From: Rubrivivax benzoatilyticus JA2 = ATCC BAA-35
Lineage (GTDB): Bacteria > Pseudomonadota > Gammaproteobacteria > Burkholderiales > Burkholderiaceae_C
NCBI RefSeq assembly: GCF_000190375.1
Contig: NZ_AEWG01000027.1
Span: 1 to 64,000, forward strand
DNA length: 64,000 bases
Reading direction: 5' to 3'
Of this stretch, positions 1 through 64,000 are shown piece by piece. Every line of letters starts with the position of its first letter. Within the stretch, counting starts at the first letter, position 1. Both the position numbers and the translations under genes were made by a program. A model generated the notes under the pieces. The model had not been told where the DNA came from and did no database searches. It saw only the letters and a program-made list of their open reading frames with translations.

Positions 1-761
1 GCGCGCAGCATCACGAGGTCGGCGCGCAGGCCGTCGACACCGGCGGCATGCGCCAGGTCGGCGGCGCGCGCCAGCGCGGCGTCGCCGAGTTCGACCGCAT
101 CCAGCCGTGCGCGCGCGGCGGCGATCGCCCGCGCCAGCGCGGCGTCGTGCGCGGCGTGTTCGGCCTGCACACGCTGCGGGTCGCGGTCGAAGGCCAGACG
201 GGCGCGCAGGATCGCCTGGCGCGCGCCGACGTCGGCCGGGTTGGAGATCGTCACCGACAGGCCGAAGCGGTCGAGCAGCTGCGGCCGCAGCTCGCCTTCC
301 TCGGGGTTCATCGTGCCGACGAGCACGAAACGCGAGGCGTGGCGCTCGGAGATGCCGTCGCGCTCGACCGTGTGCACGCCGCTGGCGGCGGCGTCGAGCA
401 GCGCGTCGACCAGCGCGTCGGGCAGCAGGTTGACCTCGTCGACGTAGAGCACGCCGCCGTGGGCACGCGCCAGCAGGCCGGGCTTGAAACGCAGCCGGCC
501 GTCGCGCAGCGCATCCTCGACGTCCAGCGTGCCGACCAGCTGCTCCAGGCTGGCCGCCAGCGGCAGCGTGACGAAGGGCGCGCCGGGCAGCAGCGCCGCC
601 AGCGCGCGTGCCGCGGTCGACTTGGCGGTGCCGCGCGGGCCGCTGATCAGCACGCCGCCCAGGCTTTCGTCGACGGCGGCCAGCAGCAGCGCCTGCTGCA
701 GCCGCGGCTGGCCGACGAGGGCGCTGAACGGGTAGGCGGGGAGTTCGGATGGGGCGGTCAT
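1..761 (-). CDS. ChlI/BchI-type AAA+ chelatase ATPase, truncated by window edge
   Basis: The reverse-strand frame opens with ATG at 761 and runs off the left edge, so only about 253 N-terminal residues are visible. It begins [19 protein letters not shown] Walker A motif (GPRGTAKST, about residues 40-48) and a Walker B motif (VLYVDEVN) follow, as in the ATPase subunit of magnesium chelatases. Its ATG overlaps the cobN stop (ATGA), so the two are translationally coupled. In genomes lacking cobS/cobT, a ChlI or ChlI-ChlD protein is thought to energise CobN for cobalt insertion. That context makes a cobaltochelatase role more likely than a bacteriochlorophyll role. Whether a ChlD-like von Willebrand A domain follows cannot be seen. 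Confidence 0.85.
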
Positions 762-3700
762 GCGTTGTCTTCCAGGCGCTGCTCCAGCGCCAGCAGGTGC
801 GCGGCGATGCGCTCGCGTTCGGCCCCGGGCTCGCGCCACAGGCCACGCTGCATCGCTTCCAGCAGGCGCTCGCCGACGGCGCGCAGCGCCTCGGGGTTGT
901 GGCGCAGCAGGAACTCGCGTGTCGTCTCGTCGTGCAGATAGGCGTCGGCGACCAAGGCGTACTGGTGGTCCTCGACCAGCCCGGTGGTGGCCGAGAAGGC
1001 GAACAGGAAGTCCACCGTCGCCGCGATCTCGAACGCGCCCTTGTAGCCGTGGCGGCGGATGCCTTCGAGCCACTTCGGGTTCACGGCGCGGGCGCGCAGC
1101 ACACGCGCGATCTCCTCGCGCAGCGGCCGCACACGCGGCGCGCCGGGCACGCTCAGGTCGCCGTGGTAAAGCGCCGGCGCGTGGCCGCGCAGCGCCTCGA
1201 CGGCGGCCGCCATGCCGCCCTGGAACTGGTAGTAGTCGTCGGAGTCGAGCAGGTCGTGCTCGTGGTTGTCCTGGTTGTGCGCCACCAGGTCCAGGCCGCG
1301 CAGCCGGGTCTCGAGCGCGGCACGCGCCGCCTCGCCGTCGCGGCCGCCGCCGTAGGCGTAGGCGCCGGCGCGCAGATAGGCCTCGGCCAGGTCGCCACGG
1401 CCCTGCCAGCGCCGGCCGGCGATCAGCTCCTGCAGCCCGGCGCCGTAGCCGCCGGGGCGCGGGCCGAAGACACGCCCGCTGGCCTGGCGCAGCGCGGCCT
1501 CGTCGTCGAGACCGCCCTGGCGCGCCGCCAGCGCCTCGCGCTGCACGCGCGCGCGCACCGGGTTTTCGTCGTCGCTCTCGTCTTCGGCCGGCACCGCGGC
1601 GACGGCGCGCACCGCGGCGTCGAAGAGTTCGATCAGGTTCGGGAAGGCGTCGCGGAAAAAACCCGAGACGCGCAGCGTGACGTCGATGCGCGGCCGGCCG
1701 AGGACCGCCACCGGCAGCAGCTCGACGTCGAGCACCCGGCCGCTGCCGGCGGCCCACTTGGGCCGCGCGCCGAGCAGCGCCAGCGCCTGGGCCAGGTCCT
1801 CGCCGCCGGAGCGCATCGTGCTCGTGCCCCAGACCGACAGGCCGACCGTGGCCGGCAGCGCGCCGTGGTCCTGCAGATGGCGTTCGACCAGGCGCTCGGC
1901 GGCGGCGCGCCCGGTGGTCCAGGCGGCGACGGTGGGCACGGCGCGTGTGTCGACGGCGTAGAAGTTGCGCCCGGTCGGCAAGGTGTCGGCACGGCCGCGC
2001 GACGGCGCGCCGCTGGGCCCGGGCGGCACGACGCGGCCGCCCAGGCCACGCAGCAGCTGGCGCATCTCCTCGGCGCCGCAGGCGTCCAGCCGCGGCGCCA
2101 GCACGTCGCGCAGCGCGGCCAGCACCGGCGCGGTCTGCGGCCAGGCGTCGGCGTCGGCGGCCGGCGCGCCAGGCTGCAGCGCGTGCGCTTCGAGCAGGCG
2201 TTCGGCCAGCAGTTCCAGGCGCTCGCGTGTGTGGCCGGCGTGGCGCCAGGGCGTGTCGGCCAGCGACAGCAGCAGCGCCGGGCGCGGGCCGTCCCAGGGC
2301 CGGGCCCAGTCGGGCGCGAGCGGGTCGAAGCCCAGCGCCAGGTCGGCGGCCAGCGTGCGCAGCAGGCTGGCGTCGCCCGGCGCGGCGCCGCGCTCGAAAC
2401 GCGCCAGCGCCCGCAGCGTGTCGCGCCGCGCCCGGCCTTCGGGCGAGCGACCGAAGACGTGCAGGCCGTCGCGGATCTGCGCTTCCTTCAGCTCGCAGAG
2501 GAAGGCGTCGAGGCGGCGCAGCAGCGCCTCGCGCTGGCCGTCGTCTTCGGGCGCGTCGAAGCCCAGTTCGCGGTGCAGCCCGGCGCCGATCACCTGGCCG
2601 AGCAGCACCTGGCGCAACCGGCGCGCGCGCGGCGGGTCCAGCGCCAGCGCCTCGTAGTACTCGTCCATCGTGCGTTCGATGTCGAGCAGCGCGCCGTAGG
2701 ACTCGGCACGTGTCAGCGGCGGCATCAGGTGGTCGACGATGACCGCCTGCGTGCGGCGCTTGGCCTGGCAGCCTTCGCCGGGGTCGTTGACGATGAACGG
2801 GTACAGGTGCGGCATCGGCCCGAGCAGCAGGTCGGGCCAGCAGGCTTCGCCGAGCGCGACGCTCTTGCCCGGCAGCCACTCCAGGTTGCCGTGTTTGCCG
2901 ACGTGCACGACGGCGTCGGCCGCCCAGTGGCGGCGCAGCCAGAAATAGAACGCCAGGTAGGCGTGCGGCGGCACGAGGTCGGCGTCGTGATAACGCGCCA
3001 GCAGGTCGGGCCCGCGCGAACGCGCCGGCTGGATGCCGACGAAGACGCGCCCCAGGCGCAGCCCCGGGATCATGAAGCGCCCGGCACGCATCATCGGGTC
3101 GGCCTCGGGCGCGCCCCAGAGCGCGAGCACGGCGTCGCGGCAGACGGCCGGCAGGCGCTCGAACTCGGCACGGTAGTCGGCCAGCGCCAGGCTCTGCGCC
3201 GCCGGGCGCACGTCGTTAGCCTCGATGTCGTTGGTGACGCCGGCGGCCAGCGTCTGCATCAGCGCCTCGCTGTCGGGCGGCAGCGCGCCGACGGCGTAAC
3301 CCGATTCGTGCAGCGCCTGCAGGATCAGCAGCGTCGAGGCCGGCGTGTCCAGGCCGACGCCGTTGGCCAGGCGCGCGTCGTCGTTCGGGTAGTTGGCCAG
3401 CACCAGCGCCAGGCGCTGATCGGCCGGCGGCACGTGGCGCAGCCGGCACCAGCGCCGCGCCAGCTCGGCGACGAACGCCATGCGCTCGGGTTCGGGCTGG
3501 TAGCGCACGACGTCGATCTCGGTGCGCTCGCAGCGCCAGGCCACGCCCTTGAAGCTGATCGCGCGCGTCGCGATGCGGCCGTCGACCTCGGGCAGCACGA
3601 CCTGCATCGCCAGGTCGCGTGGCGCCAGGCCGTGCGGGTCTTCGGCCCAGCGTTCGCGTGTGCTGCCGGCCAGCAGCAGCTGCAGCACCGGCGCGTCGCC

Positions 3701-4537
3701 GGCCAGCGGCTCGAAACCGGCACCGGCGCCGCCGAGCGCAAACGCCGTCGCGTTGAGCACGACATCGACCGCGTGGCGCGCCGCCAGCGTGCGCAGCAGC
3801 GCCAGGCTCTCGGCGTTCTTCAGCGTGTCGACGGCCAGCGCCAGCGGCTCCAGCCCGGCGGCGGCCAGCGCCGCGAGCTGGGCGTCGAAGACCGCCGTGT
3901 TGCCCGACTGCAGATGGGCCCGGTAGAAGACCAGCAGCGCCACCGGCGCGCCGGCCGGGCGCGCAGGCCAGGCGGCGGCGTCGCGCGGCACATAAGGCAG
4001 CGCACAAGGCAGCGGCTCGGGCAGCGAAGGGCGCTCGCCGCGGCCGAAGGCGGCGTGCGCGATCAGCGCGAAGAAGGCCTCGGCCTGCGCCGGCCCGCCG
4101 TCGCGCAGACAGCGCCAGAGCAGGCGGCAGTCGTCGGCGGCGGCGGTGGAGCGCGCGAGCAGCTGCGGGTCTTCGCCGAAGTCGCCCGAGAACAGCGCCA
4201 GCCACTGGCCGCGCCGGCGCGCCGTGCGCCCGGCCTGTTCGACGAGATAGGCCCAGTCGGCGGCATTGCCGAGGTGATCGACGACGACGGCGCGTGCGTG
4301 CTGCAGCACCTCGTCGACGTAGAGGTCGACCGAGGCCGGCTGGCGCAGCGCCATCAGGTTGGCCAGGCGGACGCTGGGGAAGCCGGCCGGCAGCGCCGCG
4401 GCGGTGTCGGCCAGCAGCGCCAGCGTGCTGTCGGCGGCGCTGAGCACGACGATCTCGCCCGGCGTCTGCGCCAGGCGCACGACGCCGCGGCCGTCGTCGT
4501 CGACGAGGCCGGCGGCGCGTGTCGACAGCAGGTGCAT
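758..4537 (-). CDS. cobN: Cobaltochelatase large subunit CobN
   Basis: This 1259-residue protein has the length and domain plan of CobN, the large subunit that inserts Co2+ into hydrogenobyrinic acid a,c-diamide in the aerobic cobalamin pathway. The recognisable core includes [20 protein letters not shown] and a downstream stretch rich in conserved Pro/His around [16 protein letters not shown]. The start ATG at 4537 overlaps the cobW stop by one base (TGATG), and the stop overlaps the ChlI-like start. It therefore sits in the middle of a tightly coupled operon. It could in principle be the related BchH/ChlH magnesium chelatase subunit, but cobW and cobO upstream and the B12 riboswitch leader favour CobN. 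Confidence 0.95.
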
Positions 4538-5583
4538 CAGCCGGCGGCCAGCGCCTGCTGCAGCTCGGCCTGCAGCACGGCGGCGTCGAGCCCGGCGCCG
4601 ATCAGCACCAGACGCGAGACACGTGCCTCGCCCGCGCGCCAGGCCCGGTCGAAGTGGCTGTCCAGGCGCGCGCCGACGCCTTGCACGACGAGGCGCATCG
4701 CCGCGCCGGGCAGCGCGACGAAGCCCTTGGCGCGGTAGATCTCGTGGCGCGCGACGAGCGCGGCCAACGCCTGCAGCAGGCGCTCGCGGTCCGTCACCTC
4801 GACCGTCAGCGCGACCGAGTCGAACTCGTCGTGGTCGTGGTCCTCTTCTTCGTCGTGGTGCGTGTGGCGGCCGTCGATCGCGTCCTCGACGGCGCGGCCC
4901 AGGCCCAGCAGCACGTCAGGCGCCAGGCGGCCGTGCTGCGCGGCGAGCAGCTTGACGGCCGCCGGCGCACCGGCGCGCACCTGGGCCTCGACGGCGGCCA
5001 GCGCCGCGGCGTCGAGCACGTCGGTCTTGTTCAGCACGACGAGGTCGGCGGTGGCGAGCTGGTCCTCGAACAGTTCGGCCAGCGGCGACTCGTGGTCGAG
5101 GTTGTCGTCGGCGCGGCGCTGGAGGTCGACGGCCTGCGGGTCGTCGGCGAAACGGCCTTCGGCCACCGCCGGCGCGTCGACGACGGTGACGACGGCGTCG
5201 ACCGTGAACGCGTGGCGCAGCGTCGGCCACTGGAAGGCCTGCACCAGCGGCTTGGGCAAGGCCAGGCCCGAGGTCTCGATGACGAGGTGATCGATGCGCT
5301 CGCGGCGCTCGGCCAGGCGCTCCATCACCGGCGCGAACTCCTCCTGCACCGTGCAGCACAGGCAGCCGTTGGCCAGTTCGACGAGGTTGCCGTCGTCGCG
5401 GCCTTCTTCGTCGCAGCCGATGCCGCAGCCGCGCAGCAGTTCGCCGTCGATGCCGAGTTCGCCGAACTCGTTGACGATGACGGCGATGCGGCGGCCGCCG
5501 GCGTTCGTCAGCAGGTGGCGCAGCAGCGTCGTCTTGCCGGCGCCGAGGAAGCCGGTGACGATGGTCGCGGGGATCTTGTGCAT
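4537..5583 (-). CDS. cobW: CobW-family GTP-binding metallochaperone
   Basis: This 348-residue G3E GTPase starts at ATG 5583. Its P-loop GFLGAGKTT (residues 11-19) and the family's CxCC metal motif (C74-L-C76-C77) are intact. A His/Asp/Glu-rich stretch (about 235-255, with HTHHDEEEDHDHDEFD) is a likely extra metal-binding loop. CobW proteins in cobalamin operons are thought to deliver Co2+ to the CobN chelatase. The gene lies between cobO and cobN, ends in a one-base overlap with cobN, and probably shares its riboswitch-controlled transcript. Relatives act with Zn2+, so the metal is assigned from context. Confidence 0.92.
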   Translation of the reverse strand: MHKIPATIVTGFLGAGKTTLLRHLLTNAGGRRIAVIVNEFGELGIDGELLRGCGIGCDEEGRDDGNLVELANGCLCCTVQEEFAPVMERLAERRERIDHLVIETSGLALPKPLVQAFQWPTLRHAFTVDAVVTVVDAPAVAEGRFADDPQAVDLQRRADDNLDHESPLAELFEDQLATADLVVLNKTDVLDAAALAAVEAQVRAGAPAAVKLLAAQHGRLAPDVLLGLGRAVEDAIDGRHTHHDEEEDHDHDEFDSVALTVEVTDRERLLQALAALVARHEIYRAKGFVALPGAAMRLVVQGVGARLDSHFDRAWRAGEARVSRLVLIGAGLDAAVLQAELQQALAAG

Positions 5584-5587
5584 GGGT

Positions 5588-6157
5588 TCAGTCCTCGATG
5601 CCGCGCTGTGCAGGCACGCCGGCGTCGTAGTGGTGTTTCAGTTTGGTCATCTCGGTGACGGTGTCGGCGGCTTCGATGAGCTCCGGCGGCGCGCCGCGCC
5701 CGGTCAGCAGCACGTTGACCTGCGGCGGGCGCGCGCGCAGGCAGGCGAGCAGCTCGTCCAGCGGGATCCAGCCGTAGCGCAGCGGCGCCATCACCTCGTC
5801 GAGCACGACGAGGAAGTGCGCACCCGACAGCACCGTGTCGCGCACGCGGTGCCAGCCGGCACGCGCCAGCTCGGCGGAGTGGCCCAGGTCGCGGCTCTTC
5901 CAGCTGAAACCGTCGCCCAGGCCTTCGATCGGGATGCCCAGCTGCTCGAACAGCCGGTGCTCGCCGAACCGTGCCGAGGGCACTTTCATGAACTGGAAGA
6001 TCTTCACCGCCTTGCCGCGGCCGTGGGCGCGCAGCGCCAGGCCGAAGGCGGCGGTGCTCTTGCCCTTGCCCGGCCCGGTGTGCACGATCACCAGCCCCCG
6101 GCGTTCGCCCTGAGGGCGCGGTTTGTCGCGATCGAACGGGGGCGTTTCGATCTGCAT
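5588..6157 (-). CDS. cobO: Corrinoid adenosyltransferase CobO
   Basis: The product is 189 residues starting at ATG 6157; the open frame continues upstream but the CobA/CobO/BtuR family begins at MQIETPPFDRDK. The P-loop TGPGKGKST (residues 27-35) is the family's inverted-orientation ATP site, followed by the conserved KIFQFMK and VVLDEVMAPLRYG. The C-terminal EMTKLKHHYDAGVPAQRGIE tail is also typical. The enzyme transfers 5'-deoxyadenosyl from ATP to Co(I) corrinoid, giving the adenosyl form that a LitR-type regulator would bind. It lies 4 bases from cobW and 11 bases from the permease gene upstream. Confidence 0.96.
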   Translation of the reverse strand: MQIETPPFDRDKPRPQGERRGLVIVHTGPGKGKSTAAFGLALRAHGRGKAVKIFQFMKVPSARFGEHRLFEQLGIPIEGLGDGFSWKSRDLGHSAELARAGWHRVRDTVLSGAHFLVVLDEVMAPLRYGWIPLDELLACLRARPPQVNVLLTGRGAPPELIEAADTVTEMTKLKHHYDAGVPAQRGIED

Positions 6158-6168
6158 GGTGCCGTCCG

Positions 6169-6819
6169 TCAGGCGGCGGCGGTGAGCCGCTCGTCCAGGC
6201 AGGCGCGCGCCCAGCCGGCTTCGCGCCAGCGGCGCACGGCGCGCACGATCAGCAGCGTGAACACCGGCTCCAGCGCCACCAGCACGAGGTAGGACGAAGC
6301 GAAACGCGCCCAGTCGGCCAGCGGCGTCGCTTCCTGGCCGATGGCCAGCCAGAAGCCGACCATCGCCGTGACGCCGGCGTAGTAGGCGGCGTCCAGGCGC
6401 AGCACCGTGGCGACTCGCGCCTCGCTGACCTGCGCGGCCGACAGACGGCGGCCGATGCCGAAGTGAACCGCGGTCAGCGGCACGACCAGCGACAGCGTGT
6501 TCACCGCCAAGTGCAGCAGGTCCTGCGGCTCGAACAGCAGGCCTTGCAGCGCGAGGCCGAGCGCGAAGCCGAACAGCGTCGGCAGGTAACCCAGCAGCAG
6601 GTAGATCGGCATCGCGCCGATGAAGTGCAGCTCCGACGGGCCGACGGCCATGTGGAAGGACTGCATGAACAGCGAGAAGAACACCGCCGCGAGCAGCGTG
6701 CGCAGCCACAGCGCCGGGCGCCTGGCGAGCGCCGGCAGGTGCGCCAGCAGCACGCCGCTGGCGGCGACGTTGGCGGCGAGGATCTTGGTCTGGGCGAGGA
6801 CGCCGGGTTCGATGTGCAT
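6169..6819 (-). CDS. CbiM-like cobalt transporter permease (ECF-type)
   Basis: This predicted membrane protein has 216 residues. I chose ATG 6819 because it gives the MHIEPG N-terminus typical of CbiM/NikM, whose N-terminal Met-His binds the metal. The frame stays open 24 codons further upstream into the leader. Six or so hydrophobic segments are visible, and the core contains FHMAVGPSELHFIGAMP with further His residues. It is the first gene downstream of the leftward cobalamin riboswitch. No CbiN, CbiQ or CbiO partner lies next to it, so it is either a solo permease or uses components encoded elsewhere. Cobalt is inferred from the operon. Confidence 0.82.
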   Translation of the reverse strand: MHIEPGVLAQTKILAANVAASGVLLAHLPALARRPALWLRTLLAAVFFSLFMQSFHMAVGPSELHFIGAMPIYLLLGYLPTLFGFALGLALQGLLFEPQDLLHLAVNTLSLVVPLTAVHFGIGRRLSAAQVSEARVATVLRLDAAYYAGVTAMVGFWLAIGQEATPLADWARFASSYLVLVALEPVFTLLIVRAVRRWREAGWARACLDERLTAAA

Positions 6820-6979
6820 CGGGTGCTCCTGGGTCGAGACGGCGCGACGACGGCGGCCCGCCGCCGCACGACGGCTCGGGCGCGGCGACACGGCACGCGC
6901 TGGGAAGGGACGGCTCGGAAAACGTGAGACGGGTTCGGCGCGCCCGGCCGCTTCCCCGCGGCTGGCGCTACACGGCGCG

Positions 6980-7228
6980 CCGCTCGCGCGGGCACGCCAC
7001 CTCGTTGGCCGGTATCCGGGCTGGCGGACCTGTCCGTGACGCCTTCCCGGTGGCGACGCTGGCGCGCCGCCGTCCCAGTGGCCGTGTCACGGGCCGGAAG
7101 AGCCGGCACGAAGCCGTCTTTCCGTCCGCTTACCGTTGCGGGGGCAGCTCAGGTTGGGGCTCGCGCCGTGACGGCCTCGCCCTTCCTGATTCCCGTTGAA
7201 CTGCCTCGGCGGAAAGCCTCGGCGAGCA
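6980..7228 (-). promoter_or_regulatory. Cobalamin riboswitch for the cbiM-cobO-cobW-cobN operon
   Basis: On the minus strand the conserved core GAGCTGCCCCCGCAACGGTA lies at about 7150-7131, the GCCACTGG element near 7083-7076, and the B12 box GCCAGCCCGGATACCGGCC at 7025-7007. A CAACGAGGTGGCGTGC segment closes the aptamer. The 3' end lies about 160 bases before the cbiM-like start. Cobalamin binding should shut off the leftward operon. Boundaries are estimated from the conserved blocks. Confidence 0.93.
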
Positions 7229-7299
7229 CCAACGCGGCGCATGATACAGGTCAGGTCTCGCGGCGGGGCCGCCGGCGGCGCTGGTTATGATGCCGGCCG
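7229..7299. promoter_or_regulatory. Divergent promoter region between the two riboswitches
   Basis: These 71 bases must hold both promoters. A TATGAT -10-like hexamer faces right at 7286-7291, and a TATCAT hexamer faces left (plus-strand ATGATA, 7241-7246). No good -35 hexamer is seen for either. A copy of GGTCAGGTCTCG lies at 7249-7260 and recurs in the repeat cluster near 21.5 kb. The inverted decamers CGAGCACCAA (7223-7232) and TTGGTGCTCG (7300-7309) flank the region. Promoter positions are tentative. Confidence 0.45.
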
Positions 7300-7517
7300 T
7301 TGGTGCTCGCGCCCACCCTCCGGTGGATGCAGTTCAACGGGAATCAGGGAGGGGCCTCGTGCCCCCAACCTGAGCTGCCCCCGCAACGGTAAGCGGACGG
7401 GGCCTCACCGGCCCCAGCTCGTGTCGAAGCCACTGGGAGTCGTCTCCTGGGAAGGACACACGGGTCGTCTTCGCCAGCCCGGATACCGGCCAACGAGGTG
7501 GCGTGCCGCGCGAGCGG
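7300..7517 (+). promoter_or_regulatory. Cobalamin riboswitch for the methyltransferase-btu operon
   Basis: The core GAGCTGCCCCCGCAACGGTA lies at 7373-7392, GCCACTGGGA begins near 7429, and the B12 box GCCAGCCCGGATACCGGCC is at 7473-7491, followed by CAACGAGGTGGCGTGC. Its 3' block (7472-7517) is a nearly perfect inverted copy of 6980-7026. About 60 bases of possible expression platform separate it from the first start codon at 7576. It should repress uptake genes when cobalamin is abundant. Confidence 0.94.
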
Positions 7518-7575
7518 CAGGCCGTAAGGCGCCAGGCTGCGGGGAAGCGGCCAGGGCGCGTACGCCGGTATTCCC

Positions 7576-8358
7576 ATGTCTTCCAACGCGCCGGAACTCC
7601 GGCCCGACGCCGCCACGCCCAGCGCCTGGGGCGAGGCCGAAGCCGCGTTCTACGCGCACACCATCGTGCGCTCGGGTTACGCCCGCGCCGTGCTGCCGCT
7701 GCTGCCGCGCTTGCTGCCCGATCTGCTCGACATCGGGGCCGGCAGCGGCGTGCTCAGCCGCCGCATGCTCGCGCCCGGCGCGCGCTGGCACGCCGTCGAA
7801 CCACAGCCCGAGATGCAGCGCCGGCTGCTCGCGCGGCGACCGGCGCTGGCCGTGCGCGGCATCCGTCTGGAGCTGTCGCCCGTCGACTGGACGCAGCTCG
7901 AGCCCGCCGTCGCCGCCGACACGCTGCTGGCCGCGCACCTGCCGCCGGCGCAGCGTGAACCCGCCGCCTTCCACGACGCGATGGCCACACGCTGGCGCCG
8001 CTGCATGGCCTGGGTCGTGCCGGCGCAGGCCGGGCCGGCGACTTTCTGCCTGGCCGGCGTGCTGACGCCCGAACTGCACGGCGCCGACACGCGCCCGGTC
8101 GTCGAACGTGTGCTCGCCGCACTGGGCCCCACACGCGCGCCGCAGGCGCTGCACTTCGCCGACTGGCGCTACGAGGTGTGTTTCGAGTCGCTGGCCGCGG
8201 CCCAGGCGCACGTCATCGAGCGCCTGCGTCTGCTGCCCGGCGACGAACGCCGGCCGCAGGTGCTGGCCCAGGTCGCCGCCTCGGCGCGGCCCGGCCGCCG
8301 CGGCCTGCGCCTGGGCTGCGCCAAACGCAGCGCGGTGCTGCTCTGGCACCGCGACTGA
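7576..8358 (+). CDS. Class I SAM-dependent methyltransferase of unknown role, first gene of the btu operon
   Basis: The product is 260 residues starting at ATG 7576. A SAM-binding motif I is clear: LLDIGAGSG at about residues 50-58, then an acidic residue two strands on (AVEPQPE). No catalytic signature lets me name the substrate, and it does not look like the tetrapyrrole methylases of cobalamin synthesis (CobA, CobI, CobJ, CobM). It sits directly behind a cobalamin riboswitch and 31 bases before btuB, so it should be co-regulated with corrinoid uptake. Possible roles are corrinoid modification or a B12-sparing methylation, both speculative. The predicted protein appears soluble. Confidence 0.8.
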   Translation: MSSNAPELRPDAATPSAWGEAEAAFYAHTIVRSGYARAVLPLLPRLLPDLLDIGAGSGVLSRRMLAPGARWHAVEPQPEMQRRLLARRPALAVRGIRLELSPVDWTQLEPAVAADTLLAAHLPPAQREPAAFHDAMATRWRRCMAWVVPAQAGPATFCLAGVLTPELHGADTRPVVERVLAALGPTRAPQALHFADWRYEVCFESLAAAQAHVIERLRLLPGDERRPQVLAQVAASARPGRRGLRLGCAKRSAVLLWHRD

Positions 8359-8389
8359 CCCTGTTTCCCTCCCTCCAGAAGAAGAGACG

Positions 8390-10522
8390 ATGAAGATGAA
8401 GCCACAGGAAAGATCACCGTCGCGCCACTGGCGCCCTGCCGTGCTGGCGCTGCTGCTGCCGGCCGCCGCCCAGGCCCAGAGCGAGGCCGTCGAGACGGTG
8501 CAGATCACCGCCGAGCGCCGCGTCGTCACCGCGACACGCGTCGCCGAAGACCCGCTGGATCTGCCGTTCTGCACCTACGCCGTCGGCCGCGACGAGATGG
8601 ACGCCGTCGGCGCGCGCACGCTCGAGGACGCGCTGCGCGCCGTGCCCGGGCTGCAGCACGGCACCCAGGGCAACTACTTCACGCGTTTCGAGACCCGCGG
8701 CCTGCGCGACACCCAGGACGTGCTGGTGCTGATCGACGGCGTGCCGCTGCGCCTGCTGCAAGGCAACGCCGACCTGACGCTGGTCGCGCCCGACCTGCTG
8801 GAGCGCATCGAGTTCATCAAGGGCCCGGCTTCGGCGCTGTACGGCCGCAACGCGATCGGCGGCGTCGTGCAGATGTTCATCGAACCCGAGGCCGAAGGCG
8901 GCAGCGCGCGCGCGACGCTGGGCAGCTTCGGCCGCCGCGACCTCGGCCTGCGCCAGCGCTGGGACGGCGAACGCGGCCATCTGTCGGTGGGCGCCGCCTA
9001 CAGCCGCGTCGACGGCTTCCAGGACGGCACGCCGCGCGACCAGGCCACGGCCAGCGTCGGCGGCGAGCTGGCGATGACCCGCGACTGGGCCAGCAGCGTG
9101 CAGCTCTTTTCCAGCCAGGTGAACGCCAAACGCGGCTCGATCGTGCCGCTGAAGGACGGCCATCCGATGTTCGGCATAGCCCCGGAGGACAACTACGGCA
9201 TCCCCGGCGCGCACGTCGACGGCGAGTACCTGAGCCTGGCCTGGCGCAACCGCGTGCGGCTGACGCCGGCGATCAGCTTCGAGCACCTGAGCAGCATGGC
9301 GCGCTACGACCGCCTGTTCCAGGGCGGCATCACCATCGTGCCGCCGCCGGCCGCCGTCACCAAGGGCTGGTCGGAGACCGACACCCAGGACCGCGGGCTG
9401 TTCCACGAGTTCACGCTGAACGCCAAGGCCGAACTCGGTGTGACACGGCACGCGCTGCAGCTCGGGCTGAACCTCGAGTCCGGCTGGCAGGACCAGGCCT
9501 CGCCGTCGTTCAGCGGCGCACCGACCTATCGCGGCCCCGACTACGACACGCCGGTCAGCAACGTCGGCAGCGATCCGCGCGGCATCCGCGGCCCGGTGAC
9601 CGACTCGCGCTTCGACCAGCGCGTGCGCAGCCTGTACCTGCAGGACCGCATCGACATCGGCGCGCTGAGCCTCAGCGCCGGCCTGCGCCACGACCGCTTC
9701 GAGCAGACGCTGCGGCGCAGCGGCACCACCGTGCAGGCGCACCAGGAGGCCAGCCGCACCAGCCCGCGGCTGGGCGCCGACTGGCGCTACGCGGCCTCGG
9801 CGGCGAGCGAGAACGCGCTGTTCGCCAACTGGGCCGAAGGCTTCCGGCCGCAGGCCGTGGCGCTGAACACGCGCTCGGGTGTCGTCGTGCCGGCGCTGCT
9901 GCGCCCGGAAGTCACGCGCAGCCTCGAGATCGGCGCCAAGGGCCGCGCGCTCGACGACCGCTGGAGCTACCAGGTGGCGCTGTTCCAGGCCGACAAGACC
10001 GACGGCCAGCGATCGTTTCGCACCGGGCCCGACAGCTTCATCTTCACCAATGCCAGCTCGCGCGTGCGCGGGCTGGAGACGCTGCTGCGCGCGCGGCTGT
10101 CGGCGGCCTGGTCGGGTTACGCCCACTACACCTGGCAGGACGCGCGGCTGCGCGACTTCCCGACCTATGACAGCGCCGGCAACCCGGGGCCGAACTACGC
10201 CGGCAACCGCATGCGCATGTCGGCGCGCCACATCGCCGGCGCCGGCCTCGCCTGGTCGCAAGGCGACTGGCAGTGGACGGGCAGCGCCAACCACGTCGGC
10301 CGCCGTCCGCTGCGCGACAACGTCGAGCACTCGCAGATCCTGCCGTCGTACACGCTGCTGGCGACGGCCGTCACCTGGCAGGCGACGCCGCGGCTGTCGG
10401 TGCAGGCCGGCGTCGACAACCTCGCCGACGTCGAGTACATCGCCGACGACTTCTCGTCGCAGGAAGCAGGCTGCTTCGGCACGCCGCGCAGCCTGTTCCT
10501 GCGGCTGAAGGCGCAGTGGTAA
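8390..10522 (+). CDS. btuB: TonB-dependent cobalamin receptor BtuB
   Basis: I place the start at ATG 8390, behind a purine-rich AGAAGAG ribosome-binding stretch, giving 710 residues. The open frame continues upstream through the methyltransferase gene but the signal peptide begins here, with probable cleavage after AQA (about residue 29). A TonB box-like ETVQITA follows. Then comes the plug, with DVLVLIDGVPLR and IEFIKGPASALYGRNAIGG, and a 22-strand barrel ending in the aromatic C-terminus KAQW. It would bring corrinoids across the outer membrane. The riboswitch upstream and btuFCD downstream support cobalamin over siderophore as ligand. Confidence 0.92.
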   Translation: MKMKPQERSPSRHWRPAVLALLLPAAAQAQSEAVETVQITAERRVVTATRVAEDPLDLPFCTYAVGRDEMDAVGARTLEDALRAVPGLQHGTQGNYFTRFETRGLRDTQDVLVLIDGVPLRLLQGNADLTLVAPDLLERIEFIKGPASALYGRNAIGGVVQMFIEPEAEGGSARATLGSFGRRDLGLRQRWDGERGHLSVGAAYSRVDGFQDGTPRDQATASVGGELAMTRDWASSVQLFSSQVNAKRGSIVPLKDGHPMFGIAPEDNYGIPGAHVDGEYLSLAWRNRVRLTPAISFEHLSSMARYDRLFQGGITIVPPPAAVTKGWSETDTQDRGLFHEFTLNAKAELGVTRHALQLGLNLESGWQDQASPSFSGAPTYRGPDYDTPVSNVGSDPRGIRGPVTDSRFDQRVRSLYLQDRIDIGALSLSAGLRHDRFEQTLRRSGTTVQAHQEASRTSPRLGADWRYAASAASENALFANWAEGFRPQAVALNTRSGVVVPALLRPEVTRSLEIGAKGRALDDRWSYQVALFQADKTDGQRSFRTGPDSFIFTNASSRVRGLETLLRARLSAAWSGYAHYTWQDARLRDFPTYDSAGNPGPNYAGNRMRMSARHIAGAGLAWSQGDWQWTGSANHVGRRPLRDNVEHSQILPSYTLLATAVTWQATPRLSVQAGVDNLADVEYIADDFSSQEAGCFGTPRSLFLRLKAQW

Positions 10523-11445
10523 GCGGGCCTTCGTCGCCGGCGCGGCGGGCGCTGCTGGCGGGTGCCGCGCTGTGCTGTGCCGGGCGCGAGGCACAGGCCG
10601 CGGACACCTGGCCGCGCAGCGTCGTCGACGCGCTGGGGCGCAGGCTGCGGCTGGCCGCGCCGCCGCAGCGCATCGTCGCGATCTTTCCGAGCAACATCGA
10701 GATCGTCTTTGCGCTCGGGCTGGAGGCGCGTGTCGCGGCGATCGGCGGCCGCGTGCGATATCCCGAGGCGGCGCTGGCCAAACCGTCGGTCGGCGGCGCG
10801 CTGGGTTATTCGCCCGAGGCGCTGGCGGCGCTGAAGCCCGACCTGATCGTGCTGACGCCGTCGCACGGCAGCGCGCTGGGCCTCGTCGAGCCATTCGAGC
10901 GCGCCGGCGTCGCGGTGCTGGTGCTGGCGCATCCGGACCTGGCGGCGGTGCGGCGCAACATCGACCTCGTCGGCCGCGCCACCGGCTGCGAAGCCGCCGC
11001 GGCGGCGCTGCTGGCGCGTTTCGACGGCGCGCTGGCGGCCATCCGCCAGGCCTGGCAGGGCCGGCCACAGCCGAGCGTGTACCTGGAGACCGCGGCCGCC
11101 GCACGCGGCGCCTACCAGACCGTCGGCCGCGGGCACTACGCCGACGACGCGCTGGCCTGCGCCGGCGGGCGCAACGTCTTTACCGACCTGGCCGGCGCGC
11201 AGCAGGTCAGCGCCGAGGCGGTGCTGCTGCGTGACCCGGAGGTCATCGTGTCGCTGCAGGCCGTGCCACGGCCGGCCGAGGAGATCGCGGCCCGGCCGGG
11301 CTGGTCGCGGCTGCGCGCGGTGCGCGAAGGGCGCGTCGTCGTGCTGCCGCGCAGCCATTTCCTGATCCCCGGGCCGCGCCAGACCGAGGCCGTGCTGGCC
11401 TACGCCCGCGCGCTGCATCCGCAGGCCTTCGGAGCGGCGGCATGA
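10516..11445 (+). CDS. btuF: Periplasmic cobalamin-binding protein BtuF
   Basis: A GTG at 10516, overlapping the last codons of btuB, is the only suitable start before the signal peptide (RRALLAGAALCC...AQA-A). This gives 309 residues. The remainder is a class III periplasmic binding protein with RIVAIFPSNIEIVFALGLEARVAAIGG and LKPDLIVL, the usual PF01497 pattern. It would capture cobalamin in the periplasm and pass it to BtuCD. The stop overlaps the btuC start (ATGA). Sequence alone cannot exclude a haem or siderophore ligand, but the operon is convincing. Confidence 0.9.
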   Translation: MVSGPSSPARRALLAGAALCCAGREAQAADTWPRSVVDALGRRLRLAAPPQRIVAIFPSNIEIVFALGLEARVAAIGGRVRYPEAALAKPSVGGALGYSPEALAALKPDLIVLTPSHGSALGLVEPFERAGVAVLVLAHPDLAAVRRNIDLVGRATGCEAAAAALLARFDGALAAIRQAWQGRPQPSVYLETAAAARGAYQTVGRGHYADDALACAGGRNVFTDLAGAQQVSAEAVLLRDPEVIVSLQAVPRPAEEIAARPGWSRLRAVREGRVVVLPRSHFLIPGPRQTEAVLAYARALHPQAFGAAA

Positions 11446-12416
11446 GGGCGCGGCAGGCGATGCCGCTGCTGGCCGCGGCGCTGCTGGTGGCGCTGGTGCT
11501 GGCGCTCAGCGGCGGCGCGGCCTGGGTGGCGCCGGCGCAGTGGCTGGGCGGCGACGGGCTGATGCACGACCTGGTCTGGGTGTGGCGCGCGCCGCGTGTC
11601 GCCGCGGCGTTTTTCGTCGGCGCCTGCCTCGCGCTGGCCGGGCTGCTGTTCCAGGGCGTGTTCCGCAACCCGCTGGCCGAACCCTATCTGCTGGGCAGCG
11701 CCTCGGGCGCCGCGGTGGGCGCGGCCATCGCGCTGCTGCTGCCGCAGTGGCTGCCGCCAGGCTGGTCGCTGCCGCTGCTGGCGTTCGCCGGTGCCTGGGG
11801 CGCAAGCTGGCTGGTGCTGGCCGTCGGCCGCGCCGGCGGCGGCTGGCAGCCGGCACGGCTGCTGCTGGCCGGCGTCGCGCTGGCGGCCATCCTATCGGCG
11901 CTGCGCGGGCTGCTGCTGATGCTCTTCGGCGACGAGTCGACCAATCTGCGCGCGCTGATCTCCTGGCAACTGGGCGGCGTGCAGACACCGACCGCAGCGC
12001 AGTGCGCGGCTTTCGTGCCGCTGCTGGTGCTGCTGGCCGCCGGCGCCCGGCGGCTGGCTTTCGGGCTGGACGCGCTCGGCCTGGGCGAACAGGCGGCGCA
12101 CGGCATGGGCGTGCGCGTGCCGCGGCTGGTCGCGCAGGCGGTGCTGCTGGCGGCGCTGGCCACCGCGCTGGCGGTCTGCTGGGGCGGGCTGATCGGCTTC
12201 GTCGGCCTCGTGGTGCCGCATCTGCTGCGCTGGTGGCTGGGGCCGCTGCACGGCCGGCTGGTGCCGGCCTGCGTGCTCGCCGGCGGCACGGCGATGGTGC
12301 TGGTGGACCTGATCGCCCGCGCGGCGCTGGCGCCCAGCGAAATCCCGGCCGGGCTGCTGACGGCGCTGGTCGGCGGGCCATTCTTCCTGGGCCTGCTGCT
12401 GAGACGGCGGGAGTGA
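11442..12416 (+). CDS. btuC: Cobalamin ABC transporter permease BtuC (FecCD family)
   Basis: This 324-residue, very hydrophobic protein has about ten predicted membrane segments. The FecCD hallmarks are present: WRAPRVAAAFFVGACLALAGLLFQGVFRNPLAEPYLLGSASGA near residues 47-90 and the cytoplasmic coupling region GFVGLVVPHLLRWWLG. It forms the inner-membrane channel for cobalamin with BtuD. The start at ATG 11442 overlaps the btuF stop by four bases and the stop is two bases before the btuD ATG. Confidence 0.92.
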   Translation: MRARQAMPLLAAALLVALVLALSGGAAWVAPAQWLGGDGLMHDLVWVWRAPRVAAAFFVGACLALAGLLFQGVFRNPLAEPYLLGSASGAAVGAAIALLLPQWLPPGWSLPLLAFAGAWGASWLVLAVGRAGGGWQPARLLLAGVALAAILSALRGLLLMLFGDESTNLRALISWQLGGVQTPTAAQCAAFVPLLVLLAAGARRLAFGLDALGLGEQAAHGMGVRVPRLVAQAVLLAALATALAVCWGGLIGFVGLVVPHLLRWWLGPLHGRLVPACVLAGGTAMVLVDLIARAALAPSEIPAGLLTALVGGPFFLGLLLRRRE

Positions 12417-12418
12417 CG

Positions 12419-13165
12419 ATGGACACGACGACATCGCCGGCCCTGGCGACGCACGGGCTGGAAGTGCGAGCCGGCGCGCGCACGCTGCTGCTCGGCATCA
12501 CCGCGTCGTGGCCGGCGCGCGGCCTGTTCGCGCTGGTCGGCGCCAACGGCGCCGGCAAGAGCACGCTGCTGCAGGCCTTGATCGGCCTGCGCCCGGCACA
12601 CGCCGGCGAGGTGCGCCTGCTCGGCCGCCCGCTGGCCGCCTGGAAGCCGCGCGCGCTGGCCCAGGCCATCGGCTACCTGCCGCAGCAGACGCACAGCCAC
12701 TGGGACCTGACGGTCGAGGAGTTGCTGCAGCTGGCGCTGGCGCCGCCGGACGCGGCGCTGATCGAGGCCTGCGAACTCGGGCCGCTGATGCGGCGCCGGC
12801 TGCACACGCTGTCCGGCGGCGAGGCGGCGCGCGCCGCGCTGGCGCGCGCGATCGCGCACCGCCCGCCGCTGCTGCTGGCCGACGAGCCGGCCGCGCACCT
12901 GGACCTGCCGCACCAGCACCAGCTGATGCGCCTGCTGCGCGCCTGCGCCGCCGACGCCGCCGACGCCGCCGTCCTGGTGGTGCTGCACGACCTGCACCTG
13001 GCGGCACGCTACTGCGACCACGTGACGCTGCTGGCAGGCGGCCGCGTGCTGGCCGCCGGCCATCCGGACGAGGTGCTGAGCAGCGCTTCGCTGAGCCAGG
13101 CCTACGGCAGCGCCGTGGCGCGCTGCGACCTGGGCCGCCAGAGCTTCTTCACGGCCGAGAGCTGA
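12419..13165 (+). CDS. btuD: Cobalamin ABC transporter ATP-binding protein BtuD
   Basis: This is a 248-residue ABC ATPase with Walker A GANGAGKST (residues 41-49), Q-loop YLPQQ (87-91), signature LSGGE (131-135), Walker B LLLADEP (151-157) and the switch His in VVLHDLH. I use ATG 12419; an in-frame GTG at 12413 that overlaps the btuC stop is an alternative. It powers BtuC and ends the riboswitch-led operon. About 55 bases after its stop lie the tRNA terminator and the tRNA pair on the opposite strand. Confidence 0.92.
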   Translation: MDTTTSPALATHGLEVRAGARTLLLGITASWPARGLFALVGANGAGKSTLLQALIGLRPAHAGEVRLLGRPLAAWKPRALAQAIGYLPQQTHSHWDLTVEELLQLALAPPDAALIEACELGPLMRRRLHTLSGGEAARAALARAIAHRPPLLLADEPAAHLDLPHQHQLMRLLRACAADAADAAVLVVLHDLHLAARYCDHVTLLAGGRVLAAGHPDEVLSSASLSQAYGSAVARCDLGRQSFFTAES

Positions 13166-13176
13166 AGCGGGTCGCG

Positions 13177-13215
13177 GAAAAGACAAAGGGCCCGGCTTCT
13201 TACGAAACCGGGCCC
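13177..13215 (-). terminator. Intrinsic terminator after the tRNA-Phe/tRNA-Gly transcript
   Basis: On the minus strand GGGCCCGG and CCGGGCCC form an 8-bp stem (13215-13188) with a 12-base loop, followed by TTTGTCTTTT. This is a good rho-independent terminator 9 bases past the tRNA-Gly CCA end. Confidence 0.8.
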
Positions 13216-13223
13216 TCGAATCT

Positions 13224-13299
13224 TGGAGCGGGATAAGAGGCTCGAACTCTCGACCTATACCTTGGCAAGGTATCGCTCTACCAACTGAGCTAATCCCGC
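13224..13299 (-). tRNA. tRNA-Gly (anticodon GCC)
   Basis: The reverse strand folds as a cloverleaf: acceptor GCGGGAT paired with ATCCCGC, D-arm AGCTCAGTTGGTAGAGC, anticodon loop CTTGCCAAG with GCC, T-arm with GTTCGAG, and an encoded CCA. The gene is 76 nt long and closely resembles bacterial glyV-type genes. Confidence 0.97.
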
Positions 13300-13300
13300 T

Positions 13301-13376
13301 TGGTGGCCTGGGGCGGAATCGAACCACCGACACGCGGATTTTCAATCCGCTGCTCTACCAACTGAGCTACCAGGCC
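13301..13376 (-). tRNA. tRNA-Phe (anticodon GAA)
   Basis: The reverse strand gives acceptor GGCCTGG paired with CCAGGCC, D-arm AGCTCAGTTGGTAGAGC, anticodon loop ATTGAAAAT with GAA, T-arm GGTTCGATTCC and encoded CCA, 76 nt in total. It is one base from tRNA-Gly and is probably processed from the same transcript. Confidence 0.97.
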
Positions 13377-13402
13377 AAGAGCCCGCGACTATAGCACAGG
13401 TT

Positions 13403-14116
13403 TCAGGAAACGCCACGCTTGTTGCGCGTGAGATCGACACCCAGCTGCTTGAGCTTGCGATACAGGTGGGTGCGCTCGAGGCCGGTCTTCTCGGCCACGC
13501 GCGTCATCGAGCCGCCTTCCTTGGCGAGGTGGAACTCGAAGTAGCTCTTCTCGAACGCGTCGCGCGCCTCGCGCAGCGGGCGGTCGAGATCGAAGCTCTG
13601 CTCGGGGCGCGGCCCCGGGGGCACCGCCGGCACCGGCGCAGCCGCGACACCGGTGGACACCAGGGCCGGGCTGCCGTTGAGGAACGGCCTCGACGCCGGC
13701 AGCGGCTCGCGGGCACCGCCCGGCGCGACGCCGGCCGCGGCCAGGCGCTGGCCCGGGCGCACCAGCGCCTGCTCGACGGCGCGCAGCAGCTTCTGCAGCG
13801 TGATCGGCTTCTCGAGGAAGGCGACGGCCCCGTGTTTGGTGGCCTCGACCGCGGTGTCGATCGTGCCGTGGCCGCTCATCATGATGACCGGCATCGTCAG
13901 CAGCCCACTCGTGCCCCACTCCTTGAGCAGCGAGATGCCGTCGACGTCGGGCATCCAGATGTCCAGCAGCACGAGGTCGGGGCGCAAGGCCTCGCGCACC
14001 TGGCGTGCCTGAGCCGCGTTTTCCGCCAGCTCGACCGTGTGGCCTTCGTCGCTGAGGATCTCCGAGAGCAGGGCGCGAATGCCCAGCTCGTCGTCCACTA
14101 CCAGAATCGTTGCCAT
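13403..14116 (-). CDS. NtrX-like response regulator lacking the AAA+ domain
   Basis: The 237-residue protein has an N-terminal receiver (phosphoacceptor D52 in LVLLDIWMPD, Lys about 103 in FLEKP), a Pro/Ala-rich linker (about 125-185) and a C-terminal Fis-type helix-turn-helix (about 195-235, with TRVAEKTGLERTHLYRKLKQLGV). The sigma-54 ATPase domain of full NtrX is absent. This is the usual form in many Burkholderiales. It lies 9 bases after the NtrY-like kinase and is its probable partner. Targets cannot be deduced. Confidence 0.88.
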   Translation of the reverse strand: MATILVVDDELGIRALLSEILSDEGHTVELAENAAQARQVREALRPDLVLLDIWMPDVDGISLLKEWGTSGLLTMPVIMMSGHGTIDTAVEATKHGAVAFLEKPITLQKLLRAVEQALVRPGQRLAAAGVAPGGAREPLPASRPFLNGSPALVSTGVAAAPVPAVPPGPRPEQSFDLDRPLREARDAFEKSYFEFHLAKEGGSMTRVAEKTGLERTHLYRKLKQLGVDLTRNKRGVS

Positions 14117-14125
14117 GCGCTGAGG

Positions 14126-16417
14126 TCAAAGCACCTGTGTTGCGTCACCGGAAGCGGTGGCCGGACCGCCGTCGGTCTCGGGGTTCGGCGCAGGTGCGAG
14201 TAAGGAAAATGATAGCGAAACTCGGGCCCCGGTCACCGGGGATTCCGGGGCGTCGTCCAAGTGCATGTTGACGGCCCGCAGCCGCGCGTGATGTTCGTCG
14301 GCGATCTTCTTGACGACCGCCAGCCCGAGACCGGTGCCCTTGGCCTTGGTCGTGACGTAGGGCTCGAAGGCGCGCTTGAGCACCTTGTCCGGGAACCCGG
14401 GGCCGTTGTCCTGCACGAACAGCCGCACCGCACGCAGCTCGCCGTTGTCGCCCAACGAGCGCGCGGTGCCGATCTCGACGCGGCCGTCGGCACGCTCGGA
14501 CACCGCGTCCAGCGCGTTCTGCACCAGGTTGTGGATGACCTGGCGGATCTGCGTCGCGTCGCCCAGGATGCGCGGCAGCGGCTCGGTCAGACGCACGACG
14601 AGCTGGCCGCGATCGTGCGCCTGGCCGTACAGCGCCAGCACCTCGTTGGCCAGGGCGTTCAGGTCCAGCGGCTTCATCTGCGCGGCCGGCAGCCGGGCGT
14701 AGTCGCGGAACTCGTTGACCAGGCGCTGCATCGCGTCGACCTGGGCGACGATGGTCGCCACCGAGCGCAGCAGCAGCGCCTGGTCGCTGCCCTCGAGCTT
14801 GCTCTCCAGCCGGTGCTGCAGCCGCTCGGCCGACAGCTGGATCGGCGTCAGCGGGTTCTTGATCTCGTGCGCCAGCCGCCGCGCGACCTCGGCCCAGGCC
14901 TGCGAACGCTGCGCCGAGACGACCTCGGTGATGTCGTCGAAGACCATCAGCCGCTGCTCGCCGGGCAGCGGTGCGCCGCGCACCAGCAGCGTCAGGGTCA
15001 CGCCTTCGGGGCGCGCGAGCTCGAACGCGTCCTGCCAGTGGTCGCCGCCGAGTTCGCTGCGGTCGGCGAGCTGCTCGTAACGCTGCTCGACGCTGCGTGC
15101 GAAACCCTCGAGTTCGGGCAGCTCGCCCAGGTGGCGGCCGCGCCAGGCGGCCACCGACAGGCCGAGGATGCGCGTCGCGCCCGGGTTGACGGTGTCGATG
15201 CAGCCTTCGCGGTCGAAGACGATGACGCCGGCGGTCAGCGTGTCCAGGATGGTCTGCAGCCGGGTGCGCGCGCCTTCGAGCTGGTCGACGCCGCGCTGCA
15301 CCTGCTCGCGCGCGTCGGCCAGCTGCGCCGTCATGTCGGCGAACGAGCGCGTCAGCCCGCCGAGCTCGTCGCCCGAGGCGAACACCGGCTTGGGCTTCAA
15401 GTCGCCGGCGGCCACCTGGCGCATGCCGTCGGCCAGAAGCAGCAGCGGCCGCGCGAGCTGGTTGCCCAGCAGGATGGCCAGCAGCACGGCGCCGAAGACG
15501 GCGAGGATCAGCGCCAGCGTCAGCGTGCCGATGTACATGCGCGACAGGCTGTCGCGCGCCAGCGCGCGCTGCTGGTACTCGCCGTGTGCGGCCTGCACGG
15601 CCAGCGCGTCGACCGCCAGCTTGCGTGGCAGCGGCTGCACCACCATCAGGAAGCGGTCGTCGCCGGGCGACAGGCGGATGCTGGCGTCGGGCAGCAGCGC
15701 CAGCGCACGCAGGCGCGGCGCCCCGCCGGCGCCGTCGCTGGCGCTCAGCGCCTCGTCATCCAGGCCCTCGATCTGGCTGGCCACGCCCAGCGAGCGCGCC
15801 TGGCGCAGCAGCGTCGTCGGCGGCCGCTCCGGCGGCGACGAGCCCGGCGCGACACCGGCCGTGGCAAGGATCTGGCCGCTGTGGTTGAGCAGCGCGATCT
15901 CGCGCACCCCGGTCTGCTCGCGCAGGCGTTCGAGCACCAGCGGCGACGGCTGGCGCGAGTCGCCCAGCCGCTCGGCGGCCAGGCGCGCCTTGCCGGCGAC
16001 GTCGGCCTGCAGCGCGTCCAGCGTCGTCTTGCCCAGCGCCAGCCCGGCGTCCAGTGCGCCGGCGACCTTGACGTCGAACCAGGCGTCGATGCTGCGCGAG
16101 ACGAACTGGTAGGACACGGCATAGATCACCAGGCCCGGCAGCACGCCGACGAGGGCGAAGATGCCGGCCAGCTTGATCAGCAGCCGGCTGCCGAACTTGC
16201 CGCGCTTGAGCCGCAGCACAAGGCGCACCGCCGCCACGCCGATGACCAGCACCAGCAGCGCCGCGACCGCCGCGTTGACCCAGAACAGCCAGACGAAGTG
16301 GCGCTCGTAGAAGCCGCCGCCGGCCGTCGACAGCGACAGCACGAAGGCCAGCACCAGCGCCGCGCCGATGCCCGCGACCAGCGCGACGATCCAGATCCAG
16401 CGCGCCGGACGGTTCAT
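14126..16417 (-). CDS. NtrY-like sensor histidine kinase
   Basis: This 763-residue membrane kinase has N-terminal membrane segments at about 8-30, 43-68 and 80-103, a large extracytoplasmic region, and another segment near 297-318. Then come HAMP (about 320-370), PAS (about 385-500), the DHp helix with H517 in LAHEIKNPLTP, and an HATPase domain ending with KGTGLGLAVVKKI. NtrY-family kinases are implicated in nitrogen or redox sensing, but the signal here is unknown. It overlaps the DUF4390 gene by four bases and is followed by the NtrX-like regulator. Confidence 0.93.
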   Translation of the reverse strand: MNRPARWIWIVALVAGIGAALVLAFVLSLSTAGGGFYERHFVWLFWVNAAVAALLVLVIGVAAVRLVLRLKRGKFGSRLLIKLAGIFALVGVLPGLVIYAVSYQFVSRSIDAWFDVKVAGALDAGLALGKTTLDALQADVAGKARLAAERLGDSRQPSPLVLERLREQTGVREIALLNHSGQILATAGVAPGSSPPERPPTTLLRQARSLGVASQIEGLDDEALSASDGAGGAPRLRALALLPDASIRLSPGDDRFLMVVQPLPRKLAVDALAVQAAHGEYQQRALARDSLSRMYIGTLTLALILAVFGAVLLAILLGNQLARPLLLLADGMRQVAAGDLKPKPVFASGDELGGLTRSFADMTAQLADAREQVQRGVDQLEGARTRLQTILDTLTAGVIVFDREGCIDTVNPGATRILGLSVAAWRGRHLGELPELEGFARSVEQRYEQLADRSELGGDHWQDAFELARPEGVTLTLLVRGAPLPGEQRLMVFDDITEVVSAQRSQAWAEVARRLAHEIKNPLTPIQLSAERLQHRLESKLEGSDQALLLRSVATIVAQVDAMQRLVNEFRDYARLPAAQMKPLDLNALANEVLALYGQAHDRGQLVVRLTEPLPRILGDATQIRQVIHNLVQNALDAVSERADGRVEIGTARSLGDNGELRAVRLFVQDNGPGFPDKVLKRAFEPYVTTKAKGTGLGLAVVKKIADEHHARLRAVNMHLDDAPESPVTGARVSLSFSLLAPAPNPETDGGPATASGDATQVL

Positions 16418-16992
16418 GGCAGCTCGACCGGCAACTCGCGCTCCGCGCCGATCGCCCAGTCGGCCTGGCCGCCCAGTCCGATCTGCATCGGGCTGGGCAG
16501 CTGGCTGGTGTCGAGCCGCCAGCTGAACTCGATGTAGTAGTCCTTGCCCGGCTCGAGCTGCGACAGCTCGGCGATGCGCCAGCCGGCGCTGCGCGTGACC
16601 GCGGCCATCGCCTCGGCCAGCGTCGCGTAGGTCTGGTTCAGGCCGCCCAGGCCGACACGCCAGCTGGAGGTGAGCGGCTGGTAGACGACGCGCCAGCTGC
16701 GCGAGACCCGCGCCACACGCTCGTCGCGCCAGTACCAGCGGTCACGCCGCAGCGTCGCCTGGGCGACGAAGTAGACCGGCACACCGCGTGCCATCGCGTC
16801 CTCGACGGCCTTGGGCAGCGTCACGCGGGCGGCGAACTCCAGCGTCAGCGCGCCGTCGCTGCGGCCGGACTGCAGCTGGATCAGCTCGACGCCCTGGGCC
16901 CGTGCCGGCGCGGCCCCCAGGCCGAGCCAGCCGAGCACGGCCCACAGCCCCAGGCCCAGCAGCAGTCTTCGGCGGACCGGCGGCGATCGCAT
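16414..16992 (-). CDS. DUF4390 secreted protein
   Basis: This is a 192-residue protein with a signal peptide (RRRLLLGLGLWAVLGWLGLG, cleavage near APARA-QG about residue 33). The mature part is beta-rich, with YFVAQATLRRDRWYWRDERV and YYIEFSWRLDTSQLP, matching the DUF4390 family that usually lies between rsmB and ntrY in betaproteobacteria. Its function is unknown; an accessory to the adjacent kinase is only a guess. It sits 19 bases after rsmB and overlaps the kinase start. Confidence 0.82.
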   Translation of the reverse strand: MRSPPVRRRLLLGLGLWAVLGWLGLGAAPARAQGVELIQLQSGRSDGALTLEFAARVTLPKAVEDAMARGVPVYFVAQATLRRDRWYWRDERVARVSRSWRVVYQPLTSSWRVGLGGLNQTYATLAEAMAAVTRSAGWRIAELSQLEPGKDYYIEFSWRLDTSQLPSPMQIGLGGQADWAIGAERELPVELP

Positions 16993-17011
16993 GACGGGTG
17001 GTGCTCGGGCG

Positions 17012-18343
17012 TCAGGCCTTGTGGACGAGGGCGTAGTAGAAGCCGTCGTGCAGCGCCTGGCGCGCCGACGGCTGCGAGGGATTGTCGGCCAGCGGCAGCA
17101 GGTGCCCGGGCGACAGCGGATCCAGGCTCGCGCCGCTGTCGGCGTGGCGTTGCAAAAACGCGTCGATCTGTTCGGCCCCCTCGCTGCGGAACAGCGAGCA
17201 GGTGGCGTAGACCAGGCGGCCGCCGGGCGCGAGCAGCGGCCACAGCGCGTCGAGGATCTCGCCCTGCAGCCGCGCCAGCGCGGTGATGTCGTCGGGGCGG
17301 CGCAGCCAGCGCACGTCGGGGTGGCGGCGCACGATGCCTGCGGCGCTGCACGGCGCGTCGAGCAGGATGGCGTCGAAGGGCCGGCCGTCCCACCAGCGTG
17401 CGGTGTCGCGGGCGTCGCCGGCGCGCAGCGTGGCCTGCAGCTGCAGCCGGTTCAGGTTCTCCTGCACACGCGCCAGGCGCACCGGGTCGCTGTCCAGCGC
17501 CAGCACGTCGAGATCGGCCAGCTCGAGCAGGTGCCCGGTCTTGCCGCCCGGAGCGGCGCAGGCGTCGAGCACACGCGCGCCGGCCGGCAGCCCGTCGCCG
17601 ACGAGCAGCGGCGCCGCACGCTGCGCCGCCGCGTCCTGCACCGAGACCTCGCCTTCGGCAAAACCGGGCAGCTGCGTCACCGGACAGGGCTCGGCCAGCA
17701 CGACGGCCTGGCCGCCCAGCGCCGCGTCGTCGACCAGCGTCGCGGCTCGACCCTGGGCCGCCAGGCGCTGCACGTAGGCCTCGCCGCTGCCGCGGCGGCG
17801 GTTGACACGCAGCGTGAACGGCGGATGCACGTTCGAGGCCTGCAGCAGCGCCTGCCACTGCGTCGGCCAGTCGTGGCGCACGCGCTCGATCCACCACAGC
17901 GGGTGGTTGAACGCGCCCAGCGGCTGGTGGCGCGCCGCCGCAGCGAGCTTGTCGCGCTCGCGCACGAAGCGGCGCAGCACGGCATTGATGAAGCCGGCGG
18001 CCACCGGCGTGCGCTGGTGGGCGGCGTGCACCGCCTGGTCGACCAGCGTGTGGTCGGCATAGGGCGAGGGCTCGCCGGTCGGCCAGAGCAGCGCCAGCGC
18101 CGTCAGCAGCAGCGACTCGACGTGCGGCGGCGGCGACTTCGGTGCCATCAGCGCGCGCGCCTCGCCGGCACTGCCGAGCCAGCGCATGACGTGGAAGCTG
18201 AGCGCCTGCACGCCTGGGCGGGCGTCGGGCGGCACACGCGCCAGCACGTCGGTCAGCGAGCGGCCCTGGCGCACCGCGTGCACGGCGTCGGCGGTCAGAT
18301 CGAGCAGCCGCGACAGCGGCACGGACGAAGTCGGAGTGGTCAC
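17012..18343 (-). CDS. rsmB: 16S rRNA (cytosine967-C5)-methyltransferase RsmB
   Basis: The 443-residue protein has an N-terminal NusB-like RNA-binding region (about 1-140) and a C-terminal RNA m5C methyltransferase domain. The SAM motif ARVLDACAAPGGKTGHLLEL, the cysteine pair in LLDAPCSAAG and YATCSLF, and the family DAxxPDVRW-like segment are intact. It methylates C967 of 16S rRNA. It is the first gene of the rsmB-DUF4390-ntrY-ntrX order and lies divergent from folE across about 90 bases. Confidence 0.95.
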   Translation of the reverse strand: MTTPTSSVPLSRLLDLTADAVHAVRQGRSLTDVLARVPPDARPGVQALSFHVMRWLGSAGEARALMAPKSPPPHVESLLLTALALLWPTGEPSPYADHTLVDQAVHAAHQRTPVAAGFINAVLRRFVRERDKLAAAARHQPLGAFNHPLWWIERVRHDWPTQWQALLQASNVHPPFTLRVNRRRGSGEAYVQRLAAQGRAATLVDDAALGGQAVVLAEPCPVTQLPGFAEGEVSVQDAAAQRAAPLLVGDGLPAGARVLDACAAPGGKTGHLLELADLDVLALDSDPVRLARVQENLNRLQLQATLRAGDARDTARWWDGRPFDAILLDAPCSAAGIVRRHPDVRWLRRPDDITALARLQGEILDALWPLLAPGGRLVYATCSLFRSEGAEQIDAFLQRHADSGASLDPLSPGHLLPLADNPSQPSARQALHDGFYYALVHKA

Positions 18344-18434
18344 CAGGGCAGTCTAAGCGGAGCCTGCACGCCGACGAAGCGCGCCGCACAATACCGGCTC
18401 CCTTCGCCCCCGGCCGACCGGCCCGCCCATCCCC

Positions 18435-19184
18435 ATGGCCAAGACCGTCCCGCTCCCGGAGTCCACGCCGCCGCGCCTGCTGCGCAGCGAGGAGGAACTG
18501 GCCTCGATGCCGGTGTCCGAGCGCATCCGCTACCGCCTGGTCTGCGCCGACAAGCGCTTCCACGCCAACGACAACATCGCCGACTTCGTGCGCGAGGGCG
18601 AGCTGCCCGAGCTGAAGAAGGAAGTCCAGGCCAAGCTGGAGGAGCTGCTGCGCGCGCTGGTCATCGACACCGAGAGCGACCACAACACGCAGGAGACGGC
18701 CAAGCGGGTGGCCAAGATGTACATCGACGAGGTCTTCCGCGGCCGCTTCCACCCGATGCCGTCGGTGACCGAGTTCCCGAACGCCGAGCGCCTGAACGAG
18801 CTGATGATCGTCGGCCCGATCACCGTGCGCAGCGCCTGCAGCCACCACCTGTGCCCGATCTTCGGCAAGGTCTGGATCGGCCTGCTGCCCAACGAGCACA
18901 GCAACCTGATCGGGCTGTCCAAGTACGCCCGCATCACCGACTGGATCATGAGCCGCCCGCAGATCCAGGAAGAGGCGGTGACGATGCTCGCCAACGAGCT
19001 GCAGGAGCGTGTGCGCCCCGACGGCCTGGCCATCGTCATGGAAGCCGACCATTTCTGCATGCACTGGCGCGGCGTCAAGGACACCGACAGCGCGATGGTC
19101 AACAGCGTGATGCGCGGCGCGTTCCTGAAGGACCCGAACCTGCGGCGCGAATTCCTCTCGCTGCTGCCGCGCAAGCAAGACTGA
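18435..19184 (+). CDS. folE: GTP cyclohydrolase I FolE
   Basis: The 249-residue product contains the FolE signature RSACSHHLCPIFGKVWIGLLPN, with Cys and His zinc ligands, and the later MEADHFCMHWRGVKD. It converts GTP to dihydroneopterin triphosphate for folate and other pterins. The N-terminal about 60 residues extend beyond the catalytic domain as in other proteobacterial FolE. The BLUF gene begins 11 bases after its stop, so the two are probably one transcript. In Pseudomonas putida a folE gene is reported to be light-induced under LitR homologues, which makes this pairing notable. Confidence 0.96.
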   Translation: MAKTVPLPESTPPRLLRSEEELASMPVSERIRYRLVCADKRFHANDNIADFVREGELPELKKEVQAKLEELLRALVIDTESDHNTQETAKRVAKMYIDEVFRGRFHPMPSVTEFPNAERLNELMIVGPITVRSACSHHLCPIFGKVWIGLLPNEHSNLIGLSKYARITDWIMSRPQIQEEAVTMLANELQERVRPDGLAIVMEADHFCMHWRGVKDTDSAMVNSVMRGAFLKDPNLRREFLSLLPRKQD

Positions 19185-19194
19185 AAGGCCCGCG

Positions 19195-19620
19195 ATGCTC
19201 GTCCGCCTCATGTACGTCAGCCGCGCCGTGCCGGCGCTGGACCCCGAGGAGCTGCAGGCCATCCTGCGCGCCTCGCGCGCGCAGAACCCGGCGCTCGGCA
19301 TCACCGGGGTGCTGTGCTACTCCGACGGCATCTTCGTGCAGGTGCTCGAAGGCGGCCGCAGCGCCGTCAACCGCCTGTACGCACGCATCGTCGGCGACCC
19401 GCGCCACACCGAGGTCGAGATCCTGGTCTACGAGGAGATCGCCGAACGCCGTTTCGCCGGCTGGTCGATGGGCCAGGTCAGCGTGGCGCGGCTGAACCCG
19501 GCGCTGCTGCTGAAGTACTCGGAGACCGCGACGCTGGACCCCTACGCCGTCTCGGGCCAGGTCAGCAAGGCGCTGTTCGACGAACTGGTGGCCACCGCGG
19601 CCATCGTCGGCCAGTCCTGA
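19195..19620 (+). CDS. Short BLUF-domain blue-light photoreceptor
   Basis: This 141-residue protein is essentially a lone BLUF domain (residues 1-95) plus a short helical tail. The photocycle residues are all present: Y7, N31, Q49 in FVQVLEG, and the W90-x-M92 pair in GWSMG. It should bind FAD and signal through the Tyr-Gln hydrogen-bond switch. No output domain is encoded, so it must act on a partner. Its neighbour folE is the only co-transcribed gene visible. The stop is one base from the convergent LemA gene. Confidence 0.95.
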   Translation: MLVRLMYVSRAVPALDPEELQAILRASRAQNPALGITGVLCYSDGIFVQVLEGGRSAVNRLYARIVGDPRHTEVEILVYEEIAERRFAGWSMGQVSVARLNPALLLKYSETATLDPYAVSGQVSKALFDELVATAAIVGQS

Positions 19621-19621
19621 G

Positions 19622-20167
19622 TCAGAGCCGCCCGGCGGGGCCGAAGCGGTACAGCCGGATCAAGAGCCGCGTCGGGAACTCGGCGATCGCCTCGTCGTAG
19701 GCGGCGCCGGCTTCGTTGAAACGCTGGCGCGCGAAGGCCAGCCGCGAGCCGCCGTCGGCCAGCACCGCGGCCTGCTCGGCGATCGCCGGCTCGACCTTCA
19801 GCAGCGGGTGCTGCTCCAGCAGCGCCAGCACGCGACTGGCCGCGGCGCCCATCGCCGCCTCGCCCTTGACCAGCACCAGCGCCGCTTCCAGCCGCACCGG
19901 GCGTGCGCCCAGCGCGTCGGCGGCCTCGCGCACCTGGGCCTCGGCGGCGAGCAGCGCGTCCAGCGCCTTGGCTTCGCCGGCCATCGGCTCGCGCAGCGCC
20001 TGGGCCAGGGCCTGCGCCGCCTCGCCGCGGCGCGCCAGCGCCTCGGCGACTTGCTGCCAGGCCGCGGCGATCGCCGTGCGCAGCGCCATCAGCCGGTTGT
20101 AGGCACCGACCATCCAGAACACGAGCACGGCCGCCAGGGCCAGCACGAGGATCTGCCCGGAGGACAC
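19622..20167 (-). CDS. LemA family protein
   Basis: The product is 181 residues. An N-terminal membrane helix (about 6-24) is followed by YNRLMALRTAIAAAWQQVAEALARRGE, the LemA hallmark, and a long helical region. The C-terminus contains FNEAGAAYDEAIAEFPTRLLI, also typical. LemA proteins are anchored with the N-terminus outside and their biochemical role is not settled. The gene ends one base from the BLUF stop and starts four bases from the proA stop, so it may share a transcript with proA. Confidence 0.85.
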   Translation of the reverse strand: MSSGQILVLALAAVLVFWMVGAYNRLMALRTAIAAAWQQVAEALARRGEAAQALAQALREPMAGEAKALDALLAAEAQVREAADALGARPVRLEAALVLVKGEAAMGAAASRVLALLEQHPLLKVEPAIAEQAAVLADGGSRLAFARQRFNEAGAAYDEAIAEFPTRLLIRLYRFGPAGRL

Positions 20168-20171
20168 GGCG

Positions 20172-21455
20172 TCAGCGCCGGATCTCGCCCTGGCCGAGCA
20201 CGATCCACTTCAGCGAGGTCAGGCCCTCCAGGCCGACCGGGCCGCGGGCGTGGAACTTGTCGGTCGAGATGCCGATCTCGGCACCCAGCCCGTACTCGAA
20301 ACCGTCGGCGAAACGCGTGCTGGCGTTGACCATCACGCTGGCCGAGTCGACCTCGCGCAGGAAACGCATCGCGTTCGGGTGGTTCGTCGTCAGGATCGTG
20401 TCGGTGTGGTGCGAGCCGTGGCGGTTGACGTGGGCGATGGCCTCGTCGAGGCTGGCGACGACCTTGATGCTGATGACCAGCGCCAGGTACTCGGTGTCCC
20501 AGTCGGCCTCGGTGGCGTCGACGACGCGCGCGCCGGGCACGGCGGCGAGCATCGCCTTGGCCGCCGGGCAGCAGCGCATCTCGACGCCCTTGGCGGCGAA
20601 GACGGCGCCGATGCGCGGCAGGAAGGCCGCGGCCTGCGCCGCATGCACCAGCAGCGACTCGGTCGCGTTGCAGGGGCTGACCTTCTGCGTCTTGGCGTTG
20701 TCGGTGACGGTGACCGCCTGCTCCAGGTCGACCTCGGCGTCGACGTAGACGTGGCAGTTGCCGTCCAGGTGCTTGATGACCGGCACACGCGCCTCGGCGG
20801 CGATGCGTTCGATCAGGCCCTTGCCGCCGCGCGGGATGACGACGTCGACGTGCTGCGGCATCGTGATCAGCCGGCCGACCGCGGCGCGGTCGGTGGTCTC
20901 GACGAGTTGCACCGCGTCGGCCGGCAGGCCGGCGTCGACCAGCGCGCCCTGGACCAGCTTCCACAGCGCGAGGTTGGAGTGCAGCGCCTCCGAGCCGCCG
21001 CGCAGGATGCAGGCGTTGCCGCTCTTGATCGCCAGCGACGCGGCCTCGATCGTCACGTTCGGGCGGCTCTCGTAGATCATGCCGAAGACACCCAGCGGCA
21101 CGCGCATGCGGCCCACCGAGATGCCGGTCGGGCGGCGACGCAGCTCGCTGATCTCGCCGATCGGGTCGGGCATCGCGGCGATCTGCTCGCAGCCTTCGGC
21201 GACCGTCTCGACGACCTTGGCCGTGAGCTTGAGCCGGTCGACCATCGGCTCGGCCAGCCCGGCGGCGCGCGCGGCGGCGAGGTCGAGTTCGTTGGCCTGC
21301 TGCAGCGGGCCGAGGTTGGCGCGCAGCGCGGCAGCCAGGCGGCGCAGCGCGTCGTCCTTGGCGGCGGAGCCGGCACGCGCCATCGCGGTGGCGGCCACAC
21401 GCGCGGCGGCGCCGACGCGGTCCATGTAGGCGGCGATGTCGTCGGTCGGGTTCAT
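20172..21455 (-). CDS. proA: Gamma-glutamyl phosphate reductase ProA
   Basis: The 427-residue length and sequence match ProA, the NADPH-dependent second enzyme of proline synthesis. Family segments include [33 protein letters not shown], the region [14 protein letters not shown] around the catalytic Cys, and [25 protein letters not shown] at the C-terminus. The ATG at 21455 is preceded (on its strand) by a cluster of GGGGTCAGGTCTCG repeats that sits where its promoter would be expected. Confidence 0.97.
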
Positions 21456-21497
21456 GGCGCGGGATTGTCCCGCAATGCGCCGGCGGCACCTCGGGGC

Positions 21498-21624
21498 GGG
21501 GTCAGGTCTCGCGCGAGCAGGCGGGGTCAGGTCTCGCAGGGGTCAGGTCTCGAGGAGCAGGCGGGGTCAGGTCTCGTGAGACCTGACCCCCTGGCCGCAG
21601 AGACCTGACCCCAGATCTGACCCC
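21498..21624. repeat. Cluster of direct and inverted GGGGTCAGGTCTCG repeats
   Basis: Four direct copies start at 21498, 21523, 21539 and 21563, and three inverted copies (one shortened) at 21577, 21599 and 21613. Copies four and five form a 28-bp palindrome with 13-bp perfect arms. The cluster fills the gap between proA and the lrp-like gene. It looks like a REP-type extragenic element, or a multi-site operator. A twelve-base copy occurs at 7249-7260. Confidence 0.85.
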
Positions 21625-21633
21625 AGATCGAAA

Positions 21634-22101
21634 TCAGCCGCGCAGCGTGCCCGGCGGCACGAGGCCGCGGCGCGGGATCGGCGTCGAGAACACGATCTGG
21701 GTGCGTGTCTCGCCCCAGGCGTTGATCGAGCCGAGGAAGGCCTCCAGCGCCGGCAGGTCGGCGGCGACGACGGTCAGCAGGTAGGAATCGGCGCCGGCGA
21801 CGTGGTGGCACTCCAGCACCTCGGCGGCACGGCCGATCTGCTCGAGGAAGGCCTTCTTCGCCGGCTGGCCGGCGACGGTGAGGCCGACGATCGCACGCAC
21901 CGTGTAGCCGGCGCGCGCCGCGTCGACGTCGGCGACGACGCCGCGCACGACGCCGGCGTCCTGCAGGCGCTTCAGCCGCTCGGCGGTGGCCGGGATCGAC
22001 AGCCCGGCGGCTTCGGCCAGCACCTTCAGCGGCGCGCGGCCGTCACGCTGCAGCGCGAGCAGCAGCTTCCAGGCCTTGTCGTCGAGCACGTTTTCAGTCA
22101 T
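21634..22101 (-). CDS. Lrp/AsnC family transcriptional regulator
   Basis: The 155-residue product has an N-terminal winged helix (LLLALQRDGRAPLKVLAEAAGLSIPATAERLKRLQDAGVV, about residues 13-50) and a C-terminal RAM domain (about 67-145) with HHVAGADSYLLTVVAADLPALEAFL. It lies divergent from a LysE exporter, the common arrangement in which an amino-acid-sensing Lrp protein controls the exporter. The effector amino acid is unknown. Confidence 0.93.
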   Translation of the reverse strand: MTENVLDDKAWKLLLALQRDGRAPLKVLAEAAGLSIPATAERLKRLQDAGVVRGVVADVDAARAGYTVRAIVGLTVAGQPAKKAFLEQIGRAAEVLECHHVAGADSYLLTVVAADLPALEAFLGSINAWGETRTQIVFSTPIPRRGLVPPGTLRG

Positions 22102-22193
22102 GCAGCAGTTTGGCCTGAAATTTCAACTACAAGCAACCAGACCACCTGAAGAATCATCTGGATCGAGCGCCAGCAGCTTCTCACAATGAAGCC

Positions 22194-22811
22194 GTGGACC
22201 CGCAACTCACCCTCTTTCTGCAATCCGCCGCGATCGGCCTGTCGATCGCCGCGCCGGTGGGCCAGATCGGCCTGCTGGCGATCCAGCGCACGCTGCAGTA
22301 CGGCTCGGCCGCCGGCATCGCCACCGGGCTGGGCGCGGCGGTCGCCGACGCGATCTACGGCGCCGTCGGCGCCTTCGGCGTCACGGCGCTGATCACCTTC
22401 CTCGTCGAGCAGCGCACGCTGCTGGCCGGCGGCGGCTCGGCGCTGCTGCTGTGGATGGCCTGGCGCATCGCGCGCCAGCCGCCGGCGCGGCGCGACGGCG
22501 GCCCCGGCGAACGCGCGCCGCTGGCGCGGCTGTTCGCCGGCACCTTCGTGCTGACGCTGGCCAACCCGACGACGATCCTGTCCTTCATCGCCGTCTTCGG
22601 CGCGCTGGCCGGGCGCAGCGCGGTCGCCTCGCCGTGGGTGATGGTGGCCGGCGTCGCGGCGGGTTCGGCGCTGTGGTGGTTCATCCTGGCCGGCGCGGTG
22701 GGCCGGCTGCGCACACGTTTCGACGCGCGCTGGCAGCACCGGGTGAACCTGGCGTCGGCGGCGCTGCTCGCCGGCTTCGCGCTCTGGCAGCTGGCGGCGC
22801 TGGCGCGCTGA
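22194..22811 (+). CDS. LysE/RhtB family amino acid exporter
   Basis: This 205-residue inner-membrane protein has six hydrophobic segments. The N-terminal AAIGLSIAAPVGQIGLLAIQRTLQYG is the LysE/RhtB motif. Translation probably begins at GTG 22194, because the ATG eight bases upstream is in another frame. It would export an amino acid such as lysine, arginine or threonine. It is divergent from the Lrp-type regulator (92-base gap), which likely controls it. Confidence 0.88.
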   Translation: MDPQLTLFLQSAAIGLSIAAPVGQIGLLAIQRTLQYGSAAGIATGLGAAVADAIYGAVGAFGVTALITFLVEQRTLLAGGGSALLLWMAWRIARQPPARRDGGPGERAPLARLFAGTFVLTLANPTTILSFIAVFGALAGRSAVASPWVMVAGVAAGSALWWFILAGAVGRLRTRFDARWQHRVNLASAALLAGFALWQLAALAR

Positions 22812-22812
22812 T

Positions 22813-23124
22813 TCAGGCGCCGAGCACGCGCGCCAGCCAGGCCGCCACGGCCTCGGGCGCGGCGTCGAGCTCGATCGTCTTGCGCCGGCCGGTCTGGCCG
22901 TGCGTCAGCCGCACCGCGCGCTTGGGCAGGTCCAGCTCGTCGGCCAGCCAGGCGAGCAGCGTCTCGTTGGCCTTGCCGTCGACCGGCGGTGCGTTCAGTC
23001 GCACGCGCAGCGCGCCGTCGTGCAGCCCGTCGGCGCCGGTGCGGCGCGCGTTGGGCACGACCGCCACACGCAGCCGGCTGGCCGCCGCGCCGGCCGCACT
23101 CAGGCACGGCGGCGCGCCGTTCAC
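22813..23124 (-). CDS. DUF167 (YggU) family protein
   Basis: This 103-residue protein starts at GTG 23124, overlapping the topB stop (GTGA). The core RLRVAVVPNARRTG...LRVRLNAPPVDGKANETLLAWLADEL, followed by GQTGRRKTIEL, is the DUF167/YggU signature. The family is small, soluble and conserved from bacteria to eukaryotes, with no agreed function. Its stop is one base from the convergent LysE gene. Translational coupling to topB is implied by the overlap. Confidence 0.85.
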   Translation of the reverse strand: MNGAPPCLSAAGAAASRLRVAVVPNARRTGADGLHDGALRVRLNAPPVDGKANETLLAWLADELDLPKRAVRLTHGQTGRRKTIELDAAPEAVAAWLARVLGA

Positions 23125-25715
23125 GCCGCGGTCTTGCGTGCCGGCGCCTTCTTCGCCGGCGGCCGCGCGGCACGCGGCTCGAACTCGAAGCCGACCTTGC
23201 CTTCCTTGGCGTCGTAGACGAGGAAGGCCTTGAACTTGCGCTTGGTCTTGTTCGAGACGAAGTCCTCGAGCAGCTTGGTGCGGCCGGTGGTCAGCAGGCG
23301 CGTCATCTCCTCGTGGGTGACGGGCTGCTGCAGGATCACGGCACCGCTCTTGAAGTCGCAGGTCGTGTGCGCGCCGACGGCGTGTTCGCAGACGTAGCTG
23401 CTGCCGTGCTCGTAGACGTGGCTGCGGCACTTCGGGCACGGGCCCAGGCTCTGCTGGCCGCTGAAGTCCACCGGCTCGCCCTCGCCTTCGGCAGGCTTGT
23501 CGTCGTCGCCGAAGTCGAACTCCAGCTTCCAGTTGCCGATCTCGTCGTCGTGCACGATGCGCAGCTCGGCGCTGAACGGCCAGCCGGCCTTGGAGCGGAA
23601 GCCGTCCAGCGGGCCCAGGCGCTTGTCGCGCAGCAGCGCATCGGCCTCGGCGACCTCGAAGGTGCGGCCGGCCGGCAGCTTGGTGATGCTGAAGCCGCAG
23701 CCGCTGCCCTCGGGCGAACCGGCGGCGCCGGTGCAGGCGAAGCGGCGGTAGTTCTCCTTGACCACGCCGCCGCAGTTCGGGCACGGCGTCGACAAGGTCG
23801 CGTAGTCGCCGGGGATCGTGTCGCGGTCGTACTCCTTGGCCTTCTTGACGATGCGCTCGGCCATCTTGGCGATCTCGGCCATGAAACGCTCTCGGCTCAG
23901 CTTGCCGTGCTCCATCTGCGACAGCTGGTACTCCCAGTTGCCGGTCAGCTCGGGCTTGGTCAGGTCCTCGATCGCCAGGCCGCGCAGCAGCGTCATCAGC
24001 TGGAAGGCCTTGGCGGTGGGCTGCAGCTCGCGGCCCTCGCGCAGCATGTACTTCTCGAGGATCAGGCCTTCGATGATCGCGGCGCGCGTGGCCGGCGTGC
24101 CCAGGCCCTTCTCGGCCATCGCCTGGCGCAGCTCGTCGTCGTCGATCAGCTTGCCCGCGCCTTCCATCGCCGACAGCAGCGTCGCCTCGGTGTAGCGCGC
24201 CGGCGGCTTGGTCTTCAGCTGCTTGACGTCCACGCCCTCGGTGCGCACGGTCTCGCCCTGCGTCACCGGCACGAGGTTGGCGTCCTCGTCCTGGGCTTCC
24301 TTGCCGTAGACGGCCAGCCAGCCCGGATTGACCAGCACCTTGCCGTTGGTCTGGAAGTGGTGCGTCGCCTCGGCCACCGCGACCTTGCTGATGCGCGTCG
24401 TGACCATGTACTCGGCCGCCGGATAGAACACGGCGATGAAACGCTTGACGACCAGGTCGTAGAGCTTGGCCTCGATCTCGGTCAGGCTCTTCGGGGCCTG
24501 CAGCGTCGGGATGATGGCGAAGTGGTCCGAGACCTTGGTGTTGTCGAAGACCCGCTTGGTCGGCTTCACGTAGCCGGCGTCCAGGCCCTTGCGCGCATGC
24601 TGCGACAGCGCCGCCAGCGGCCCCGGCAGCTCTTCATCGGCAAGCATCGCGAAGGTCTGCTTGACGACGCCGACGTAGTCCTCGGGCAGCGCGCGCGAGT
24701 CGGTCCGCGGGTAGGTCAGCACCTTGTGCTTCTCGTACAGCGCCTGGGCGATCGACAGCGTGGTCTTGGCCGAGAAGCCGAAGCGCGAGTTGGCCTCGCG
24801 CTGCAGCGTCGTCAGGTCGTACAGCAGCGGGCTGCTCTGCGAGCTGGGCTTGGCCTCCTCGGTGACGGTGGCCGGCTGGCCGCGCACCGCGGCGGCGATG
24901 GCCTGGGCATCCGCTTCGTTCCACAGCCGGTCGGCACGCGCTTCGGCATCGTCGGGGTTCTTCTTCCACTTCGGGTCGAACCACTTGCCCTCGTACTGCC
25001 CGGCCTGGGCGTCGAAGGCGGCGCGCACCTCCCAGTAGTCGCGTGCGACGTGCTTGCGGATCTTCTCCTCGCGCTCGACGACGATCGACAGCGTCGGCGT
25101 CTGCACCCGGCCCACCGTGGTGAGGAAGAAACCGCCGTCGCGCGAGTTGAAGGCCGTCATCGCGCGCGTGCCGTTGATGCCGACCAGCCAGTCCGCTTCG
25201 GAGCGGCTGCGCGCGGCGTCGGCCAGGCCCTGCATCTGCTCGTCGCTGCGCAGCTTGTCGAAGCCGTCGCGGATGGCCTGCGGCGTCATGCTCTGCAGCC
25301 ACAGGCGGCGGATCGGCTTGCTGAACGGCTTGCCGGCCGCGGCGTACTGGACGATCAGGCGGAAGATCAGCTCGCCCTCGCGCCCCGCGTCACAGGCGTT
25401 GACGAGGTCGGTGACGTCCTTGCGCTTGACCAGCTTGACCACCGCCGACAGCCGCGACTTGGACTTGTCGATCGGCGCCAGCTCGAAATGCGGCGGCACC
25501 ACCGGCAGGTGGGCAAAGCTCCACTTGCCGCGTTTGACGTCGTAGGCCTCGGGGGCCTTGATCTCCACGAGGTGGCCGACCGCCGAGGTCACGACGTACT
25601 GGTCGTTCTCGAAATGGTCGGCGTGTTTTTCGAACTTGCCGGCCACCGGCGTCAGCGCTCGCGCGATGTCCTGCGCGACGCTGGGCTTCTCCGCAATGAT
25701 GAGAGTCTTGGTCAT
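23121..25715 (-). CDS. topB: DNA topoisomerase III TopB
   Basis: The 864-residue type IA topoisomerase starts MTKTLIIAEKPSVAQDIARAL (Toprim domain, acidic DAGREGE at 109-115). The catalytic tyrosine is Y335 in LTYPRTDSRALPEDY. The C-terminal third carries Cys-x2-Cys zinc-finger clusters (CPNC near residue 650 and CPKC near residue 760) and a basic Lys/Ala tail, as in the longer plasmid/ICE-like or betaproteobacterial TopB. It relaxes and decatenates DNA. Nothing mobile is visible next to it, so a chromosomal housekeeping copy is likely. Confidence 0.95.
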   Translation of the reverse strand: MTKTLIIAEKPSVAQDIARALTPVAGKFEKHADHFENDQYVVTSAVGHLVEIKAPEAYDVKRGKWSFAHLPVVPPHFELAPIDKSKSRLSAVVKLVKRKDVTDLVNACDAGREGELIFRLIVQYAAAGKPFSKPIRRLWLQSMTPQAIRDGFDKLRSDEQMQGLADAARSRSEADWLVGINGTRAMTAFNSRDGGFFLTTVGRVQTPTLSIVVEREEKIRKHVARDYWEVRAAFDAQAGQYEGKWFDPKWKKNPDDAEARADRLWNEADAQAIAAAVRGQPATVTEEAKPSSQSSPLLYDLTTLQREANSRFGFSAKTTLSIAQALYEKHKVLTYPRTDSRALPEDYVGVVKQTFAMLADEELPGPLAALSQHARKGLDAGYVKPTKRVFDNTKVSDHFAIIPTLQAPKSLTEIEAKLYDLVVKRFIAVFYPAAEYMVTTRISKVAVAEATHHFQTNGKVLVNPGWLAVYGKEAQDEDANLVPVTQGETVRTEGVDVKQLKTKPPARYTEATLLSAMEGAGKLIDDDELRQAMAEKGLGTPATRAAIIEGLILEKYMLREGRELQPTAKAFQLMTLLRGLAIEDLTKPELTGNWEYQLSQMEHGKLSRERFMAEIAKMAERIVKKAKEYDRDTIPGDYATLSTPCPNCGGVVKENYRRFACTGAAGSPEGSGCGFSITKLPAGRTFEVAEADALLRDKRLGPLDGFRSKAGWPFSAELRIVHDDEIGNWKLEFDFGDDDKPAEGEGEPVDFSGQQSLGPCPKCRSHVYEHGSSYVCEHAVGAHTTCDFKSGAVILQQPVTHEEMTRLLTTGRTKLLEDFVSNKTKRKFKAFLVYDAKEGKVGFEFEPRAARPPAKKAPARKTAA

Positions 25716-25813
25716 GTCTGCCTTGGCTCACGGCGACGCAAGCCGTGCCTACAATCCGCCGTCTTTCGCGCGCACGCACACACGCGCGCGCCCCTGTAAT
25801 TTCAATGTACCCA

Positions 25814-26302
25814 ATGAATAAGACCGTGCAACCGGCGGCGCCAAAGAGCGATTCGCGGCGCATCCAGGTGCGGCGCAGCGGGGTGCACGGCAAGGGTGTC
25901 TTCGCGCTGCAGGCCATCGCCGCGGGCACCCGGCTGATCGAATACAAGGGCGAGCTGATCGACTGGCCCGAGGCGCTGCGCCGCCACCCGCACGACCCGG
26001 CGCAGCCCAACCACACCTTCTACTTCCACGTCGATGACGAGCACGTCATCGACGCCAACGTCGGCGGCAACGCCTCGCGCTGGATCAACCACGCCTGCGA
26101 CCCGAACTGCGAGGCCCAGCAGCTCGACGATGGCCGCGTCTTCATCGACGCGCTGCGCGACATCCAGCCCGGCGAGGAGCTGTTCTACGACTACGGCCTG
26201 GTGATCGACGAGCGTTACACCGCCAGGCTGAAGAAGGAATACGCCTGCCATTGCGGCAGCCCGAACTGCCGCGGCACGATGCTCGCACCCAAACGCCGCT
26301 GA
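25814..26302 (+). CDS. SET-domain protein lysine methyltransferase-like
   Basis: Starting at ATG 25814 (an in-frame ATG at 25805 is an alternative) the protein has 162 residues, nearly all SET domain. GVHGKGVFA (23-31), RWINHACDPNCE (89-100) and FYDYG (124-128) are the canonical SET motifs for SAM binding and catalysis. A post-SET Cys cluster follows (C145, C147, C152). Such small SET proteins occur in many bacteria with unknown substrates. Here it is divergent from topB and leads into birA four bases later. Confidence 0.9.
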   Translation: MNKTVQPAAPKSDSRRIQVRRSGVHGKGVFALQAIAAGTRLIEYKGELIDWPEALRRHPHDPAQPNHTFYFHVDDEHVIDANVGGNASRWINHACDPNCEAQQLDDGRVFIDALRDIQPGEELFYDYGLVIDERYTARLKKEYACHCGSPNCRGTMLAPKRR

Positions 26303-26306
26303 CCCG

Positions 26307-27230
26307 ATGGACGCCCCGGTTCCCTCGCCTTTCCACACCAGCAGCGGCGCGCCGCTGCGCTGGGGCGCCGAGGACATCTGGCAGCAGCTGCAGCCGCTGC
26401 TGCCCGGGGTCAGCGTCGAGGTCGTCGCGCGCACCGACTCGACGAACACACGCCTGATCGAACGCGCCCGCGCCCAGGCCGGCCAGCGTGACGCGCCGGT
26501 CTCGCGGCCGGGCGAGCTGCGCGACGTCGGCGACGTGCCGCGTGCCCCCTACGGCCGCCGCGCCGGCGACACCGAACCCTGCCTGCTGGTGGCCGAACAC
26601 CAGACCGGCGGCCGCGGCCGCCTCGGTCGCGACTGGCTGGGCTCTGCGGGCGCGTCGCTGACCTTCTCGCTGGCACTGCCGCTGGCGCCGCGCGACTGGT
26701 CGGGGCTGTCGCTCGCGGTGGGCGTCGCGCTCGCCGAGGCACTGGACATCGCGCCGCCGCGCATCGGGCTGAAGTGGCCCAACGACCTGTGGATCCTCGA
26801 CGGCCCGGGCCGCGGCCGCAAGCTCGGCGGCATCCTCATCGAGACCGTGCCGGTCAACCAGCGCCGCATGTGCATCGTCGGCGTCGGCCTGAACGTGCTG
26901 CCGCAGCCGGCCGAGGGCCTGACACACGGCTACGCCTGCCTGCAGGAGCTCGACGGCGACACCAGCGCGCCGCGTGCGCTGGCCGCGGTGGCCGCGCCGC
27001 TGGTGCGTGCGCTGCAGCGTTTCGAGGCCGAAGGCTTCGCCGCCTTCCAGGCCGGTTTCGAGCGCCGCGACCTGCTGGCCGGCCTGCCGGTGACGACCAC
27101 CGGGGCCGAACCTCTGCACGGCGTGGCCGAAGGCGTCGACGAACGCGGCGCGCTGCGCGTGCGCGCCGGCACGCTGCACACGCTGGTCAGCGGCGAGGTC
27201 AGCGTGCGCCTGCGGGACGACGCATGCTGA
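26307..27230 (+). CDS. birA: Biotin-[acetyl-CoA-carboxylase] ligase BirA
   Basis: The 307-residue protein is a BirA without the N-terminal DNA-binding domain. It has the DSTNTRL substrate motif (about 44-50), the biotin/ATP loop GGRGRLGRDW (about 101-110), LKWPNDL and GGILIE. It attaches biotin to the BCCP subunit of acetyl-CoA carboxylase. An insert of roughly 30 residues separates DSTNTRL from LLVAEHQ and is longer than in E. coli. The 3' end overlaps the SPOR gene by seven bases. A coaX gene often found directly after birA in related species is absent here. Confidence 0.93.
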   Translation: MDAPVPSPFHTSSGAPLRWGAEDIWQQLQPLLPGVSVEVVARTDSTNTRLIERARAQAGQRDAPVSRPGELRDVGDVPRAPYGRRAGDTEPCLLVAEHQTGGRGRLGRDWLGSAGASLTFSLALPLAPRDWSGLSLAVGVALAEALDIAPPRIGLKWPNDLWILDGPGRGRKLGGILIETVPVNQRRMCIVGVGLNVLPQPAEGLTHGYACLQELDGDTSAPRALAAVAAPLVRALQRFEAEGFAAFQAGFERRDLLAGLPVTTTGAEPLHGVAEGVDERGALRVRAGTLHTLVSGEVSVRLRDDAC

Positions 27231-27871
27231 GAGCCCTGGCCGCCCTGCTGATCGGCGCCAACCTGCTGTTCTTCGCCTGGGCCCGGGGCTGGCTCGACCC
27301 GGCGGTGCCGCCGCCGCAGCACGGCCAGCGCGAGCCGGCGCGGCTGGCCGCCCAGCTCAACGCCGACACGCTGCGCATCGTCAGCCCGCAGGCCGCCAGC
27401 GCGGCGGCAGCCAGCGTCGCCTGCGTCGAGGCCGGCCCGTTCAACGACGCCGACGTCGGCAGCGCCGAGCAGGCGCTGATCGCCGCCGGCCTGCCCGGCG
27501 ACCTCTGGAAACGCCGCGAGCTGCAGCCGCCGCCGGTCTGGCTGGTCTACATGGGCCGCTTCAACGACGCCGCGCAGCGGCGCGCCCGCAGCGACGCGCT
27601 GCAGAAGCTGCGTGTGGCCCACGAAGCGCTGGACGCGCCAGCCGAACTCGCCCCCGGTCTCGTGCTGTCGCGCCACGGTTCGCGCGAAGACGCCGAACGG
27701 GCGCTGGCCGCCGCCTCGGCCAAGGGCGTGAAGACCGCGCGCGCCGTCGCGCTGCCGCCCCCGCCGCCGCAGCACTGGCTGCGTGTGCCGCGCGCCGACG
27801 CCACGCTGCAGGCCCGCCTGGGCGAGACCGCGCTGCCCGGCGGCACCCGCTTCCACCGCTGCCCGCGCTGA
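27224..27871 (+). CDS. SPOR-domain protein with N-terminal membrane anchor
   Basis: This 215-residue protein starts at ATG 27224 inside birA. A single hydrophobic helix (MLRALAALLIGANLLFFAWARGW) anchors it, and the rest is periplasmic. The region WLVYMGRFNDAAQRRARSDALQKLRVAHEAL...LVLSRHGSREDAERAL matches the SPOR fold, which binds denuded glycan strands of septal peptidoglycan. Proline-rich segments flank it. The same gene class often follows birA-coaX in Burkholderiales. A direct division role is inferred from the fold only. Confidence 0.78.
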   Translation: MLRALAALLIGANLLFFAWARGWLDPAVPPPQHGQREPARLAAQLNADTLRIVSPQAASAAAASVACVEAGPFNDADVGSAEQALIAAGLPGDLWKRRELQPPPVWLVYMGRFNDAAQRRARSDALQKLRVAHEALDAPAELAPGLVLSRHGSREDAERALAAASAKGVKTARAVALPPPPPQHWLRVPRADATLQARLGETALPGGTRFHRCPR

Positions 27872-27884
27872 ACGCGCCGCCCAT

Positions 27885-27910
27885 GAAAAACGGCCCCGCG
27901 AGGGGGCCGT
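27885..27910 (-). terminator. Intrinsic terminator, probably for gapA
   Basis: On the minus strand ACGGCCCC and GGGGCCGT (27910-27890) form an 8-bp stem followed by TTTTT (27889-27885). It lies about 150 bases beyond the gapA stop. On the plus strand only weak downstream bases follow, so it serves mainly the leftward transcript. Confidence 0.7.
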
Positions 27911-27931
27911 CGTCATCGCCAAGCCGCCGAA

Positions 27932-28061
27932 CTCCCCTCGGGGACAGACCGCCGCAGGCGGTCAGGGGGAGCGGCGTCACCCGGCGCGGGCCGAACCCGA
28001 TCCGGGTCTCCCGGTCGGGTTCGGAGCCCCCTCGGGGGGCGGCCGCCAGGCGGCCGGGGGC

Positions 28062-28063
<2 letters not shown>
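27932..28063. repeat. Three consecutive GC-rich nested hairpins at the gapA 3' end
   Basis: Hairpin one nests GACCGCC/GGCGGTC inside CTCCCC/GGGGGAG (27932-27971). Hairpin two pairs CCGAACCCGA with TCGGGTTCGG (27991-28024). Hairpin three nests GGCCGCC/GGCGGCC inside GAGCCCCC/GGGGGCTC (28024-28063), touching the gapA stop codon. This explains the 190-base gap. They resemble the hairpins at 51121-51187 and may be extragenic palindromes or RNA-stabilising structures. Confidence 0.75.
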
Positions 28064-29168
<1,105 letters not shown>

Positions 29169-29225
29169 TCACGCGCCGGCCCGCGGGCGGTGGAGGGCAA
29201 ACGCGAGTGGCGCAGCCCACGGCGG

Positions 29226-31253
29226 TCAGCGGTCGAGCACCTTGCGCACGACCGCGGCGACGTTCTCCGGCGTGAAGCCGAAGAGCTTGAACAGCACGCC
29301 GGCCGGCGCGCTCTCGCCGTAGCGGTCGAGGCCGACGACGGCGGCGCAGCCGTACTTCCACCAGCCGTCGGTGACGCCGGCCTCGACGGCGATGCGCGGC
29401 AGCTTGGCCGGCAGCACCGAGAGCTTGTACTCGACGCTCTGGCGGTCGAAGGTCGTCGTGCTGGGCATGCTGACGACACGCACGGCGATGCCGGCGGCGG
29501 CCAGCTGGGCCTGGGCGTGCAGCGCCAGCTGCACCTCGCTGCCGGTGGCGATGATCACCGCCTGCGGCGCCTTCTTCAGGCCCACCTCGGCCGGCTCGGC
29601 GAGCACGTAGGCGCCCTTGCCGATGTCTTCCAGCGTCGCCTTCGGCGCGTAGGGCAGGTTCTGGCGCGACAGCAGCAGCGCCGTCGGGCGGTCGGTGTTG
29701 CCGATCGCCACCGTCCAGGCCACCGTCGTCTCGGCGGTGTCGGCCGGACGCCAGACGTCCAGGTTCGGGATCAGGCGCAGCGACGCGGCGTGTTCGACGC
29801 TCTGGTGCGTCGGGCCGTCTTCGCCGAGACCGATCGAGTCGTGGGTGAAGACGTGCACGACACGCTGCTTCATCAGCGCGGCCATTCGGATCGCGTTGCG
29901 GCTGTAGTCGCTGAACGTGAGGAAGGTGCCGCCGTAGGGGATGAAGCCGCCGTGCAGCGCGACGCCGTTCATCACCGCCGCCATGCCGAACTCGCGCACG
30001 CCGTAGTTGATGTGGCGGCCGCCGTTGGCCGCGCCGTCGTCGCCGAAGCGCAGCGCCGGCGTCGAGCTGGTGTTGGTCAGGTTGGAGCCGGTCAGGTCGG
30101 CCGAGCCGCCGAGCAGCTCGGGCAGGGCCTTGGTGAAGGCTTCCAGGGCCAGCTGGCTGGCCTTGCGCGTGGCCACCGTCTCGGCCTTGTCGTGCGCGGC
30201 GATCGCGGCGTCGGCGGCGATGCGCGCGAAGCCGGCGGGCAGCTCGCCCTTCATGCGGCGCTCGTACTCGGCGGCCAGCTCGGGGAAGGCGGCGCGGTAG
30301 GCGGCGAAGGCCTTGTTCCAGGCGGCCTGCGCGGCGGCGCCGGTCTTGCGCGCGTCCCAGGCGGCGTAGGCGGTCTTGGGCACGACGAAGGGCTCGTGGG
30401 CCCAGCCCAGGCCTTCGCGCACCAGCGCGATCTCGGCGGCGCCCAGCGGCTCGCCGTGCGCCTTGGAGGTGCCGGCGCGGTTGGGCGAGCCCTTGCCGAT
30501 CGTCGTCTTGCAGATCACCAGCGTCGGCTTGGTGGCCGAGGCGCGGGCCTGGGCCAGCGCCGCGTCGACGGCGGCGACGTCATGACCGTCGACCGGGCCG
30601 ACGACGTTCCAGCCGTAGGCGTCGAAACGCTTGGCGACGTCGTCGACGTACCAGGGCGTGACCTGGCCGTCGATCGAGATGCCGTTGTCGTCGTACAGCG
30701 CGACCAGCTTGTTCAGCTTCCAGGCACCGGCCAGCGCGCAGGCCTCGTGGCTGATGCCTTCCATCAGGCAGCCGTCGCCGAGGAAGACGTAGGTGCGGTG
30801 GTCGACGATCTCGTGGCCCGGGCGGTTGAACTGCTGGGCCAGCAGCTTCTCGGCCAGCGCCATGCCGACGGCGTTGGTGATGCCCTGGCCCAGCGGGCCG
30901 GTGGTCGTCTCGACACCCGGCGTGACGTCGACCTCGGGGTGGCCCGGCGTCTTGCTGTGCAGCTGGCGGAAGTTGCGCAGCTCCTCGACCGGCAGGTCGT
31001 AGCCCGTGAGGTGCAGCAGCGCGTAGATCAGCATCGAGCCGTGGCCGTTGCTCAGCACGAAGCGGTCGCGCTCGGCCCACTTCGGGTCGGCCGGGTTGTG
31101 CTTGAGGTGGCGGCCCCAGAGCGCGACGGCCATCTCGGCCATGCCCATCGGGGCGCCGGGGTGGCCGGAGTTGGCTTGCTGCACCGCGTCCATCGCGAGC
31201 GCTCGCACCGCGTTGGCCATCAGCGCGGTGTCAGGGGAGGAGGTCTTGGCCAT
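29226..31253 (-). CDS. tkt: Transketolase
   Basis: This 675-residue thiamine-diphosphate enzyme has the N-terminal [24 protein letters not shown], the cofactor motif [18 protein letters not shown]...[11 protein letters not shown] near residues 150-190, and the central [19 protein letters not shown]. It transfers two-carbon units in the pentose phosphate pathway. It is transcribed toward gapA. The gap 29058-29225 shows a GC-rich inverted stretch but no confident promoter. Confidence 0.97.
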
Positions 31254-31331
31254 GCTGCGCCGGCAACCGCGAGGGCGCCGCCGTGGGTGAAGAAAGCCTT
31301 CGATTCTAGGGCGCCCCTACACTGCCGGCCG

Positions 31332-32024
31332 ATGAGCGCCCGAGCCCTGATCCTCGCCGCCGGCCGCGGCGAGCGCATGCGACCGCTGACCGACACCACA
31401 CCGAAGCCGCTGCTGCCGGTGCGCGGGCGGCCGATGATCGAGTGGCATCTGCTCGCGCTGGCCAAGGCCGGCGTGCGCGAGGTCGTCATCAACACCGCCT
31501 GGCTGGAGGAGCAGTTCCCGGCCGCGCTGGGCGACGGCTCGCGCTGGGGCCTCGTGATCCGCTGGTCGGCCGAGGGGGCGGCCTGGGGCGGTGCGCTGGA
31601 AACGGCCGGCGGCATCGCCACCGCGCTGCCCTGGCTGGCGCCGAACGGCGACGAGGCCTTCTGGGTCGTCTCGGGCGACATCGTCGCGCCAGACTTCGGC
31701 TTCGACGACGCCGAGCGCCGCCGCTTCGAGGACAGCGGCGACCTGGGCCACCTGTGGCTGGTGCCCAACCCGGACTTCAACACCCGCGGCGACTTCGCGC
31801 TCGGCCCCGGCGGCCGCCTGTCGCGCGATGGCGAACGCGCCTGGACCTACGCCAACCTGGCGCTGCTGCGCCCGGCCATCCTTGCCGGGCTCGAAGCCGG
31901 CACACGCGCGCCGCTGGGCCCGCACCTGTTCGCCGCCGCCGCGGCGGGCCGCCTGTCGGGCGAGCCCTGGCGCGGCGAGTGGCACAACGTCGGCACGCCC
32001 CAGCAGCTCGCGGCGCTGGACTGA
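31332..32024 (+). CDS. murU: N-acetylmuramate alpha-1-phosphate uridylyltransferase MurU-like
   Basis: This 230-residue nucleotidyltransferase begins MSARALILAAGRGERMRPLTDTTPKPLLPV, the sugar-nucleotide pyrophosphorylase signature. It also has GGALETAGGI, VVSGDIVAPD and a C-terminal WHNVGTPQQL. Its length and these segments fit MurU of the peptidoglycan recycling route (MurNAc-1-P to UDP-MurNAc). The usual partner kinase amgK is not adjacent; instead a convergent PhoX gene follows. A related hexose-1-phosphate nucleotidyltransferase remains possible. Confidence 0.85.
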   Translation: MSARALILAAGRGERMRPLTDTTPKPLLPVRGRPMIEWHLLALAKAGVREVVINTAWLEEQFPAALGDGSRWGLVIRWSAEGAAWGGALETAGGIATALPWLAPNGDEAFWVVSGDIVAPDFGFDDAERRRFEDSGDLGHLWLVPNPDFNTRGDFALGPGGRLSRDGERAWTYANLALLRPAILAGLEAGTRAPLGPHLFAAAAAGRLSGEPWRGEWHNVGTPQQLAALD

Positions 32025-32047
32025 GCGGCGCCGCGCGGGCAGCGGGC

Positions 32048-34237
32048 TCAGGTCCCGATGATCCCGCCGTCGTCCTTGGTGATCACGACGACCGTCGAAC
32101 GCGGGCGCCCGCCCGGCAGCGGCGTCACGCCGTCGGACTCGACCGACCACTGCGACTGCGGCCAGTTCGAGTACTGCGTCGGGTTGGCCGCGCTCGAGTC
32201 CTCGCCCGGGTGCTGGACGCCGACGAACATCGTGCGGCCGTCGGGCGTCATCGTCACGCCGGTGACCTCGGCGTTCGGCGGCGCGGTCAGGAAGCGGCGC
32301 GTGGCCCCGGTGGCCGGGTCGGCGCAGACCATGCAGTTGGCGCCGATGTGCACCCAGTCGCCCTGGGCGTTGCCGGCCTGGTCGGTCTGCACCCAGAGGC
32401 GGCCGAAGGGGTCGAACCACAGGCCGTCGGGCGCGCCGTAGTCGGCGCTGCCGTTCGGGTCGTCGGCGATGTTGCCGCGGTAGTCGTTGCTCGGCTTGGC
32501 GGTCTTCGTCGTCGCGCTGTCGCCGGCCTGCACGAACAGGTCCCAGGCGAAACGCGTCGCGGCGACGCTCCTGCCGGCTTCGCGCCAGCGGATGATGTGG
32601 CCGTAGACGTTGTCCTCGCGCGGGTTGGCCGCGTCCACCGGCGGGCGCGCCGAGCCGGCGGCGGTGCTGCCGTCGGCGGCGTTGGCCGAGGCGCTGCTCG
32701 TGCCGCGGCGGTTGTTGTTGGTCAGCGTGCAGTAGACCTCGATCTCCTCGAAGCCGCCGATGCGCGGGCGTGCGCCGGTCCACTCCGGGCGGTCCATCAT
32801 CGTCGCGCCGACGGCGTCGGCGGCCATGCGCGTCTTGATCAGGATCTTGGCCTGGACCTCGGCGTCGTCGGCGCCGGCGAAGTTCGGGTTGTCGCGCAGC
32901 TTGACGCCGTCGATGCCGACGGTGTCGGGCGCCAGCGCGATCCAGACGCCGGTCAGGTCGCTGTCGAAACGCGCGACGTACAGCGTGCCCTCGTCGAGCA
33001 GGTTGCGGTTGGCCGCGCGCAGCGCCGGGTTGTAGCGGCGCTTGGCGACGAACTTGTAGATGTACTCGTTGCGCTCGTCGTCGCCCATGTAGAAGGCGAT
33101 GCGGTGATCGTCGTCGACGACGTGCTGCACGCTCTCGTGCTTGAAGCGGCCGAGCATCGTGCGCTTGACCGGCGTGCTGTCGGGGCGGAAGGGGTCGATC
33201 TCGACGACCCAGCCGAACAGGTGCGGCTCGTTCGGGTTGGTGCTGAGGTCGAAACGCGGATCGGTGGTGTGCCAGCGGTAGCCGTTGCCCGAGGTGCTCA
33301 GGCCGTAGCGGCGGTTGAGCTTGCCGACCTCGGTGGCGGTCGTGGTGTCCAGGGCGCCGGTGGCGCCGAAGTTGCCGTTCCAGTTCTCCTCGCAGGTCAG
33401 GTAGGTGCCCCAGGGCGTCCAGCCGTGGGCGCAGTTGTTGATCGTGCCGTAGGCCACCGTGCCGTCGGTCGTGCCGCCGGTGGGCGTGGTCGCGGCGTCG
33501 GTGATCGTGAACTCGCGCGTCTTCAGCAGCGCGTGGCCGGCCGCCGGGCCGGAGATGCGCATGAAGGTGTTGGCGGTGATGCGGCGGCCGAACGGAGAGC
33601 GCCTGACGACACGCCACTGGCCGCGCACACGCGCCGCCTCGACGATGGACACGCCGTGTGCGGCCTGCGACTTGCGCGTCTTGGCCAGCGTGTAGCCGGC
33701 GCCGACCAGCCCGTCGGGGTGCAGCACCTCCTCGTGCGTGTATTCGTTGTTCACGCACAGCAGGCCGTGCTCGGGGTTCTCGCGGCCGTCGCGGCGCGGG
33801 AACGGGAAGAAGTGCATGCCGTCGTTGTGCATGCCGAACTGCAGCGCCTGCTCGGCGGCGCTCTCGCGCGCATCGCCGGCGAAGGCCGGGCCGCCCGGCA
33901 TGATCGGGTCGCCCCAGGCGACGAAGGCGCGCGCGGTGTAACCCGCCGGCACGGTGACGCGGTCGGCCACCGGCGCCAGGCTCGGCGGCACGCTGGTGAA
34001 GCTGATGCCCGGCGGGCCGCCGTCCGCTGCGGCGGCGCGGCCCAGCGGACGCGCCTCGACGCTGTCGACCAGGCCGCCGAGCGTCAGCCCGCCGGCCGAG
34101 GCCAGCGCCGCGGCGCCCAGGCCACCGCCGACGAAACGCCGGCGCGCCGGGTCGACGGCGTCGACGACGGCGTGGATGTCACGCGAGGTCGACGGATTGA
34201 GGGAGACGTCGTTGCGCGGATGCTGCTTGCCCTTCAT
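32048..34237 (-). CDS. PhoX-family (DUF839) alkaline phosphatase, Tat-exported
   Basis: I place the start at ATG 34237 behind a strong AGCAGGAG site, giving 729 residues; the frame continues upstream. A twin-arginine-type signal (RRRFVGGGLGAAALASAGG, about 41-60) precedes the mature protein. Family blocks include FVAWGDPI, HNDGMHFFPFP, GLLCVNNEYTH, and a later WVVEIDPF. PhoX phosphatases are periplasmic, use calcium and iron, and release phosphate from monoesters under phosphate limitation. No Pho box is evident to me in the upstream 90 bases. Confidence 0.9.
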   Translation of the reverse strand: MKGKQHPRNDVSLNPSTSRDIHAVVDAVDPARRRFVGGGLGAAALASAGGLTLGGLVDSVEARPLGRAAAADGGPPGISFTSVPPSLAPVADRVTVPAGYTARAFVAWGDPIMPGGPAFAGDARESAAEQALQFGMHNDGMHFFPFPRRDGRENPEHGLLCVNNEYTHEEVLHPDGLVGAGYTLAKTRKSQAAHGVSIVEAARVRGQWRVVRRSPFGRRITANTFMRISGPAAGHALLKTREFTITDAATTPTGGTTDGTVAYGTINNCAHGWTPWGTYLTCEENWNGNFGATGALDTTTATEVGKLNRRYGLSTSGNGYRWHTTDPRFDLSTNPNEPHLFGWVVEIDPFRPDSTPVKRTMLGRFKHESVQHVVDDDHRIAFYMGDDERNEYIYKFVAKRRYNPALRAANRNLLDEGTLYVARFDSDLTGVWIALAPDTVGIDGVKLRDNPNFAGADDAEVQAKILIKTRMAADAVGATMMDRPEWTGARPRIGGFEEIEVYCTLTNNNRRGTSSASANAADGSTAAGSARPPVDAANPREDNVYGHIIRWREAGRSVAATRFAWDLFVQAGDSATTKTAKPSNDYRGNIADDPNGSADYGAPDGLWFDPFGRLWVQTDQAGNAQGDWVHIGANCMVCADPATGATRRFLTAPPNAEVTGVTMTPDGRTMFVGVQHPGEDSSAANPTQYSNWPQSQWSVESDGVTPLPGGRPRSTVVVITKDDGGIIGT

Positions 34238-34327
34238 GCCTGGCTCCTGCTGGGGTGCTGGGCAGGCGGGGGCCTGCCGCGAAACCCCGGATGCTCCCGG
34301 GCGCCCGCGACAGATGCATGACAAACG

Positions 34328-35308
34328 TCAGTCCGCTAGACCCTGGGTAACCCCGTTGATGCGGGACAGGACTTCCGGCGTCAGGCGCTCGACCAGCGCC
34401 ATCGCGCCGAGGTTGGCCTTCAGCTGCTCGACACGCGAGGCGCCGGTGATCACGCTGCTGACCCGCGGGTTGTGTGCCACCCAGGCGATCGCCAGCTGGG
34501 CCAGCGTGCCGCCGAGCTCGGCGGCGATCGGCTCGAGCTTCGCGACGGCCTCGTTCTTGGCCGCGTCGGTCAGGCCGTCGCGCAGGAAGGCCATGTTCTC
34601 CATCGCGCCGCGGCTGCCGGCAGGCACGCCGCCGCGGTACTTGCCGGTCAGCAGGCCCGAGGCCAGCGGGCTCCAGGTCGTCAGGCCCAGGCCCAGGTCT
34701 TCGTAGAGGCGGGCGTACTCCTGCTCGACGCGGCGGCGGTGGAACAGGTGGTACTGCGGCTGCTCGACCACCGGCTTGTGCCAGCCGTGGCGATCGGCCA
34801 GCTCCCAGGCGGCGCGGATGTCGGCGGCGCTCCATTCGCTGGTGCCCCAGTACAGCGCCTTGCCCTGCACGATGAGGTCGTTCATCGCGCGCGCGGTCTC
34901 CTCGATCGGCGTGTTCGGGTCCGGGCGGTGGCAGTAGATGACGTCGATGAAGTCCAGGCCGAAGCGCTGCAGCGAGCCGTCGACGGCCTGCATCAGGTAC
35001 TTGCGGTTCAGCGTGTCCTTGCGGTTGACGGCCTCGCCGCTGCGGTCCAGGCCCCAGAAGTACTTGCTGGTGACGACGTAGTTCAGCCGCGGCCAGCCCA
35101 GGCGGCGCAGCGCCTGGCCCATCACGAGCTCGCTCTGGCCGCCGGCATAGGCCTCGGCGTTGTCGAAGAAGTTGACGCCGGCGTCGTAGGCGGCGGCCAT
35201 CATCTCGACGGCGGCGTCGACGTCGACCTGGTTGTGGTACGTGACCCAGGAGCCCAGCGAGAGCGCGCTGACGCGCAGGCCGGAGCGGCCCAGACGGCGG
35301 TATTGCAT
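34328..35308 (-). CDS. Aldo/keto reductase, voltage-gated K+ channel beta-subunit type
   Basis: Starting at ATG 35308 the protein has 326 residues: [24 protein letters not shown]. The AKR tetrad is visible: Asp and Tyr in [13 protein letters not shown], Lys in VVTSKYFWG, His in IYCHRPD. It closely follows the YghZ/KvBeta subgroup ([27 protein letters not shown]), an NADPH-dependent aldehyde reductase group. It lies 90 bases upstream of the phoX start on the same strand and is divergent from the phosphatase gene at 35405. The physiological substrate is unknown. Confidence 0.92.
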
Positions 35309-35404
35309 GGTGGTGGCGGAAGGCACGATGAGAGACAGGAGGCCGATGCTAGTGGGTCGCTGCGGCGACAGCCGGCCCGGCGGCGGGCGTCCACAATCGG
35401 CGCG

Positions 35405-36073
35405 ATGGGAACGCTCTACCTCGTGCGCCATGGCCAGGCCTCGTTCGGCGCCGACGACTACGACGTGCTCAGCGAGCTGGGCCAGCGCCAGTGCCGCCAG
35501 CTCGGCATCTGGTTCCGCGAGCGCGGCATCCGCTTCGACGCCGCCTTCCACGGTTCGCTGAAGCGCCAGCGCGCCTCGTACGAGGCGATCGCCGAGGGCC
35601 ACGGTGCGGTGCCGCCGGCGGCGCTGCGGCCGCAGCTCGACGAGTACGACAGCCTGGCGCTGCTGAAGGCCGCGCACCCCGAGCCGCTGCCGGCGGCCGA
35701 CACGCCCGAGTCCTACCGCCGCTACTTCCAGCTGCTGCGCGCAGCGCTGGCGCGCTGGATGGCCGGCGAGATCGCACCGGCCGGCATGCCGAGCTACGTC
35801 GACTGGCGCGCCGGCATCGTCGCCGTGCTCGACGAGGTGCAGCGCGTCCAGGACGGCAACGTGCTGCTGGTCGCCAGCGGCGGGCCGATCTGCACCGCGC
35901 TCGGCCACCTGTTGCGCACGCCGCACGAGGTGACGATCGACCTCAACCTGCGCCTCCGCAACAGCGCGCTGACCGAGGTCGCGATCACACCGAAGCGGCT
36001 GATGCTGGTCGCCTTCAACCACCTGCCGCACCTGGACCATCCGGAGCGCCGGGGCTGGGTGACCTCGACCTGA
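35405..36073 (+). CDS. Histidine phosphatase superfamily protein
   Basis: The 222-residue protein starts at ATG 35405 with [12 protein letters not shown], the RHG catalytic motif (phospho-accepting H9). The second conserved His sits near [18 protein letters not shown], but the usual GH pair is not obvious there; SGGPI replaces SHGGVI-type sequence. This suggests altered chemistry or substrate preference compared with phosphoglycerate mutases. It is followed 32 bases later by a UbiH-like gene. Substrate unknown. Confidence 0.87.
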
Positions 36074-36105
36074 GCGGGCCCAAGCCGGCCGGCGAGAATC
36101 GGCCC

Positions 36106-37257
36106 ATGCACGAGGTCCACATCGCCGTCGTCGGCGCCGGCCCGGTCGGGCTGGCGCTGGCGCTGCACGCCGCGCGCGTGCTGCCCGCCGCCCGCATCAC
36201 CGTCTTCGACGCCCGCGCGGCGACACACGACGTCGCCGCCGACCCGCGCACGCTGGCGCTGTCGCTGGGCAGCGTGCAGTTCCTGCAGCGCCTCGTCGAC
36301 TGGACGCCGCCGCAGGCCATCGCCGAGGTGCAGGTGTCGCAGCAGCCGCCGTCCTTCGGCGACGCCGAAGTGCACATCCGCGCCGCCGAGCTCGGCGTGC
36401 CGCTGCTCGGTGCGGTGGCGACGTACGGCGAGGTCGTCGCGCCGCTGCAGCGCGGCTGGGAAGCGGCGGTGGCCGCCGAGCCGCGCAGGCTGCGGCTGCG
36501 CCTGGGCACCGCGGTGCAGGCGGTCAAGCCGATGGCCGGCGGCGTCGAGCTCGACGCCGACATCGCCGAGTGTTTCGACCTCGCCGTCGTCGCCGAAGGC
36601 GGCGTCTTCGCCGGCCAGGTGCGCAAGGCCGTCGTGCACGACTATCGCCAGACGGCCTGGGTCGGCACGCTGGCGCTGGACGGGCTGCCGCAGGGCGTGG
36701 CCTTCGAACGTTTCACGCGCGAAGGGCCGCTGGCGCTGCTGCCGCGCGCCGACGGCCGCGCCTCGCTGGTCTGGTGCGTGCCCAGCGACGACGACCCGGT
36801 GCGCCCGCTGGCCGCGCGCCAGCGCCTGGCGCTGCTGGCCGAGCGCCTGCCGGCGGCCGCCGGCCGGCCGCGCGAGATCACGCCGCTGAAAGACTTCGCG
36901 CTCGGCCTGAACGCCGAACGCACGCTGGTCGACGGCCGCTCGGTGCGCATCGGCAACGCCGCGCAGACGCTGCACCCGGTCGCCGGCCAGGGACTGAACC
37001 TCGGCCTGCGCGACGCGCACGAACTCGTCGCCGCGCTGCGGCACGCGGCCGATGTCGACAGCGCCTTGGCGCGTGTCGAATGGGCACGGTCGCCCGACCG
37101 CTGGGCGACGATCGCGACGACCGACTTCCTGGCACGCAGCTTCACCTGGCAGCTGCCCGGGCTGGGCCTGGCGCGTGGCCTCGGGCTGGCAGCGCTGCAG
37201 CAGATCACGCCGGCGCGCCATTGGCTGGCACGCAGGATGATGTTCGGATCGCGCTGA
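36106..37257 (+). CDS. ubiH: UbiH/COQ6-family FAD monooxygenase
   Basis: This 383-residue flavoprotein has the N-terminal Rossmann motif [15 protein letters not shown]-type ([14 protein letters not shown]), a DG-like segment ([12 protein letters not shown]) and the second FAD motif [25 protein letters not shown]. This pattern is that of ubiquinone-biosynthetic hydroxylases. The exact ring position (UbiH, UbiF or UbiI-type) cannot be fixed from sequence alone. It ends at the stop shared with the convergent nitrilase gene. Confidence 0.85.
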
Positions 37258-38058
37258 CTACAGCCGCCGGTGCGCCAGCGCCGGCAACTGCGTGCGCACC
37301 TCGGCCAGGCGCTGCGGCGAGACCTCGGCGAGCACCACGCCTTCACCTTCCGGCCGCACCGCCAGCACCTCGCCCCAGGGGTCGGCGACGAGGCTGTGGC
37401 CCCAGGTGCGGCGACCGCTCTCGTGCTGGCCGCCTTGCGCCGGCGCGAGCACGTAACACTGGTTCTCGACGGCGCGGGCGCGCAGCAGCAGCTCCCAGTG
37501 CGCGCGGCCCGTCGTGTAGGTGAAGGCCGCCGGCACGCACAGCAGGTCGCAGGGCGGCGCCATCAGCGCGCGGTACAGCTCGGGGAACCGCAGGTCGTAG
37601 CAGACCGACAGGCCGACACGCAGCGGCCCGCACTGCAGCGCGATCGGCGTGTCGCCGGCGGCCAGCGTCGTCGCCTCGGCATAACGCTCGCGGCCGTTGT
37701 CGAAGGCGAAGAGGTGGATCTTGTCGTAGTGCGCGGCTTCGACGCCGTCGGGGCCGTAGACGCAGCAGCGGTTGTAGACGCGCTGGCCGTCGGGCGCACG
37801 CAGCGGCAGCGTGCCGCCGACCAGCCAGACGCCGTGGCGGCGTGCGATGTCGGCGAGGAAACGCTGGATCGCGCCGTCGCCCTCGGGTTCGGCAAACGGC
37901 AGCTTGTCGGTGTCGCGCAGGCCGATCAGGCAGAAGTACTCGGGCAGCGCGACGAGCCCCGCGCCGGCGGCCGCGGCTTCGCCGACGAGGCGGGCGGCGG
38001 CTTCGAGATTGCGCCCGAGATCGGGCGTGCTGACCATCTGGACGGCGGCGACCTTCAT
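37258..38058 (-). CDS. Nit/omega-amidase-type carbon-nitrogen hydrolase
   Basis: I prefer ATG 38058 (MKVAAVQMVS), though an in-frame ATG nine bases upstream is possible. The 266-residue product has the nitrilase triad: Glu in LPEYF, Lys in HYDKIHLF and Cys in SVCYDLRFPEL. The closest known group is Nit1/Nit2, which hydrolyses deaminated glutathione or omega-amides. In Burkholderiales this gene commonly neighbours glnE, which here is divergent at 38183. A metabolite-repair role is the likely function. Confidence 0.9.
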   Translation of the reverse strand: MKVAAVQMVSTPDLGRNLEAAARLVGEAAAAGAGLVALPEYFCLIGLRDTDKLPFAEPEGDGAIQRFLADIARRHGVWLVGGTLPLRAPDGQRVYNRCCVYGPDGVEAAHYDKIHLFAFDNGRERYAEATTLAAGDTPIALQCGPLRVGLSVCYDLRFPELYRALMAPPCDLLCVPAAFTYTTGRAHWELLLRARAVENQCYVLAPAQGGQHESGRRTWGHSLVADPWGEVLAVRPEGEGVVLAEVSPQRLAEVRTQLPALAHRRL

Positions 38059-38182
38059 GCAGGCCATTCTGCGTCAGGGCGGCCCCACAGGGCCCGGACT
38101 CAGCCCTGCCGCCTGCACGCCACGGGGCTTCAGCGCAGAATCGGCGCCCTCGACAAGAGCAAAGACCTTCGGAGGGTCGTCC

Positions 38183-40912
38183 ATGTCAGCCGTCCAGAGC
38201 GCCGCAGTGTCAGCGGCGCACAGCCGATTCGTGCAGCGCATCCGGCGCCGCTACGAAGCCGAGCGTGCGTTGCTGCCGCCGGGAGCGCCCGGTTTCGAGA
38301 CCATCGTCACGCTCGTCGCCACGCTGCGCGAACGCGGCCGCGAGCTGCCGGCCGCGCTGCGCGTCGCGCGCCAGCTGGTGCTCGAACGCCTGGCGGTGCT
38401 CGACGTCGAGGATGGCGCGCCGCTGGAGACCGTCACCGCGACGATGACCTGGCTGGCCGAGGCCGCGCTGGAGCTGGCGCTGGCCCAGGCCCGGCTCGAC
38501 GCCGACGAACGCTACGGCGCGGCAATCGACGCCGACGGCCGCCCGGTGGACCTGTGGGTCATCGGCATGGGCAAGCTCGGCGCACGCGAGCTCAACGTCT
38601 CGTCGGACATCGACCTGATCTACGTCTACGAGGACGAAGGCCAGACCACGGGGCCGCGCCCGGTCTCGTTCCACGAGTACTTCGCCTTCGTGGCCAAGCG
38701 CCTGTACACGCTGGTTGGCGAGACCACCGAGGACGGCTTCGTCTTCCGCGTCGACCTGGCGCTGCGGCCCAACGGCAACTCGGGGCCGCCGGTCGTCAGC
38801 CTGGGCATGCTGGAGGAGTACTTCCAGGTCCAGGGCCGCGAGTGGGAGCGTTTCGCGTGGCTGAAGAGCCGCATCGTCGCGCCGCGTGCGGCGGTCGGCA
38901 CGCAGCGTGCGCTGGCGCTGCGTTCGCTGGTCACGCCTTTCGTCTACCGCCGCTACCTGGACTACGGCGTCTTCGAGGGCCTGCGCCAGCTGCACCGCAA
39001 GATCCGCGACGAGGCCCAGCGCCGCGCCGCCGGCCGCCCCGAGCGCGCCAACGACGTCAAGCTGTCGCGCGGCGGCATCCGCGAGATCGAGTTCATCGTC
39101 CAGCTGATGCAGGTCGTGCGCGGCGGCCAGTTCCCCGAGATCCGCACGCGCAGCACCTTGCGTGCGCTGGGCAAGCTGGCGGCACGCGGGCTGATGTCGG
39201 CCGAGACCGCGCAGCGCCTGGCCGACGCCTATGCGCTGCTGCGGCGCATCGAGCACCGCATCCAGTACCTCGACGACCAGCAGACGCATCTGCTGCCCAC
39301 CGGCGACGAGGACCTGGCCTGGATCGCCGCCAGCCTGGACGGCGGCGACACCGGCACGATGCTCGACCGCCTCTGCGAGGCGCGCGAGACGGTCGCCGCC
39401 GAGTTCGACGCCTTGCTGATGGAAGGTGCTGCGGGCGGCAACGGCCAGGGCCGCAACGGCTGCCGCCAGTGCGGCACCGGGCCGCTGCCGATCGACAGCG
39501 AACAACTGCTCGAGAAGATGCCGCCGGCGCTGGCCGAGCGCCTGCGCCACTGGGCGACGCAGCCGCGCGTGCAGGCGCTGCGCGACGAGAGCCGGCTGCG
39601 CCTGGGCCGGCTGATGCAGGCCGCGGCGCGCGGCATCGCCGACGGCGGCTGCACCGAGCAGGCGGCGCTGCGTTTCGTCGACTGGGTCGAGCCGCTGCTG
39701 CGCCGCGAGAGTTATCTCGCGCTGCTCGCCGAGCGCCCCGAGGTCCAGCGCCGGCTGCTGCGCCTGCTGGGGCTGGCGCGCTGGCCGATGCAGTACCTGA
39801 TGCGCCACCCGGGTGTCATCGACGAACTGGCCGACGCCCGCCTGCAGCACCAGCGTTTCGACCGCGAGAGCTTCGCCGCCGAGCTGGAGGAGCGGCGCCT
39901 GGCCTGGGACCGCGCCGGCGAATGCGACGAGGAGCGGCTGCTGGACATGCTGCGCCAGGCGCACCACGCCGAGGTCTTCCGCACGCTGGTGCGTGACGTC
40001 GAAGGCGAGCTGACGGTCGAGCAGGTCGCCGACGACCTGTCGGCACTCGCCGACACGATGCTCGCGATCACCGTGCGCTGGGCCTGGAGCCGCTTCCGCC
40101 AGGCCCACCGCGAACAGCCGGCGCTGGCCGTCATCGCCTACGGCAAGCTCGGCGGCAAGGAGCTGGGTTACGGCAGCGACCTGGACGTCGTCTTCCTCTT
40201 CGACGACGCCGACGAGGCCGACCCGGCGCGCGCGCAGGAGATCTACGGCGCCTTCGTGCGCAAGCTGATCACCTGGCTGACGCTGCGCACCGCGGCCGGC
40301 GAGCTGTTCGACATCGACACCGCGCTGCGCCCCAACGGCAACTCGGGGCTGCTGGTGACCTCGATCGCCTCGTTCGACCGCTACCAGGTCGGCCGCGGCA
40401 GCAACACTGCGTGGACCTGGGAGCACCAGGCGATCACACGGGCGCGCTGCGCCGCCGGCGGCCCGGCGCTGGCGATGGCCTTCGACGCCACGCGGCGTGC
40501 GGTGCTGGTCGCCGAACGCGACCCGCTGGCGCTGCGCGAGGAGATCGGCGCGATGCGCCGCAAGGTGCGCGACGCCCATCCGGTGCGTGCCGGGCGCTAC
40601 GACGTCAAGCACTCGCCGGGCGGCATGATGGACGTCGAGTTCGCCGTCCAGTACCTGGTGCTGGCGCACTCGCGCACGCACCCGGAGTTGATCGGCAACC
40701 TCGGCAACATCGCGCTGCTGGTGATGGCCGAGGACGGCGGCCTGCTGCCGGCCGGCGTCGGCCGCGCCGCCGCCGACGCCTACCGCGAGCTGCGCCGCGC
40801 GCAGCACACCGCGCGCCTGGACGAGCAGCCGACGCAGTTCGAGCCCGAGCGCCTGGCGCCGCAGCGCGACGCCGTGCTGGCGCTGTGGCGCGCGGTCTTC
40901 GGCGAAGGCTGA
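38183..40912 (+). CDS. glnE: Bifunctional glutamine synthetase adenylyltransferase/adenylyl-removase GlnE
   Basis: ATG 38183 follows GGAGG by seven bases and gives 909 residues. Both nucleotidyltransferase halves are intact: N-terminal GKLGARELNVSSDIDLIYVYE (about residues 130-150) for adenylyl removal and C-terminal GKLGGKELGYGSDLDVVFLF (about 655-675) for adenylylation. Each half also carries the LRPNGNSG repeat. GlnE tunes glutamine synthetase in response to PII. A Gly/Asn-rich segment near residues 415-430 lies in the linker region and is variable in the family. Confidence 0.97.
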   Translation: MSAVQSAAVSAAHSRFVQRIRRRYEAERALLPPGAPGFETIVTLVATLRERGRELPAALRVARQLVLERLAVLDVEDGAPLETVTATMTWLAEAALELALAQARLDADERYGAAIDADGRPVDLWVIGMGKLGARELNVSSDIDLIYVYEDEGQTTGPRPVSFHEYFAFVAKRLYTLVGETTEDGFVFRVDLALRPNGNSGPPVVSLGMLEEYFQVQGREWERFAWLKSRIVAPRAAVGTQRALALRSLVTPFVYRRYLDYGVFEGLRQLHRKIRDEAQRRAAGRPERANDVKLSRGGIREIEFIVQLMQVVRGGQFPEIRTRSTLRALGKLAARGLMSAETAQRLADAYALLRRIEHRIQYLDDQQTHLLPTGDEDLAWIAASLDGGDTGTMLDRLCEARETVAAEFDALLMEGAAGGNGQGRNGCRQCGTGPLPIDSEQLLEKMPPALAERLRHWATQPRVQALRDESRLRLGRLMQAAARGIADGGCTEQAALRFVDWVEPLLRRESYLALLAERPEVQRRLLRLLGLARWPMQYLMRHPGVIDELADARLQHQRFDRESFAAELEERRLAWDRAGECDEERLLDMLRQAHHAEVFRTLVRDVEGELTVEQVADDLSALADTMLAITVRWAWSRFRQAHREQPALAVIAYGKLGGKELGYGSDLDVVFLFDDADEADPARAQEIYGAFVRKLITWLTLRTAAGELFDIDTALRPNGNSGLLVTSIASFDRYQVGRGSNTAWTWEHQAITRARCAAGGPALAMAFDATRRAVLVAERDPLALREEIGAMRRKVRDAHPVRAGRYDVKHSPGGMMDVEFAVQYLVLAHSRTHPELIGNLGNIALLVMAEDGGLLPAGVGRAAADAYRELRRAQHTARLDEQPTQFEPERLAPQRDAVLALWRAVFGEG

Positions 40913-40920
40913 CGCGCCCG

Positions 40921-41820
40921 ATGTCCCCGACCGACCGCCGCGCGCGGCTGGACGCGCGCGCCATCGTGCTCGTCGTCGTCTGCTGCGCGCTCTGGGGCCT
41001 GAACCAGGTGGCGACCAAGCTCGCGCTGGCCGAGATCCCGCCGCTGATGCAGGCCGCGCTGCGTTCGGCCGGCGCCGCGCTGCTGGTCGCGGCCTGGGCG
41101 CGCTTGCGCGGCATCCGGCTGTTCGAGGCCGACGGCACGGCCCGCGCCGGGCTGGCGATGGGGCTGCTGTTCGCGCTCGAGTTCGGCTGCATCTTCATCG
41201 GCCTGCAGCACACCGCGGCGTCGCGCATGGTGGTCTTCATCTACCTCGCGCCCTTCGTCGTCGCGCTGGGCATGCCATTCGTCGCGCGCGACGAGCGCCT
41301 GCGGCCGGCGCAGCTGGCCGGGCTGGCGGCGGCCTTCGCCGGCGTCGTCTGGGCCTTCGCCGAAGGGCTGCAGGCGCCGACCGCCGGCGAGCGCCAGTGG
41401 CTGGGCGATGCGCTCGGTGTCGCCGCGGCGGTGATCTGGGGGCTGACGACGCTGACGCTGCGCGGCAGCCGGCTGGCGAGCGCGGCGCCGGAGAAGACGC
41501 TGCTGTGGCAGCTGGCGGTGTCGGCCGTCGCGCTGGCCGCGGCGTCGTGGGCCGGCGGCGAGACGCTGGCGGCGATGCCGGGGCCGGCCTCGCTGGCGCC
41601 GCTGGCCTTCCAGATCGTCGTCGTGACCTTCGCCAGCTACCTCGTCTGGTTCTGGCTGCTGCGCCACTACCCGGCGACGCGGCTGTCGGCGTTCACGCTG
41701 CTGACGCCGGTGTTCGGGCTGCTCGCCGGCGTGCTGCTGCTCGGCGAGCCGGCGACGGCGCAGCTGCTGGTGGCGCTGGCCGCCGTCTGCGCCGGCATCG
41801 CGCTGGTCAACCGCGGCTGA
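40921..41820 (+). CDS. EamA/DMT-family transporter
   Basis: This 299-residue membrane protein contains two EamA repeats of five helices each. The first begins IVLVVVCCALWGLNQVATKLAL and the second LGDALGVAAAVIWGLTTLTLRGS, with the usual conserved Trp-Gly. Such drug/metabolite transporters export amino acids or small metabolites, and the substrate is unknown. It starts 8 bases after glnE and may be co-transcribed with it. Confidence 0.9.
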   Translation: MSPTDRRARLDARAIVLVVVCCALWGLNQVATKLALAEIPPLMQAALRSAGAALLVAAWARLRGIRLFEADGTARAGLAMGLLFALEFGCIFIGLQHTAASRMVVFIYLAPFVVALGMPFVARDERLRPAQLAGLAAAFAGVVWAFAEGLQAPTAGERQWLGDALGVAAAVIWGLTTLTLRGSRLASAAPEKTLLWQLAVSAVALAAASWAGGETLAAMPGPASLAPLAFQIVVVTFASYLVWFWLLRHYPATRLSAFTLLTPVFGLLAGVLLLGEPATAQLLVALAAVCAGIALVNRG

Positions 41821-41850
41821 TCGCGCGCGGCGGCGGCGCTGCGCCGGGGT

Positions 41851-42690
41851 TCAGGCCGGCTGGGCGCCGCGGCCCAGTTCCTTGCGGTAGCGGTTCAGGT
41901 CCTGGACGTTGGCGAAGCTGCGCCCGAACAGCAGGCCGAGGTTGTGCAGGATGCGTTCGACGACGCGGCCCTCCCACTCGGCGTCGAAGCGGATCTGGCG
42001 GTCCAGCCAGGCCTCGAGCCACGCCGGGTCGGGCAGGCGGCTCTGCACGGTGTCGTTCGGGAACAGGCTGGCGTTGACGTGCAGGTTGGTCGGGTGCAGG
42101 GCCTGCGCGGTGCGGCGCGCGCTGGCCATCAGCACGCCGACCTTGGCGAAGGCGGTGCGCGCCTCGTCGCCGAAGCGCACGAGGGCGCGCTTCATGTAGC
42201 GCAGGTAGGCGCCGCCGTGGCGCGCCTCGTCGCGTGCCAGGGTCTCGTAGATCGCCCGGATCACCGGCTCGGTGTGCCACTCGGCGGCGCGGCGATACCA
42301 GTGGTTGAGACGGATCTCGCCGCAGAAGTGCAGCATCAGCGTCTCCAGCGCCGGCGCCGGGTCGAACTCGAAACGCACCGCGTGCAGCTCGTCCTCGGTC
42401 GGAACGAGCTCGGGGCGGAAGCGCCGCAGGTACTCCATCAGCACCAGCGAGTGCTTCTGCTCCTCGAAGAACCAGACGCTGATGAAGGCCGAGAAGTCGC
42501 TGTCGCCGCGGTTGTCGCGCAGGAACATCTCGGTGGCCGGCAGCGCCGCCCACTCGGTGATGGCGTTCATCTTGATCGTCTGCGCCTGCTCGTCGCTGAG
42601 CAGGGCGGCGTCGAAACGCTCCCACGGGATGTCCGTGTCGAGGTTCCAGCGCACGGCTTCGAGCTGCTTGAAGAGTTCGGGATACAGCAT
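41851..42690 (-). CDS. Ferritin-like diiron protein, acyl-ACP-desaturase-like
   Basis: The 279-residue helical protein carries a complete diiron ligand set: E46 in TEW, E77-x-x-H80 in FEEQKHS, E125 in CGEIRLNH, and E155-x-x-H158 in RDEARHG. This is the ferritin-like/desaturase-type arrangement. The spacing matches the fatty-acid desaturase type 2 and related oxidase folds, but I cannot assign a substrate. It lies 75 bases after litR on the same strand, so it may be part of the light-regulated lipid locus. An O2-dependent desaturation or oxidation of an acyl chain is a reasonable inference. Confidence 0.8.
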   Translation of the reverse strand: MLYPELFKQLEAVRWNLDTDIPWERFDAALLSDEQAQTIKMNAITEWAALPATEMFLRDNRGDSDFSAFISVWFFEEQKHSLVLMEYLRRFRPELVPTEDELHAVRFEFDPAPALETLMLHFCGEIRLNHWYRRAAEWHTEPVIRAIYETLARDEARHGGAYLRYMKRALVRFGDEARTAFAKVGVLMASARRTAQALHPTNLHVNASLFPNDTVQSRLPDPAWLEAWLDRQIRFDAEWEGRVVERILHNLGLLFGRSFANVQDLNRYRKELGRGAQPA

Positions 42691-42765
42691 GACGGGGCAA
42701 AGGTGTCGCGACGCTGCAGTCTAGGCAGCGGCGGCCTCCCGCGTGCGCGGCGGGTTGTTCCGGCT

Positions 42766-43704
42766 TCAGCCCCGCGCTTCGCGCCAGCGCTGCAGCTCGA
42801 CGCCGATGCGCTCCAGCGAGTCGAGGGCGGTGACGCCGTCGATGCGGCGGCGGAACAGCACCGGCGCGCTGCCGCCGACCCACAGCCCGGTGCCGGCCGG
42901 CAGCTTCTCGCGCAGCTCGGCCAGGCCGTCGACGACCTGGTTGGGGCTCATGCAGCCGGAGAAGCTCAGCGCGACGACGTCGGCGCGGTAGCTGCGCGCG
43001 GCCAGCACGATGTCCCACAGCGGCGTCTGCGTGCCCAGCGCGACGCAGCGGCAGCCGTCCATCGCCATCAGCGTCTCGCACATCAGCAGGCCCAGGCCGT
43101 GCGGCTCGCCGGGGAAGGTGGTCAGCAGCACCGACGGCGCACCGCCGTCCAGCGGCTCGGGCACCGAGGCGATGGCCTGGCGCAGCAGGCTCTGCACGGT
43201 CTCGGTGTACAGGTGCTCCTCGTAGACCTCGACCTGCCCGCGCAGCCAGGCGTCGCCGACGGCGGTGTTCAGCGGCGCGACGACGTCGACGACGAAGCGC
43301 GAGATGCCGTGGCGCACCAGCATGCGGCCGAGCTCGCGACGCAGCGCGGCGGGGTCGTGGCGGCGCAGCAGTTCGAGCGCGCGGTCGAGATCGGCCGCCG
43401 CCACCGGGTTCTCGGCGCGGCGCTGGGGCTGGTCGACGGTCGACGCGGTGAGCTCGTTGAGCTCGGCGGCCGGCATCGGCACGATGCGGCCCGGCCGGTG
43501 CCCGGCGTCGAGCAGGCGCTTGATGAGGCGGAGCTTCTCGACCTGCTCGAGCGGGTAGGCCCGCTCGCCCTGCGCGTCACGCGACGGCGACGGGAAGCCG
43601 TAGCGCCGCTCCCAGACCCGCAAGGTGTCTTTGCTGAGCCCGGTGTCGCGCTCGACAGCGGCGATCGACAGCGTCAGCGCTTCAGCCGTGGTGCGATCGC
43701 TCAT
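42766..43704 (-). CDS. litR: LitR/CarH-family adenosylcobalamin-dependent light-sensing MerR regulator
   Basis: The 312-residue protein has an N-terminal MerR winged helix (about 10-75, with TGLSKDTLRVWERRYGFPSP). A helical-bundle domain carries W153-x9-E163-H164, followed by a B12-binding Rossmann domain with E200-x-H202-x-x-G205. These are the Wx9EH and ExHxxG signatures of CarH-type photoreceptors, so adenosylcobalamin binding is expected. In the dark such proteins repress promoters, and light cleaves the Co-C bond and releases them. It is divergent from the operon starting near 43.9-44.2 kb. Cobalamin uptake genes in this window could supply its ligand. Confidence 0.93.
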   Translation of the reverse strand: MSDRTTAEALTLSIAAVERDTGLSKDTLRVWERRYGFPSPSRDAQGERAYPLEQVEKLRLIKRLLDAGHRPGRIVPMPAAELNELTASTVDQPQRRAENPVAAADLDRALELLRRHDPAALRRELGRMLVRHGISRFVVDVVAPLNTAVGDAWLRGQVEVYEEHLYTETVQSLLRQAIASVPEPLDGGAPSVLLTTFPGEPHGLGLLMCETLMAMDGCRCVALGTQTPLWDIVLAARSYRADVVALSFSGCMSPNQVVDGLAELREKLPAGTGLWVGGSAPVLFRRRIDGVTALDSLERIGVELQRWREARG

Positions 43705-43722
43705 CCGTTCCGCCTTGTGGTT

Positions 43723-43794
43723 GTCCTGGACAAAACCATGCTTGATTTCAAAAGTTGGCCTAATATAGGCCCAAGCCCAGGTTTTGAACAGGAC
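43723..43794. promoter_or_regulatory. litR intergenic operator region with inverted 15-mers
   Basis: GTCCTGGACAAAACC (43723-43737) recurs inverted as GGTTTTGAACAGGAC (43780-43794), 13 of 15 matching. Between them lies the palindrome GGCCTAataTAGGCC (43757-43771). TTGATT (43742-43747) with TATAGG 16 bases later is a possible rightward sigma-70 promoter. The boxes are candidate LitR sites; no CarH-type operator consensus is claimed. Confidence 0.55.
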
Positions 43795-43836
43795 ACGGCC
43801 TCGTCAACGACGTGGCATGAACTGCAAGACCTGAAA

Positions 43837-43854
43837 GATGACTGTATAGTCATC
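43837..43854 (+). promoter_or_regulatory. Palindrome overlapping a likely -10 element
   Basis: GATGACTgtatAGTCATC has perfect 7-bp arms and contains TATAGT, a good -10 hexamer, about 20-30 bases before the ribosome-binding site GAGAGG of the short ORF at 43874. A -35 hexamer is not clear, which fits an activator- or repressor-controlled promoter. Confidence 0.45.
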
Positions 43855-43873
43855 CTCATACCGAGAGGTTCAC

Positions 43874-44185
43874 ATGACACCGAAGCCGCAGCCGATCCCC
43901 AGGTTCGCCTCCCCCGCGTGGCCATTGGCCGCGGAACTTTGCGCGACGGTCCCGGTCACAGCGGGCAAGCAGGTCGCCACCGCGGCCACGGTTCTCACGT
44001 CGTGCGGACTCACGGGTTCCCTGTCTGCCAAGCCTGAGCGTTTCTCCTCCTCCTCCCTCCCTCCCTCGTTCGCTCAGCGCCGCCGCACGACGGCTTTTCT
44101 TTCCCGGCGCACCGCCTCGCGCGGTGCGCCGGCCCTGCGGGGCCACGGCCCGCTGAACGCGCATGGCGCGGCGGGGAGCCGCTGA
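43874..44185 (+). CDS. Possible 103-residue small protein or leader ORF
   Basis: ATG 43874 follows GAGAGG at a six-base spacing and the frame ends with TGA overlapping the next gene's ATG (TGATG at 44183-44187), so translation could be coupled. The sequence starts MTPKPQPIPRFASPAWPLA and is low in acidic residues. Its latter half is Ser- and Arg-rich and resembles translated non-coding DNA. No family is recognised. Alternatively this stretch is an untranslated leader with a strong hairpin at 44104-44132. Evidence for a real protein is limited to the start site and the coupled stop. Confidence 0.3.
   Translation: MTPKPQPIPRFASPAWPLAAELCATVPVTAGKQVATAATVLTSCGLTGSLSAKPERFSSSSLPPSFAQRRRTTAFLSRRTASRGAPALRGHGPLNAHGAAGSR
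44104..44132. other. Perfect 12-bp hairpin in the operon leader
   Basis: CCGGCGCACCGC pairs with GCGGTGCGCCGG around a five-base loop. It is preceded by TTTTCTTT but not followed by a T-run on either strand, so it is not a typical intrinsic terminator. It could shape the leader RNA before the start at 44185. Confidence 0.7.
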
Positions 44186-45477
44186 TGCGCCGCGTCGCCG
44201 TCGTCGGCTCCGGAATCTCCGGCCTCGCCGCTGCCTACGAGCTGTCCGCCGATGCCCGCGTCACGCTGTTCGAGGCGGGCGACTACTTCGGGGGCCACAC
44301 CAACACGATCGACCTGACGATCGACGGCGTCACGCACGGCGTGGACACCGGCTTCCTGGTGTTCAACCACCGCACCTACCCGAACCTGCTGCGCCTGTTC
44401 GCCGAACTCGGCGTCGAGACGGCGCCGTCGGACATGTCGTTCTCGGTGCAGGCGCGCGAGCACGACCTGGAGTGGAGCGGCTCGGACCTGAACACGGTCT
44501 TCGCGCAGCGCCGCAACCTGCTGCGCCCGCGCTTCCTGAAGATGCTGGCCGAGATCGTGCGCTTCAACCGCCTGGCGACGGCGATCGCCGAAGCCGCCGC
44601 CGAGGACGCGCTGGCCGAGCCGATCGGCGAGTTCCTGGACCGCCACGCCTTCGGCAACGATTTCCGCGACTGGTACTTCCTGCCGATGATCGGCTGCATC
44701 TGGTCCTGCCCGACCGATCAGATGCTGCGCTTCCCGGTGGCGACGATGATCCGCTTCTGCCACAACCACGGGCTCATCCAGGTGAACGACCGGCCGCAGT
44801 GGCACACGGTCAAGGGCGGCGCCCGCAACTACGTCCGGAAGATGCTGCCGCGCATCGCCGACGCGCGTGTCTCCTGCCCGGTGTTCGAGATCCGCCGCGA
44901 CGCCGACGGCGTGAGCGTCACCTCGCCGGCCGGCACCGAACGGTTCGACGAGCTCGTGCTCGCCTGCCACAGCGACCAGGCGCTGGCGCTGCTGGCCGAC
45001 GCCAGCGACGACGAGCGCGCTGTGCTCGGTGCGATCCGCTACCAGCCCAACCGCGCCGTCGTGCACAGCGACGCTTCGGTGCTGCCCAAGCGCAAGCTGG
45101 CCTGGGCGTCGTGGAACTACGTGCGCTCGCCCGACCGCGGCCGCGAGCAGGCGGCCGTCTGCCTGCACTACCTGCTCAACCGGCTGCAGCCGCTGCCGTG
45201 GACGACGCCGGTCGTCGTCTCGCTGAATCCCGTCACCGAGCCCGCACCGGGCACCGTGTTCCGCGAGATCGAGTACACGCACCCGGTGTTCGACCTCGGC
45301 GCGATCGAGGCCCAGCGCCGCGTGCCGGCGCTGCAGGGCCGCGCCCGCACCTGGTTCTGCGGCGCCTGGACCCGCTACGGCTTCCACGAGGACGGGCTGG
45401 CCTCGGCGCTGGACGCGGTGCGCTCGCTGCGTTCGCACTGGCAGGCCGGCCGCCCGGCGCTGCACGAGGCGGCGTGA
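44185..45477 (+). CDS. FAD/NAD(P)-binding oxidoreductase (flavin amine-oxidase family)
   Basis: The 430-residue protein begins RRVAVVGSGISGLAAAYEL, an FAD-binding GxGxxG motif, then FGGHTNTIDL and GVDTGFLVFNHRTYPNLLRLFAELGV. This matches the desaturase/amine oxidase-like group associated with cyclopropane- or furan-fatty-acid loci. A related protein lies in the Rhodobacter sphaeroides RpoE/ChrR-regulated operon, from memory. It is the first robust gene of the litR-divergent operon, with a one-base overlap to the next gene. A redox step on a phospholipid acyl chain is inferred. Confidence 0.88.
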   Translation: MRRVAVVGSGISGLAAAYELSADARVTLFEAGDYFGGHTNTIDLTIDGVTHGVDTGFLVFNHRTYPNLLRLFAELGVETAPSDMSFSVQAREHDLEWSGSDLNTVFAQRRNLLRPRFLKMLAEIVRFNRLATAIAEAAAEDALAEPIGEFLDRHAFGNDFRDWYFLPMIGCIWSCPTDQMLRFPVATMIRFCHNHGLIQVNDRPQWHTVKGGARNYVRKMLPRIADARVSCPVFEIRRDADGVSVTSPAGTERFDELVLACHSDQALALLADASDDERAVLGAIRYQPNRAVVHSDASVLPKRKLAWASWNYVRSPDRGREQAAVCLHYLLNRLQPLPWTTPVVVSLNPVTEPAPGTVFREIEYTHPVFDLGAIEAQRRVPALQGRARTWFCGAWTRYGFHEDGLASALDAVRSLRSHWQAGRPALHEAA

Positions 45478-46238
45478 TGGACGGCACCACCCCGCAGGCC
45501 TTGCTGGGCACCGGCGTCGTGCGCCACCGGCGGCTGAAGCCGGCCGGGCACACGTTCGAGTACCCGACCTACTTCATGCTGCTGCCGATGCGGCGGCTGC
45601 GGGCGCAGCCCGAGGCCGCGGTGCGGCGCAACCGCTTCGGCCTCGTCGCCTTCCACGACGCCGACCACGGCGACGGCCGCGCCGACTCGCTGGCCTGGCT
45701 GGAGGAGCTGCTGGCCGCCGAAGGCATCGCCGACGCCGACGGCGAGATCTGGCTGCACACCTACCCGCGTGTGCTGGGCTACGTCTTCAAGCCGGTCAGC
45801 TTCTGGTACTGCGAGCGCCGCGACGGCTCGCTGGCGGCGATCGTCGCCGAGGTCAACAACACCTTCGGCGAGCGCCACTGCTACCTGCTCGCCGGCGAGG
45901 ACCTGCGCTGGGGCCGAGAGCTCGTCGCGCGCAAGGTCTTTCACGTGTCGCCGTTCTGCCGCGTCGAAGGCCGCTACCGTTTCCGCTTCCTGCGCACCGC
46001 CGAGCGCACGGTGGCGCGCGTGGACCACGACGACGACGAAGGCCCGCTGCTGCTGACCAGCGTCAGCGGCCGCCTGGCCCCGCTGACCACGGCCGCCGCG
46101 CGCGCGGCCTTCTTCGGCATGCCGATGATGTCCCTGGGCGTCATCGTGCGCATCCACTGGCAGGCGCTGCAGCTGTGGCTCAAGCGCGTGCCGTTCTTCA
46201 GCAAGCCCGAACCGCCCCGGGCCTTCACCACCCGCTGA
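45477..46238 (+). CDS. DUF1365 family protein
   Basis: The 253-residue product starts at ATG 45477 (TGATG overlap). Family marks are LLGTGVVRHRRLKPAGHTFEYPTYFMLLPM and LHTYPRVLGYVFKPVSFWYC...VAEVNNTFGERHCYLL. DUF1365 genes almost always sit between an FAD oxidoreductase and a CFA-type methyltransferase, so it must act in the same lipid pathway. No catalytic activity is established. No signal peptide is present. Confidence 0.9.
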   Translation: MDGTTPQALLGTGVVRHRRLKPAGHTFEYPTYFMLLPMRRLRAQPEAAVRRNRFGLVAFHDADHGDGRADSLAWLEELLAAEGIADADGEIWLHTYPRVLGYVFKPVSFWYCERRDGSLAAIVAEVNNTFGERHCYLLAGEDLRWGRELVARKVFHVSPFCRVEGRYRFRFLRTAERTVARVDHDDDEGPLLLTSVSGRLAPLTTAAARAAFFGMPMMSLGVIVRIHWQALQLWLKRVPFFSKPEPPRAFTTR

Positions 46239-46251
46239 CCCAGGAACCGCC

Positions 46252-47475
46252 ATGACGACGACGACCGCCGACGCCTTCGCCCTGCCCGAGTCCGCTCCCG
46301 CGGCCGCACGCACCGTCTTCCGCCTGCTGCGCCGGCTGGCCGTCGGCACGCTGGACGTGCAGCTGCCCGACGGCAGCCTGGCCCACTTCGGCACCGGCCG
46401 CGACGGCGAGCCCCGCGCGTCGATGCGCATGATCGACTGGGGCGTCTGCTCGGCGACGCTGAAGAGCGGCGACATCGGCTTCGCCGAGGCCTACATCGAC
46501 GGCCAGTGGACCTCGCCCGACGTGGTCGCGCTGCTGCAGCTGTTCATCGCCAACCGCGACGCGGTCGAGGAGGCGATCTACGGCCGCTGGTGGGGTTCGC
46601 TGCTGCACCGCTTCAAGCACCTGCTGAACCGCAACTCGCGCCGCGGCAGCCGCAAGAACATCCACGCCCACTACGACCTGGGCAATCCGTTCTACCGTCT
46701 CTGGCTCGACGAGACGATGAACTACTCCAGCGCCTGGTTCGACGGCGACACGGACAAGCCGATGCCCGAGGCCCAGCGCGCCAAGGTGCGGCGCGCGCTG
46801 CGCGAGTGCGGCGTGCGCGCCGGCGACCGCGTGCTCGAGATCGGCTGCGGCTGGGGCGCGGTGGCCGAGGCCGCGACCAACGAGTTCGGCGCCCGCGTCA
46901 CCGGCGTCACGCTGTCGACCGAGCAGCTGGCCTACGCCCGCGAACGCCTGGCGCGCCTGGGCCTGGGCACGCAGGCCGACCTGCGGCTGCAGGACTACCG
47001 CGACATCCAGGACGGCCCCTTCGACGCCGTCGTCTCGATCGAGATGTTCGAAGCCGTCGGCCGCGAGTACTGGGGCAGCTACTTCCGCACCGTGCGCGAC
47101 CGGCTCAAGCCCGGCGGCCGCGCCTGCATCCAGTCGATCACGATCCGCGACGACCTGTTCGCGCGCTACGTGCGATCGACCGACTTCATCCAGCAGTACG
47201 TCTTCCCCGGCGGCCTGCTGCCCAGCGCCTCGGCGTTCCGCGCCGAAGCCCGCAAGGCCGGGCTGGAGGTCGTCGGCGAGCTGGCTTTCGGTGCCGACTA
47301 CGCCGAGACGCTGCGCCGCTGGCGCGTCGCCTTCCTCGCGAACGAGAACACGGTGCGCGCCCAGGGCTTCGACACGCGTTTCGTGCGCATCTGGGAGTTC
47401 TACCTCGCGTACTGCGAGGCGGCCTTCGCCACCGGCAACACCAACGTCGTGCAGTTCACGCTGCGCCGTGCCTGA
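46252..47475 (+). CDS. CFA-family phospholipid methyltransferase (UfaM-like, not a canonical cyclopropane synthase)
   Basis: The 407-residue protein has SAM motif I VLEIGCGWGAVAEAA and the lipid-site segment HAHYDLGNPFYRLWLDETMNYSS. In E. coli CFA synthase the equivalent region reads YSCAYW with a functional Cys, but here it is YSSAWF. The conserved His of the EHVG motif is Ala here (MFEAVG). Both changes argue against cyclopropanation and fit the UfaM-type methylases that add a branch methyl to unsaturated acyl chains. The gene is 13 bases after DUF1365 and abuts the next gene. Substrate is inferred. Confidence 0.88.
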   Translation: MTTTTADAFALPESAPAAARTVFRLLRRLAVGTLDVQLPDGSLAHFGTGRDGEPRASMRMIDWGVCSATLKSGDIGFAEAYIDGQWTSPDVVALLQLFIANRDAVEEAIYGRWWGSLLHRFKHLLNRNSRRGSRKNIHAHYDLGNPFYRLWLDETMNYSSAWFDGDTDKPMPEAQRAKVRRALRECGVRAGDRVLEIGCGWGAVAEAATNEFGARVTGVTLSTEQLAYARERLARLGLGTQADLRLQDYRDIQDGPFDAVVSIEMFEAVGREYWGSYFRTVRDRLKPGGRACIQSITIRDDLFARYVRSTDFIQQYVFPGGLLPSASAFRAEARKAGLEVVGELAFGADYAETLRRWRVAFLANENTVRAQGFDTRFVRIWEFYLAYCEAAFATGNTNVVQFTLRRA

Positions 47476-48015
47476 ATGGACCGCACCCGCCGCGCCCTGC
47501 TCGCCGCCGCGCTGGTCCCGGCGTACGCGGCCGCGGCCCGGACGCCGCCGCCACCCGAGCTCGCCGCCTACGCGCCGCTGGCACTGCAGGGCGAAGGCCG
47601 GCTGCGCGTGCTGGGCTTCGCCGTCTACGACGCCCGGCTGTGGGTCGGAGAGGGCTTCACGCCCGAGCGCTGGGCCGACGCGCCGCTGGCGCTGGAGATC
47701 CGCTACACCCGCGCCTTCGACGGCGCGGACATCGCCTCCCGCTCGCTGGACGAAATGCGTCGCCAGGGCGAACTGCCCGAGGCACAGGCGCAACGCTGGC
47801 GCCAGACGATGGCGGCACTGTTCCCCGACGTGAAGCCGGGTGACCGCCTGGTCGGCGTGCGCCGCGCCGACGGCGGCACACGCTTCTACGCCAACGGCCG
47901 GCGCCTGGGCGAGGTCGACGACACCGAGTTCGGCCGCCGCTTCTTCGGCATCTGGCTGGCGCCGCAGACCTCGCAGCCGACGCTGCGCGCGCGCCTGTTC
48001 GGGCAGACGGCATGA
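47476..48015 (+). CDS. Chalcone-isomerase-like secreted protein
   Basis: This 179-residue protein has an N-terminal twin-Arg/hydrophobic export signal (RTRRALLAAALVPAYAAA). The mature region with LRVLGFAVYDARLWVG, LEIRYTRAFDGADIASRSLDEM and RFFGIWLAPQTSQPTLR fits the chalcone-isomerase-like fold (bacterial CHI-like, fatty-acid-binding). Such proteins are found in light-responsive lipid operons. A role in handling fatty acyl intermediates is likely but not proven. It starts immediately at the stop of the methyltransferase and overlaps the transporter start. Confidence 0.83.
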   Translation: MDRTRRALLAAALVPAYAAAARTPPPPELAAYAPLALQGEGRLRVLGFAVYDARLWVGEGFTPERWADAPLALEIRYTRAFDGADIASRSLDEMRRQGELPEAQAQRWRQTMAALFPDVKPGDRLVGVRRADGGTRFYANGRRLGEVDDTEFGRRFFGIWLAPQTSQPTLRARLFGQTA

Positions 48016-49310
48016 ACACGGCGGGCCTGGACGCAGGCGGGCCCGCAACCCCGGCGGCCCGCTGGCGCGGCGGCTTGGCCGACGGCCTGCGCTACGGCGC
48101 GCTGGGCCTGCCGCTGGCCTTCGTCGCGCTGCCGCTGTACGTGCTGCTGCCGCCGCACTACGCCGCCGAATACGGCGTGCCGCTGGCGACGCTGGGCGCG
48201 CTGCTGCTGGCGGTGCGGCTGCTCGACGCCGTCATCGACCCGGCGCTCGGCCGCCTCGTCGACCGTTTGTTCACCGGCTCGCCGGCTCGGCTGCTGGCCG
48301 TCGCCGCGGCGGCGGCGCTGCTGCTGGCCGCGGCCTTCCACGGCCTGTTCTTCCCGCCGGTGACGGCCGGCACGGCACTGCTGGCTTGGTGCGCGGCGCT
48401 GCTCGTCGCCGCCTACCTGGCCTACAGCCTGCTCGCCGTGCTGCACCAGGCCTGGGGCGCGCGCCTGGGCGGCGACGCCGCGGTGCGCGCACGCATCGTG
48501 TCCTGGCGCGAAGGCCTGGCGCTGGCCGGCGTGCTGGTGGCCAGCGTGCTGCCGTCGACCGCCGGCCTGGCGGCGACCAGCGCCGCGTTCGCCGTCACGC
48601 TGGTGATCGGCCTCGTGCTGCTGGCCGGCGCGCCGCGCGCCGAGGCGACGCCGGCCGCGGCCCGGGTCGACTGGCGAGCGCCGCTGGCGACGCCGGCCTT
48701 CCGCCGCCTGCTCGCCGTCTTCCTGGTCAACGGCATCGCCAGCGCGGTGCCGGCGACGCTGGTGCTGTTCTTCGTGCGCGACCGGCTGCAGGCCCCGGCC
48801 TGGGAGCCGGTGTTCCTGGCCGCCTACTTCGCCGCCGGCGCGCTGGCGATGCCGCTGTGGGTGCGGCTCGTGGCGCGCCTCGGGCTGGCCGGCGCCTGGC
48901 TGGCCGGCATGGCGCTGGCCGTCGCCGCCTTCGTCTGGGCGGCGACGCTGGGTCCAGGCGACACCGCCGGATTCGTCGCGGTCTGCGTCGCCAGCGGCGT
49001 CGCGCTCGGCGCCGACCTGGCGCTGCCCGGCGCGCTGCTGGCCGGCATCGTGCGCCGCGCCGGCCACGGTGGCGGCGAAGGCGCGTACTTCGGCTGGTGG
49101 AACCTGGCCACCAAGCTCAACCTGGCGCTGGCCGCCGGGCTGGCGCTGCCGCTGCTCGGGCTGCTGGGCTACGCGCCCGGCGCACGCGAACCCGAGGCGC
49201 TGGCGGCGCTCACCGCCGCCTACTGCCTGCTGCCCTGTGTGCTGAAGACCGCCGCCGCCGCACTGCTGTGGCGTTGGCGGCACCGACTCGACGAGGAGAA
49301 CCCACGATGA
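48012..49310 (+). CDS. GPH/MFS-type transporter
   Basis: The 432-residue membrane protein has about twelve hydrophobic segments. The GPH/MFS_2 hallmark (LLDAVIDPALGRLVDR, about residues 73-88, and FGWWNLATKLNLALAAGLALPLLG late in the protein) is visible. Comparable genes lie in light- or singlet-oxygen-regulated operons of other proteobacteria. Family members move sugars, lipids or peptides with H+ or Na+, so the substrate here could be a lipid or its precursor. Start overlaps the previous stop (ATGA). Confidence 0.87.
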   Translation: MNTAGLDAGGPATPAARWRGGLADGLRYGALGLPLAFVALPLYVLLPPHYAAEYGVPLATLGALLLAVRLLDAVIDPALGRLVDRLFTGSPARLLAVAAAAALLLAAAFHGLFFPPVTAGTALLAWCAALLVAAYLAYSLLAVLHQAWGARLGGDAAVRARIVSWREGLALAGVLVASVLPSTAGLAATSAAFAVTLVIGLVLLAGAPRAEATPAAARVDWRAPLATPAFRRLLAVFLVNGIASAVPATLVLFFVRDRLQAPAWEPVFLAAYFAAGALAMPLWVRLVARLGLAGAWLAGMALAVAAFVWAATLGPGDTAGFVAVCVASGVALGADLALPGALLAGIVRRAGHGGGEGAYFGWWNLATKLNLALAAGLALPLLGLLGYAPGAREPEALAALTAAYCLLPCVLKTAAAALLWRWRHRLDEENPR

Positions 49311-49834
49311 AGCGACGCCTGCTGCTCGGCCTGGCCACCGCCGCGGTACTGGCCGGCTGCGCCGGCCCGACACCGGCCGACTACGCCGCCGAGACCCCGA
49401 AGCTCGACCTGAAGACCTTCTTCGACGGCGAGATGACGGCCCACGGCATCTTCAGCGACCGCTCGGGCAAGGTCGTGCGCCGCTTCACGGTGCAGATGAC
49501 CGGCACCTGGACCGGCGACGACGGCGTGCTCGACGAGCACTTCACCTACAGCGACGGCAAGACCGAGCGCCGCGTCTGGAAGCTGAAGTCGCTGGGCAAC
49601 GGCCGCTACGAAGGCCGCGCCGACGACGTCGTCGGTGTCGCCCAGGGCACGGCCGCCGGCAACGCGCTGAACTGGCGCTACACGCTGCGGCTGCCGGTCG
49701 ACGGCAGCGTCTACGAGGTCCAGTTCGACGACTGGATGTTCCAGATGGACGACAAGGTGATGCTGAACAAGGCCGAGATGAGCAAGTTCGGCGTCCGCCT
49801 GGGCGAGGTCACGCTCGCCTTCCACAAGCGCTGA
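49307..49834 (+). CDS. DUF3833 lipoprotein
   Basis: ATG 49307 follows GAGGAG, giving 175 residues with a lipobox LAGC (Cys about residue 19), so it is a lipid-anchored protein. The rest matches DUF3833: LDLKTFFDGEMTAHGIFSDRSGKVVRRFTVQMTGTW...YEVQFDDWMFQMDDKVMLNKAEMSKFGVRLGEVTLAF, a lipocalin-like beta fold. It may carry or sense modified lipids in the envelope. Its start overlaps the transporter stop by four bases and the SDR gene starts five bases after its stop. Confidence 0.87.
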   Translation: MKRRLLLGLATAAVLAGCAGPTPADYAAETPKLDLKTFFDGEMTAHGIFSDRSGKVVRRFTVQMTGTWTGDDGVLDEHFTYSDGKTERRVWKLKSLGNGRYEGRADDVVGVAQGTAAGNALNWRYTLRLPVDGSVYEVQFDDWMFQMDDKVMLNKAEMSKFGVRLGEVTLAFHKR

Positions 49835-49839
49835 ACACC

Positions 49840-50625
49840 ATGCCCCTGAACCCTCCGCTGCGCGACTGGCAGGGCCGCAGCGCCTGGCTGGTCGGCGCCT
49901 CCACCGGCATCGGCCGCGCGACGGCCTCGCGGCTGCACGCGCTGGGTGCGCGTGTCACCGTCTCGGCGCGCGACGCCGACGCGCTGGCGCGTTTCGTCGC
50001 CGCGCATCCGGGCAGCGTCGCGCTGCCACTGGACGTGACCGACCGCGCCGCGGTGCAGGCCGCAGCCCGGGAGGTGATCGCCGGCTCGGGCACTCCCGAC
50101 CTGGCCCTGTACTGCGCCGGCACCTACACGCCGATGCGCGCCACCGCCTTCGACCTGGACGTCGCGCTGCGCCACGTGCAGGTGAACTACGCCGGCGCGC
50201 TGCACTGGCTCGACGCGCTGCTGCCGGCGATGCGCGCGCGCGCCGCCGCCGGCCAGAGCGCGCACCTGAGCCTGGTCGGCAGCGTCGCCGGCTACCGCGG
50301 CCTGCCGCAGTCGCTGGCCTACGGGCCGACGAAGGCGGCGCTGATCAACCTCGCCGAGACGCTGTACCTGGACCTGCACCCGGCCGGCGTCGGCGTGTCC
50401 ATCGTCAACCCGGGCTTCGTCGAGACGCCGCTGACGGCGAACAACGGGTTTCGCATGCCGGCCCTGCTGACGCCCGAAGAAGCCGCCGAGGCCATCCTGC
50501 GCGGCTGGGCGCGCGGCGACTTCGAGATCCACTTCCCGCGCCGCTTCACGCTGTGGCTGAAGGCGCTGCGCCACGTCGGCTACGGCCCCTATTTCGCCGC
50601 GGTGCGGCGCTCCACCGGCCTGTGA
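49840..50625 (+). CDS. Short-chain dehydrogenase/reductase
   Basis: The 261-residue SDR has the nucleotide motif LVGASTGIG (about 17-25), a Ser near SLVGSVAGYRG, and the catalytic YGPTKAAL (Tyr and Lys). It probably reduces or oxidises a keto/hydroxy intermediate, NADP-dependent. The gene is co-located with the lipid operon and lies two bases before the NTF2-like gene. Substrate unknown. Confidence 0.9.
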   Translation: MPLNPPLRDWQGRSAWLVGASTGIGRATASRLHALGARVTVSARDADALARFVAAHPGSVALPLDVTDRAAVQAAAREVIAGSGTPDLALYCAGTYTPMRATAFDLDVALRHVQVNYAGALHWLDALLPAMRARAAAGQSAHLSLVGSVAGYRGLPQSLAYGPTKAALINLAETLYLDLHPAGVGVSIVNPGFVETPLTANNGFRMPALLTPEEAAEAILRGWARGDFEIHFPRRFTLWLKALRHVGYGPYFAAVRRSTGL

Positions 50626-50627
50626 CG

Positions 50628-51068
50628 ATGAAGAGCCCGCATCCCGACCCGCGTGTGCAGCGCCTGGTGGAAGCCTTCGAGACGCTGTCGCCGGCCGCGC
50701 TGGCGCGGCTGGGCGAGGTCTACGCGCCCGACGCCGTGTTCAAGGACCCGTTCAACGAGGTGCGCGGCGTGCCGGCGATCGCCGCGATCTTCGAGCACAT
50801 GTTCCGCTCGCTGGAGGCGCCGCGTTTCGTCGTGCACGAGGCGGTGGCTTCAGGCGACCAGTGTTTCCTGACCTGGGACATGCACTACCGCATGAAACGC
50901 TTCGTGCAAGGCGAGCAGACGATCCGCGGCGCGACCCACGTCCGTTTTGCCGCCGACGGGCGCGTCGTGCTGCACCGCGACTACTGGGACGCCGCCGAGG
51001 AGCTGTACGAAAAGCTGCCCGCCGTCGGTGCCGCGATGCGCTGGCTCAAGCGCCGCGCGTCGAGCTGA
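50628..51068 (+). CDS. NTF2-like/SnoaL family protein
   Basis: The 146-residue product starts at ATG 50628. The region RLVEAFETLSPAALARLGEVYAPDAVFKDPFNEVRGVPAIAAIFEHMF is characteristic of SnoaL/NTF2-like proteins, followed by GATHVRFAADGRVVLHRDYWDAAEELYEKLP. It is a cone-shaped fold used as enzyme or binding protein. As the last gene of the operon it probably handles the same hydrophobic product. No signal peptide. Confidence 0.85.
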   Translation: MKSPHPDPRVQRLVEAFETLSPAALARLGEVYAPDAVFKDPFNEVRGVPAIAAIFEHMFRSLEAPRFVVHEAVASGDQCFLTWDMHYRMKRFVQGEQTIRGATHVRFAADGRVVLHRDYWDAAEELYEKLPAVGAAMRWLKRRASS

Positions 51069-51120
51069 TCGCGGGGCGTGCCTCGCGCGCACGCACGCCG
51101 CCCATCGTCAAACCGTCTGG

Positions 51121-51250
51121 AGCCTCCCTCGCGGAGGGAGGCTGGAGGGTGCCGTCTATCGAACTGGAGCCCCCTCCCGGAGGGGGCCGCGGGGAGCCCA
51201 AGGTTCAGCGGCAGCATCAGCAGTCCGGGCAGCGTGGCCGCCCGGACTGC
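51121..51250. terminator. Hairpin cluster ending the lipid operon and the convergent gene
   Basis: Three stems fill the 180-base gap: AGCCTCCCT/AGGGAGGCT (51121-51143), GCCCCCT/AGGGGGC (51169-51187) and GCAGTCCGGGC/GCCCGGACTGC (51220-51250). None is followed by a clear T-run, so they are structural or weak terminators between convergent transcripts. Confidence 0.55.
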
Positions 51251-51732
51251 TAACGCTGCCCTTCGGTCAAGGCGTCGACCTGGAAGCGCCCGCTCTTGTC
51301 GACGAGCCAGATCTCGGTGAAGCGTGCGCCGCCCAGGCGCGCCGGCGCCGGGTAGGGTGCGGCGCGTTTGATCATCGCCACGACCCAGGGCGCGACCTCG
51401 TCGGCCGCGGGCTTGCGCACGACGTGCACGCCGGCGACCTGGCCCGTCGCGTCGATCTCGGTCTCGACGACCATCACCGAGTACAGCAGCGGCGGCAGCC
51501 GGCCCTTGTAGATGCGTGCAGGATAGGCGGCGTAGACGTGCCGCGCAGCCTCGACACGGTACTGCTTCTCGTGCTCGGCGGACGAGGCCGCCGGTGGCAG
51601 GTCCAGCACGGGCGCGGGCACGGTGGCGAACTGGGCCCGGGCCGGGCCGGCGAACGCCAGGGCCGCCAGCGCGGCCACCGCGGCGGCATGTCGCAGGCGG
51701 GCACTCGCGGTCAGGGGCGGGAGTCGATTCAT
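51250..51732 (-). CDS. Secreted TonB-C-like domain protein
   Basis: The 160-residue protein has a signal peptide (RLRHAAAVAALAALAFAGPARA-QF). The mature part, with LYSVMVVETEIDATGQVAGVHVVRKPAADEVAPWVVAMIKRAAPYPAP, has the look of a TonB C-terminal-like fold. It lacks the transmembrane anchor of TonB and the proline stretch, so it is not a working TonB. Function is unknown. It ends at the last hairpin of the convergent gap and starts about 125 bases downstream of corA. Confidence 0.7.
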   Translation of the reverse strand: MNRLPPLTASARLRHAAAVAALAALAFAGPARAQFATVPAPVLDLPPAASSAEHEKQYRVEAARHVYAAYPARIYKGRLPPLLYSVMVVETEIDATGQVAGVHVVRKPAADEVAPWVVAMIKRAAPYPAPARLGGARFTEIWLVDKSGRFQVDALTEGQR

Positions 51733-51856
51733 GGGTCCTGCGTCCGAATCGTGGAGGCGCGGCCGCAGGGCGCAGCCGCGACAGGAGACTACACGATGGT
51801 CGGTGGCGCACGCATGCTGACGCGGATGCGCCGGCGCCGCAATGAGCGAGCAGGAA

Positions 51857-52834
51857 CTAACGCAACCAGCCTTTTCGGCGGAAGTACAGGAACGGCGCGG
51901 CGACCGAGGACACCATCACCGCGATCGCGAACGGATAGCCGTACTGCCACTCGAGCTCGGGCATGAAGCGGAAGTTCATGCCGTAGATGCTCGCGATCAG
52001 CGTCGGCGGCAGCAGCCCGACCGAGGCCACCGAGAAGATCTTGATGATCTTGTTCTGGTTGATGTTGATGAAGCCGACGGTGGCGTCCATCAGGAAGTTG
52101 ATCTTGTCGAACAGGAACGCGGTGTGCGAGTCCAGCGAGTCGATGTCGCGCAGGATCTGGCGCGCCTCCTCGAACTGCTCGGCGTTGAGCATGCGGCTGC
52201 GCATCAGGAAGCTGAGCGCGCGCCGCGTGTCCATCATGTTGCGGCGGATGCGGCCGTTCAGGTCTTCCTCGCGCGCGATCGCGGCCAGCGCCTCGCCGGC
52301 GCTGCGGTCGTCGACGTCCTGGCGCAGCACGCGCGCGCTGACCTTCTCCAGGTTGTCGTAGACGCCCTCGAGCGCGTCGGCCGAGTACTCGGCGTCGGCG
52401 TCGTAGAGCTTGAGCAGCACGTCCTTGGCGTCCTCGATCAGCGCCGGGATGCGGCGCGCACGCAGGCGCAGCAGGCGGAACACCGGCAGGTCCTCGGCGT
52501 GCACCGAGAACAGCACCTTCTCGTAGAGGATGAAGGCCACGCGCACGTTGCGCGAGCCCTGGCCGTCGGGGCCGTTGTCGCCGTCGATCAGGAAGTCCGA
52601 GCGAATGTGCAGCTCGCCGTTGTCTTCCTCGTAGAAGCGGGCCGACTCCTCGAGATCCTCGTCGACGACGTCCTCGGGGATGGCCAGGCCGAAGCGGGCG
52701 CGGACCCAGCCCTTCTCCTCGGCGGTGGGGGCTTCGAGATCGACCCAGACCGGCTGCACGCCGGCCAGCGCCTGCGGGTTGTCGATCTCTTCCTGGAACA
52801 GCCGGCCGTTGGCCAGCGTGAAGACGTTGAGCAT
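51857..52834 (-). CDS. corA: Magnesium/cobalt transporter CorA
   Basis: The 325-residue protein is CorA-like: an N-terminal alpha/beta cytoplasmic domain, a long helix, and two C-terminal membrane helices. The GMN selectivity motif is at residues 285-287 (YGMNFRFMPELEW). It forms a pentameric Mg2+ channel that can also pass Co2+. A start at ATG 52834 is supported by MLNVFTLANGRLFQEE. It lies 165 bases downstream of the LOV kinase and has its own gap, so separate transcription is possible. Confidence 0.95.
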   Translation of the reverse strand: MLNVFTLANGRLFQEEIDNPQALAGVQPVWVDLEAPTAEEKGWVRARFGLAIPEDVVDEDLEESARFYEEDNGELHIRSDFLIDGDNGPDGQGSRNVRVAFILYEKVLFSVHAEDLPVFRLLRLRARRIPALIEDAKDVLLKLYDADAEYSADALEGVYDNLEKVSARVLRQDVDDRSAGEALAAIAREEDLNGRIRRNMMDTRRALSFLMRSRMLNAEQFEEARQILRDIDSLDSHTAFLFDKINFLMDATVGFININQNKIIKIFSVASVGLLPPTLIASIYGMNFRFMPELEWQYGYPFAIAVMVSSVAAPFLYFRRKGWLR

Positions 52835-52999
52835 CGCGAGTCTCGGCGTCGTGCCACGGCGGAACCTGCGTCCGCAGCGGCCGGTCGATGGGCTGAAGGG
52901 GCTGGACGGACCGCCGCGCTCCAGGTTCGACGCCGGAGCCGACGGTCAGCGACTAGGGGGCTGTTCCATGAGGTGTCCCGGTGGACGGGGAAGGACAGA

Positions 53000-55570
53000 T
53001 TATTGCACCGCGCCCGCGGTATCGGAGCTCCACGGCAGGGCCGCGGCGGCACGCGACAGCGGCAGCCACAAGGTCACCGTCGTGCCCCGTCCGGGGGTGC
53101 TGGCGACGTCGACGCGACCGCCCTGCAGCTCGACGATCTCCTTGACCAGGCTCATGCCCAGCCCGGTGCCCGGAATGTTGCCGGAGGGGTCGGCGCGGTA
53201 GAAGCGCTCGAAGACGCGCGCCAGCTGCTCGGACGTCATGCCGATGCCGTGGTCGGTCACGCGCACGCCGACCGCCGGCTCGCCGTGCAGCTCGCCGGAC
53301 TGCGTCGTCACCACGATCGTGCCGCCGTCGGGCGAGTACTTGACGGCGTTGGACAGCACGTTGGTCAGCGCGCGGTTGGTCTTCTCGGGGTCGACGTCGA
53401 GCACGCAGTCGGGATGGGCGACGTCGATCTGCAGCTCGTGCGCGCCACCCTGGATCAGCATCGGCCCGACGGCCTGCGTCACCAGGCTGTCCAGCCGGCA
53501 GGGCTCGCGCTTCAGGTCCTTGCCCTGGCGGGCCTCGATGCGCGCCAGGTCCAGCAGCTCGTTGACCATGTTGATCAGCAGCGAGGCCTGGCGGTGGATG
53601 GTCTGCAGCATGTCGCGGCGGCGCTCCTCGGAGACCGGACGGCGCAGCAGCAGCTCGGTGAAGCCGAAGACGCTGACCATCGGCGTGCGCAGCTCGTGCG
53701 CCGCGGTGCTGAGGAACTCGCTCTTCATGCGGTCGACCTCGGTCTCGCGCGTGATGTCGCGGAAGAACAGGATGGTCTCGTGGTGGCCGGCACCGGCGCG
53801 GCGGGCCATGCGCGCGAGCACGCGCCGCTCGGGGCGCACCAGCTGCAGCAGGTCGGGGCCGTCGGCACGGTCGCCGGCGGCCAGCGCCAGCGACACCGGG
53901 GAGTAGGGCGTCGAGGCGTCGCACTGCTTGAGGAAGCGGCGGTCGAAGTCGTCGACGCCGAGCCCGGCGTCGAGCACGCCGGAGTCCCAGCCGGTCATCG
54001 CGAAGAAGGCCGGGTTGCCGTAGACGAGGCGGCCGCCGTCGACGCCGTCGAAGACGACGAAGCCGTCGGGCGACAGGTCGAAGACCGCGTTCAGCCGCTC
54101 GCTGCGCTCGGCGATCGCCATGCGCGCGCGCTCGCGTTCGGTGACGTCGTTGAGCACGCCGACGTAGTGCTGCGGCGCGCCCTCGGCGTTGGGCACCGGC
54201 GAGACCGTCAGCTCGTTGAAGAACAGCGTGCCGTCCTTGCGGTAGTTGCGCAGCACGACCTGGGTCGACTCGCCGCGGCCGATGGCCCGCGTCAGCTCGG
54301 CGAGCTGCGGCTGGTCGCGGTCGTCGCCCTGCAGGAAGGCGCAGCTGCGGCCGGTCGTCTCGTCGGCGGCGTAGCCGGTGATGCGGCCGAACGCCGGGTT
54401 GGCGTAGAAGACCGGATAGCCCGGCAGCGACATGTCGCAGATGACGACGCCGTTGGTCGTGCACTCCAGCGCCCGGCTGTACAGGTTGAGCATCGAGAAG
54501 GTCATGCGCTGCTCGGTCATGTCGCGCACCACGGCGGCATAACGCAGGCCGTCGGCGGTCTCGGTGCGCGACAGCGACACCTCGGCCGGGAACGGCGTGC
54601 CGCCGCGGCGCAGCGCCTCGATCTCGAAGCGCGCGACGTAGGTGCCGCTGGAGCGCATGTACAGGCCGGCCAGCGTGCGCCGCTCGGCCTCCTCGCAGTC
54701 GAGCCCGGGCAGCAGGTCGGACACCGGCCGGCCCAGCGCCTCCTCGGGCTGCAGGCCGAAGATGCTGCTGACGCCCGGATTGACGACGCACACGCGGCCG
54801 CCGGCGTCGAGGCCGAGGATGACGTCGGGCACGGCCTGCAGGATGGCCTCGTTGCGCGACTCGGCGCGGCCGATCGCCGCCATCTGGTCGCGCAGCCGCG
54901 ACGAGGTGTCGTTCAAGGCCTCGGCCAGCTCGCGGAACTCGCGGCTGCCGCCGTCGATCTCGAGGCGGGCGCCGGCGTTGCGGCCGAGCTCGGTGGAGAA
55001 GCGCACCAGCCGCTGCAGCGGCGCCAGCGCACGCTGGATGAAGCCGTAGCTGACGACGATGGTCAGCAGGCTGACCAGCGCGATCGCCAGCACCGCCTCG
55101 TACGACAGCGCGCCGAGGCGCTCGCGCTCGGCTTGCAGCGAGTAGGTCACACCGAAGCTGCCGAGGCGGCCGCCGGGGCCGACCGGAGCCCAGACCTGGA
55201 CCGCGTCGTCACCGACGCGCGCGGCACGGCCGGCCACGGCCGGCGCGCCGCGTGCCGGCGCCGCGCTCGGCGTCTCGCGCGCGACCAGCCCTTCGGCCGA
55301 CTGGCGCAGCGACAGCAGCTGCACGCCGCGCGAGTCGACGACCTCCAGCCGCTCCACACCCGGCATGCCGGCGAAGCTGCGCAGCACGCTCTCGAGCTCG
55401 GCGGCGTCACCGGCCTCCAGCGGCACGGTGGCCGCGGCCGACACGCCCTGGGCGATCGACTCCGCCCAGCGCAGGCTGGTCAGCGTGGCCACCTCGTCCA
55501 GGCGCGAGGCCGACACGCGGTGCAGCAGCAGCATCGCCAGCGCCGTGCTGAGCACGAGCAGCGCCAGCAA
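53000..55570 (-). CDS. Membrane histidine kinase with tandem PAS domains including a LOV-like domain
   Basis: A TTG at 55570 gives 856 residues, but CTG starts further upstream are possible because the frame has no ATG. Visible order: membrane helix (3-17), extracytoplasmic region, second helix (about 158-176), HAMP-like, PAS1 (about 240-355), LOV-like PAS2 (about 365-480), PAS3 (about 490-610), DHp with H625 in AAHELRTPM, HATPase. PAS2 contains GRSCAFLQG with C410, then NYRKDG and FFNEL, which fit a flavin-binding LOV. The conserved Gln is Leu in GVLND. It should respond to blue light through C410. Its frame continues from the receiver gene's stop. Confidence 0.88.
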   Translation of the reverse strand: MLALLVLSTALAMLLLHRVSASRLDEVATLTSLRWAESIAQGVSAAATVPLEAGDAAELESVLRSFAGMPGVERLEVVDSRGVQLLSLRQSAEGLVARETPSAAPARGAPAVAGRAARVGDDAVQVWAPVGPGGRLGSFGVTYSLQAERERLGALSYEAVLAIALVSLLTIVVSYGFIQRALAPLQRLVRFSTELGRNAGARLEIDGGSREFRELAEALNDTSSRLRDQMAAIGRAESRNEAILQAVPDVILGLDAGGRVCVVNPGVSSIFGLQPEEALGRPVSDLLPGLDCEEAERRTLAGLYMRSSGTYVARFEIEALRRGGTPFPAEVSLSRTETADGLRYAAVVRDMTEQRMTFSMLNLYSRALECTTNGVVICDMSLPGYPVFYANPAFGRITGYAADETTGRSCAFLQGDDRDQPQLAELTRAIGRGESTQVVLRNYRKDGTLFFNELTVSPVPNAEGAPQHYVGVLNDVTERERARMAIAERSERLNAVFDLSPDGFVVFDGVDGGRLVYGNPAFFAMTGWDSGVLDAGLGVDDFDRRFLKQCDASTPYSPVSLALAAGDRADGPDLLQLVRPERRVLARMARRAGAGHHETILFFRDITRETEVDRMKSEFLSTAAHELRTPMVSVFGFTELLLRRPVSEERRRDMLQTIHRQASLLINMVNELLDLARIEARQGKDLKREPCRLDSLVTQAVGPMLIQGGAHELQIDVAHPDCVLDVDPEKTNRALTNVLSNAVKYSPDGGTIVVTTQSGELHGEPAVGVRVTDHGIGMTSEQLARVFERFYRADPSGNIPGTGLGMSLVKEIVELQGGRVDVASTPGRGTTVTLWLPLSRAAAALPWSSDTAGAVQ

Positions 55571-55624
55571 CTGGTGCCGCAGCCGCCGCGGCCAGGCCGC
55601 CAGGGGGCCATGGCCGCGGGGCCA

Positions 55625-55996
55625 TCAGGCGGTCTCCAGCAGGCGCTCGATGGTGTCGATCAGCTGCAGCGGGCTGAACGGCTTGACGAGGTACTCGTCG
55701 GCGCCGGCGGCCTGGCCGGCCTCGCGGTCGCGGGCCTGGCCACGCGCGGTCAGCAGCACGATCTTCATGCCCCGCGTCGACGGGTCGTTCTTCAGCCGCT
55801 GGCAGACCTGCAGGCCGTCGAGCTCGCCGGGCATCATGACGTCGAGCAGCACGAGGTCGGGCTTGACGGCCAGCGCCAGGCGCAGCCCGTAGGCGCCGTC
55901 GGCGGCCTCGTGGATCTCGTAGGCCTCGAACTCCAGCGTCATGCGGATCAGCTTGCGGATGTCGGCCTGGTCTTCGACGATGAGAACACGCTTCAT
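55625..55996 (-). CDS. Single-domain response regulator
   Basis: This 123-residue receiver has D8/D9 in IVEDQ, phosphoacceptor D52 in LVLLDVMMPG and the Lys in YLVKPFSP. No output domain follows. Its stop TGA is in the same frame as the LOV kinase downstream. It starts at ATG 55996, 32 bases after the degenerate kinase, so all three likely share an operon. It could serve as phosphorelay target of the LOV kinase. Confidence 0.92.
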   Translation of the reverse strand: MKRVLIVEDQADIRKLIRMTLEFEAYEIHEAADGAYGLRLALAVKPDLVLLDVMMPGELDGLQVCQRLKNDPSTRGMKIVLLTARGQARDREAGQAAGADEYLVKPFSPLQLIDTIERLLETA

Positions 55997-56028
55997 GGCG
56001 GCTCCTGGTGAAACGGGTGGGAGGCTGC

Positions 56029-57132
56029 TCAGCGCGCGGCGGCGTCGCGCTTGCGGGCACGCGACATCAGCTCGGCCAGGTCGCGGGCGTACTGCTGGGC
56101 CTGCATGATGTCCAGCTGCGGCTGCTCGCTGCGGTGCGGCGCGCCGGTGGGCAGGTCGATGACGAAGTTGCGCATGCCGTCGTCGTCCTCCTCGCGCAGC
56201 TGGCCGCCGTGCAGCGAGACGATGTGCTGGCAGAGCTTGAAGCCGATCTGGTCGCGAGCGTCGCGCTTGGCCGGCGCGCGGCGGCCGGACGGCGGATTGC
56301 GCGGCAGGTCGACGGCATCGGCCACGCGCGGCGCGAACATGCCGCAGTCGCGGAACACGATCACCGCACGCGGCCCCATCTGGCGGTGCTCGATGTCCAG
56401 CACCGCGCCGGACGGCGAGCTGCGCAGCGCCGACTCCAGGCACTCGAGGAAGACGCGGCGCAGCCAGTGCTCGCTGCCGTACAGCGTCGCCAGGCTGGCG
56501 GCGTCGGACTGGGCGCGAAAACGCACCTTGATCTGGCGCGCCAGCGCCACCGGCTCGACCTCGGCCCAGACCGACTGCAGCAGCGCCCACAGCTCGATGC
56601 GGTCGTTGGCGAACAGCGCGCCGCTGCCCCACAGCTGCGCCAGGTCGACCAGCTTGTCGAGCACACGCACCAGCTCCTGCACGCCGTCGACCAGCGCGTC
56701 GAGCTCCGGGCCGCCGCCGTGCTCGCGGGCGAGGGCCATCGCGCCGCGCGTCTCGGCCAGCGGGTCGCGCAGGTCGGCGCGGATCACCTGCATCAGGTTG
56801 TCGAAGGCCGAGCCGGCGTCGTCGGCGGCCTCCGGCGCGATCAGCACGAAGGCGTCCTCGCGCGACAGCCCCGGGATCACGCGGCACTGCAGGTCCGGCG
56901 GCGGCAGCCCGGGCGCGGGCGCCACACCGACCGAGACCAGCTTGCGCGCGGTCTGCTGCGTCACCGCGGCGGCCACCGCGGCGGCGAGGTCGGGGTCGAA
57001 GAGCCGGTGCCCCGGCGCCAGCCCGGTGCGCAGGCCGGCATCACTGTTGGCATAACGCACCGTGGCGTCGCGGTGAACCCACAGCAGCCCCGACTTCATG
57101 TTCTCAAGCAGTTCGGTCAGCGTGGAATGCAT
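56029..57132 (-). CDS. Kinase-like protein lacking the phosphoacceptor His
   Basis: The 367-residue protein has an N-terminal PAS-like region (1-100, LWVHRDATVRYANSDAGL), a DHp-like stretch in which the usual HELRTPL reads ADLRDPL at 119-125 (His missing), and a degenerate ATPase domain (about 180-330) in which the N-box Asn is not recognisable. No membrane segment is seen. It may be a scaffold or regulator of the LOV kinase. It leads the operon and the upstream element AAGTGATAAA (57178-57169) lies 37 bases before its start. Confidence 0.75.
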   Translation of the reverse strand: MHSTLTELLENMKSGLLWVHRDATVRYANSDAGLRTGLAPGHRLFDPDLAAAVAAAVTQQTARKLVSVGVAPAPGLPPPDLQCRVIPGLSREDAFVLIAPEAADDAGSAFDNLMQVIRADLRDPLAETRGAMALAREHGGGPELDALVDGVQELVRVLDKLVDLAQLWGSGALFANDRIELWALLQSVWAEVEPVALARQIKVRFRAQSDAASLATLYGSEHWLRRVFLECLESALRSSPSGAVLDIEHRQMGPRAVIVFRDCGMFAPRVADAVDLPRNPPSGRRAPAKRDARDQIGFKLCQHIVSLHGGQLREEDDDGMRNFVIDLPTGAPHRSEQPQLDIMQAQQYARDLAELMSRARKRDAAAR

Positions 57133-57295
57133 GATCAGCGTTCGTCCCTTGGGATCGCATTTTGCATCTTTATCACTTTTGCACGCGGTAATCGGTCACG
57201 CTTTCAAGCCGGGGGCCGGCCGCCGCGGCCCGCCGCAGGCCGTGCCGCGGCCCGCTCGTTATCCTGGGCGCCCCGCATCGCTGGAAGGCCGCGCC

Positions 57296-59464
57296 GTGAT
57301 CCGCCTGCTCCTGTCCGCCGCCTCGCTGCTCGTCGCCGTCGCGGCGCCCGCCTCGCCCGCAAAGGCCCCCGACGCCGGCAGCCCGCGCCCGGTCGTCGAG
57401 GCGTTGCACGGCATCGAGGTGACCGACCCGTTCCGCCACCTCGAGAACGTGCGCGACCCGGCGGTCGCGGCCTGGATGCGGGCGCGTTCGCGCGAGGCCC
57501 GGCGCACGCTCGACAAGATCCCCGGCCGCGCCGCGATGGCCAGCGACGTCGCGCGCCTGATGGCCGACGCCGGCACGCGGCTCGGCGAGGTCCAGCGCCG
57601 CCCCGGCGGGCGGCTGTTCTACGAGAAGCGCGGCGCACGCGACGACCAGTTCCGCCTCTACCTGCGCCAGGGCGGGCGCGAGCGCCTGCTGGTGGACCCG
57701 CAGGCGCTGGGCCGGCCGCGCGGCACGCCGCATGCGATCGACTACTTCGTGGCCTCGCCGCAGGGGCGCTACGTCGCCTTCGGCCTGTCCGCAGGCGGCT
57801 CCGAGGACGCCCGGCTGCACGTCGTCGACACACGCAGCGGCCGGCGCGTGCTCGGCCCGGTCGAGCGCGCCCAGTACGGCAACGTCGCCTGGCTCGACGA
57901 CGAGAGCGGCTTCTTCTTCACCCGGCTGCGCGCCCCGGCCGCCGACGCCGCGCCGGCCGACAAGTACGCCGGTTCGCGCGCCGTCTTCGTGCGCCTGGGC
58001 GCCGACCCCGAACACGCCCCGGTGGCCTTGTCCTTCGAGTCGCCCGGCGTGGCGATCGACGAGGCCCAGGACTCGCCGTCGGTGCTGCCGGTGCCCGGAA
58101 CGCGCTGGGCGCTGGGGCTGGTCAGCCACGGCACCGACCGCGAGCTCGCGGTCTGGGTGGCGCCGCTGGCCGACGCCGTCGCCGGCACCGCACGCTGGCG
58201 CCCGGCGTTCGGGCGCGAGGCCGGGGTCACGGCGCTGGAGACCGCCGGCGAGCGGCTGTTCCTGCTGAGCCACCTCGGCGCGCCGCGCTCACGCTTGCTG
58301 GAAACCTCGGTCGCGGCGCCGGACCCGGCCGGCGCGCGTGTCCTCGTGCCCGAGGGCGAAGGCGTGCTGACGGGGCTGGCGCGCGGCGCCGACGCGCTGT
58401 ACCTGCGCCGCCGCGACGGCAGCGCCTCGTCGCTGCTGCGCCTGCCGCTGGACGGCGGCGCCGCACCCACGGAAGTCGCGCTGCCGCTGCGCGGCGCCTT
58501 CGAGTTCGCCGGCGCGGACCCGGGCCTGCCCGGCGTGATGCTCGCGCTGCAAGGCTGGACCGAGCCCGAGCGCCTGTGGTCGGTGGCCCCCGGCGCCGAC
58601 GGCGCGGTGACGGTGACCGACACCCGGCTGCTGCGCCCGGGACGCATGCCCGCGGCCGGGCGCTACGTCGTGCGCGAGGTGCTGGTGCCCGGCCACGACG
58701 GCGTGCGCGTGCCGCTGGCCATCGTGCACCGCGCCGGGCTGAAGCTCGACGGCCGCGCGCCGGCACTGCTCTGGGGCTACGCCAGCTACGGCATGACCGA
58801 CGAACCCTGGTTCTCGGCCACCCGGCTGGCCTGGCTGGACCGTGGCGGCGTCTTTGCCGTCGCCAACCCGCGCGGCTCGGGCGCCTTCGGCCAGGACTGG
58901 TACCGCGGCGGCCTGCGCGAGACCAAACCCAACAGCTGGAAGGACTTCATCGCCACCGCCGAGTACCTCGTCGCCGAGGGCTACACGACGCCGGCGCGGC
59001 TGGGGGCCTGGGGCGCCAGCGCCGGCGGCGTGCTCGTCGGCCGCGCGATCACCGAGCGGCCCGACCTGTTCGGGGCCGCGGTGCTGTCGGTCGGCGCGCT
59101 CGACATGGTGCGTGCCGAGCTCGAGCCCAACGGCCCGCCCAACATCCCCGAGTTCGGCAGCGTCGCCACCGCGGACGGACTGCGTGCGCTGCTGGCGATG
59201 AGCAGCTACCACCAGGTGCGCGACGGCGTGCGCTATCCGGCGGTGCTGCTGACGCACGGCGTCAACGATGCCCGCGTCGAGGTCTGGCAGAGCCTGAAGA
59301 TGGCCGCCCGGCTGCGGCAGGCCACGGCCAGCGGCAAGCCGGTGCTGCTCCGGCTGGACTACGCCGGCGGCCACGGCGGTGGCGCGACCCGCGCCCAGCA
59401 GGCCGCCGAGACGGCCGACATCTACGCCTTCCTGCGCTGGCAGGCGACCGGCAGCGCACGCTGA
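57296..59464 (+). CDS. Secreted prolyl oligopeptidase family (S9A) serine peptidase
   Basis: GTG 57296, preceded by GGAAGG, gives 722 residues with a signal peptide (VIRLLLSAASLLVAVAAPASPA). The N-terminal half is a beta-propeller and the C-terminal half an alpha/beta-hydrolase with S575 in GASAGG, D658 in GVNDAR and H693 in GGHGGG. It cleaves short proline-containing peptides in the periplasm. The second half has ANPRGSGAFGQDWYRGG typical of the family. The gene stands alone between signalling genes. The upstream gap (57133-57295) contains only AT-richer promoter-like DNA. Confidence 0.93.
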   Translation: MIRLLLSAASLLVAVAAPASPAKAPDAGSPRPVVEALHGIEVTDPFRHLENVRDPAVAAWMRARSREARRTLDKIPGRAAMASDVARLMADAGTRLGEVQRRPGGRLFYEKRGARDDQFRLYLRQGGRERLLVDPQALGRPRGTPHAIDYFVASPQGRYVAFGLSAGGSEDARLHVVDTRSGRRVLGPVERAQYGNVAWLDDESGFFFTRLRAPAADAAPADKYAGSRAVFVRLGADPEHAPVALSFESPGVAIDEAQDSPSVLPVPGTRWALGLVSHGTDRELAVWVAPLADAVAGTARWRPAFGREAGVTALETAGERLFLLSHLGAPRSRLLETSVAAPDPAGARVLVPEGEGVLTGLARGADALYLRRRDGSASSLLRLPLDGGAAPTEVALPLRGAFEFAGADPGLPGVMLALQGWTEPERLWSVAPGADGAVTVTDTRLLRPGRMPAAGRYVVREVLVPGHDGVRVPLAIVHRAGLKLDGRAPALLWGYASYGMTDEPWFSATRLAWLDRGGVFAVANPRGSGAFGQDWYRGGLRETKPNSWKDFIATAEYLVAEGYTTPARLGAWGASAGGVLVGRAITERPDLFGAAVLSVGALDMVRAELEPNGPPNIPEFGSVATADGLRALLAMSSYHQVRDGVRYPAVLLTHGVNDARVEVWQSLKMAARLRQATASGKPVLLRLDYAGGHGGGATRAQQAAETADIYAFLRWQATGSAR

Positions 59465-59512
59465 CACGCGGCGAGGGCGGGCCGGCACGGCCGGCGCGGC
59501 TGCCGTGCCGTC

Positions 59513-60241
59513 TCAGCCGGCTTCGACGATCGCCAGCAGCGCGCCGCGCAGCAGGGTCCAGCCGTCGCGCGCCGCTGCGGCGTCGCCGGCAGCCGACGCC
59601 CGGTCGAGCGCCGCGGCGCGTTCGGCGTCGGCGGCGTAACCCAGCGTCAGCAGCACCGACTTCAGGCTGTGCGCCAGGCGGCGCAGCGCCGCCAGGTCGC
59701 CGGCGTCCAGTGCTGCATCACCCTGGCGCACGTCGCGCAGGAACTGCGGCAGGCAGCTGGCGCGATAAGCCTCGTACAGCACGGCGTCGCCGGCGAAGAA
59801 CTGCGCCACGGCGCCCGGGGCGGGCACCGGTGGCGGGGCGGCCGGATCGTGCAGCGCCCGGCGGGCGCAGGATTCCAGCTCGTCCAGCGGCACCGGCTTG
59901 GACAGGACCTCGTCGACACCCAGGGCCTCGAGTTCGTGGCGGCGCTCGGCCGAGATGCCGGCGCTGAAGGCGACGAGCCGCGGCCGCGCGGGGCCGGTGG
60001 CGGCCAGCTCGTGCAGCAGGTCCACGCCGTTGCCGTCGGGCAGCATCAGGTCGCAGATCACCAGCCTGACCGGCTCCCGGGACAGCGCGGCGCGCGCCTC
60101 GGCCAGCGTCGCCGCCTCGACCAGATGCAGCGGCAGTTCCTCCAGCGCGATCTGGACGAAACGGCGGATGGAAGGATCGTCCTCGACGAGCAGCACCCGC
60201 GGCAACGACGCCGTGACGTCGTCGGCGGGCGCCGCCGTCAT
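59513..60241 (-). CDS. Receiver-Hpt fusion protein
   Basis: The 242-residue protein combines an N-terminal receiver (D in VICDLMLPDGNG, Lys in EVLSKPVP) with a C-terminal Hpt domain carrying the phospho-His in LRRLAHSLKSVLLTLG (about residue 189). This is a phosphorelay intermediate that can receive and pass phosphate. It overlaps the upstream HTH-receiver gene by four bases, so they are translationally coupled. A partner may be the truncated hybrid-type kinase downstream at 61791. Confidence 0.88.
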   Translation of the reverse strand: MTAAPADDVTASLPRVLLVEDDPSIRRFVQIALEELPLHLVEAATLAEARAALSREPVRLVICDLMLPDGNGVDLLHELAATGPARPRLVAFSAGISAERRHELEALGVDEVLSKPVPLDELESCARRALHDPAAPPPVPAPGAVAQFFAGDAVLYEAYRASCLPQFLRDVRQGDAALDAGDLAALRRLAHSLKSVLLTLGYAADAERAAALDRASAAGDAAAARDGWTLLRGALLAIVEAG

Positions 60242-60861
60242 GCGGCCGCCGTGGTGGCTTCGAGTGCCGCCTTCAGCAGGCCGGGCAGTTGCGCGACGAG
60301 CTGCGGCTTGTGCACGACGGGCACGCCCTCCAGCGCGAAGGCATAGGGCGCGCGGCCGGCCTCGTCCAGCGAGGTCACCACGACCAGCCGGCTGCGGCTG
60401 AACTGCGAGTGCGAGCGCAGGCTGGTGATCAGCGTCGCGCCGTCGATGCCCGGCAGCAGGATGTCGACGATCAGCACGTCGGGCTGCAACTGGCCGGCCA
60501 GCGCCAGGCCGGCGATGCCGTCGTCGGCGACGTGCAGCTCGACGCCGGGCAGGTGCTGCCGCACGAGCAGCGACACCAGGTTCTGGTAATGCGCGGAGTC
60601 TTCGATCAGCAGCACGCGCCGCGCCGCCGGGACGGCTCGCGCCACGGGCGCCGGGCGCGCCGGACCGGAGCGCCGACCCTCGCGCCAGCGTTCGACCGAT
60701 TCGCGCGAGATGCGGCGGTGTCCGCCGGGTGTCTTCCAGGCCTCGAGCTCGCCGCGGTCGACCATCATCTGGACCGAACGCACGGCCATTCCGAGCAGGC
60801 GCGCGACTTCCAGCGTGCTGAAGGTATCTCGTACGTCGTCGGGCATCGGGGTCTCGGCCAT
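60238..60861 (-). CDS. MerR/excisionase-type HTH fused to a receiver domain
   Basis: Starting at ATG 60861 the protein has 207 residues. The N-terminal segment (about 12-60, TFSTLEVARLLGMAVRSVQMMVDRGELEAWKTPGGHRRISRESVERW) is a MerR/excisionase-like helix-turn-helix. The C-terminal receiver (about 80-200) contains D in VLIVDILLPGIDG and Lys in VVHKP. The order HTH then receiver is the reverse of common response regulators. It probably binds DNA when phosphorylated. The upstream gap faces the HD-GYP gene. Confidence 0.88.
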   Translation of the reverse strand: MAETPMPDDVRDTFSTLEVARLLGMAVRSVQMMVDRGELEAWKTPGGHRRISRESVERWREGRRSGPARPAPVARAVPAARRVLLIEDSAHYQNLVSLLVRQHLPGVELHVADDGIAGLALAGQLQPDVLIVDILLPGIDGATLITSLRSHSQFSRSRLVVVTSLDEAGRAPYAFALEGVPVVHKPQLVAQLPGLLKAALEATTAAA

Positions 60862-60946
60862 CGAGTAATTCTGCCGAATTTCCGGGCTCGCGGAACGCCC
60901 GGCAGCAAGTGATAAAAACATCATTGCTGATAATCCATCACGACCG

Positions 60947-61744
60947 ATGAACGATTCTTCGCCCATGGCCGCCGCGACAGGCCACCCCAGCCCCCCGGAC
61001 TCGAGCGCGTCAGCAAACCGCTTCGACGAGGCCGCGCATGCACAGATGGAATGTTTCCTGCGTGACTTCGGCGAGATGTACCAGGAGGTCACGCGCGCCC
61101 ACCACGAGACGCTGTTTCGCCTCGCGCTGGCGGCCGAGTACCGCGACAGCGACACCGGCGAGCACATCATCCGCATGGGTTTCCTGTGCGAGGCGCTGGC
61201 GCTGGCCGTCGGGCGCAGCGACCGCTGGGCCGCGATGCTGCGCAAGGCCGCCCCGATGCACGACGTCGGCAAGATCGGCATCCCGGACAAGGTGCTGCAG
61301 AAGCCCGGCGTGCTCGACGAGCAGGAGCGCGCGACGATGAACGAGCACGCGCGCATCGGCGCGGAGATCCTCGGCCAGTCGCGCATTCCGCTGTTCCGGC
61401 TGGCGGCCGAGGTCGCGCTGTCGCACCACGAGCGCTGGGACGGCACGGGTTATCCATCGGGGCTGAAAGGCGACACGATTCCGCTGTCGGGGCGTATCGT
61501 CGCCGTCGTCGACTTCTTCGACGCGCTGACGATGGACCGCTGCTACCGCAAGGCCTTCTCCGACGCCCAGGCCCTGCAGATGCTTCGGGAGCAGGCCGGA
61601 CGCGCCTTCGACCCGCGCATCGCCGCGGCATTCCTGGACCATGCGCCGCAGCTGATCCGGCTGCGCGACACGATCAACCGCCGCAAGCCCAGCTTCGCCG
61701 AACTCGTCGACGGCCCGACCCCGGCCGAAGCCCTCGCGCCATGA
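60947..61744 (+). CDS. HD-GYP domain cyclic-di-GMP phosphodiesterase
   Basis: The 265-residue protein is nearly all HD-GYP domain: HD in MHDVGKIGIPDKVL, the HH pair in LSHHERWDGTGYPSGL (the GYP motif), and LTMDRCYRKAF. About 55 N-terminal residues are unstructured or linker and no receiver is present. It should hydrolyse cyclic di-GMP in the cytosol. AAGTGATAAA at 60907-60916, 31 bases before the start, matches an element upstream of the degenerate kinase. It ends with an ATGA overlap to a 17-codon ORF. Confidence 0.93.
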   Translation: MNDSSPMAAATGHPSPPDSSASANRFDEAAHAQMECFLRDFGEMYQEVTRAHHETLFRLALAAEYRDSDTGEHIIRMGFLCEALALAVGRSDRWAAMLRKAAPMHDVGKIGIPDKVLQKPGVLDEQERATMNEHARIGAEILGQSRIPLFRLAAEVALSHHERWDGTGYPSGLKGDTIPLSGRIVAVVDFFDALTMDRCYRKAFSDAQALQMLREQAGRAFDPRIAAAFLDHAPQLIRLRDTINRRKPSFAELVDGPTPAEALAP

Positions 61745-61794
61745 GCCGGGGCTCGTCGCTGCCTGGCGGAAGCGGCCGCGGGTTGTCGCCGTGA
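61741..61794 (+). other. 17-codon ORF bridging HD-GYP and kinase genes
   Basis: ATG 61741 overlaps the HD-GYP stop, and the frame ends TGA at 61792-61794, overlapping the GTG start of the kinase at 61791. It would give MSRGSSLPGGSGRGLSP. This is a possible coupling ORF; it could also be chance. Confidence 0.25.
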
Positions 61795-64000
61795 ACACGC
61801 AGGCGGCCAACCCTCGCCGCCGACGCCCGCGGCCGCTGACCGCACGCCTCGTCATCGGCGGCGGCGCGGCGCTGGTCGCGCTGCTGCTGGCCGTCACGGG
61901 CGCCATCGCCGCCTACGAGTACGGCGAAGCGCGGGACGTTCAGCTGGACCGGGCCGAACTGCTGGCCCGCATGGTCGAAGAGCACGCGACGCACGAGCTC
62001 GAAGACGCCGGCCGGGTGCTGGCCGCCGCCGCAGACGTGGCGAGCCGCATGCCGGTGGAGCGCCATGCCGAGCTGGGCACCGCGTTCGCGCAGATCGCCG
62101 CCGGCCAGCCGCTGGTCGCCGCCACCGTGCTGGTGGACAGCCGCGGCCTCGTCCTCGCGTCCAGCGTGCCGGGCGCACGCGGACGCACGATCGAGCTGGC
62201 GCGGATCTCCAGGCTGCCGGCGCCCGGGCAGCTGGACTATGGCGGCTACCTCGCCGACGCGTCGCCCGTGCTGCCGGCTCGGGCGGCGGTGCCGGTGCTG
62301 CGCGGCGTGCTCGCCGCCGACGGCCGGCCGCTGACGCTGGTGGGCCTGCTGGACCCCGCCGAGCTGGCGCGCTTGCAGCGCCACGCACTCGAGGACCCGG
62401 GCACCAGCGCGATGCTGGTGCGGCGCGACGGGCTGGTGCTGAGCGCGACGCCCGCGGCCGTCGTGGCCGCAGGCGAACGCATCGCCGCCGGCGAAGACGG
62501 CCGCTTCACGGTTGACGACCTGCCGCAGCACGTCACCGCGGCGCGCACGCTGGCCTCGCAGCCCGAGCTGACGGTGCTCGTCACGCGCGACCTCGACGTC
62601 GCGCTGGCCACCTGGCGGCGGATGGTCGCTTGGCTGGCGGCCGGGGCCGCCGCGGCCGCCGCCCTGATCGCGGCGATGACCTTCGTCGCCGAACGCAGCG
62701 TGCGCGCACGCGAGGCCGCCCGGCGCCAGCGCGACGCCGCGCAGCTCGCGGTGGCGCTGCGCGAACGCGAGCTGAGCGTCATCGTCAAGAGCGTGCAGGA
62801 GCTGATCTTCCGCACCGACGCCGAGGGCCGGCTCACCTTCGTCAACGCGCGCTGGCTGGCCGCCACCGGGCAGCCGGGCGAACGGCTGCTCGGCCAGGCC
62901 CTCGTCGACCTGATGGCGCCGTCGTCGCGCGAGGCGGTCGCGGCGCTGCTGGCGCCGTCGGCCAGCGGCTCGCGCGCCGCCCAGGTGAGTTTCGCCGGCA
63001 CCGAGCAGCGCCTGTTCGACCTCGCCGTGTCGCCGCTGATCGAGGGCGGCCGGGTCGTCGGCCACGCCGGCAGCGCGGTCGACGTCACCGAGCGCTGCGC
63101 GGCGCAGCGCGAGCTGCAGGAGCAGCTCGCGCTGTCGGCGCTGATGCTCGACACGATGCCGCTGCCGGTGGCGCTGATGGACCGCGAGGCCGCCTACGTG
63201 ACGGTCAACCGGGCCTGGGAGCAGCAGTCGGGCATCCCGCGCGAGGACCTGGTCGGCAAGCGGGCGAGCGACTACCTGCTGCCGGCCGAGGCCGAGGTGC
63301 ACGAACGCCACAACCGCGAGGTGCTGGAGCGTGGCGGCTCGCTGAGCTACGAGTCCGAGGTCTCGCAGGCCGACGGCACGCGGCGCACGATGGCCGTGAC
63401 CAAGGCCGCCGTGACCGACGCCGACGGCCGCCCGCGCGGGCTGATCGCGGCGCTGACCGACATCACCGAGTTCCGCGAGGCCGACCGCACGATGCGCGAG
63501 GCGCGCGACATCGCCGAGGAGGCCTCGCGCGCGAAGTCCGAGTTCATCGCCAACATCAGCCACGAGCTGCGCACGCCGCTGCAGGCGATCATCGGCTTCT
63601 CCGAGCTGGGCATGGTGCGCGGCCGCGCGCACGAGCGCCTGGCGTCGATGTTCGGCGACATCCACGCCGCCGGGCAGCGCATGCTGGCGCTGGTCAACGA
63701 CCTGCTCGACGTCTCCAAGATCGAGAGCACGGTGGGCACCTTCCACCTCGAGCGCACCGACCTGCGGCCGCTGGTGCGCGAGGTCGCGCGCGAGATCGAC
63801 CCGCTGCTGGCGCGGCGACGCCTGCACCTGGACCTGGCGCTCAGCGAAGGCCCGCTGGTCGCCAAGGTCGACCCGATGCGCTTCCAGCAGGTGGTGCGCA
63901 ACGTGCTCGCCAATGCGGTTCGCTTTTCGCCCGACGGCGAGACGATCACGGTGCGCGGCGACGTCGACGCCCGCAACCAGATCGTCGTCGCGGTGCGCGA
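61791..64000 (+). CDS. PAS sensor histidine kinase, truncated by window edge
   Basis: Translation from GTG 61791 stays open to the window end, giving 736 residues. A basic N-terminus and membrane helix (about 18-42) precede an extracytoplasmic domain, a second helix near 275-300, PAS1 (about 325-440) and PAS2 (about 445-565), followed by a DHp domain with His in ANISHELRTPLQAI (about residue 590) and the first part of the HATPase domain. Neither PAS has the LOV NCRFLQ-like motif. The C-terminal end, which might include a receiver, is outside the window. Confidence 0.9.
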   Translation, partial: MNTQAANPRRRRPRPLTARLVIGGGAALVALLLAVTGAIAAYEYGEARDVQLDRAELLARMVEEHATHELEDAGRVLAAAADVASRMPVERHAELGTAFAQIAAGQPLVAATVLVDSRGLVLASSVPGARGRTIELARISRLPAPGQLDYGGYLADASPVLPARAAVPVLRGVLAADGRPLTLVGLLDPAELARLQRHALEDPGTSAMLVRRDGLVLSATPAAVVAAGERIAAGEDGRFTVDDLPQHVTAARTLASQPELTVLVTRDLDVALATWRRMVAWLAAGAAAAAALIAAMTFVAERSVRAREAARRQRDAAQLAVALRERELSVIVKSVQELIFRTDAEGRLTFVNARWLAATGQPGERLLGQALVDLMAPSSREAVAALLAPSASGSRAAQVSFAGTEQRLFDLAVSPLIEGGRVVGHAGSAVDVTERCAAQRELQEQLALSALMLDTMPLPVALMDREAAYVTVNRAWEQQSGIPREDLVGKRASDYLLPAEAEVHERHNREVLERGGSLSYESEVSQADGTRRTMAVTKAAVTDADGRPRGLIAALTDITEFREADRTMREARDIAEEASRAKSEFIANISHELRTPLQAIIGFSELGMVRGRAHERLASMFGDIHAAGQRMLALVNDLLDVSKIESTVGTFHLERTDLRPLVREVAREIDPLLARRRLHLDLALSEGPLVAKVDPMRFQQVVRNVLANAVRFSPDGETITVRGDVDARNQIVVAVR

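Follow-up and report, generated by a model that had tools for sequence, protein, structure and literature searches.

The locus examined here raises the question of what a likely cobalamin-type photoreceptor gene controls when it stands divergent from a set of lipid-modification genes, and how. It lies in Rubrivivax benzoatilyticus JA2 = ATCC BAA-35 (assembly GCF_000190375.1, contig NZ_AEWG01000027.1), a member of the GTDB family Burkholderiaceae_C in the order Burkholderiales. The whole stretch analysed, hereafter the window, comprises positions 1-64,000 of the forward strand. An initial annotation laid out ten genes at this locus, and all ten are present where it placed them or within a few bases:

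41851-42690, (-) strand: diiron/ferritin-like protein, 279 aa, acyl-ACP-desaturase-like, downstream of litR
42766-43704, (-) strand: litR, 312 aa, MerR HTH, B12-binding_2 and B12-binding domains; class-I-like LitR/CarH
44185-45477, (+) strand: ufaD, 430 aa, FAD/NAD-binding desaturase-like protein (Pfam Amino_oxidase and NAD_binding_8)
45480-46238, (+) strand: ufaO, 252 aa, DUF1365 (PF07103, 267 bits)
46252-47475, (+) strand: ufaM, 407 aa, CMAS/CFA-like SAM methylase (PF02353, 281 bits)
47476-48015, (+) strand: chalcone-isomerase-like gene (PF16036, 43 bits)
48012-49310, (+) strand: MFS_2 transporter (PF13347, 154 bits)
49307-49834, (+) strand: DUF3833 protein (PF12915, 246 bits), lipoprotein-like N-terminus by eye
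49840-50625, (+) strand: short-chain dehydrogenase, SDR (PF00106, 110 bits)
about 50628-51068, (+) strand: SnoaL/NTF2-like protein (PF12680, 75 bits)

The divergent arrangement of litR and the lipid-modification operon was also described correctly, and the candidate operators set out below are largely limited to litR-bearing gaps. The litR-ufaD gap spans 480 bp. It contains operator sites and a structured RNA, both absent from the initial annotation.

Gene families, B12 motifs, the association of operator with litR, and the structure, likely strand and distribution of the RNA were computed directly. From these we infer, with moderate confidence in the explanation as a whole, a LitR-AdoCbl light switch that drives the RNA and a furan operon from a shared promoter. 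In the dark, AdoCbl-bound LitR would repress a promoter in the litR-ufaD gap by occupying the two 13-bp operators on either side of it. In the light, the Co-C bond would be broken and LitR released, allowing a single rightward transcript made up of the structured RNA followed by ufaD-ufaO-ufaM and the accessory genes. The anti-Shine-Dalgarno loop of the RNA could then base-pair to other mRNAs at their ribosome-binding sites. The Ufa enzymes would act on vaccenoyl chains of the membrane to give furan fatty acids, with a possible role in quenching oxidants generated by light.

The operators are recognised as a 13-bp palindrome, TTGTCCWGGACAA, which precedes litR and is frequently accompanied by a weaker copy 63-65 bp beyond it. 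The window contains the following elements:

43721-43733, no strand: operator site 1, TTGTCCTGGACAA, a perfect palindrome and candidate LitR site
43784-43796, no strand: operator site 2, TTGAACAGGACAC, 63 bp from site 1
43761-43766, (+) strand: -10-like box TAATAT, between both operator sites and facing ufaD

The palindrome was chosen by contrasting gaps with and without LitR, using 47 LitR-bearing and 24 LitR-lacking gaps thinned by shared ends only, with near relatives remaining. With up to two mismatches it occurs in 38 of 48 LitR-bearing gaps, where shuffled sequences average 0.85, and in 1 of 24 LitR-lacking gaps, a contrast that is not independent because the motif was picked from it. 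With up to one mismatch the counts are 24/48 and 0/24 (shuffled means 0.05 and 0). When three mismatches are allowed, 5 of the 24 LitR-lacking gaps match, near the shuffled level, and the operator is absent from 5 of the 48 LitR-bearing gaps. Held-out loci provide the independent contrast: up to two mismatches are found in 9 of 11 loci with LitR (shuffled 0.00), one of which (L279) shares both of its sites with L156, a near relative among the discovery gaps, and in 1 of 21 without LitR. The two held-out LitR loci that lack the palindrome, L285 and L292, are the two whose LitRs lack the cobalamin motifs. A second site 61-67 bp away is present in 25/48 LitR-bearing and 0/24 LitR-lacking gaps, with spacings of 63 bp (16 pairs), 64 bp (six) and 65 bp (two). 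In a profile of 38 gaps anchored on the site, a -10-like block is conserved at +40 to +46, and 20 of these gaps carry a loose -10 pattern at the TAATAT block; a strict consensus sigma-70 promoter scan of the window gap returned no match.

We regard the palindrome as the likely operator of LitR, with direct contact predicted from this association; if so, a concrete operator is available for testing. The sites differ from those of related regulators, which are TGTACA-N12-TGTACA for the class II LitRs of Pseudomonas and 11-bp direct repeats, as opposed to a palindrome pair, for class I LitR/CarH. The 4.13-Mb genome holds a single perfect copy, at litR. A LitR regulon elsewhere was rejected, since three places in the genome have up to one mismatch (the perfect copy included) compared with two for a reversed-pattern control. 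In 22 of the 48 LitR-bearing gaps a gene lies between operator and ufaD, namely glutathione peroxidase (GPx) in 18 and FolE2 in four, with one example of each checked by Pfam. Their presence fits a photo-oxidative stress unit.

The same gap contains the structured RNA:

43999-44104, (+) strand: structured RNA, a three-way junction followed by a U-rich tail
43999-44007/44083-44091, (+) strand: stem P1
44012-44016/44020-44024, (+) strand: stem P2
44031-44040/44071-44080, (+) strand: stem P3
44041-44070, (+) strand: CUCCUCC-rich anti-Shine-Dalgarno loop

RNA elements were cut from the 35 of 48 LitR-bearing and 16 of 24 LitR-lacking gaps that match a CT-rich pattern. A plain MAFFT alignment (A3) holds 31 of these 51 elements, with both ends hand-trimmed. 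The other 20 were left out mainly for shifted starts, together with L129, L116 and L126 for poorer fit, which are still matched by search model R1 (76.7, 67.4 and 46.0 bits), and L052, L134 and L139 for no particular reason. Covariation is seen at 17 of 22 pairs in A3. In the model-fitted alignment A4 it is seen at 21 of 22 pairs, a value equalled in 0 of 500 shuffles, with the counts leaning toward the model because the alignment was fitted to it. The case for a structured RNA rests on this covariation, as the window RNA folded by itself barely beats shuffles (z -1.66). G-U cells in the alignment outnumber A-C cells by 185 to 17, pointing to the (+) strand. The element is single-copy, and it was recovered from 146 of the 200 genomes sampled within the host's family. 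An open reading frame at 43874-44185 was considered as a short gene opening the operon and rejected; relatives conserve the matching stretch as DNA in several frames, a pattern that the covarying stems explain.

Further features were counted in a larger set, 93 hits from 92 sources chosen because R1 already matched their genomes. Of these hits 72 were used; the 21 excluded were ten that repeat a genome already represented, two close to contig ends, two scoring the same as a retained hit, the four weakest, and L222, L226 and L238 for no particular reason. CCTCC occurs in all 72 elements, 71 of which have it at least twice along their full length, with the runs mainly in the P3 loop. The 120 bp upstream contain no conserved -35/-10 block in the 72 members, and a promoter of its own immediately in front of the RNA was accordingly rejected. 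In 64 of the 72 members the P1 region is followed by TTT, with ACTTTTTTATT directly after P1 in several, and 23 of 72 have a hairpin and T-run downstream, the window not among them.

This tail, and the fact that in the window the RNA is flanked by the LitR promoter and ufaD, would also suit an RNA that works mainly in cis, with P1 and the U-rich tail forming a terminator or attenuator. Such an element would control how much transcription coming from the LitR promoter, or from GPx/FolE2, continues into ufaD. We consider this possible but doubtful. The RNA is retained without a downstream ufaD, before convergent tonB-like or corA genes (L245-L249), and ufaD is not beside it in 14 of 31 wider-family loci, hand-picked across the score range and including one second, weak hit (L307). 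The loop sequence is also, in our judgement, steadier than a terminator should require. The loci in which no ufaD adjoins rule out a mere ufaD leader. Since the RNA persists without litR and the furan genes, it probably represents a small RNA in its own right, and its predicted mode of action is in trans. The U-rich tail before ufaD nevertheless means that read-through within the proposed shared transcript is not assured.

A known Rfam family was ruled out, as Rfam 15 gave no match for the RNA at E <=0.1 in 22 loci, the window's own included. Five matches around the window locus (E 0.088-0.78) all fall below the gathering score and outside 43999-44104. The RNA may be the same element as the Burkholderiales-1 motif (Weinberg 2010), known here from its row in that paper's table, where it carries no Rfam number. 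The terms Burkholderi-, Rubrivivax and Comamon- are absent from the available main text of the other RNA-survey papers examined. Among the matches listed in a literature search with subscription journals largely outside its coverage, no title or abstract opening describes the RNA or links ufa genes to a class I LitR.

The closest parallels are anti-Shine-Dalgarno RNAs of alphaproteobacteria. The rhizobial NfeR1/alpha-r14 RNAs also place CCUCC in unpaired loops that stay constant while the stems vary, and the cuckoo/CcsR RNAs of Rhodobacter bear the same anti-Shine-Dalgarno motif. The host RNA shares with the cuckoo/alpha-r14 group the placement of CCUCC in an unpaired loop. Its architecture is different, however, with one long loop in a three-way junction instead of the three hairpins of alpha-r14, each of which carries CCUCCUCCC. 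It occurs in Burkholderiales; CcsR adjoins a DUF1127 gene. If the assignment is correct, the RNA would parallel these RNAs by a different architecture, and its occurrence in 146 of 200 genomes with no Rfam 15 match would mean that a conserved regulator is unlisted. We tentatively suggest a broader picture, an undescribed small RNA of the host's family whose CCUCC-loop junction would silence mRNAs through their Shine-Dalgarno sequences and which, where litR adjoins, may be co-induced with GPx and furan lipids by a CarH-type photoreceptor devoid of the His132 switch.

LitR itself has the domain set of class I LitR/CarH proteins, a MerR HTH followed by B12-binding_2 and B12-binding. PF13411 and PF02607 score above cut-off and PF02310 just below it (E 5e-07, 30.0 bits against 32.1). 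Both cobalamin signatures named in the initial annotation, W153-x9-E163-H164 and E200-x-H202-x-x-G205, are present exactly as written. The former is the upper-face Wx9EH motif. The latter opens the lower-face motif D/ExHx2G/P-x41-SxT/V-x22-27-GG, which continues with S247, G277 and G278 at the right spacings, the sole departure being Ser249 in the T/V position. These matches are not due to chance, since the six motif residues are all retained in 65 of 70 distinct relatives (part of the motif is missing in the other five) and the Thermus CarH structure 5c8d (PDB) matches LitR with E 2.2e-26. Against the CarH equivalog NF052513 of NCBIfam LitR scores 123.6 bits, below the curated cut-off of 400, and it is therefore not filed as CarH sensu stricto. 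Overall, we regard LitR as a regulator of the CarH/LitR type whose cobalamin signatures are intact, and we predict that it binds cobalamin.

Class I LitR/CarH proteins (Thermus, Myxococcus, Bacillus megaterium) share the domain order, Wx9EH and lower-ligand motif with the host LitR, but the latter has no His after the Trp. L154 occupies the place of TtCarH His132, which caps cobalt in the lit state (bis-His), and a His at this position is found in 0 of the 70 distinct LitRs. The description of LitR as a complete photoreceptor thus stands for the cobalamin signatures and falls short for the light-state upper ligand. LitR might then bind DNA yet not switch with light in the way CarH does; its signal could be the supply of cobalamin or the redox state, or it could depend on a partner protein. 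TtCarH H132A, which largely remained a tetramer under illumination in a 2023 study (the same study cites an earlier report of disassembly), is in keeping with such a role, as are the class II LitRs of Pseudomonas, which rely on a LOV partner and not on B12. We nonetheless think it rather unlikely, given that the Ado-contacting Trp, the Glu-His pair, the lower-ligand His and the remaining motif are kept in 65/70, and that PMC9304148 ascribes the upper-ligand His to "many", not all, CarH. The AdoCbl light switch remains our preferred reading, and if it holds, CarH-like proteins without the His132 switch offer a natural test of the need for that ligand.

The Pseudomonas class II proteins (PplR/PmlR) likewise belong to the LitR family and, in the available sections of PMC9758184, govern ufaM, folE and photolyase genes under light (ufaM, phrB and folE in P. 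putida). Unlike the host LitR they have no usable B12 domain and act with a LOV protein. Class I LitR/CarH genes neighbour carotenoid genes, whereas the host litR neighbours lipid-modification genes. If our preferred reading is true, B12 light sensing would reach beyond carotenoids to membrane furan lipids.

The divergent operon looks like the furan fatty acid set UfaD-UfaO-UfaM with accessory genes. As in Ufa operons, the FAD/NAD desaturase UfaD, the DUF1365 protein UfaO and the SAM acyl methylase UfaM are adjacent. This identity is based on domains, gene order and descriptions, RSP1090, RSP1091 and RSP2144 being known here by description rather than sequence comparison, and it predicts a furan product. 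As described in the accessible parts of the sources, RSP1091-1087 and RSP2144 of Rhodobacter sphaeroides comprise the same UfaD-type FAD enzyme, DUF1365 UfaO and SAM methylase, and RPA2571-2569 of Rhodopseudomonas palustris has the same D-O-M gene order. The available text of PMC7380195 reports that UfaD, UfaO and UfaM make furan fatty acids and are sufficient for the furan product in Rhodobacter, and that single deletion of RSP1087, RSP1088 or RSP1089 left it unchanged. In R. sphaeroides the furan fatty acid is reported to rise on loss of ChrR; the host locus instead has the divergent LitR/CarH-type gene, and adds the structured RNA and the diiron gene to the furan genes of both species. The distinct acyl-chain pathway first proposed for this operon is not needed, because its domains and order equal the known UfaD-UfaO-UfaM set, and it was set aside as first choice since the core genes match a proven furan pathway. 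Nor is the gene combination peculiar to the host genome: chalcone-isomerase-like, MFS, DUF3833, SDR and NTF2-like genes accompany the operon in many relatives.

The diiron protein matches PF03405 at residues 134-184 only (31.3 bits, gathering cut-off 22.7), and its sequence-only PDB matches are weak, the best desaturase having E 0.005. The protein has an acyl-ACP-desaturase-like fold (Z 18.6 against 4v0j, rmsd 3.6, 236 aligned, TM about 0.6), and its exact family is not fixed because other diiron families reach Z 14.6-16.6. E54, E77xxH80, E125 and E155xxH158 are invariant in 13/13 sequences, a pattern that makes the two ExxH motifs and two Glu putative iron ligands. The diiron gene was followed through 80 named loci, the best of at least 585, and in 23 of them none of the other nine genes was seen near it. 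These 80 lean to close relatives and several end at contig ends, so that absence refers to the available stretch. A class-wide draw found DUF1365 in 4 of 10 diiron-bearing genomes outside the host's family. When a single genome was taken from each of 24 other families in the order, the diiron protein and a UfaO relative (>=40% identity) occur together in eight, the diiron protein only in one, the UfaO relative only in one and neither in 14, three of which have weaker DUF1365 matches. The diiron gene, named in the initial annotation as part of the combination, is thus linked to the operon in many loci and also occurs without it; loci and genomes that carry it without furan genes refute an obligate partnership. 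We consider it improbable that the operon's product is a methyl-branched or cyclopropane chain rather than a furan, made by a distinct pathway to which the diiron protein contributes an additional desaturase or oxygenase. This idea draws on the desaturase fold and the co-occurrence with UfaO but runs against the sufficiency of UfaD, UfaO and UfaM in Rhodobacter, the 4/10 count for DUF1365 and the 23 of the best 80 loci.

In keeping with the proposed B12-dependent light switch, the 64-kb window also carries B12 genes and two cobalamin riboswitches, and reaction-centre genes are present in the host genome.

What is new at this locus is a candidate operator and, above all, a structured RNA, both in the 480-bp gap between litR and ufaD. 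The lipid genes are of familiar types, and the regulator is a variation on an established one. The light response, the part played by B12 and the action of the RNA are predictions.

Features of the locus in the window
41851-42690, minus strand, diiron gene
42766-43704, minus strand, litR
43721-43733, operator site 1
43761-43766, TAATAT block between the operator sites
43784-43796, operator site 2
43999-44104, structured RNA (three-way junction with stems P1, P2 and P3)
44185-51068, plus strand, ufaD-ufaO-ufaM and accessory genes

The stretch just upstream of ufaD matches relatives in several reading frames, which indicates conservation at the DNA level. RNAalifold, applied to a plain MAFFT alignment of 31 sequences, gave a three-way junction of 22 pairs, 17 of which are changed on both sides. 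Paired cells make up 93.2% in this alignment against 79.2% in shuffled and 36-50% in slid versions, and none of 500 shuffles equalled the real alignment on any of five measures. In a model-fitted alignment (93 matches, 82 distinct rows), 21 of the 22 pairs covary. There are 185 G-U cells and 17 A-C cells, which makes the ufaD strand the most likely one for the RNA. Each of the 72 RNA members examined contains CCTCC and 71 have it at least twice, the copies falling chiefly in the P3 loop. A T-rich stretch lies upstream of P1 in 65 of these members, and 64 have TTT in the P1 tail. Rfam 15 gave no match at the RNA element in the window and none at E ≤0.1 in 21 other loci. A 2010 survey tabulates a Burkholderiales-1 motif with no Rfam number and a '?' as to its being an RNA (PMC2864571); compared by that table entry alone, this may be an earlier glimpse of the element.

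A covariance model of the RNA, R1, matched 32 of 61 relatives, all of them among the 37 that belong to the window's genus, and none of the 24 genomes from other families. Wider draws found it in 146 of 200 genomes and 105 of 141 genera of the window's family, and in 5 of 200 genomes from the order, all five from that same family; these draws used stricter filters that may have missed weak members. Within the family there is one copy per genome, the single exception having a weak second match. R1 also matched 54 of 80 named loci (the best 80 of at least 585 relatives of the diiron gene), including Rubrivivax, Caldimonas, Roseateles, Rhizobacter, Ramlibacter and Hydrogenophaga.

The RNA adjoins ufaD in 17 of 31 wider-family loci and does not in the other 14. 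Ten same-genus loci, picked because ufa genes are not adjacent, keep the RNA immediately ahead of a corA or tonB-like gene in convergent orientation. One of the ten, L104, has a leftover fragment of the NTF2-like gene, which hints at operon loss. In four of these genomes, G001, G012, G013 (80% complete) and G029, a search at E 0.001 found no UfaO anywhere. Because the RNA is kept without adjoining ufa genes, and in genomes without a UfaO match, it most probably represents an independent RNA gene, with glnE and corA as frequent landmarks nearby. In the window, a minus-strand ORF at 51250-51732 (160 aa) looks TonB-like by eye and has no Pfam match at 1e-5; its relatives lie between corA and the RNA or operon in some loci.

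The CcsR RNAs of Rhodobacter are relatives of the NfeR1/alpha-r14 type. They are said to be important in stress defence (PMC10253847). NfeR1/alpha-r14 has a loop of the same kind as the window RNA, and that loop blocks a ribosome-binding site (PMC10746234). Silencing of other mRNAs in trans is judged the likelier action of the window RNA. Attenuation of ufaD in cis is judged less likely, but it would suit the U-rich tail that the RNA has upstream of ufaD.

The operator motif emerged from a comparison of 47 litR-ufaD gaps with 24 others where litR is absent and ufaD lies opposite the diiron gene. Once the window's gap is included, TTGTCCWGGACAA occurs with at most two mismatches in 38 of 48 gaps with litR and 1 of 24 without (dinucleotide shuffles, 0.85 and 0.40), a contrast that is not independent because the motif was picked on those gaps. 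Allowing three mismatches raises the counts to 43 of 48 and 5 of 24; for the gaps without litR this is close to the shuffled figure of 3.35. Loci that had no part in picking the motif therefore served as a separate test. A site with at most two mismatches lies within 300 bp of litR in 9 of 11 such LitR loci (shuffled 0.00), and over 900 bp in 1 of 21 loci without LitR (shuffled 0.30). The two siteless LitR loci, L285 and L292, are those whose LitRs lack the cobalamin motifs.

A second operator copy is found 61-67 bp away in 25 of the 48 gaps with litR and in none of the 24 without, the spacing being 63 bp in 16 pairs, 64 bp in 6 and 65 bp in 2. A profile of 38 gaps places a TAATATA block between the copies, and 20 of the 38 have a loose -10 pattern. 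From this arrangement, the copies look like a repressor pair on the same helix face about six turns apart, presumably bound by LitR. The operator half GGACA fits the CarH repeats TnnACA only loosely, and the sites of Pseudomonas class II LitR differ from the window operator. Genome-wide there is a single perfect copy of the palindrome. Operator-like sites with one mismatch occur elsewhere, at G000:C21:18030-18042 and G000:C123:38837-38849, in numbers not above a reversed-pattern control.

Relatives, L044 among them, often carry an additional gene between operator and ufaD: a glutathione peroxidase in 18 of 48 gaps with litR (PF00255, 113 bits in one example) or FolE2 in 4 (PF02649, 303 bits in one example). 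Neither is present in the window's own gap. Both would suit an oxidative or light response, and folE of P. putida is induced by light via LitR, as told in PMC9758184.

Both LitR cobalamin signatures written in the initial annotation were confirmed, and Pfam identifies MerR and both B12 domains. Of the cobalamin contacts listed for CarH-type proteins in PMC9304148, all are present except for a Ser in place of T/V at one position. The motif residues (W, E, H, E/D, H, G) are all kept in 65 of 70 distinct LitRs from the loci compared. Three (L241, L052 and L298) are short of one residue; in those of L285 and L292 the Trp, the Glu-His and the ligand His are all gone although the gene keeps its place in the locus, suggesting a CarA-like state. 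The residue following the motif Trp is Met, Leu, Ile, Val, Ala or Ser, and is His in none of the 70. In TtCarH, a His at that position caps cobalt after light; the H132A variant mostly remained tetrameric, and an earlier study is said to report disassembly (PMC10442372). The description of LitR as a complete photoreceptor thus needs a caveat, and the clade provides a ready-made system for asking whether the His switch is needed. Its score with the NCBIfam CarH equivalog is 123.6 bits for the window LitR (cut-off 400). The literature searched (titles and abstract openings) yielded no class I LitR paired with ufa genes.

Cobalamin is a plausible cofactor in this host, since the window also encodes homologues of CobN and CobW and carries two cobalamin riboswitches. 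The riboswitches are divergent (6990-7248, minus strand, 49.4 bits; 7284-7509, plus strand, 62.3 bits). Near them are the CobN (758-4537) and CobW (4537-5583) homologues, both on the minus strand, and a plus-strand ORF at 8108-10522 that by eye has the look of a TonB-dependent receptor. The assembly (4.13 Mb, 164 contigs) has two reaction-centre genes (PF00124). Among the matches listed, from which very near records were possibly left out, the diiron gene's best named match is Rubrivivax gelatinosus IM 151 (93% identity). These two observations suggest that the host is one of the purple bacteria of that group.

All ten genes reported earlier are present at the locus. The operon proteins contain CMAS, DUF1365, Chalcone_3, MFS_2, DUF3833, adh_short and SnoaL_2 domains. 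Judged by domain types and gene order, the operon looks like the known furan fatty acid set, three domain types and their order being shared with the furan genes of R. palustris. Of the enzymes in that set, UfaD is a desaturase of the FAD/NAD type; UfaO has a DUF1365 domain and inserts O2-derived oxygen into the furan; and UfaM is a methylase that uses SAM. Together they are sufficient for 9M5-FuFA, which is unaffected by single deletions of RSP1087, 1088 and 1089 (PMC7380195). The accessory genes mostly keep their order in relatives' operons, with some absent, so the combination is not peculiar to this genome. The proposal of a distinct acyl-chain pathway from a special gene combination is not supported, since the core domains match the furan set and the accessory genes recur in relatives.

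The diiron gene, downstream of litR, encodes a protein with a Pfam match to FA_desaturase_2. The best structural matches to its predicted model (pLDDT 82.8) are plant acyl-ACP desaturases (Foldseek E 5e-05; VIA Z 18.6, rmsd 3.6, 236 aligned), followed by R2-like oxidases at up to Z 16.6. By sequence, desaturases match weakly and a designed helix bundle comes first in a profile search. The pattern E...ExxH...E...ExxH is invariant in 13 of 13 diiron proteins. Diiron gene and ufaD share a locus in 52 of the 80 best-matching named loci (of at least 585), with litR between them in 29 and not in 23. The 28 without ufaD comprise four with litR only, one with an NTF2-like gene and 23 with none of the other nine genes; near these lone diiron genes, clusters judged by eye include a CorA-like ORF in 15 and a GlnE-like ORF in 10. 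In three loci from other families (L094, L099 and L100) the diiron gene comes directly behind the end of the operon and is transcribed in the same direction.

Across 24 families of the order, the diiron gene and UfaO (cut at 40% identity) are both present in eight and both absent in 14, with one family having each alone (one-sided Fisher p ~1e-4). The association does not extend class-wide: beyond the window's family, DUF1365 is found in 4 of 10 genomes that carry the diiron gene, versus 108 of 357 other genomes. The diiron gene thus repeatedly accompanies the operon, yet it must serve some independent function as well. At four loci in the class but outside the order (L204, L205, L211 and L212), a short-chain dehydrogenase gene directly precedes the diiron gene, hinting at a two-gene unit.
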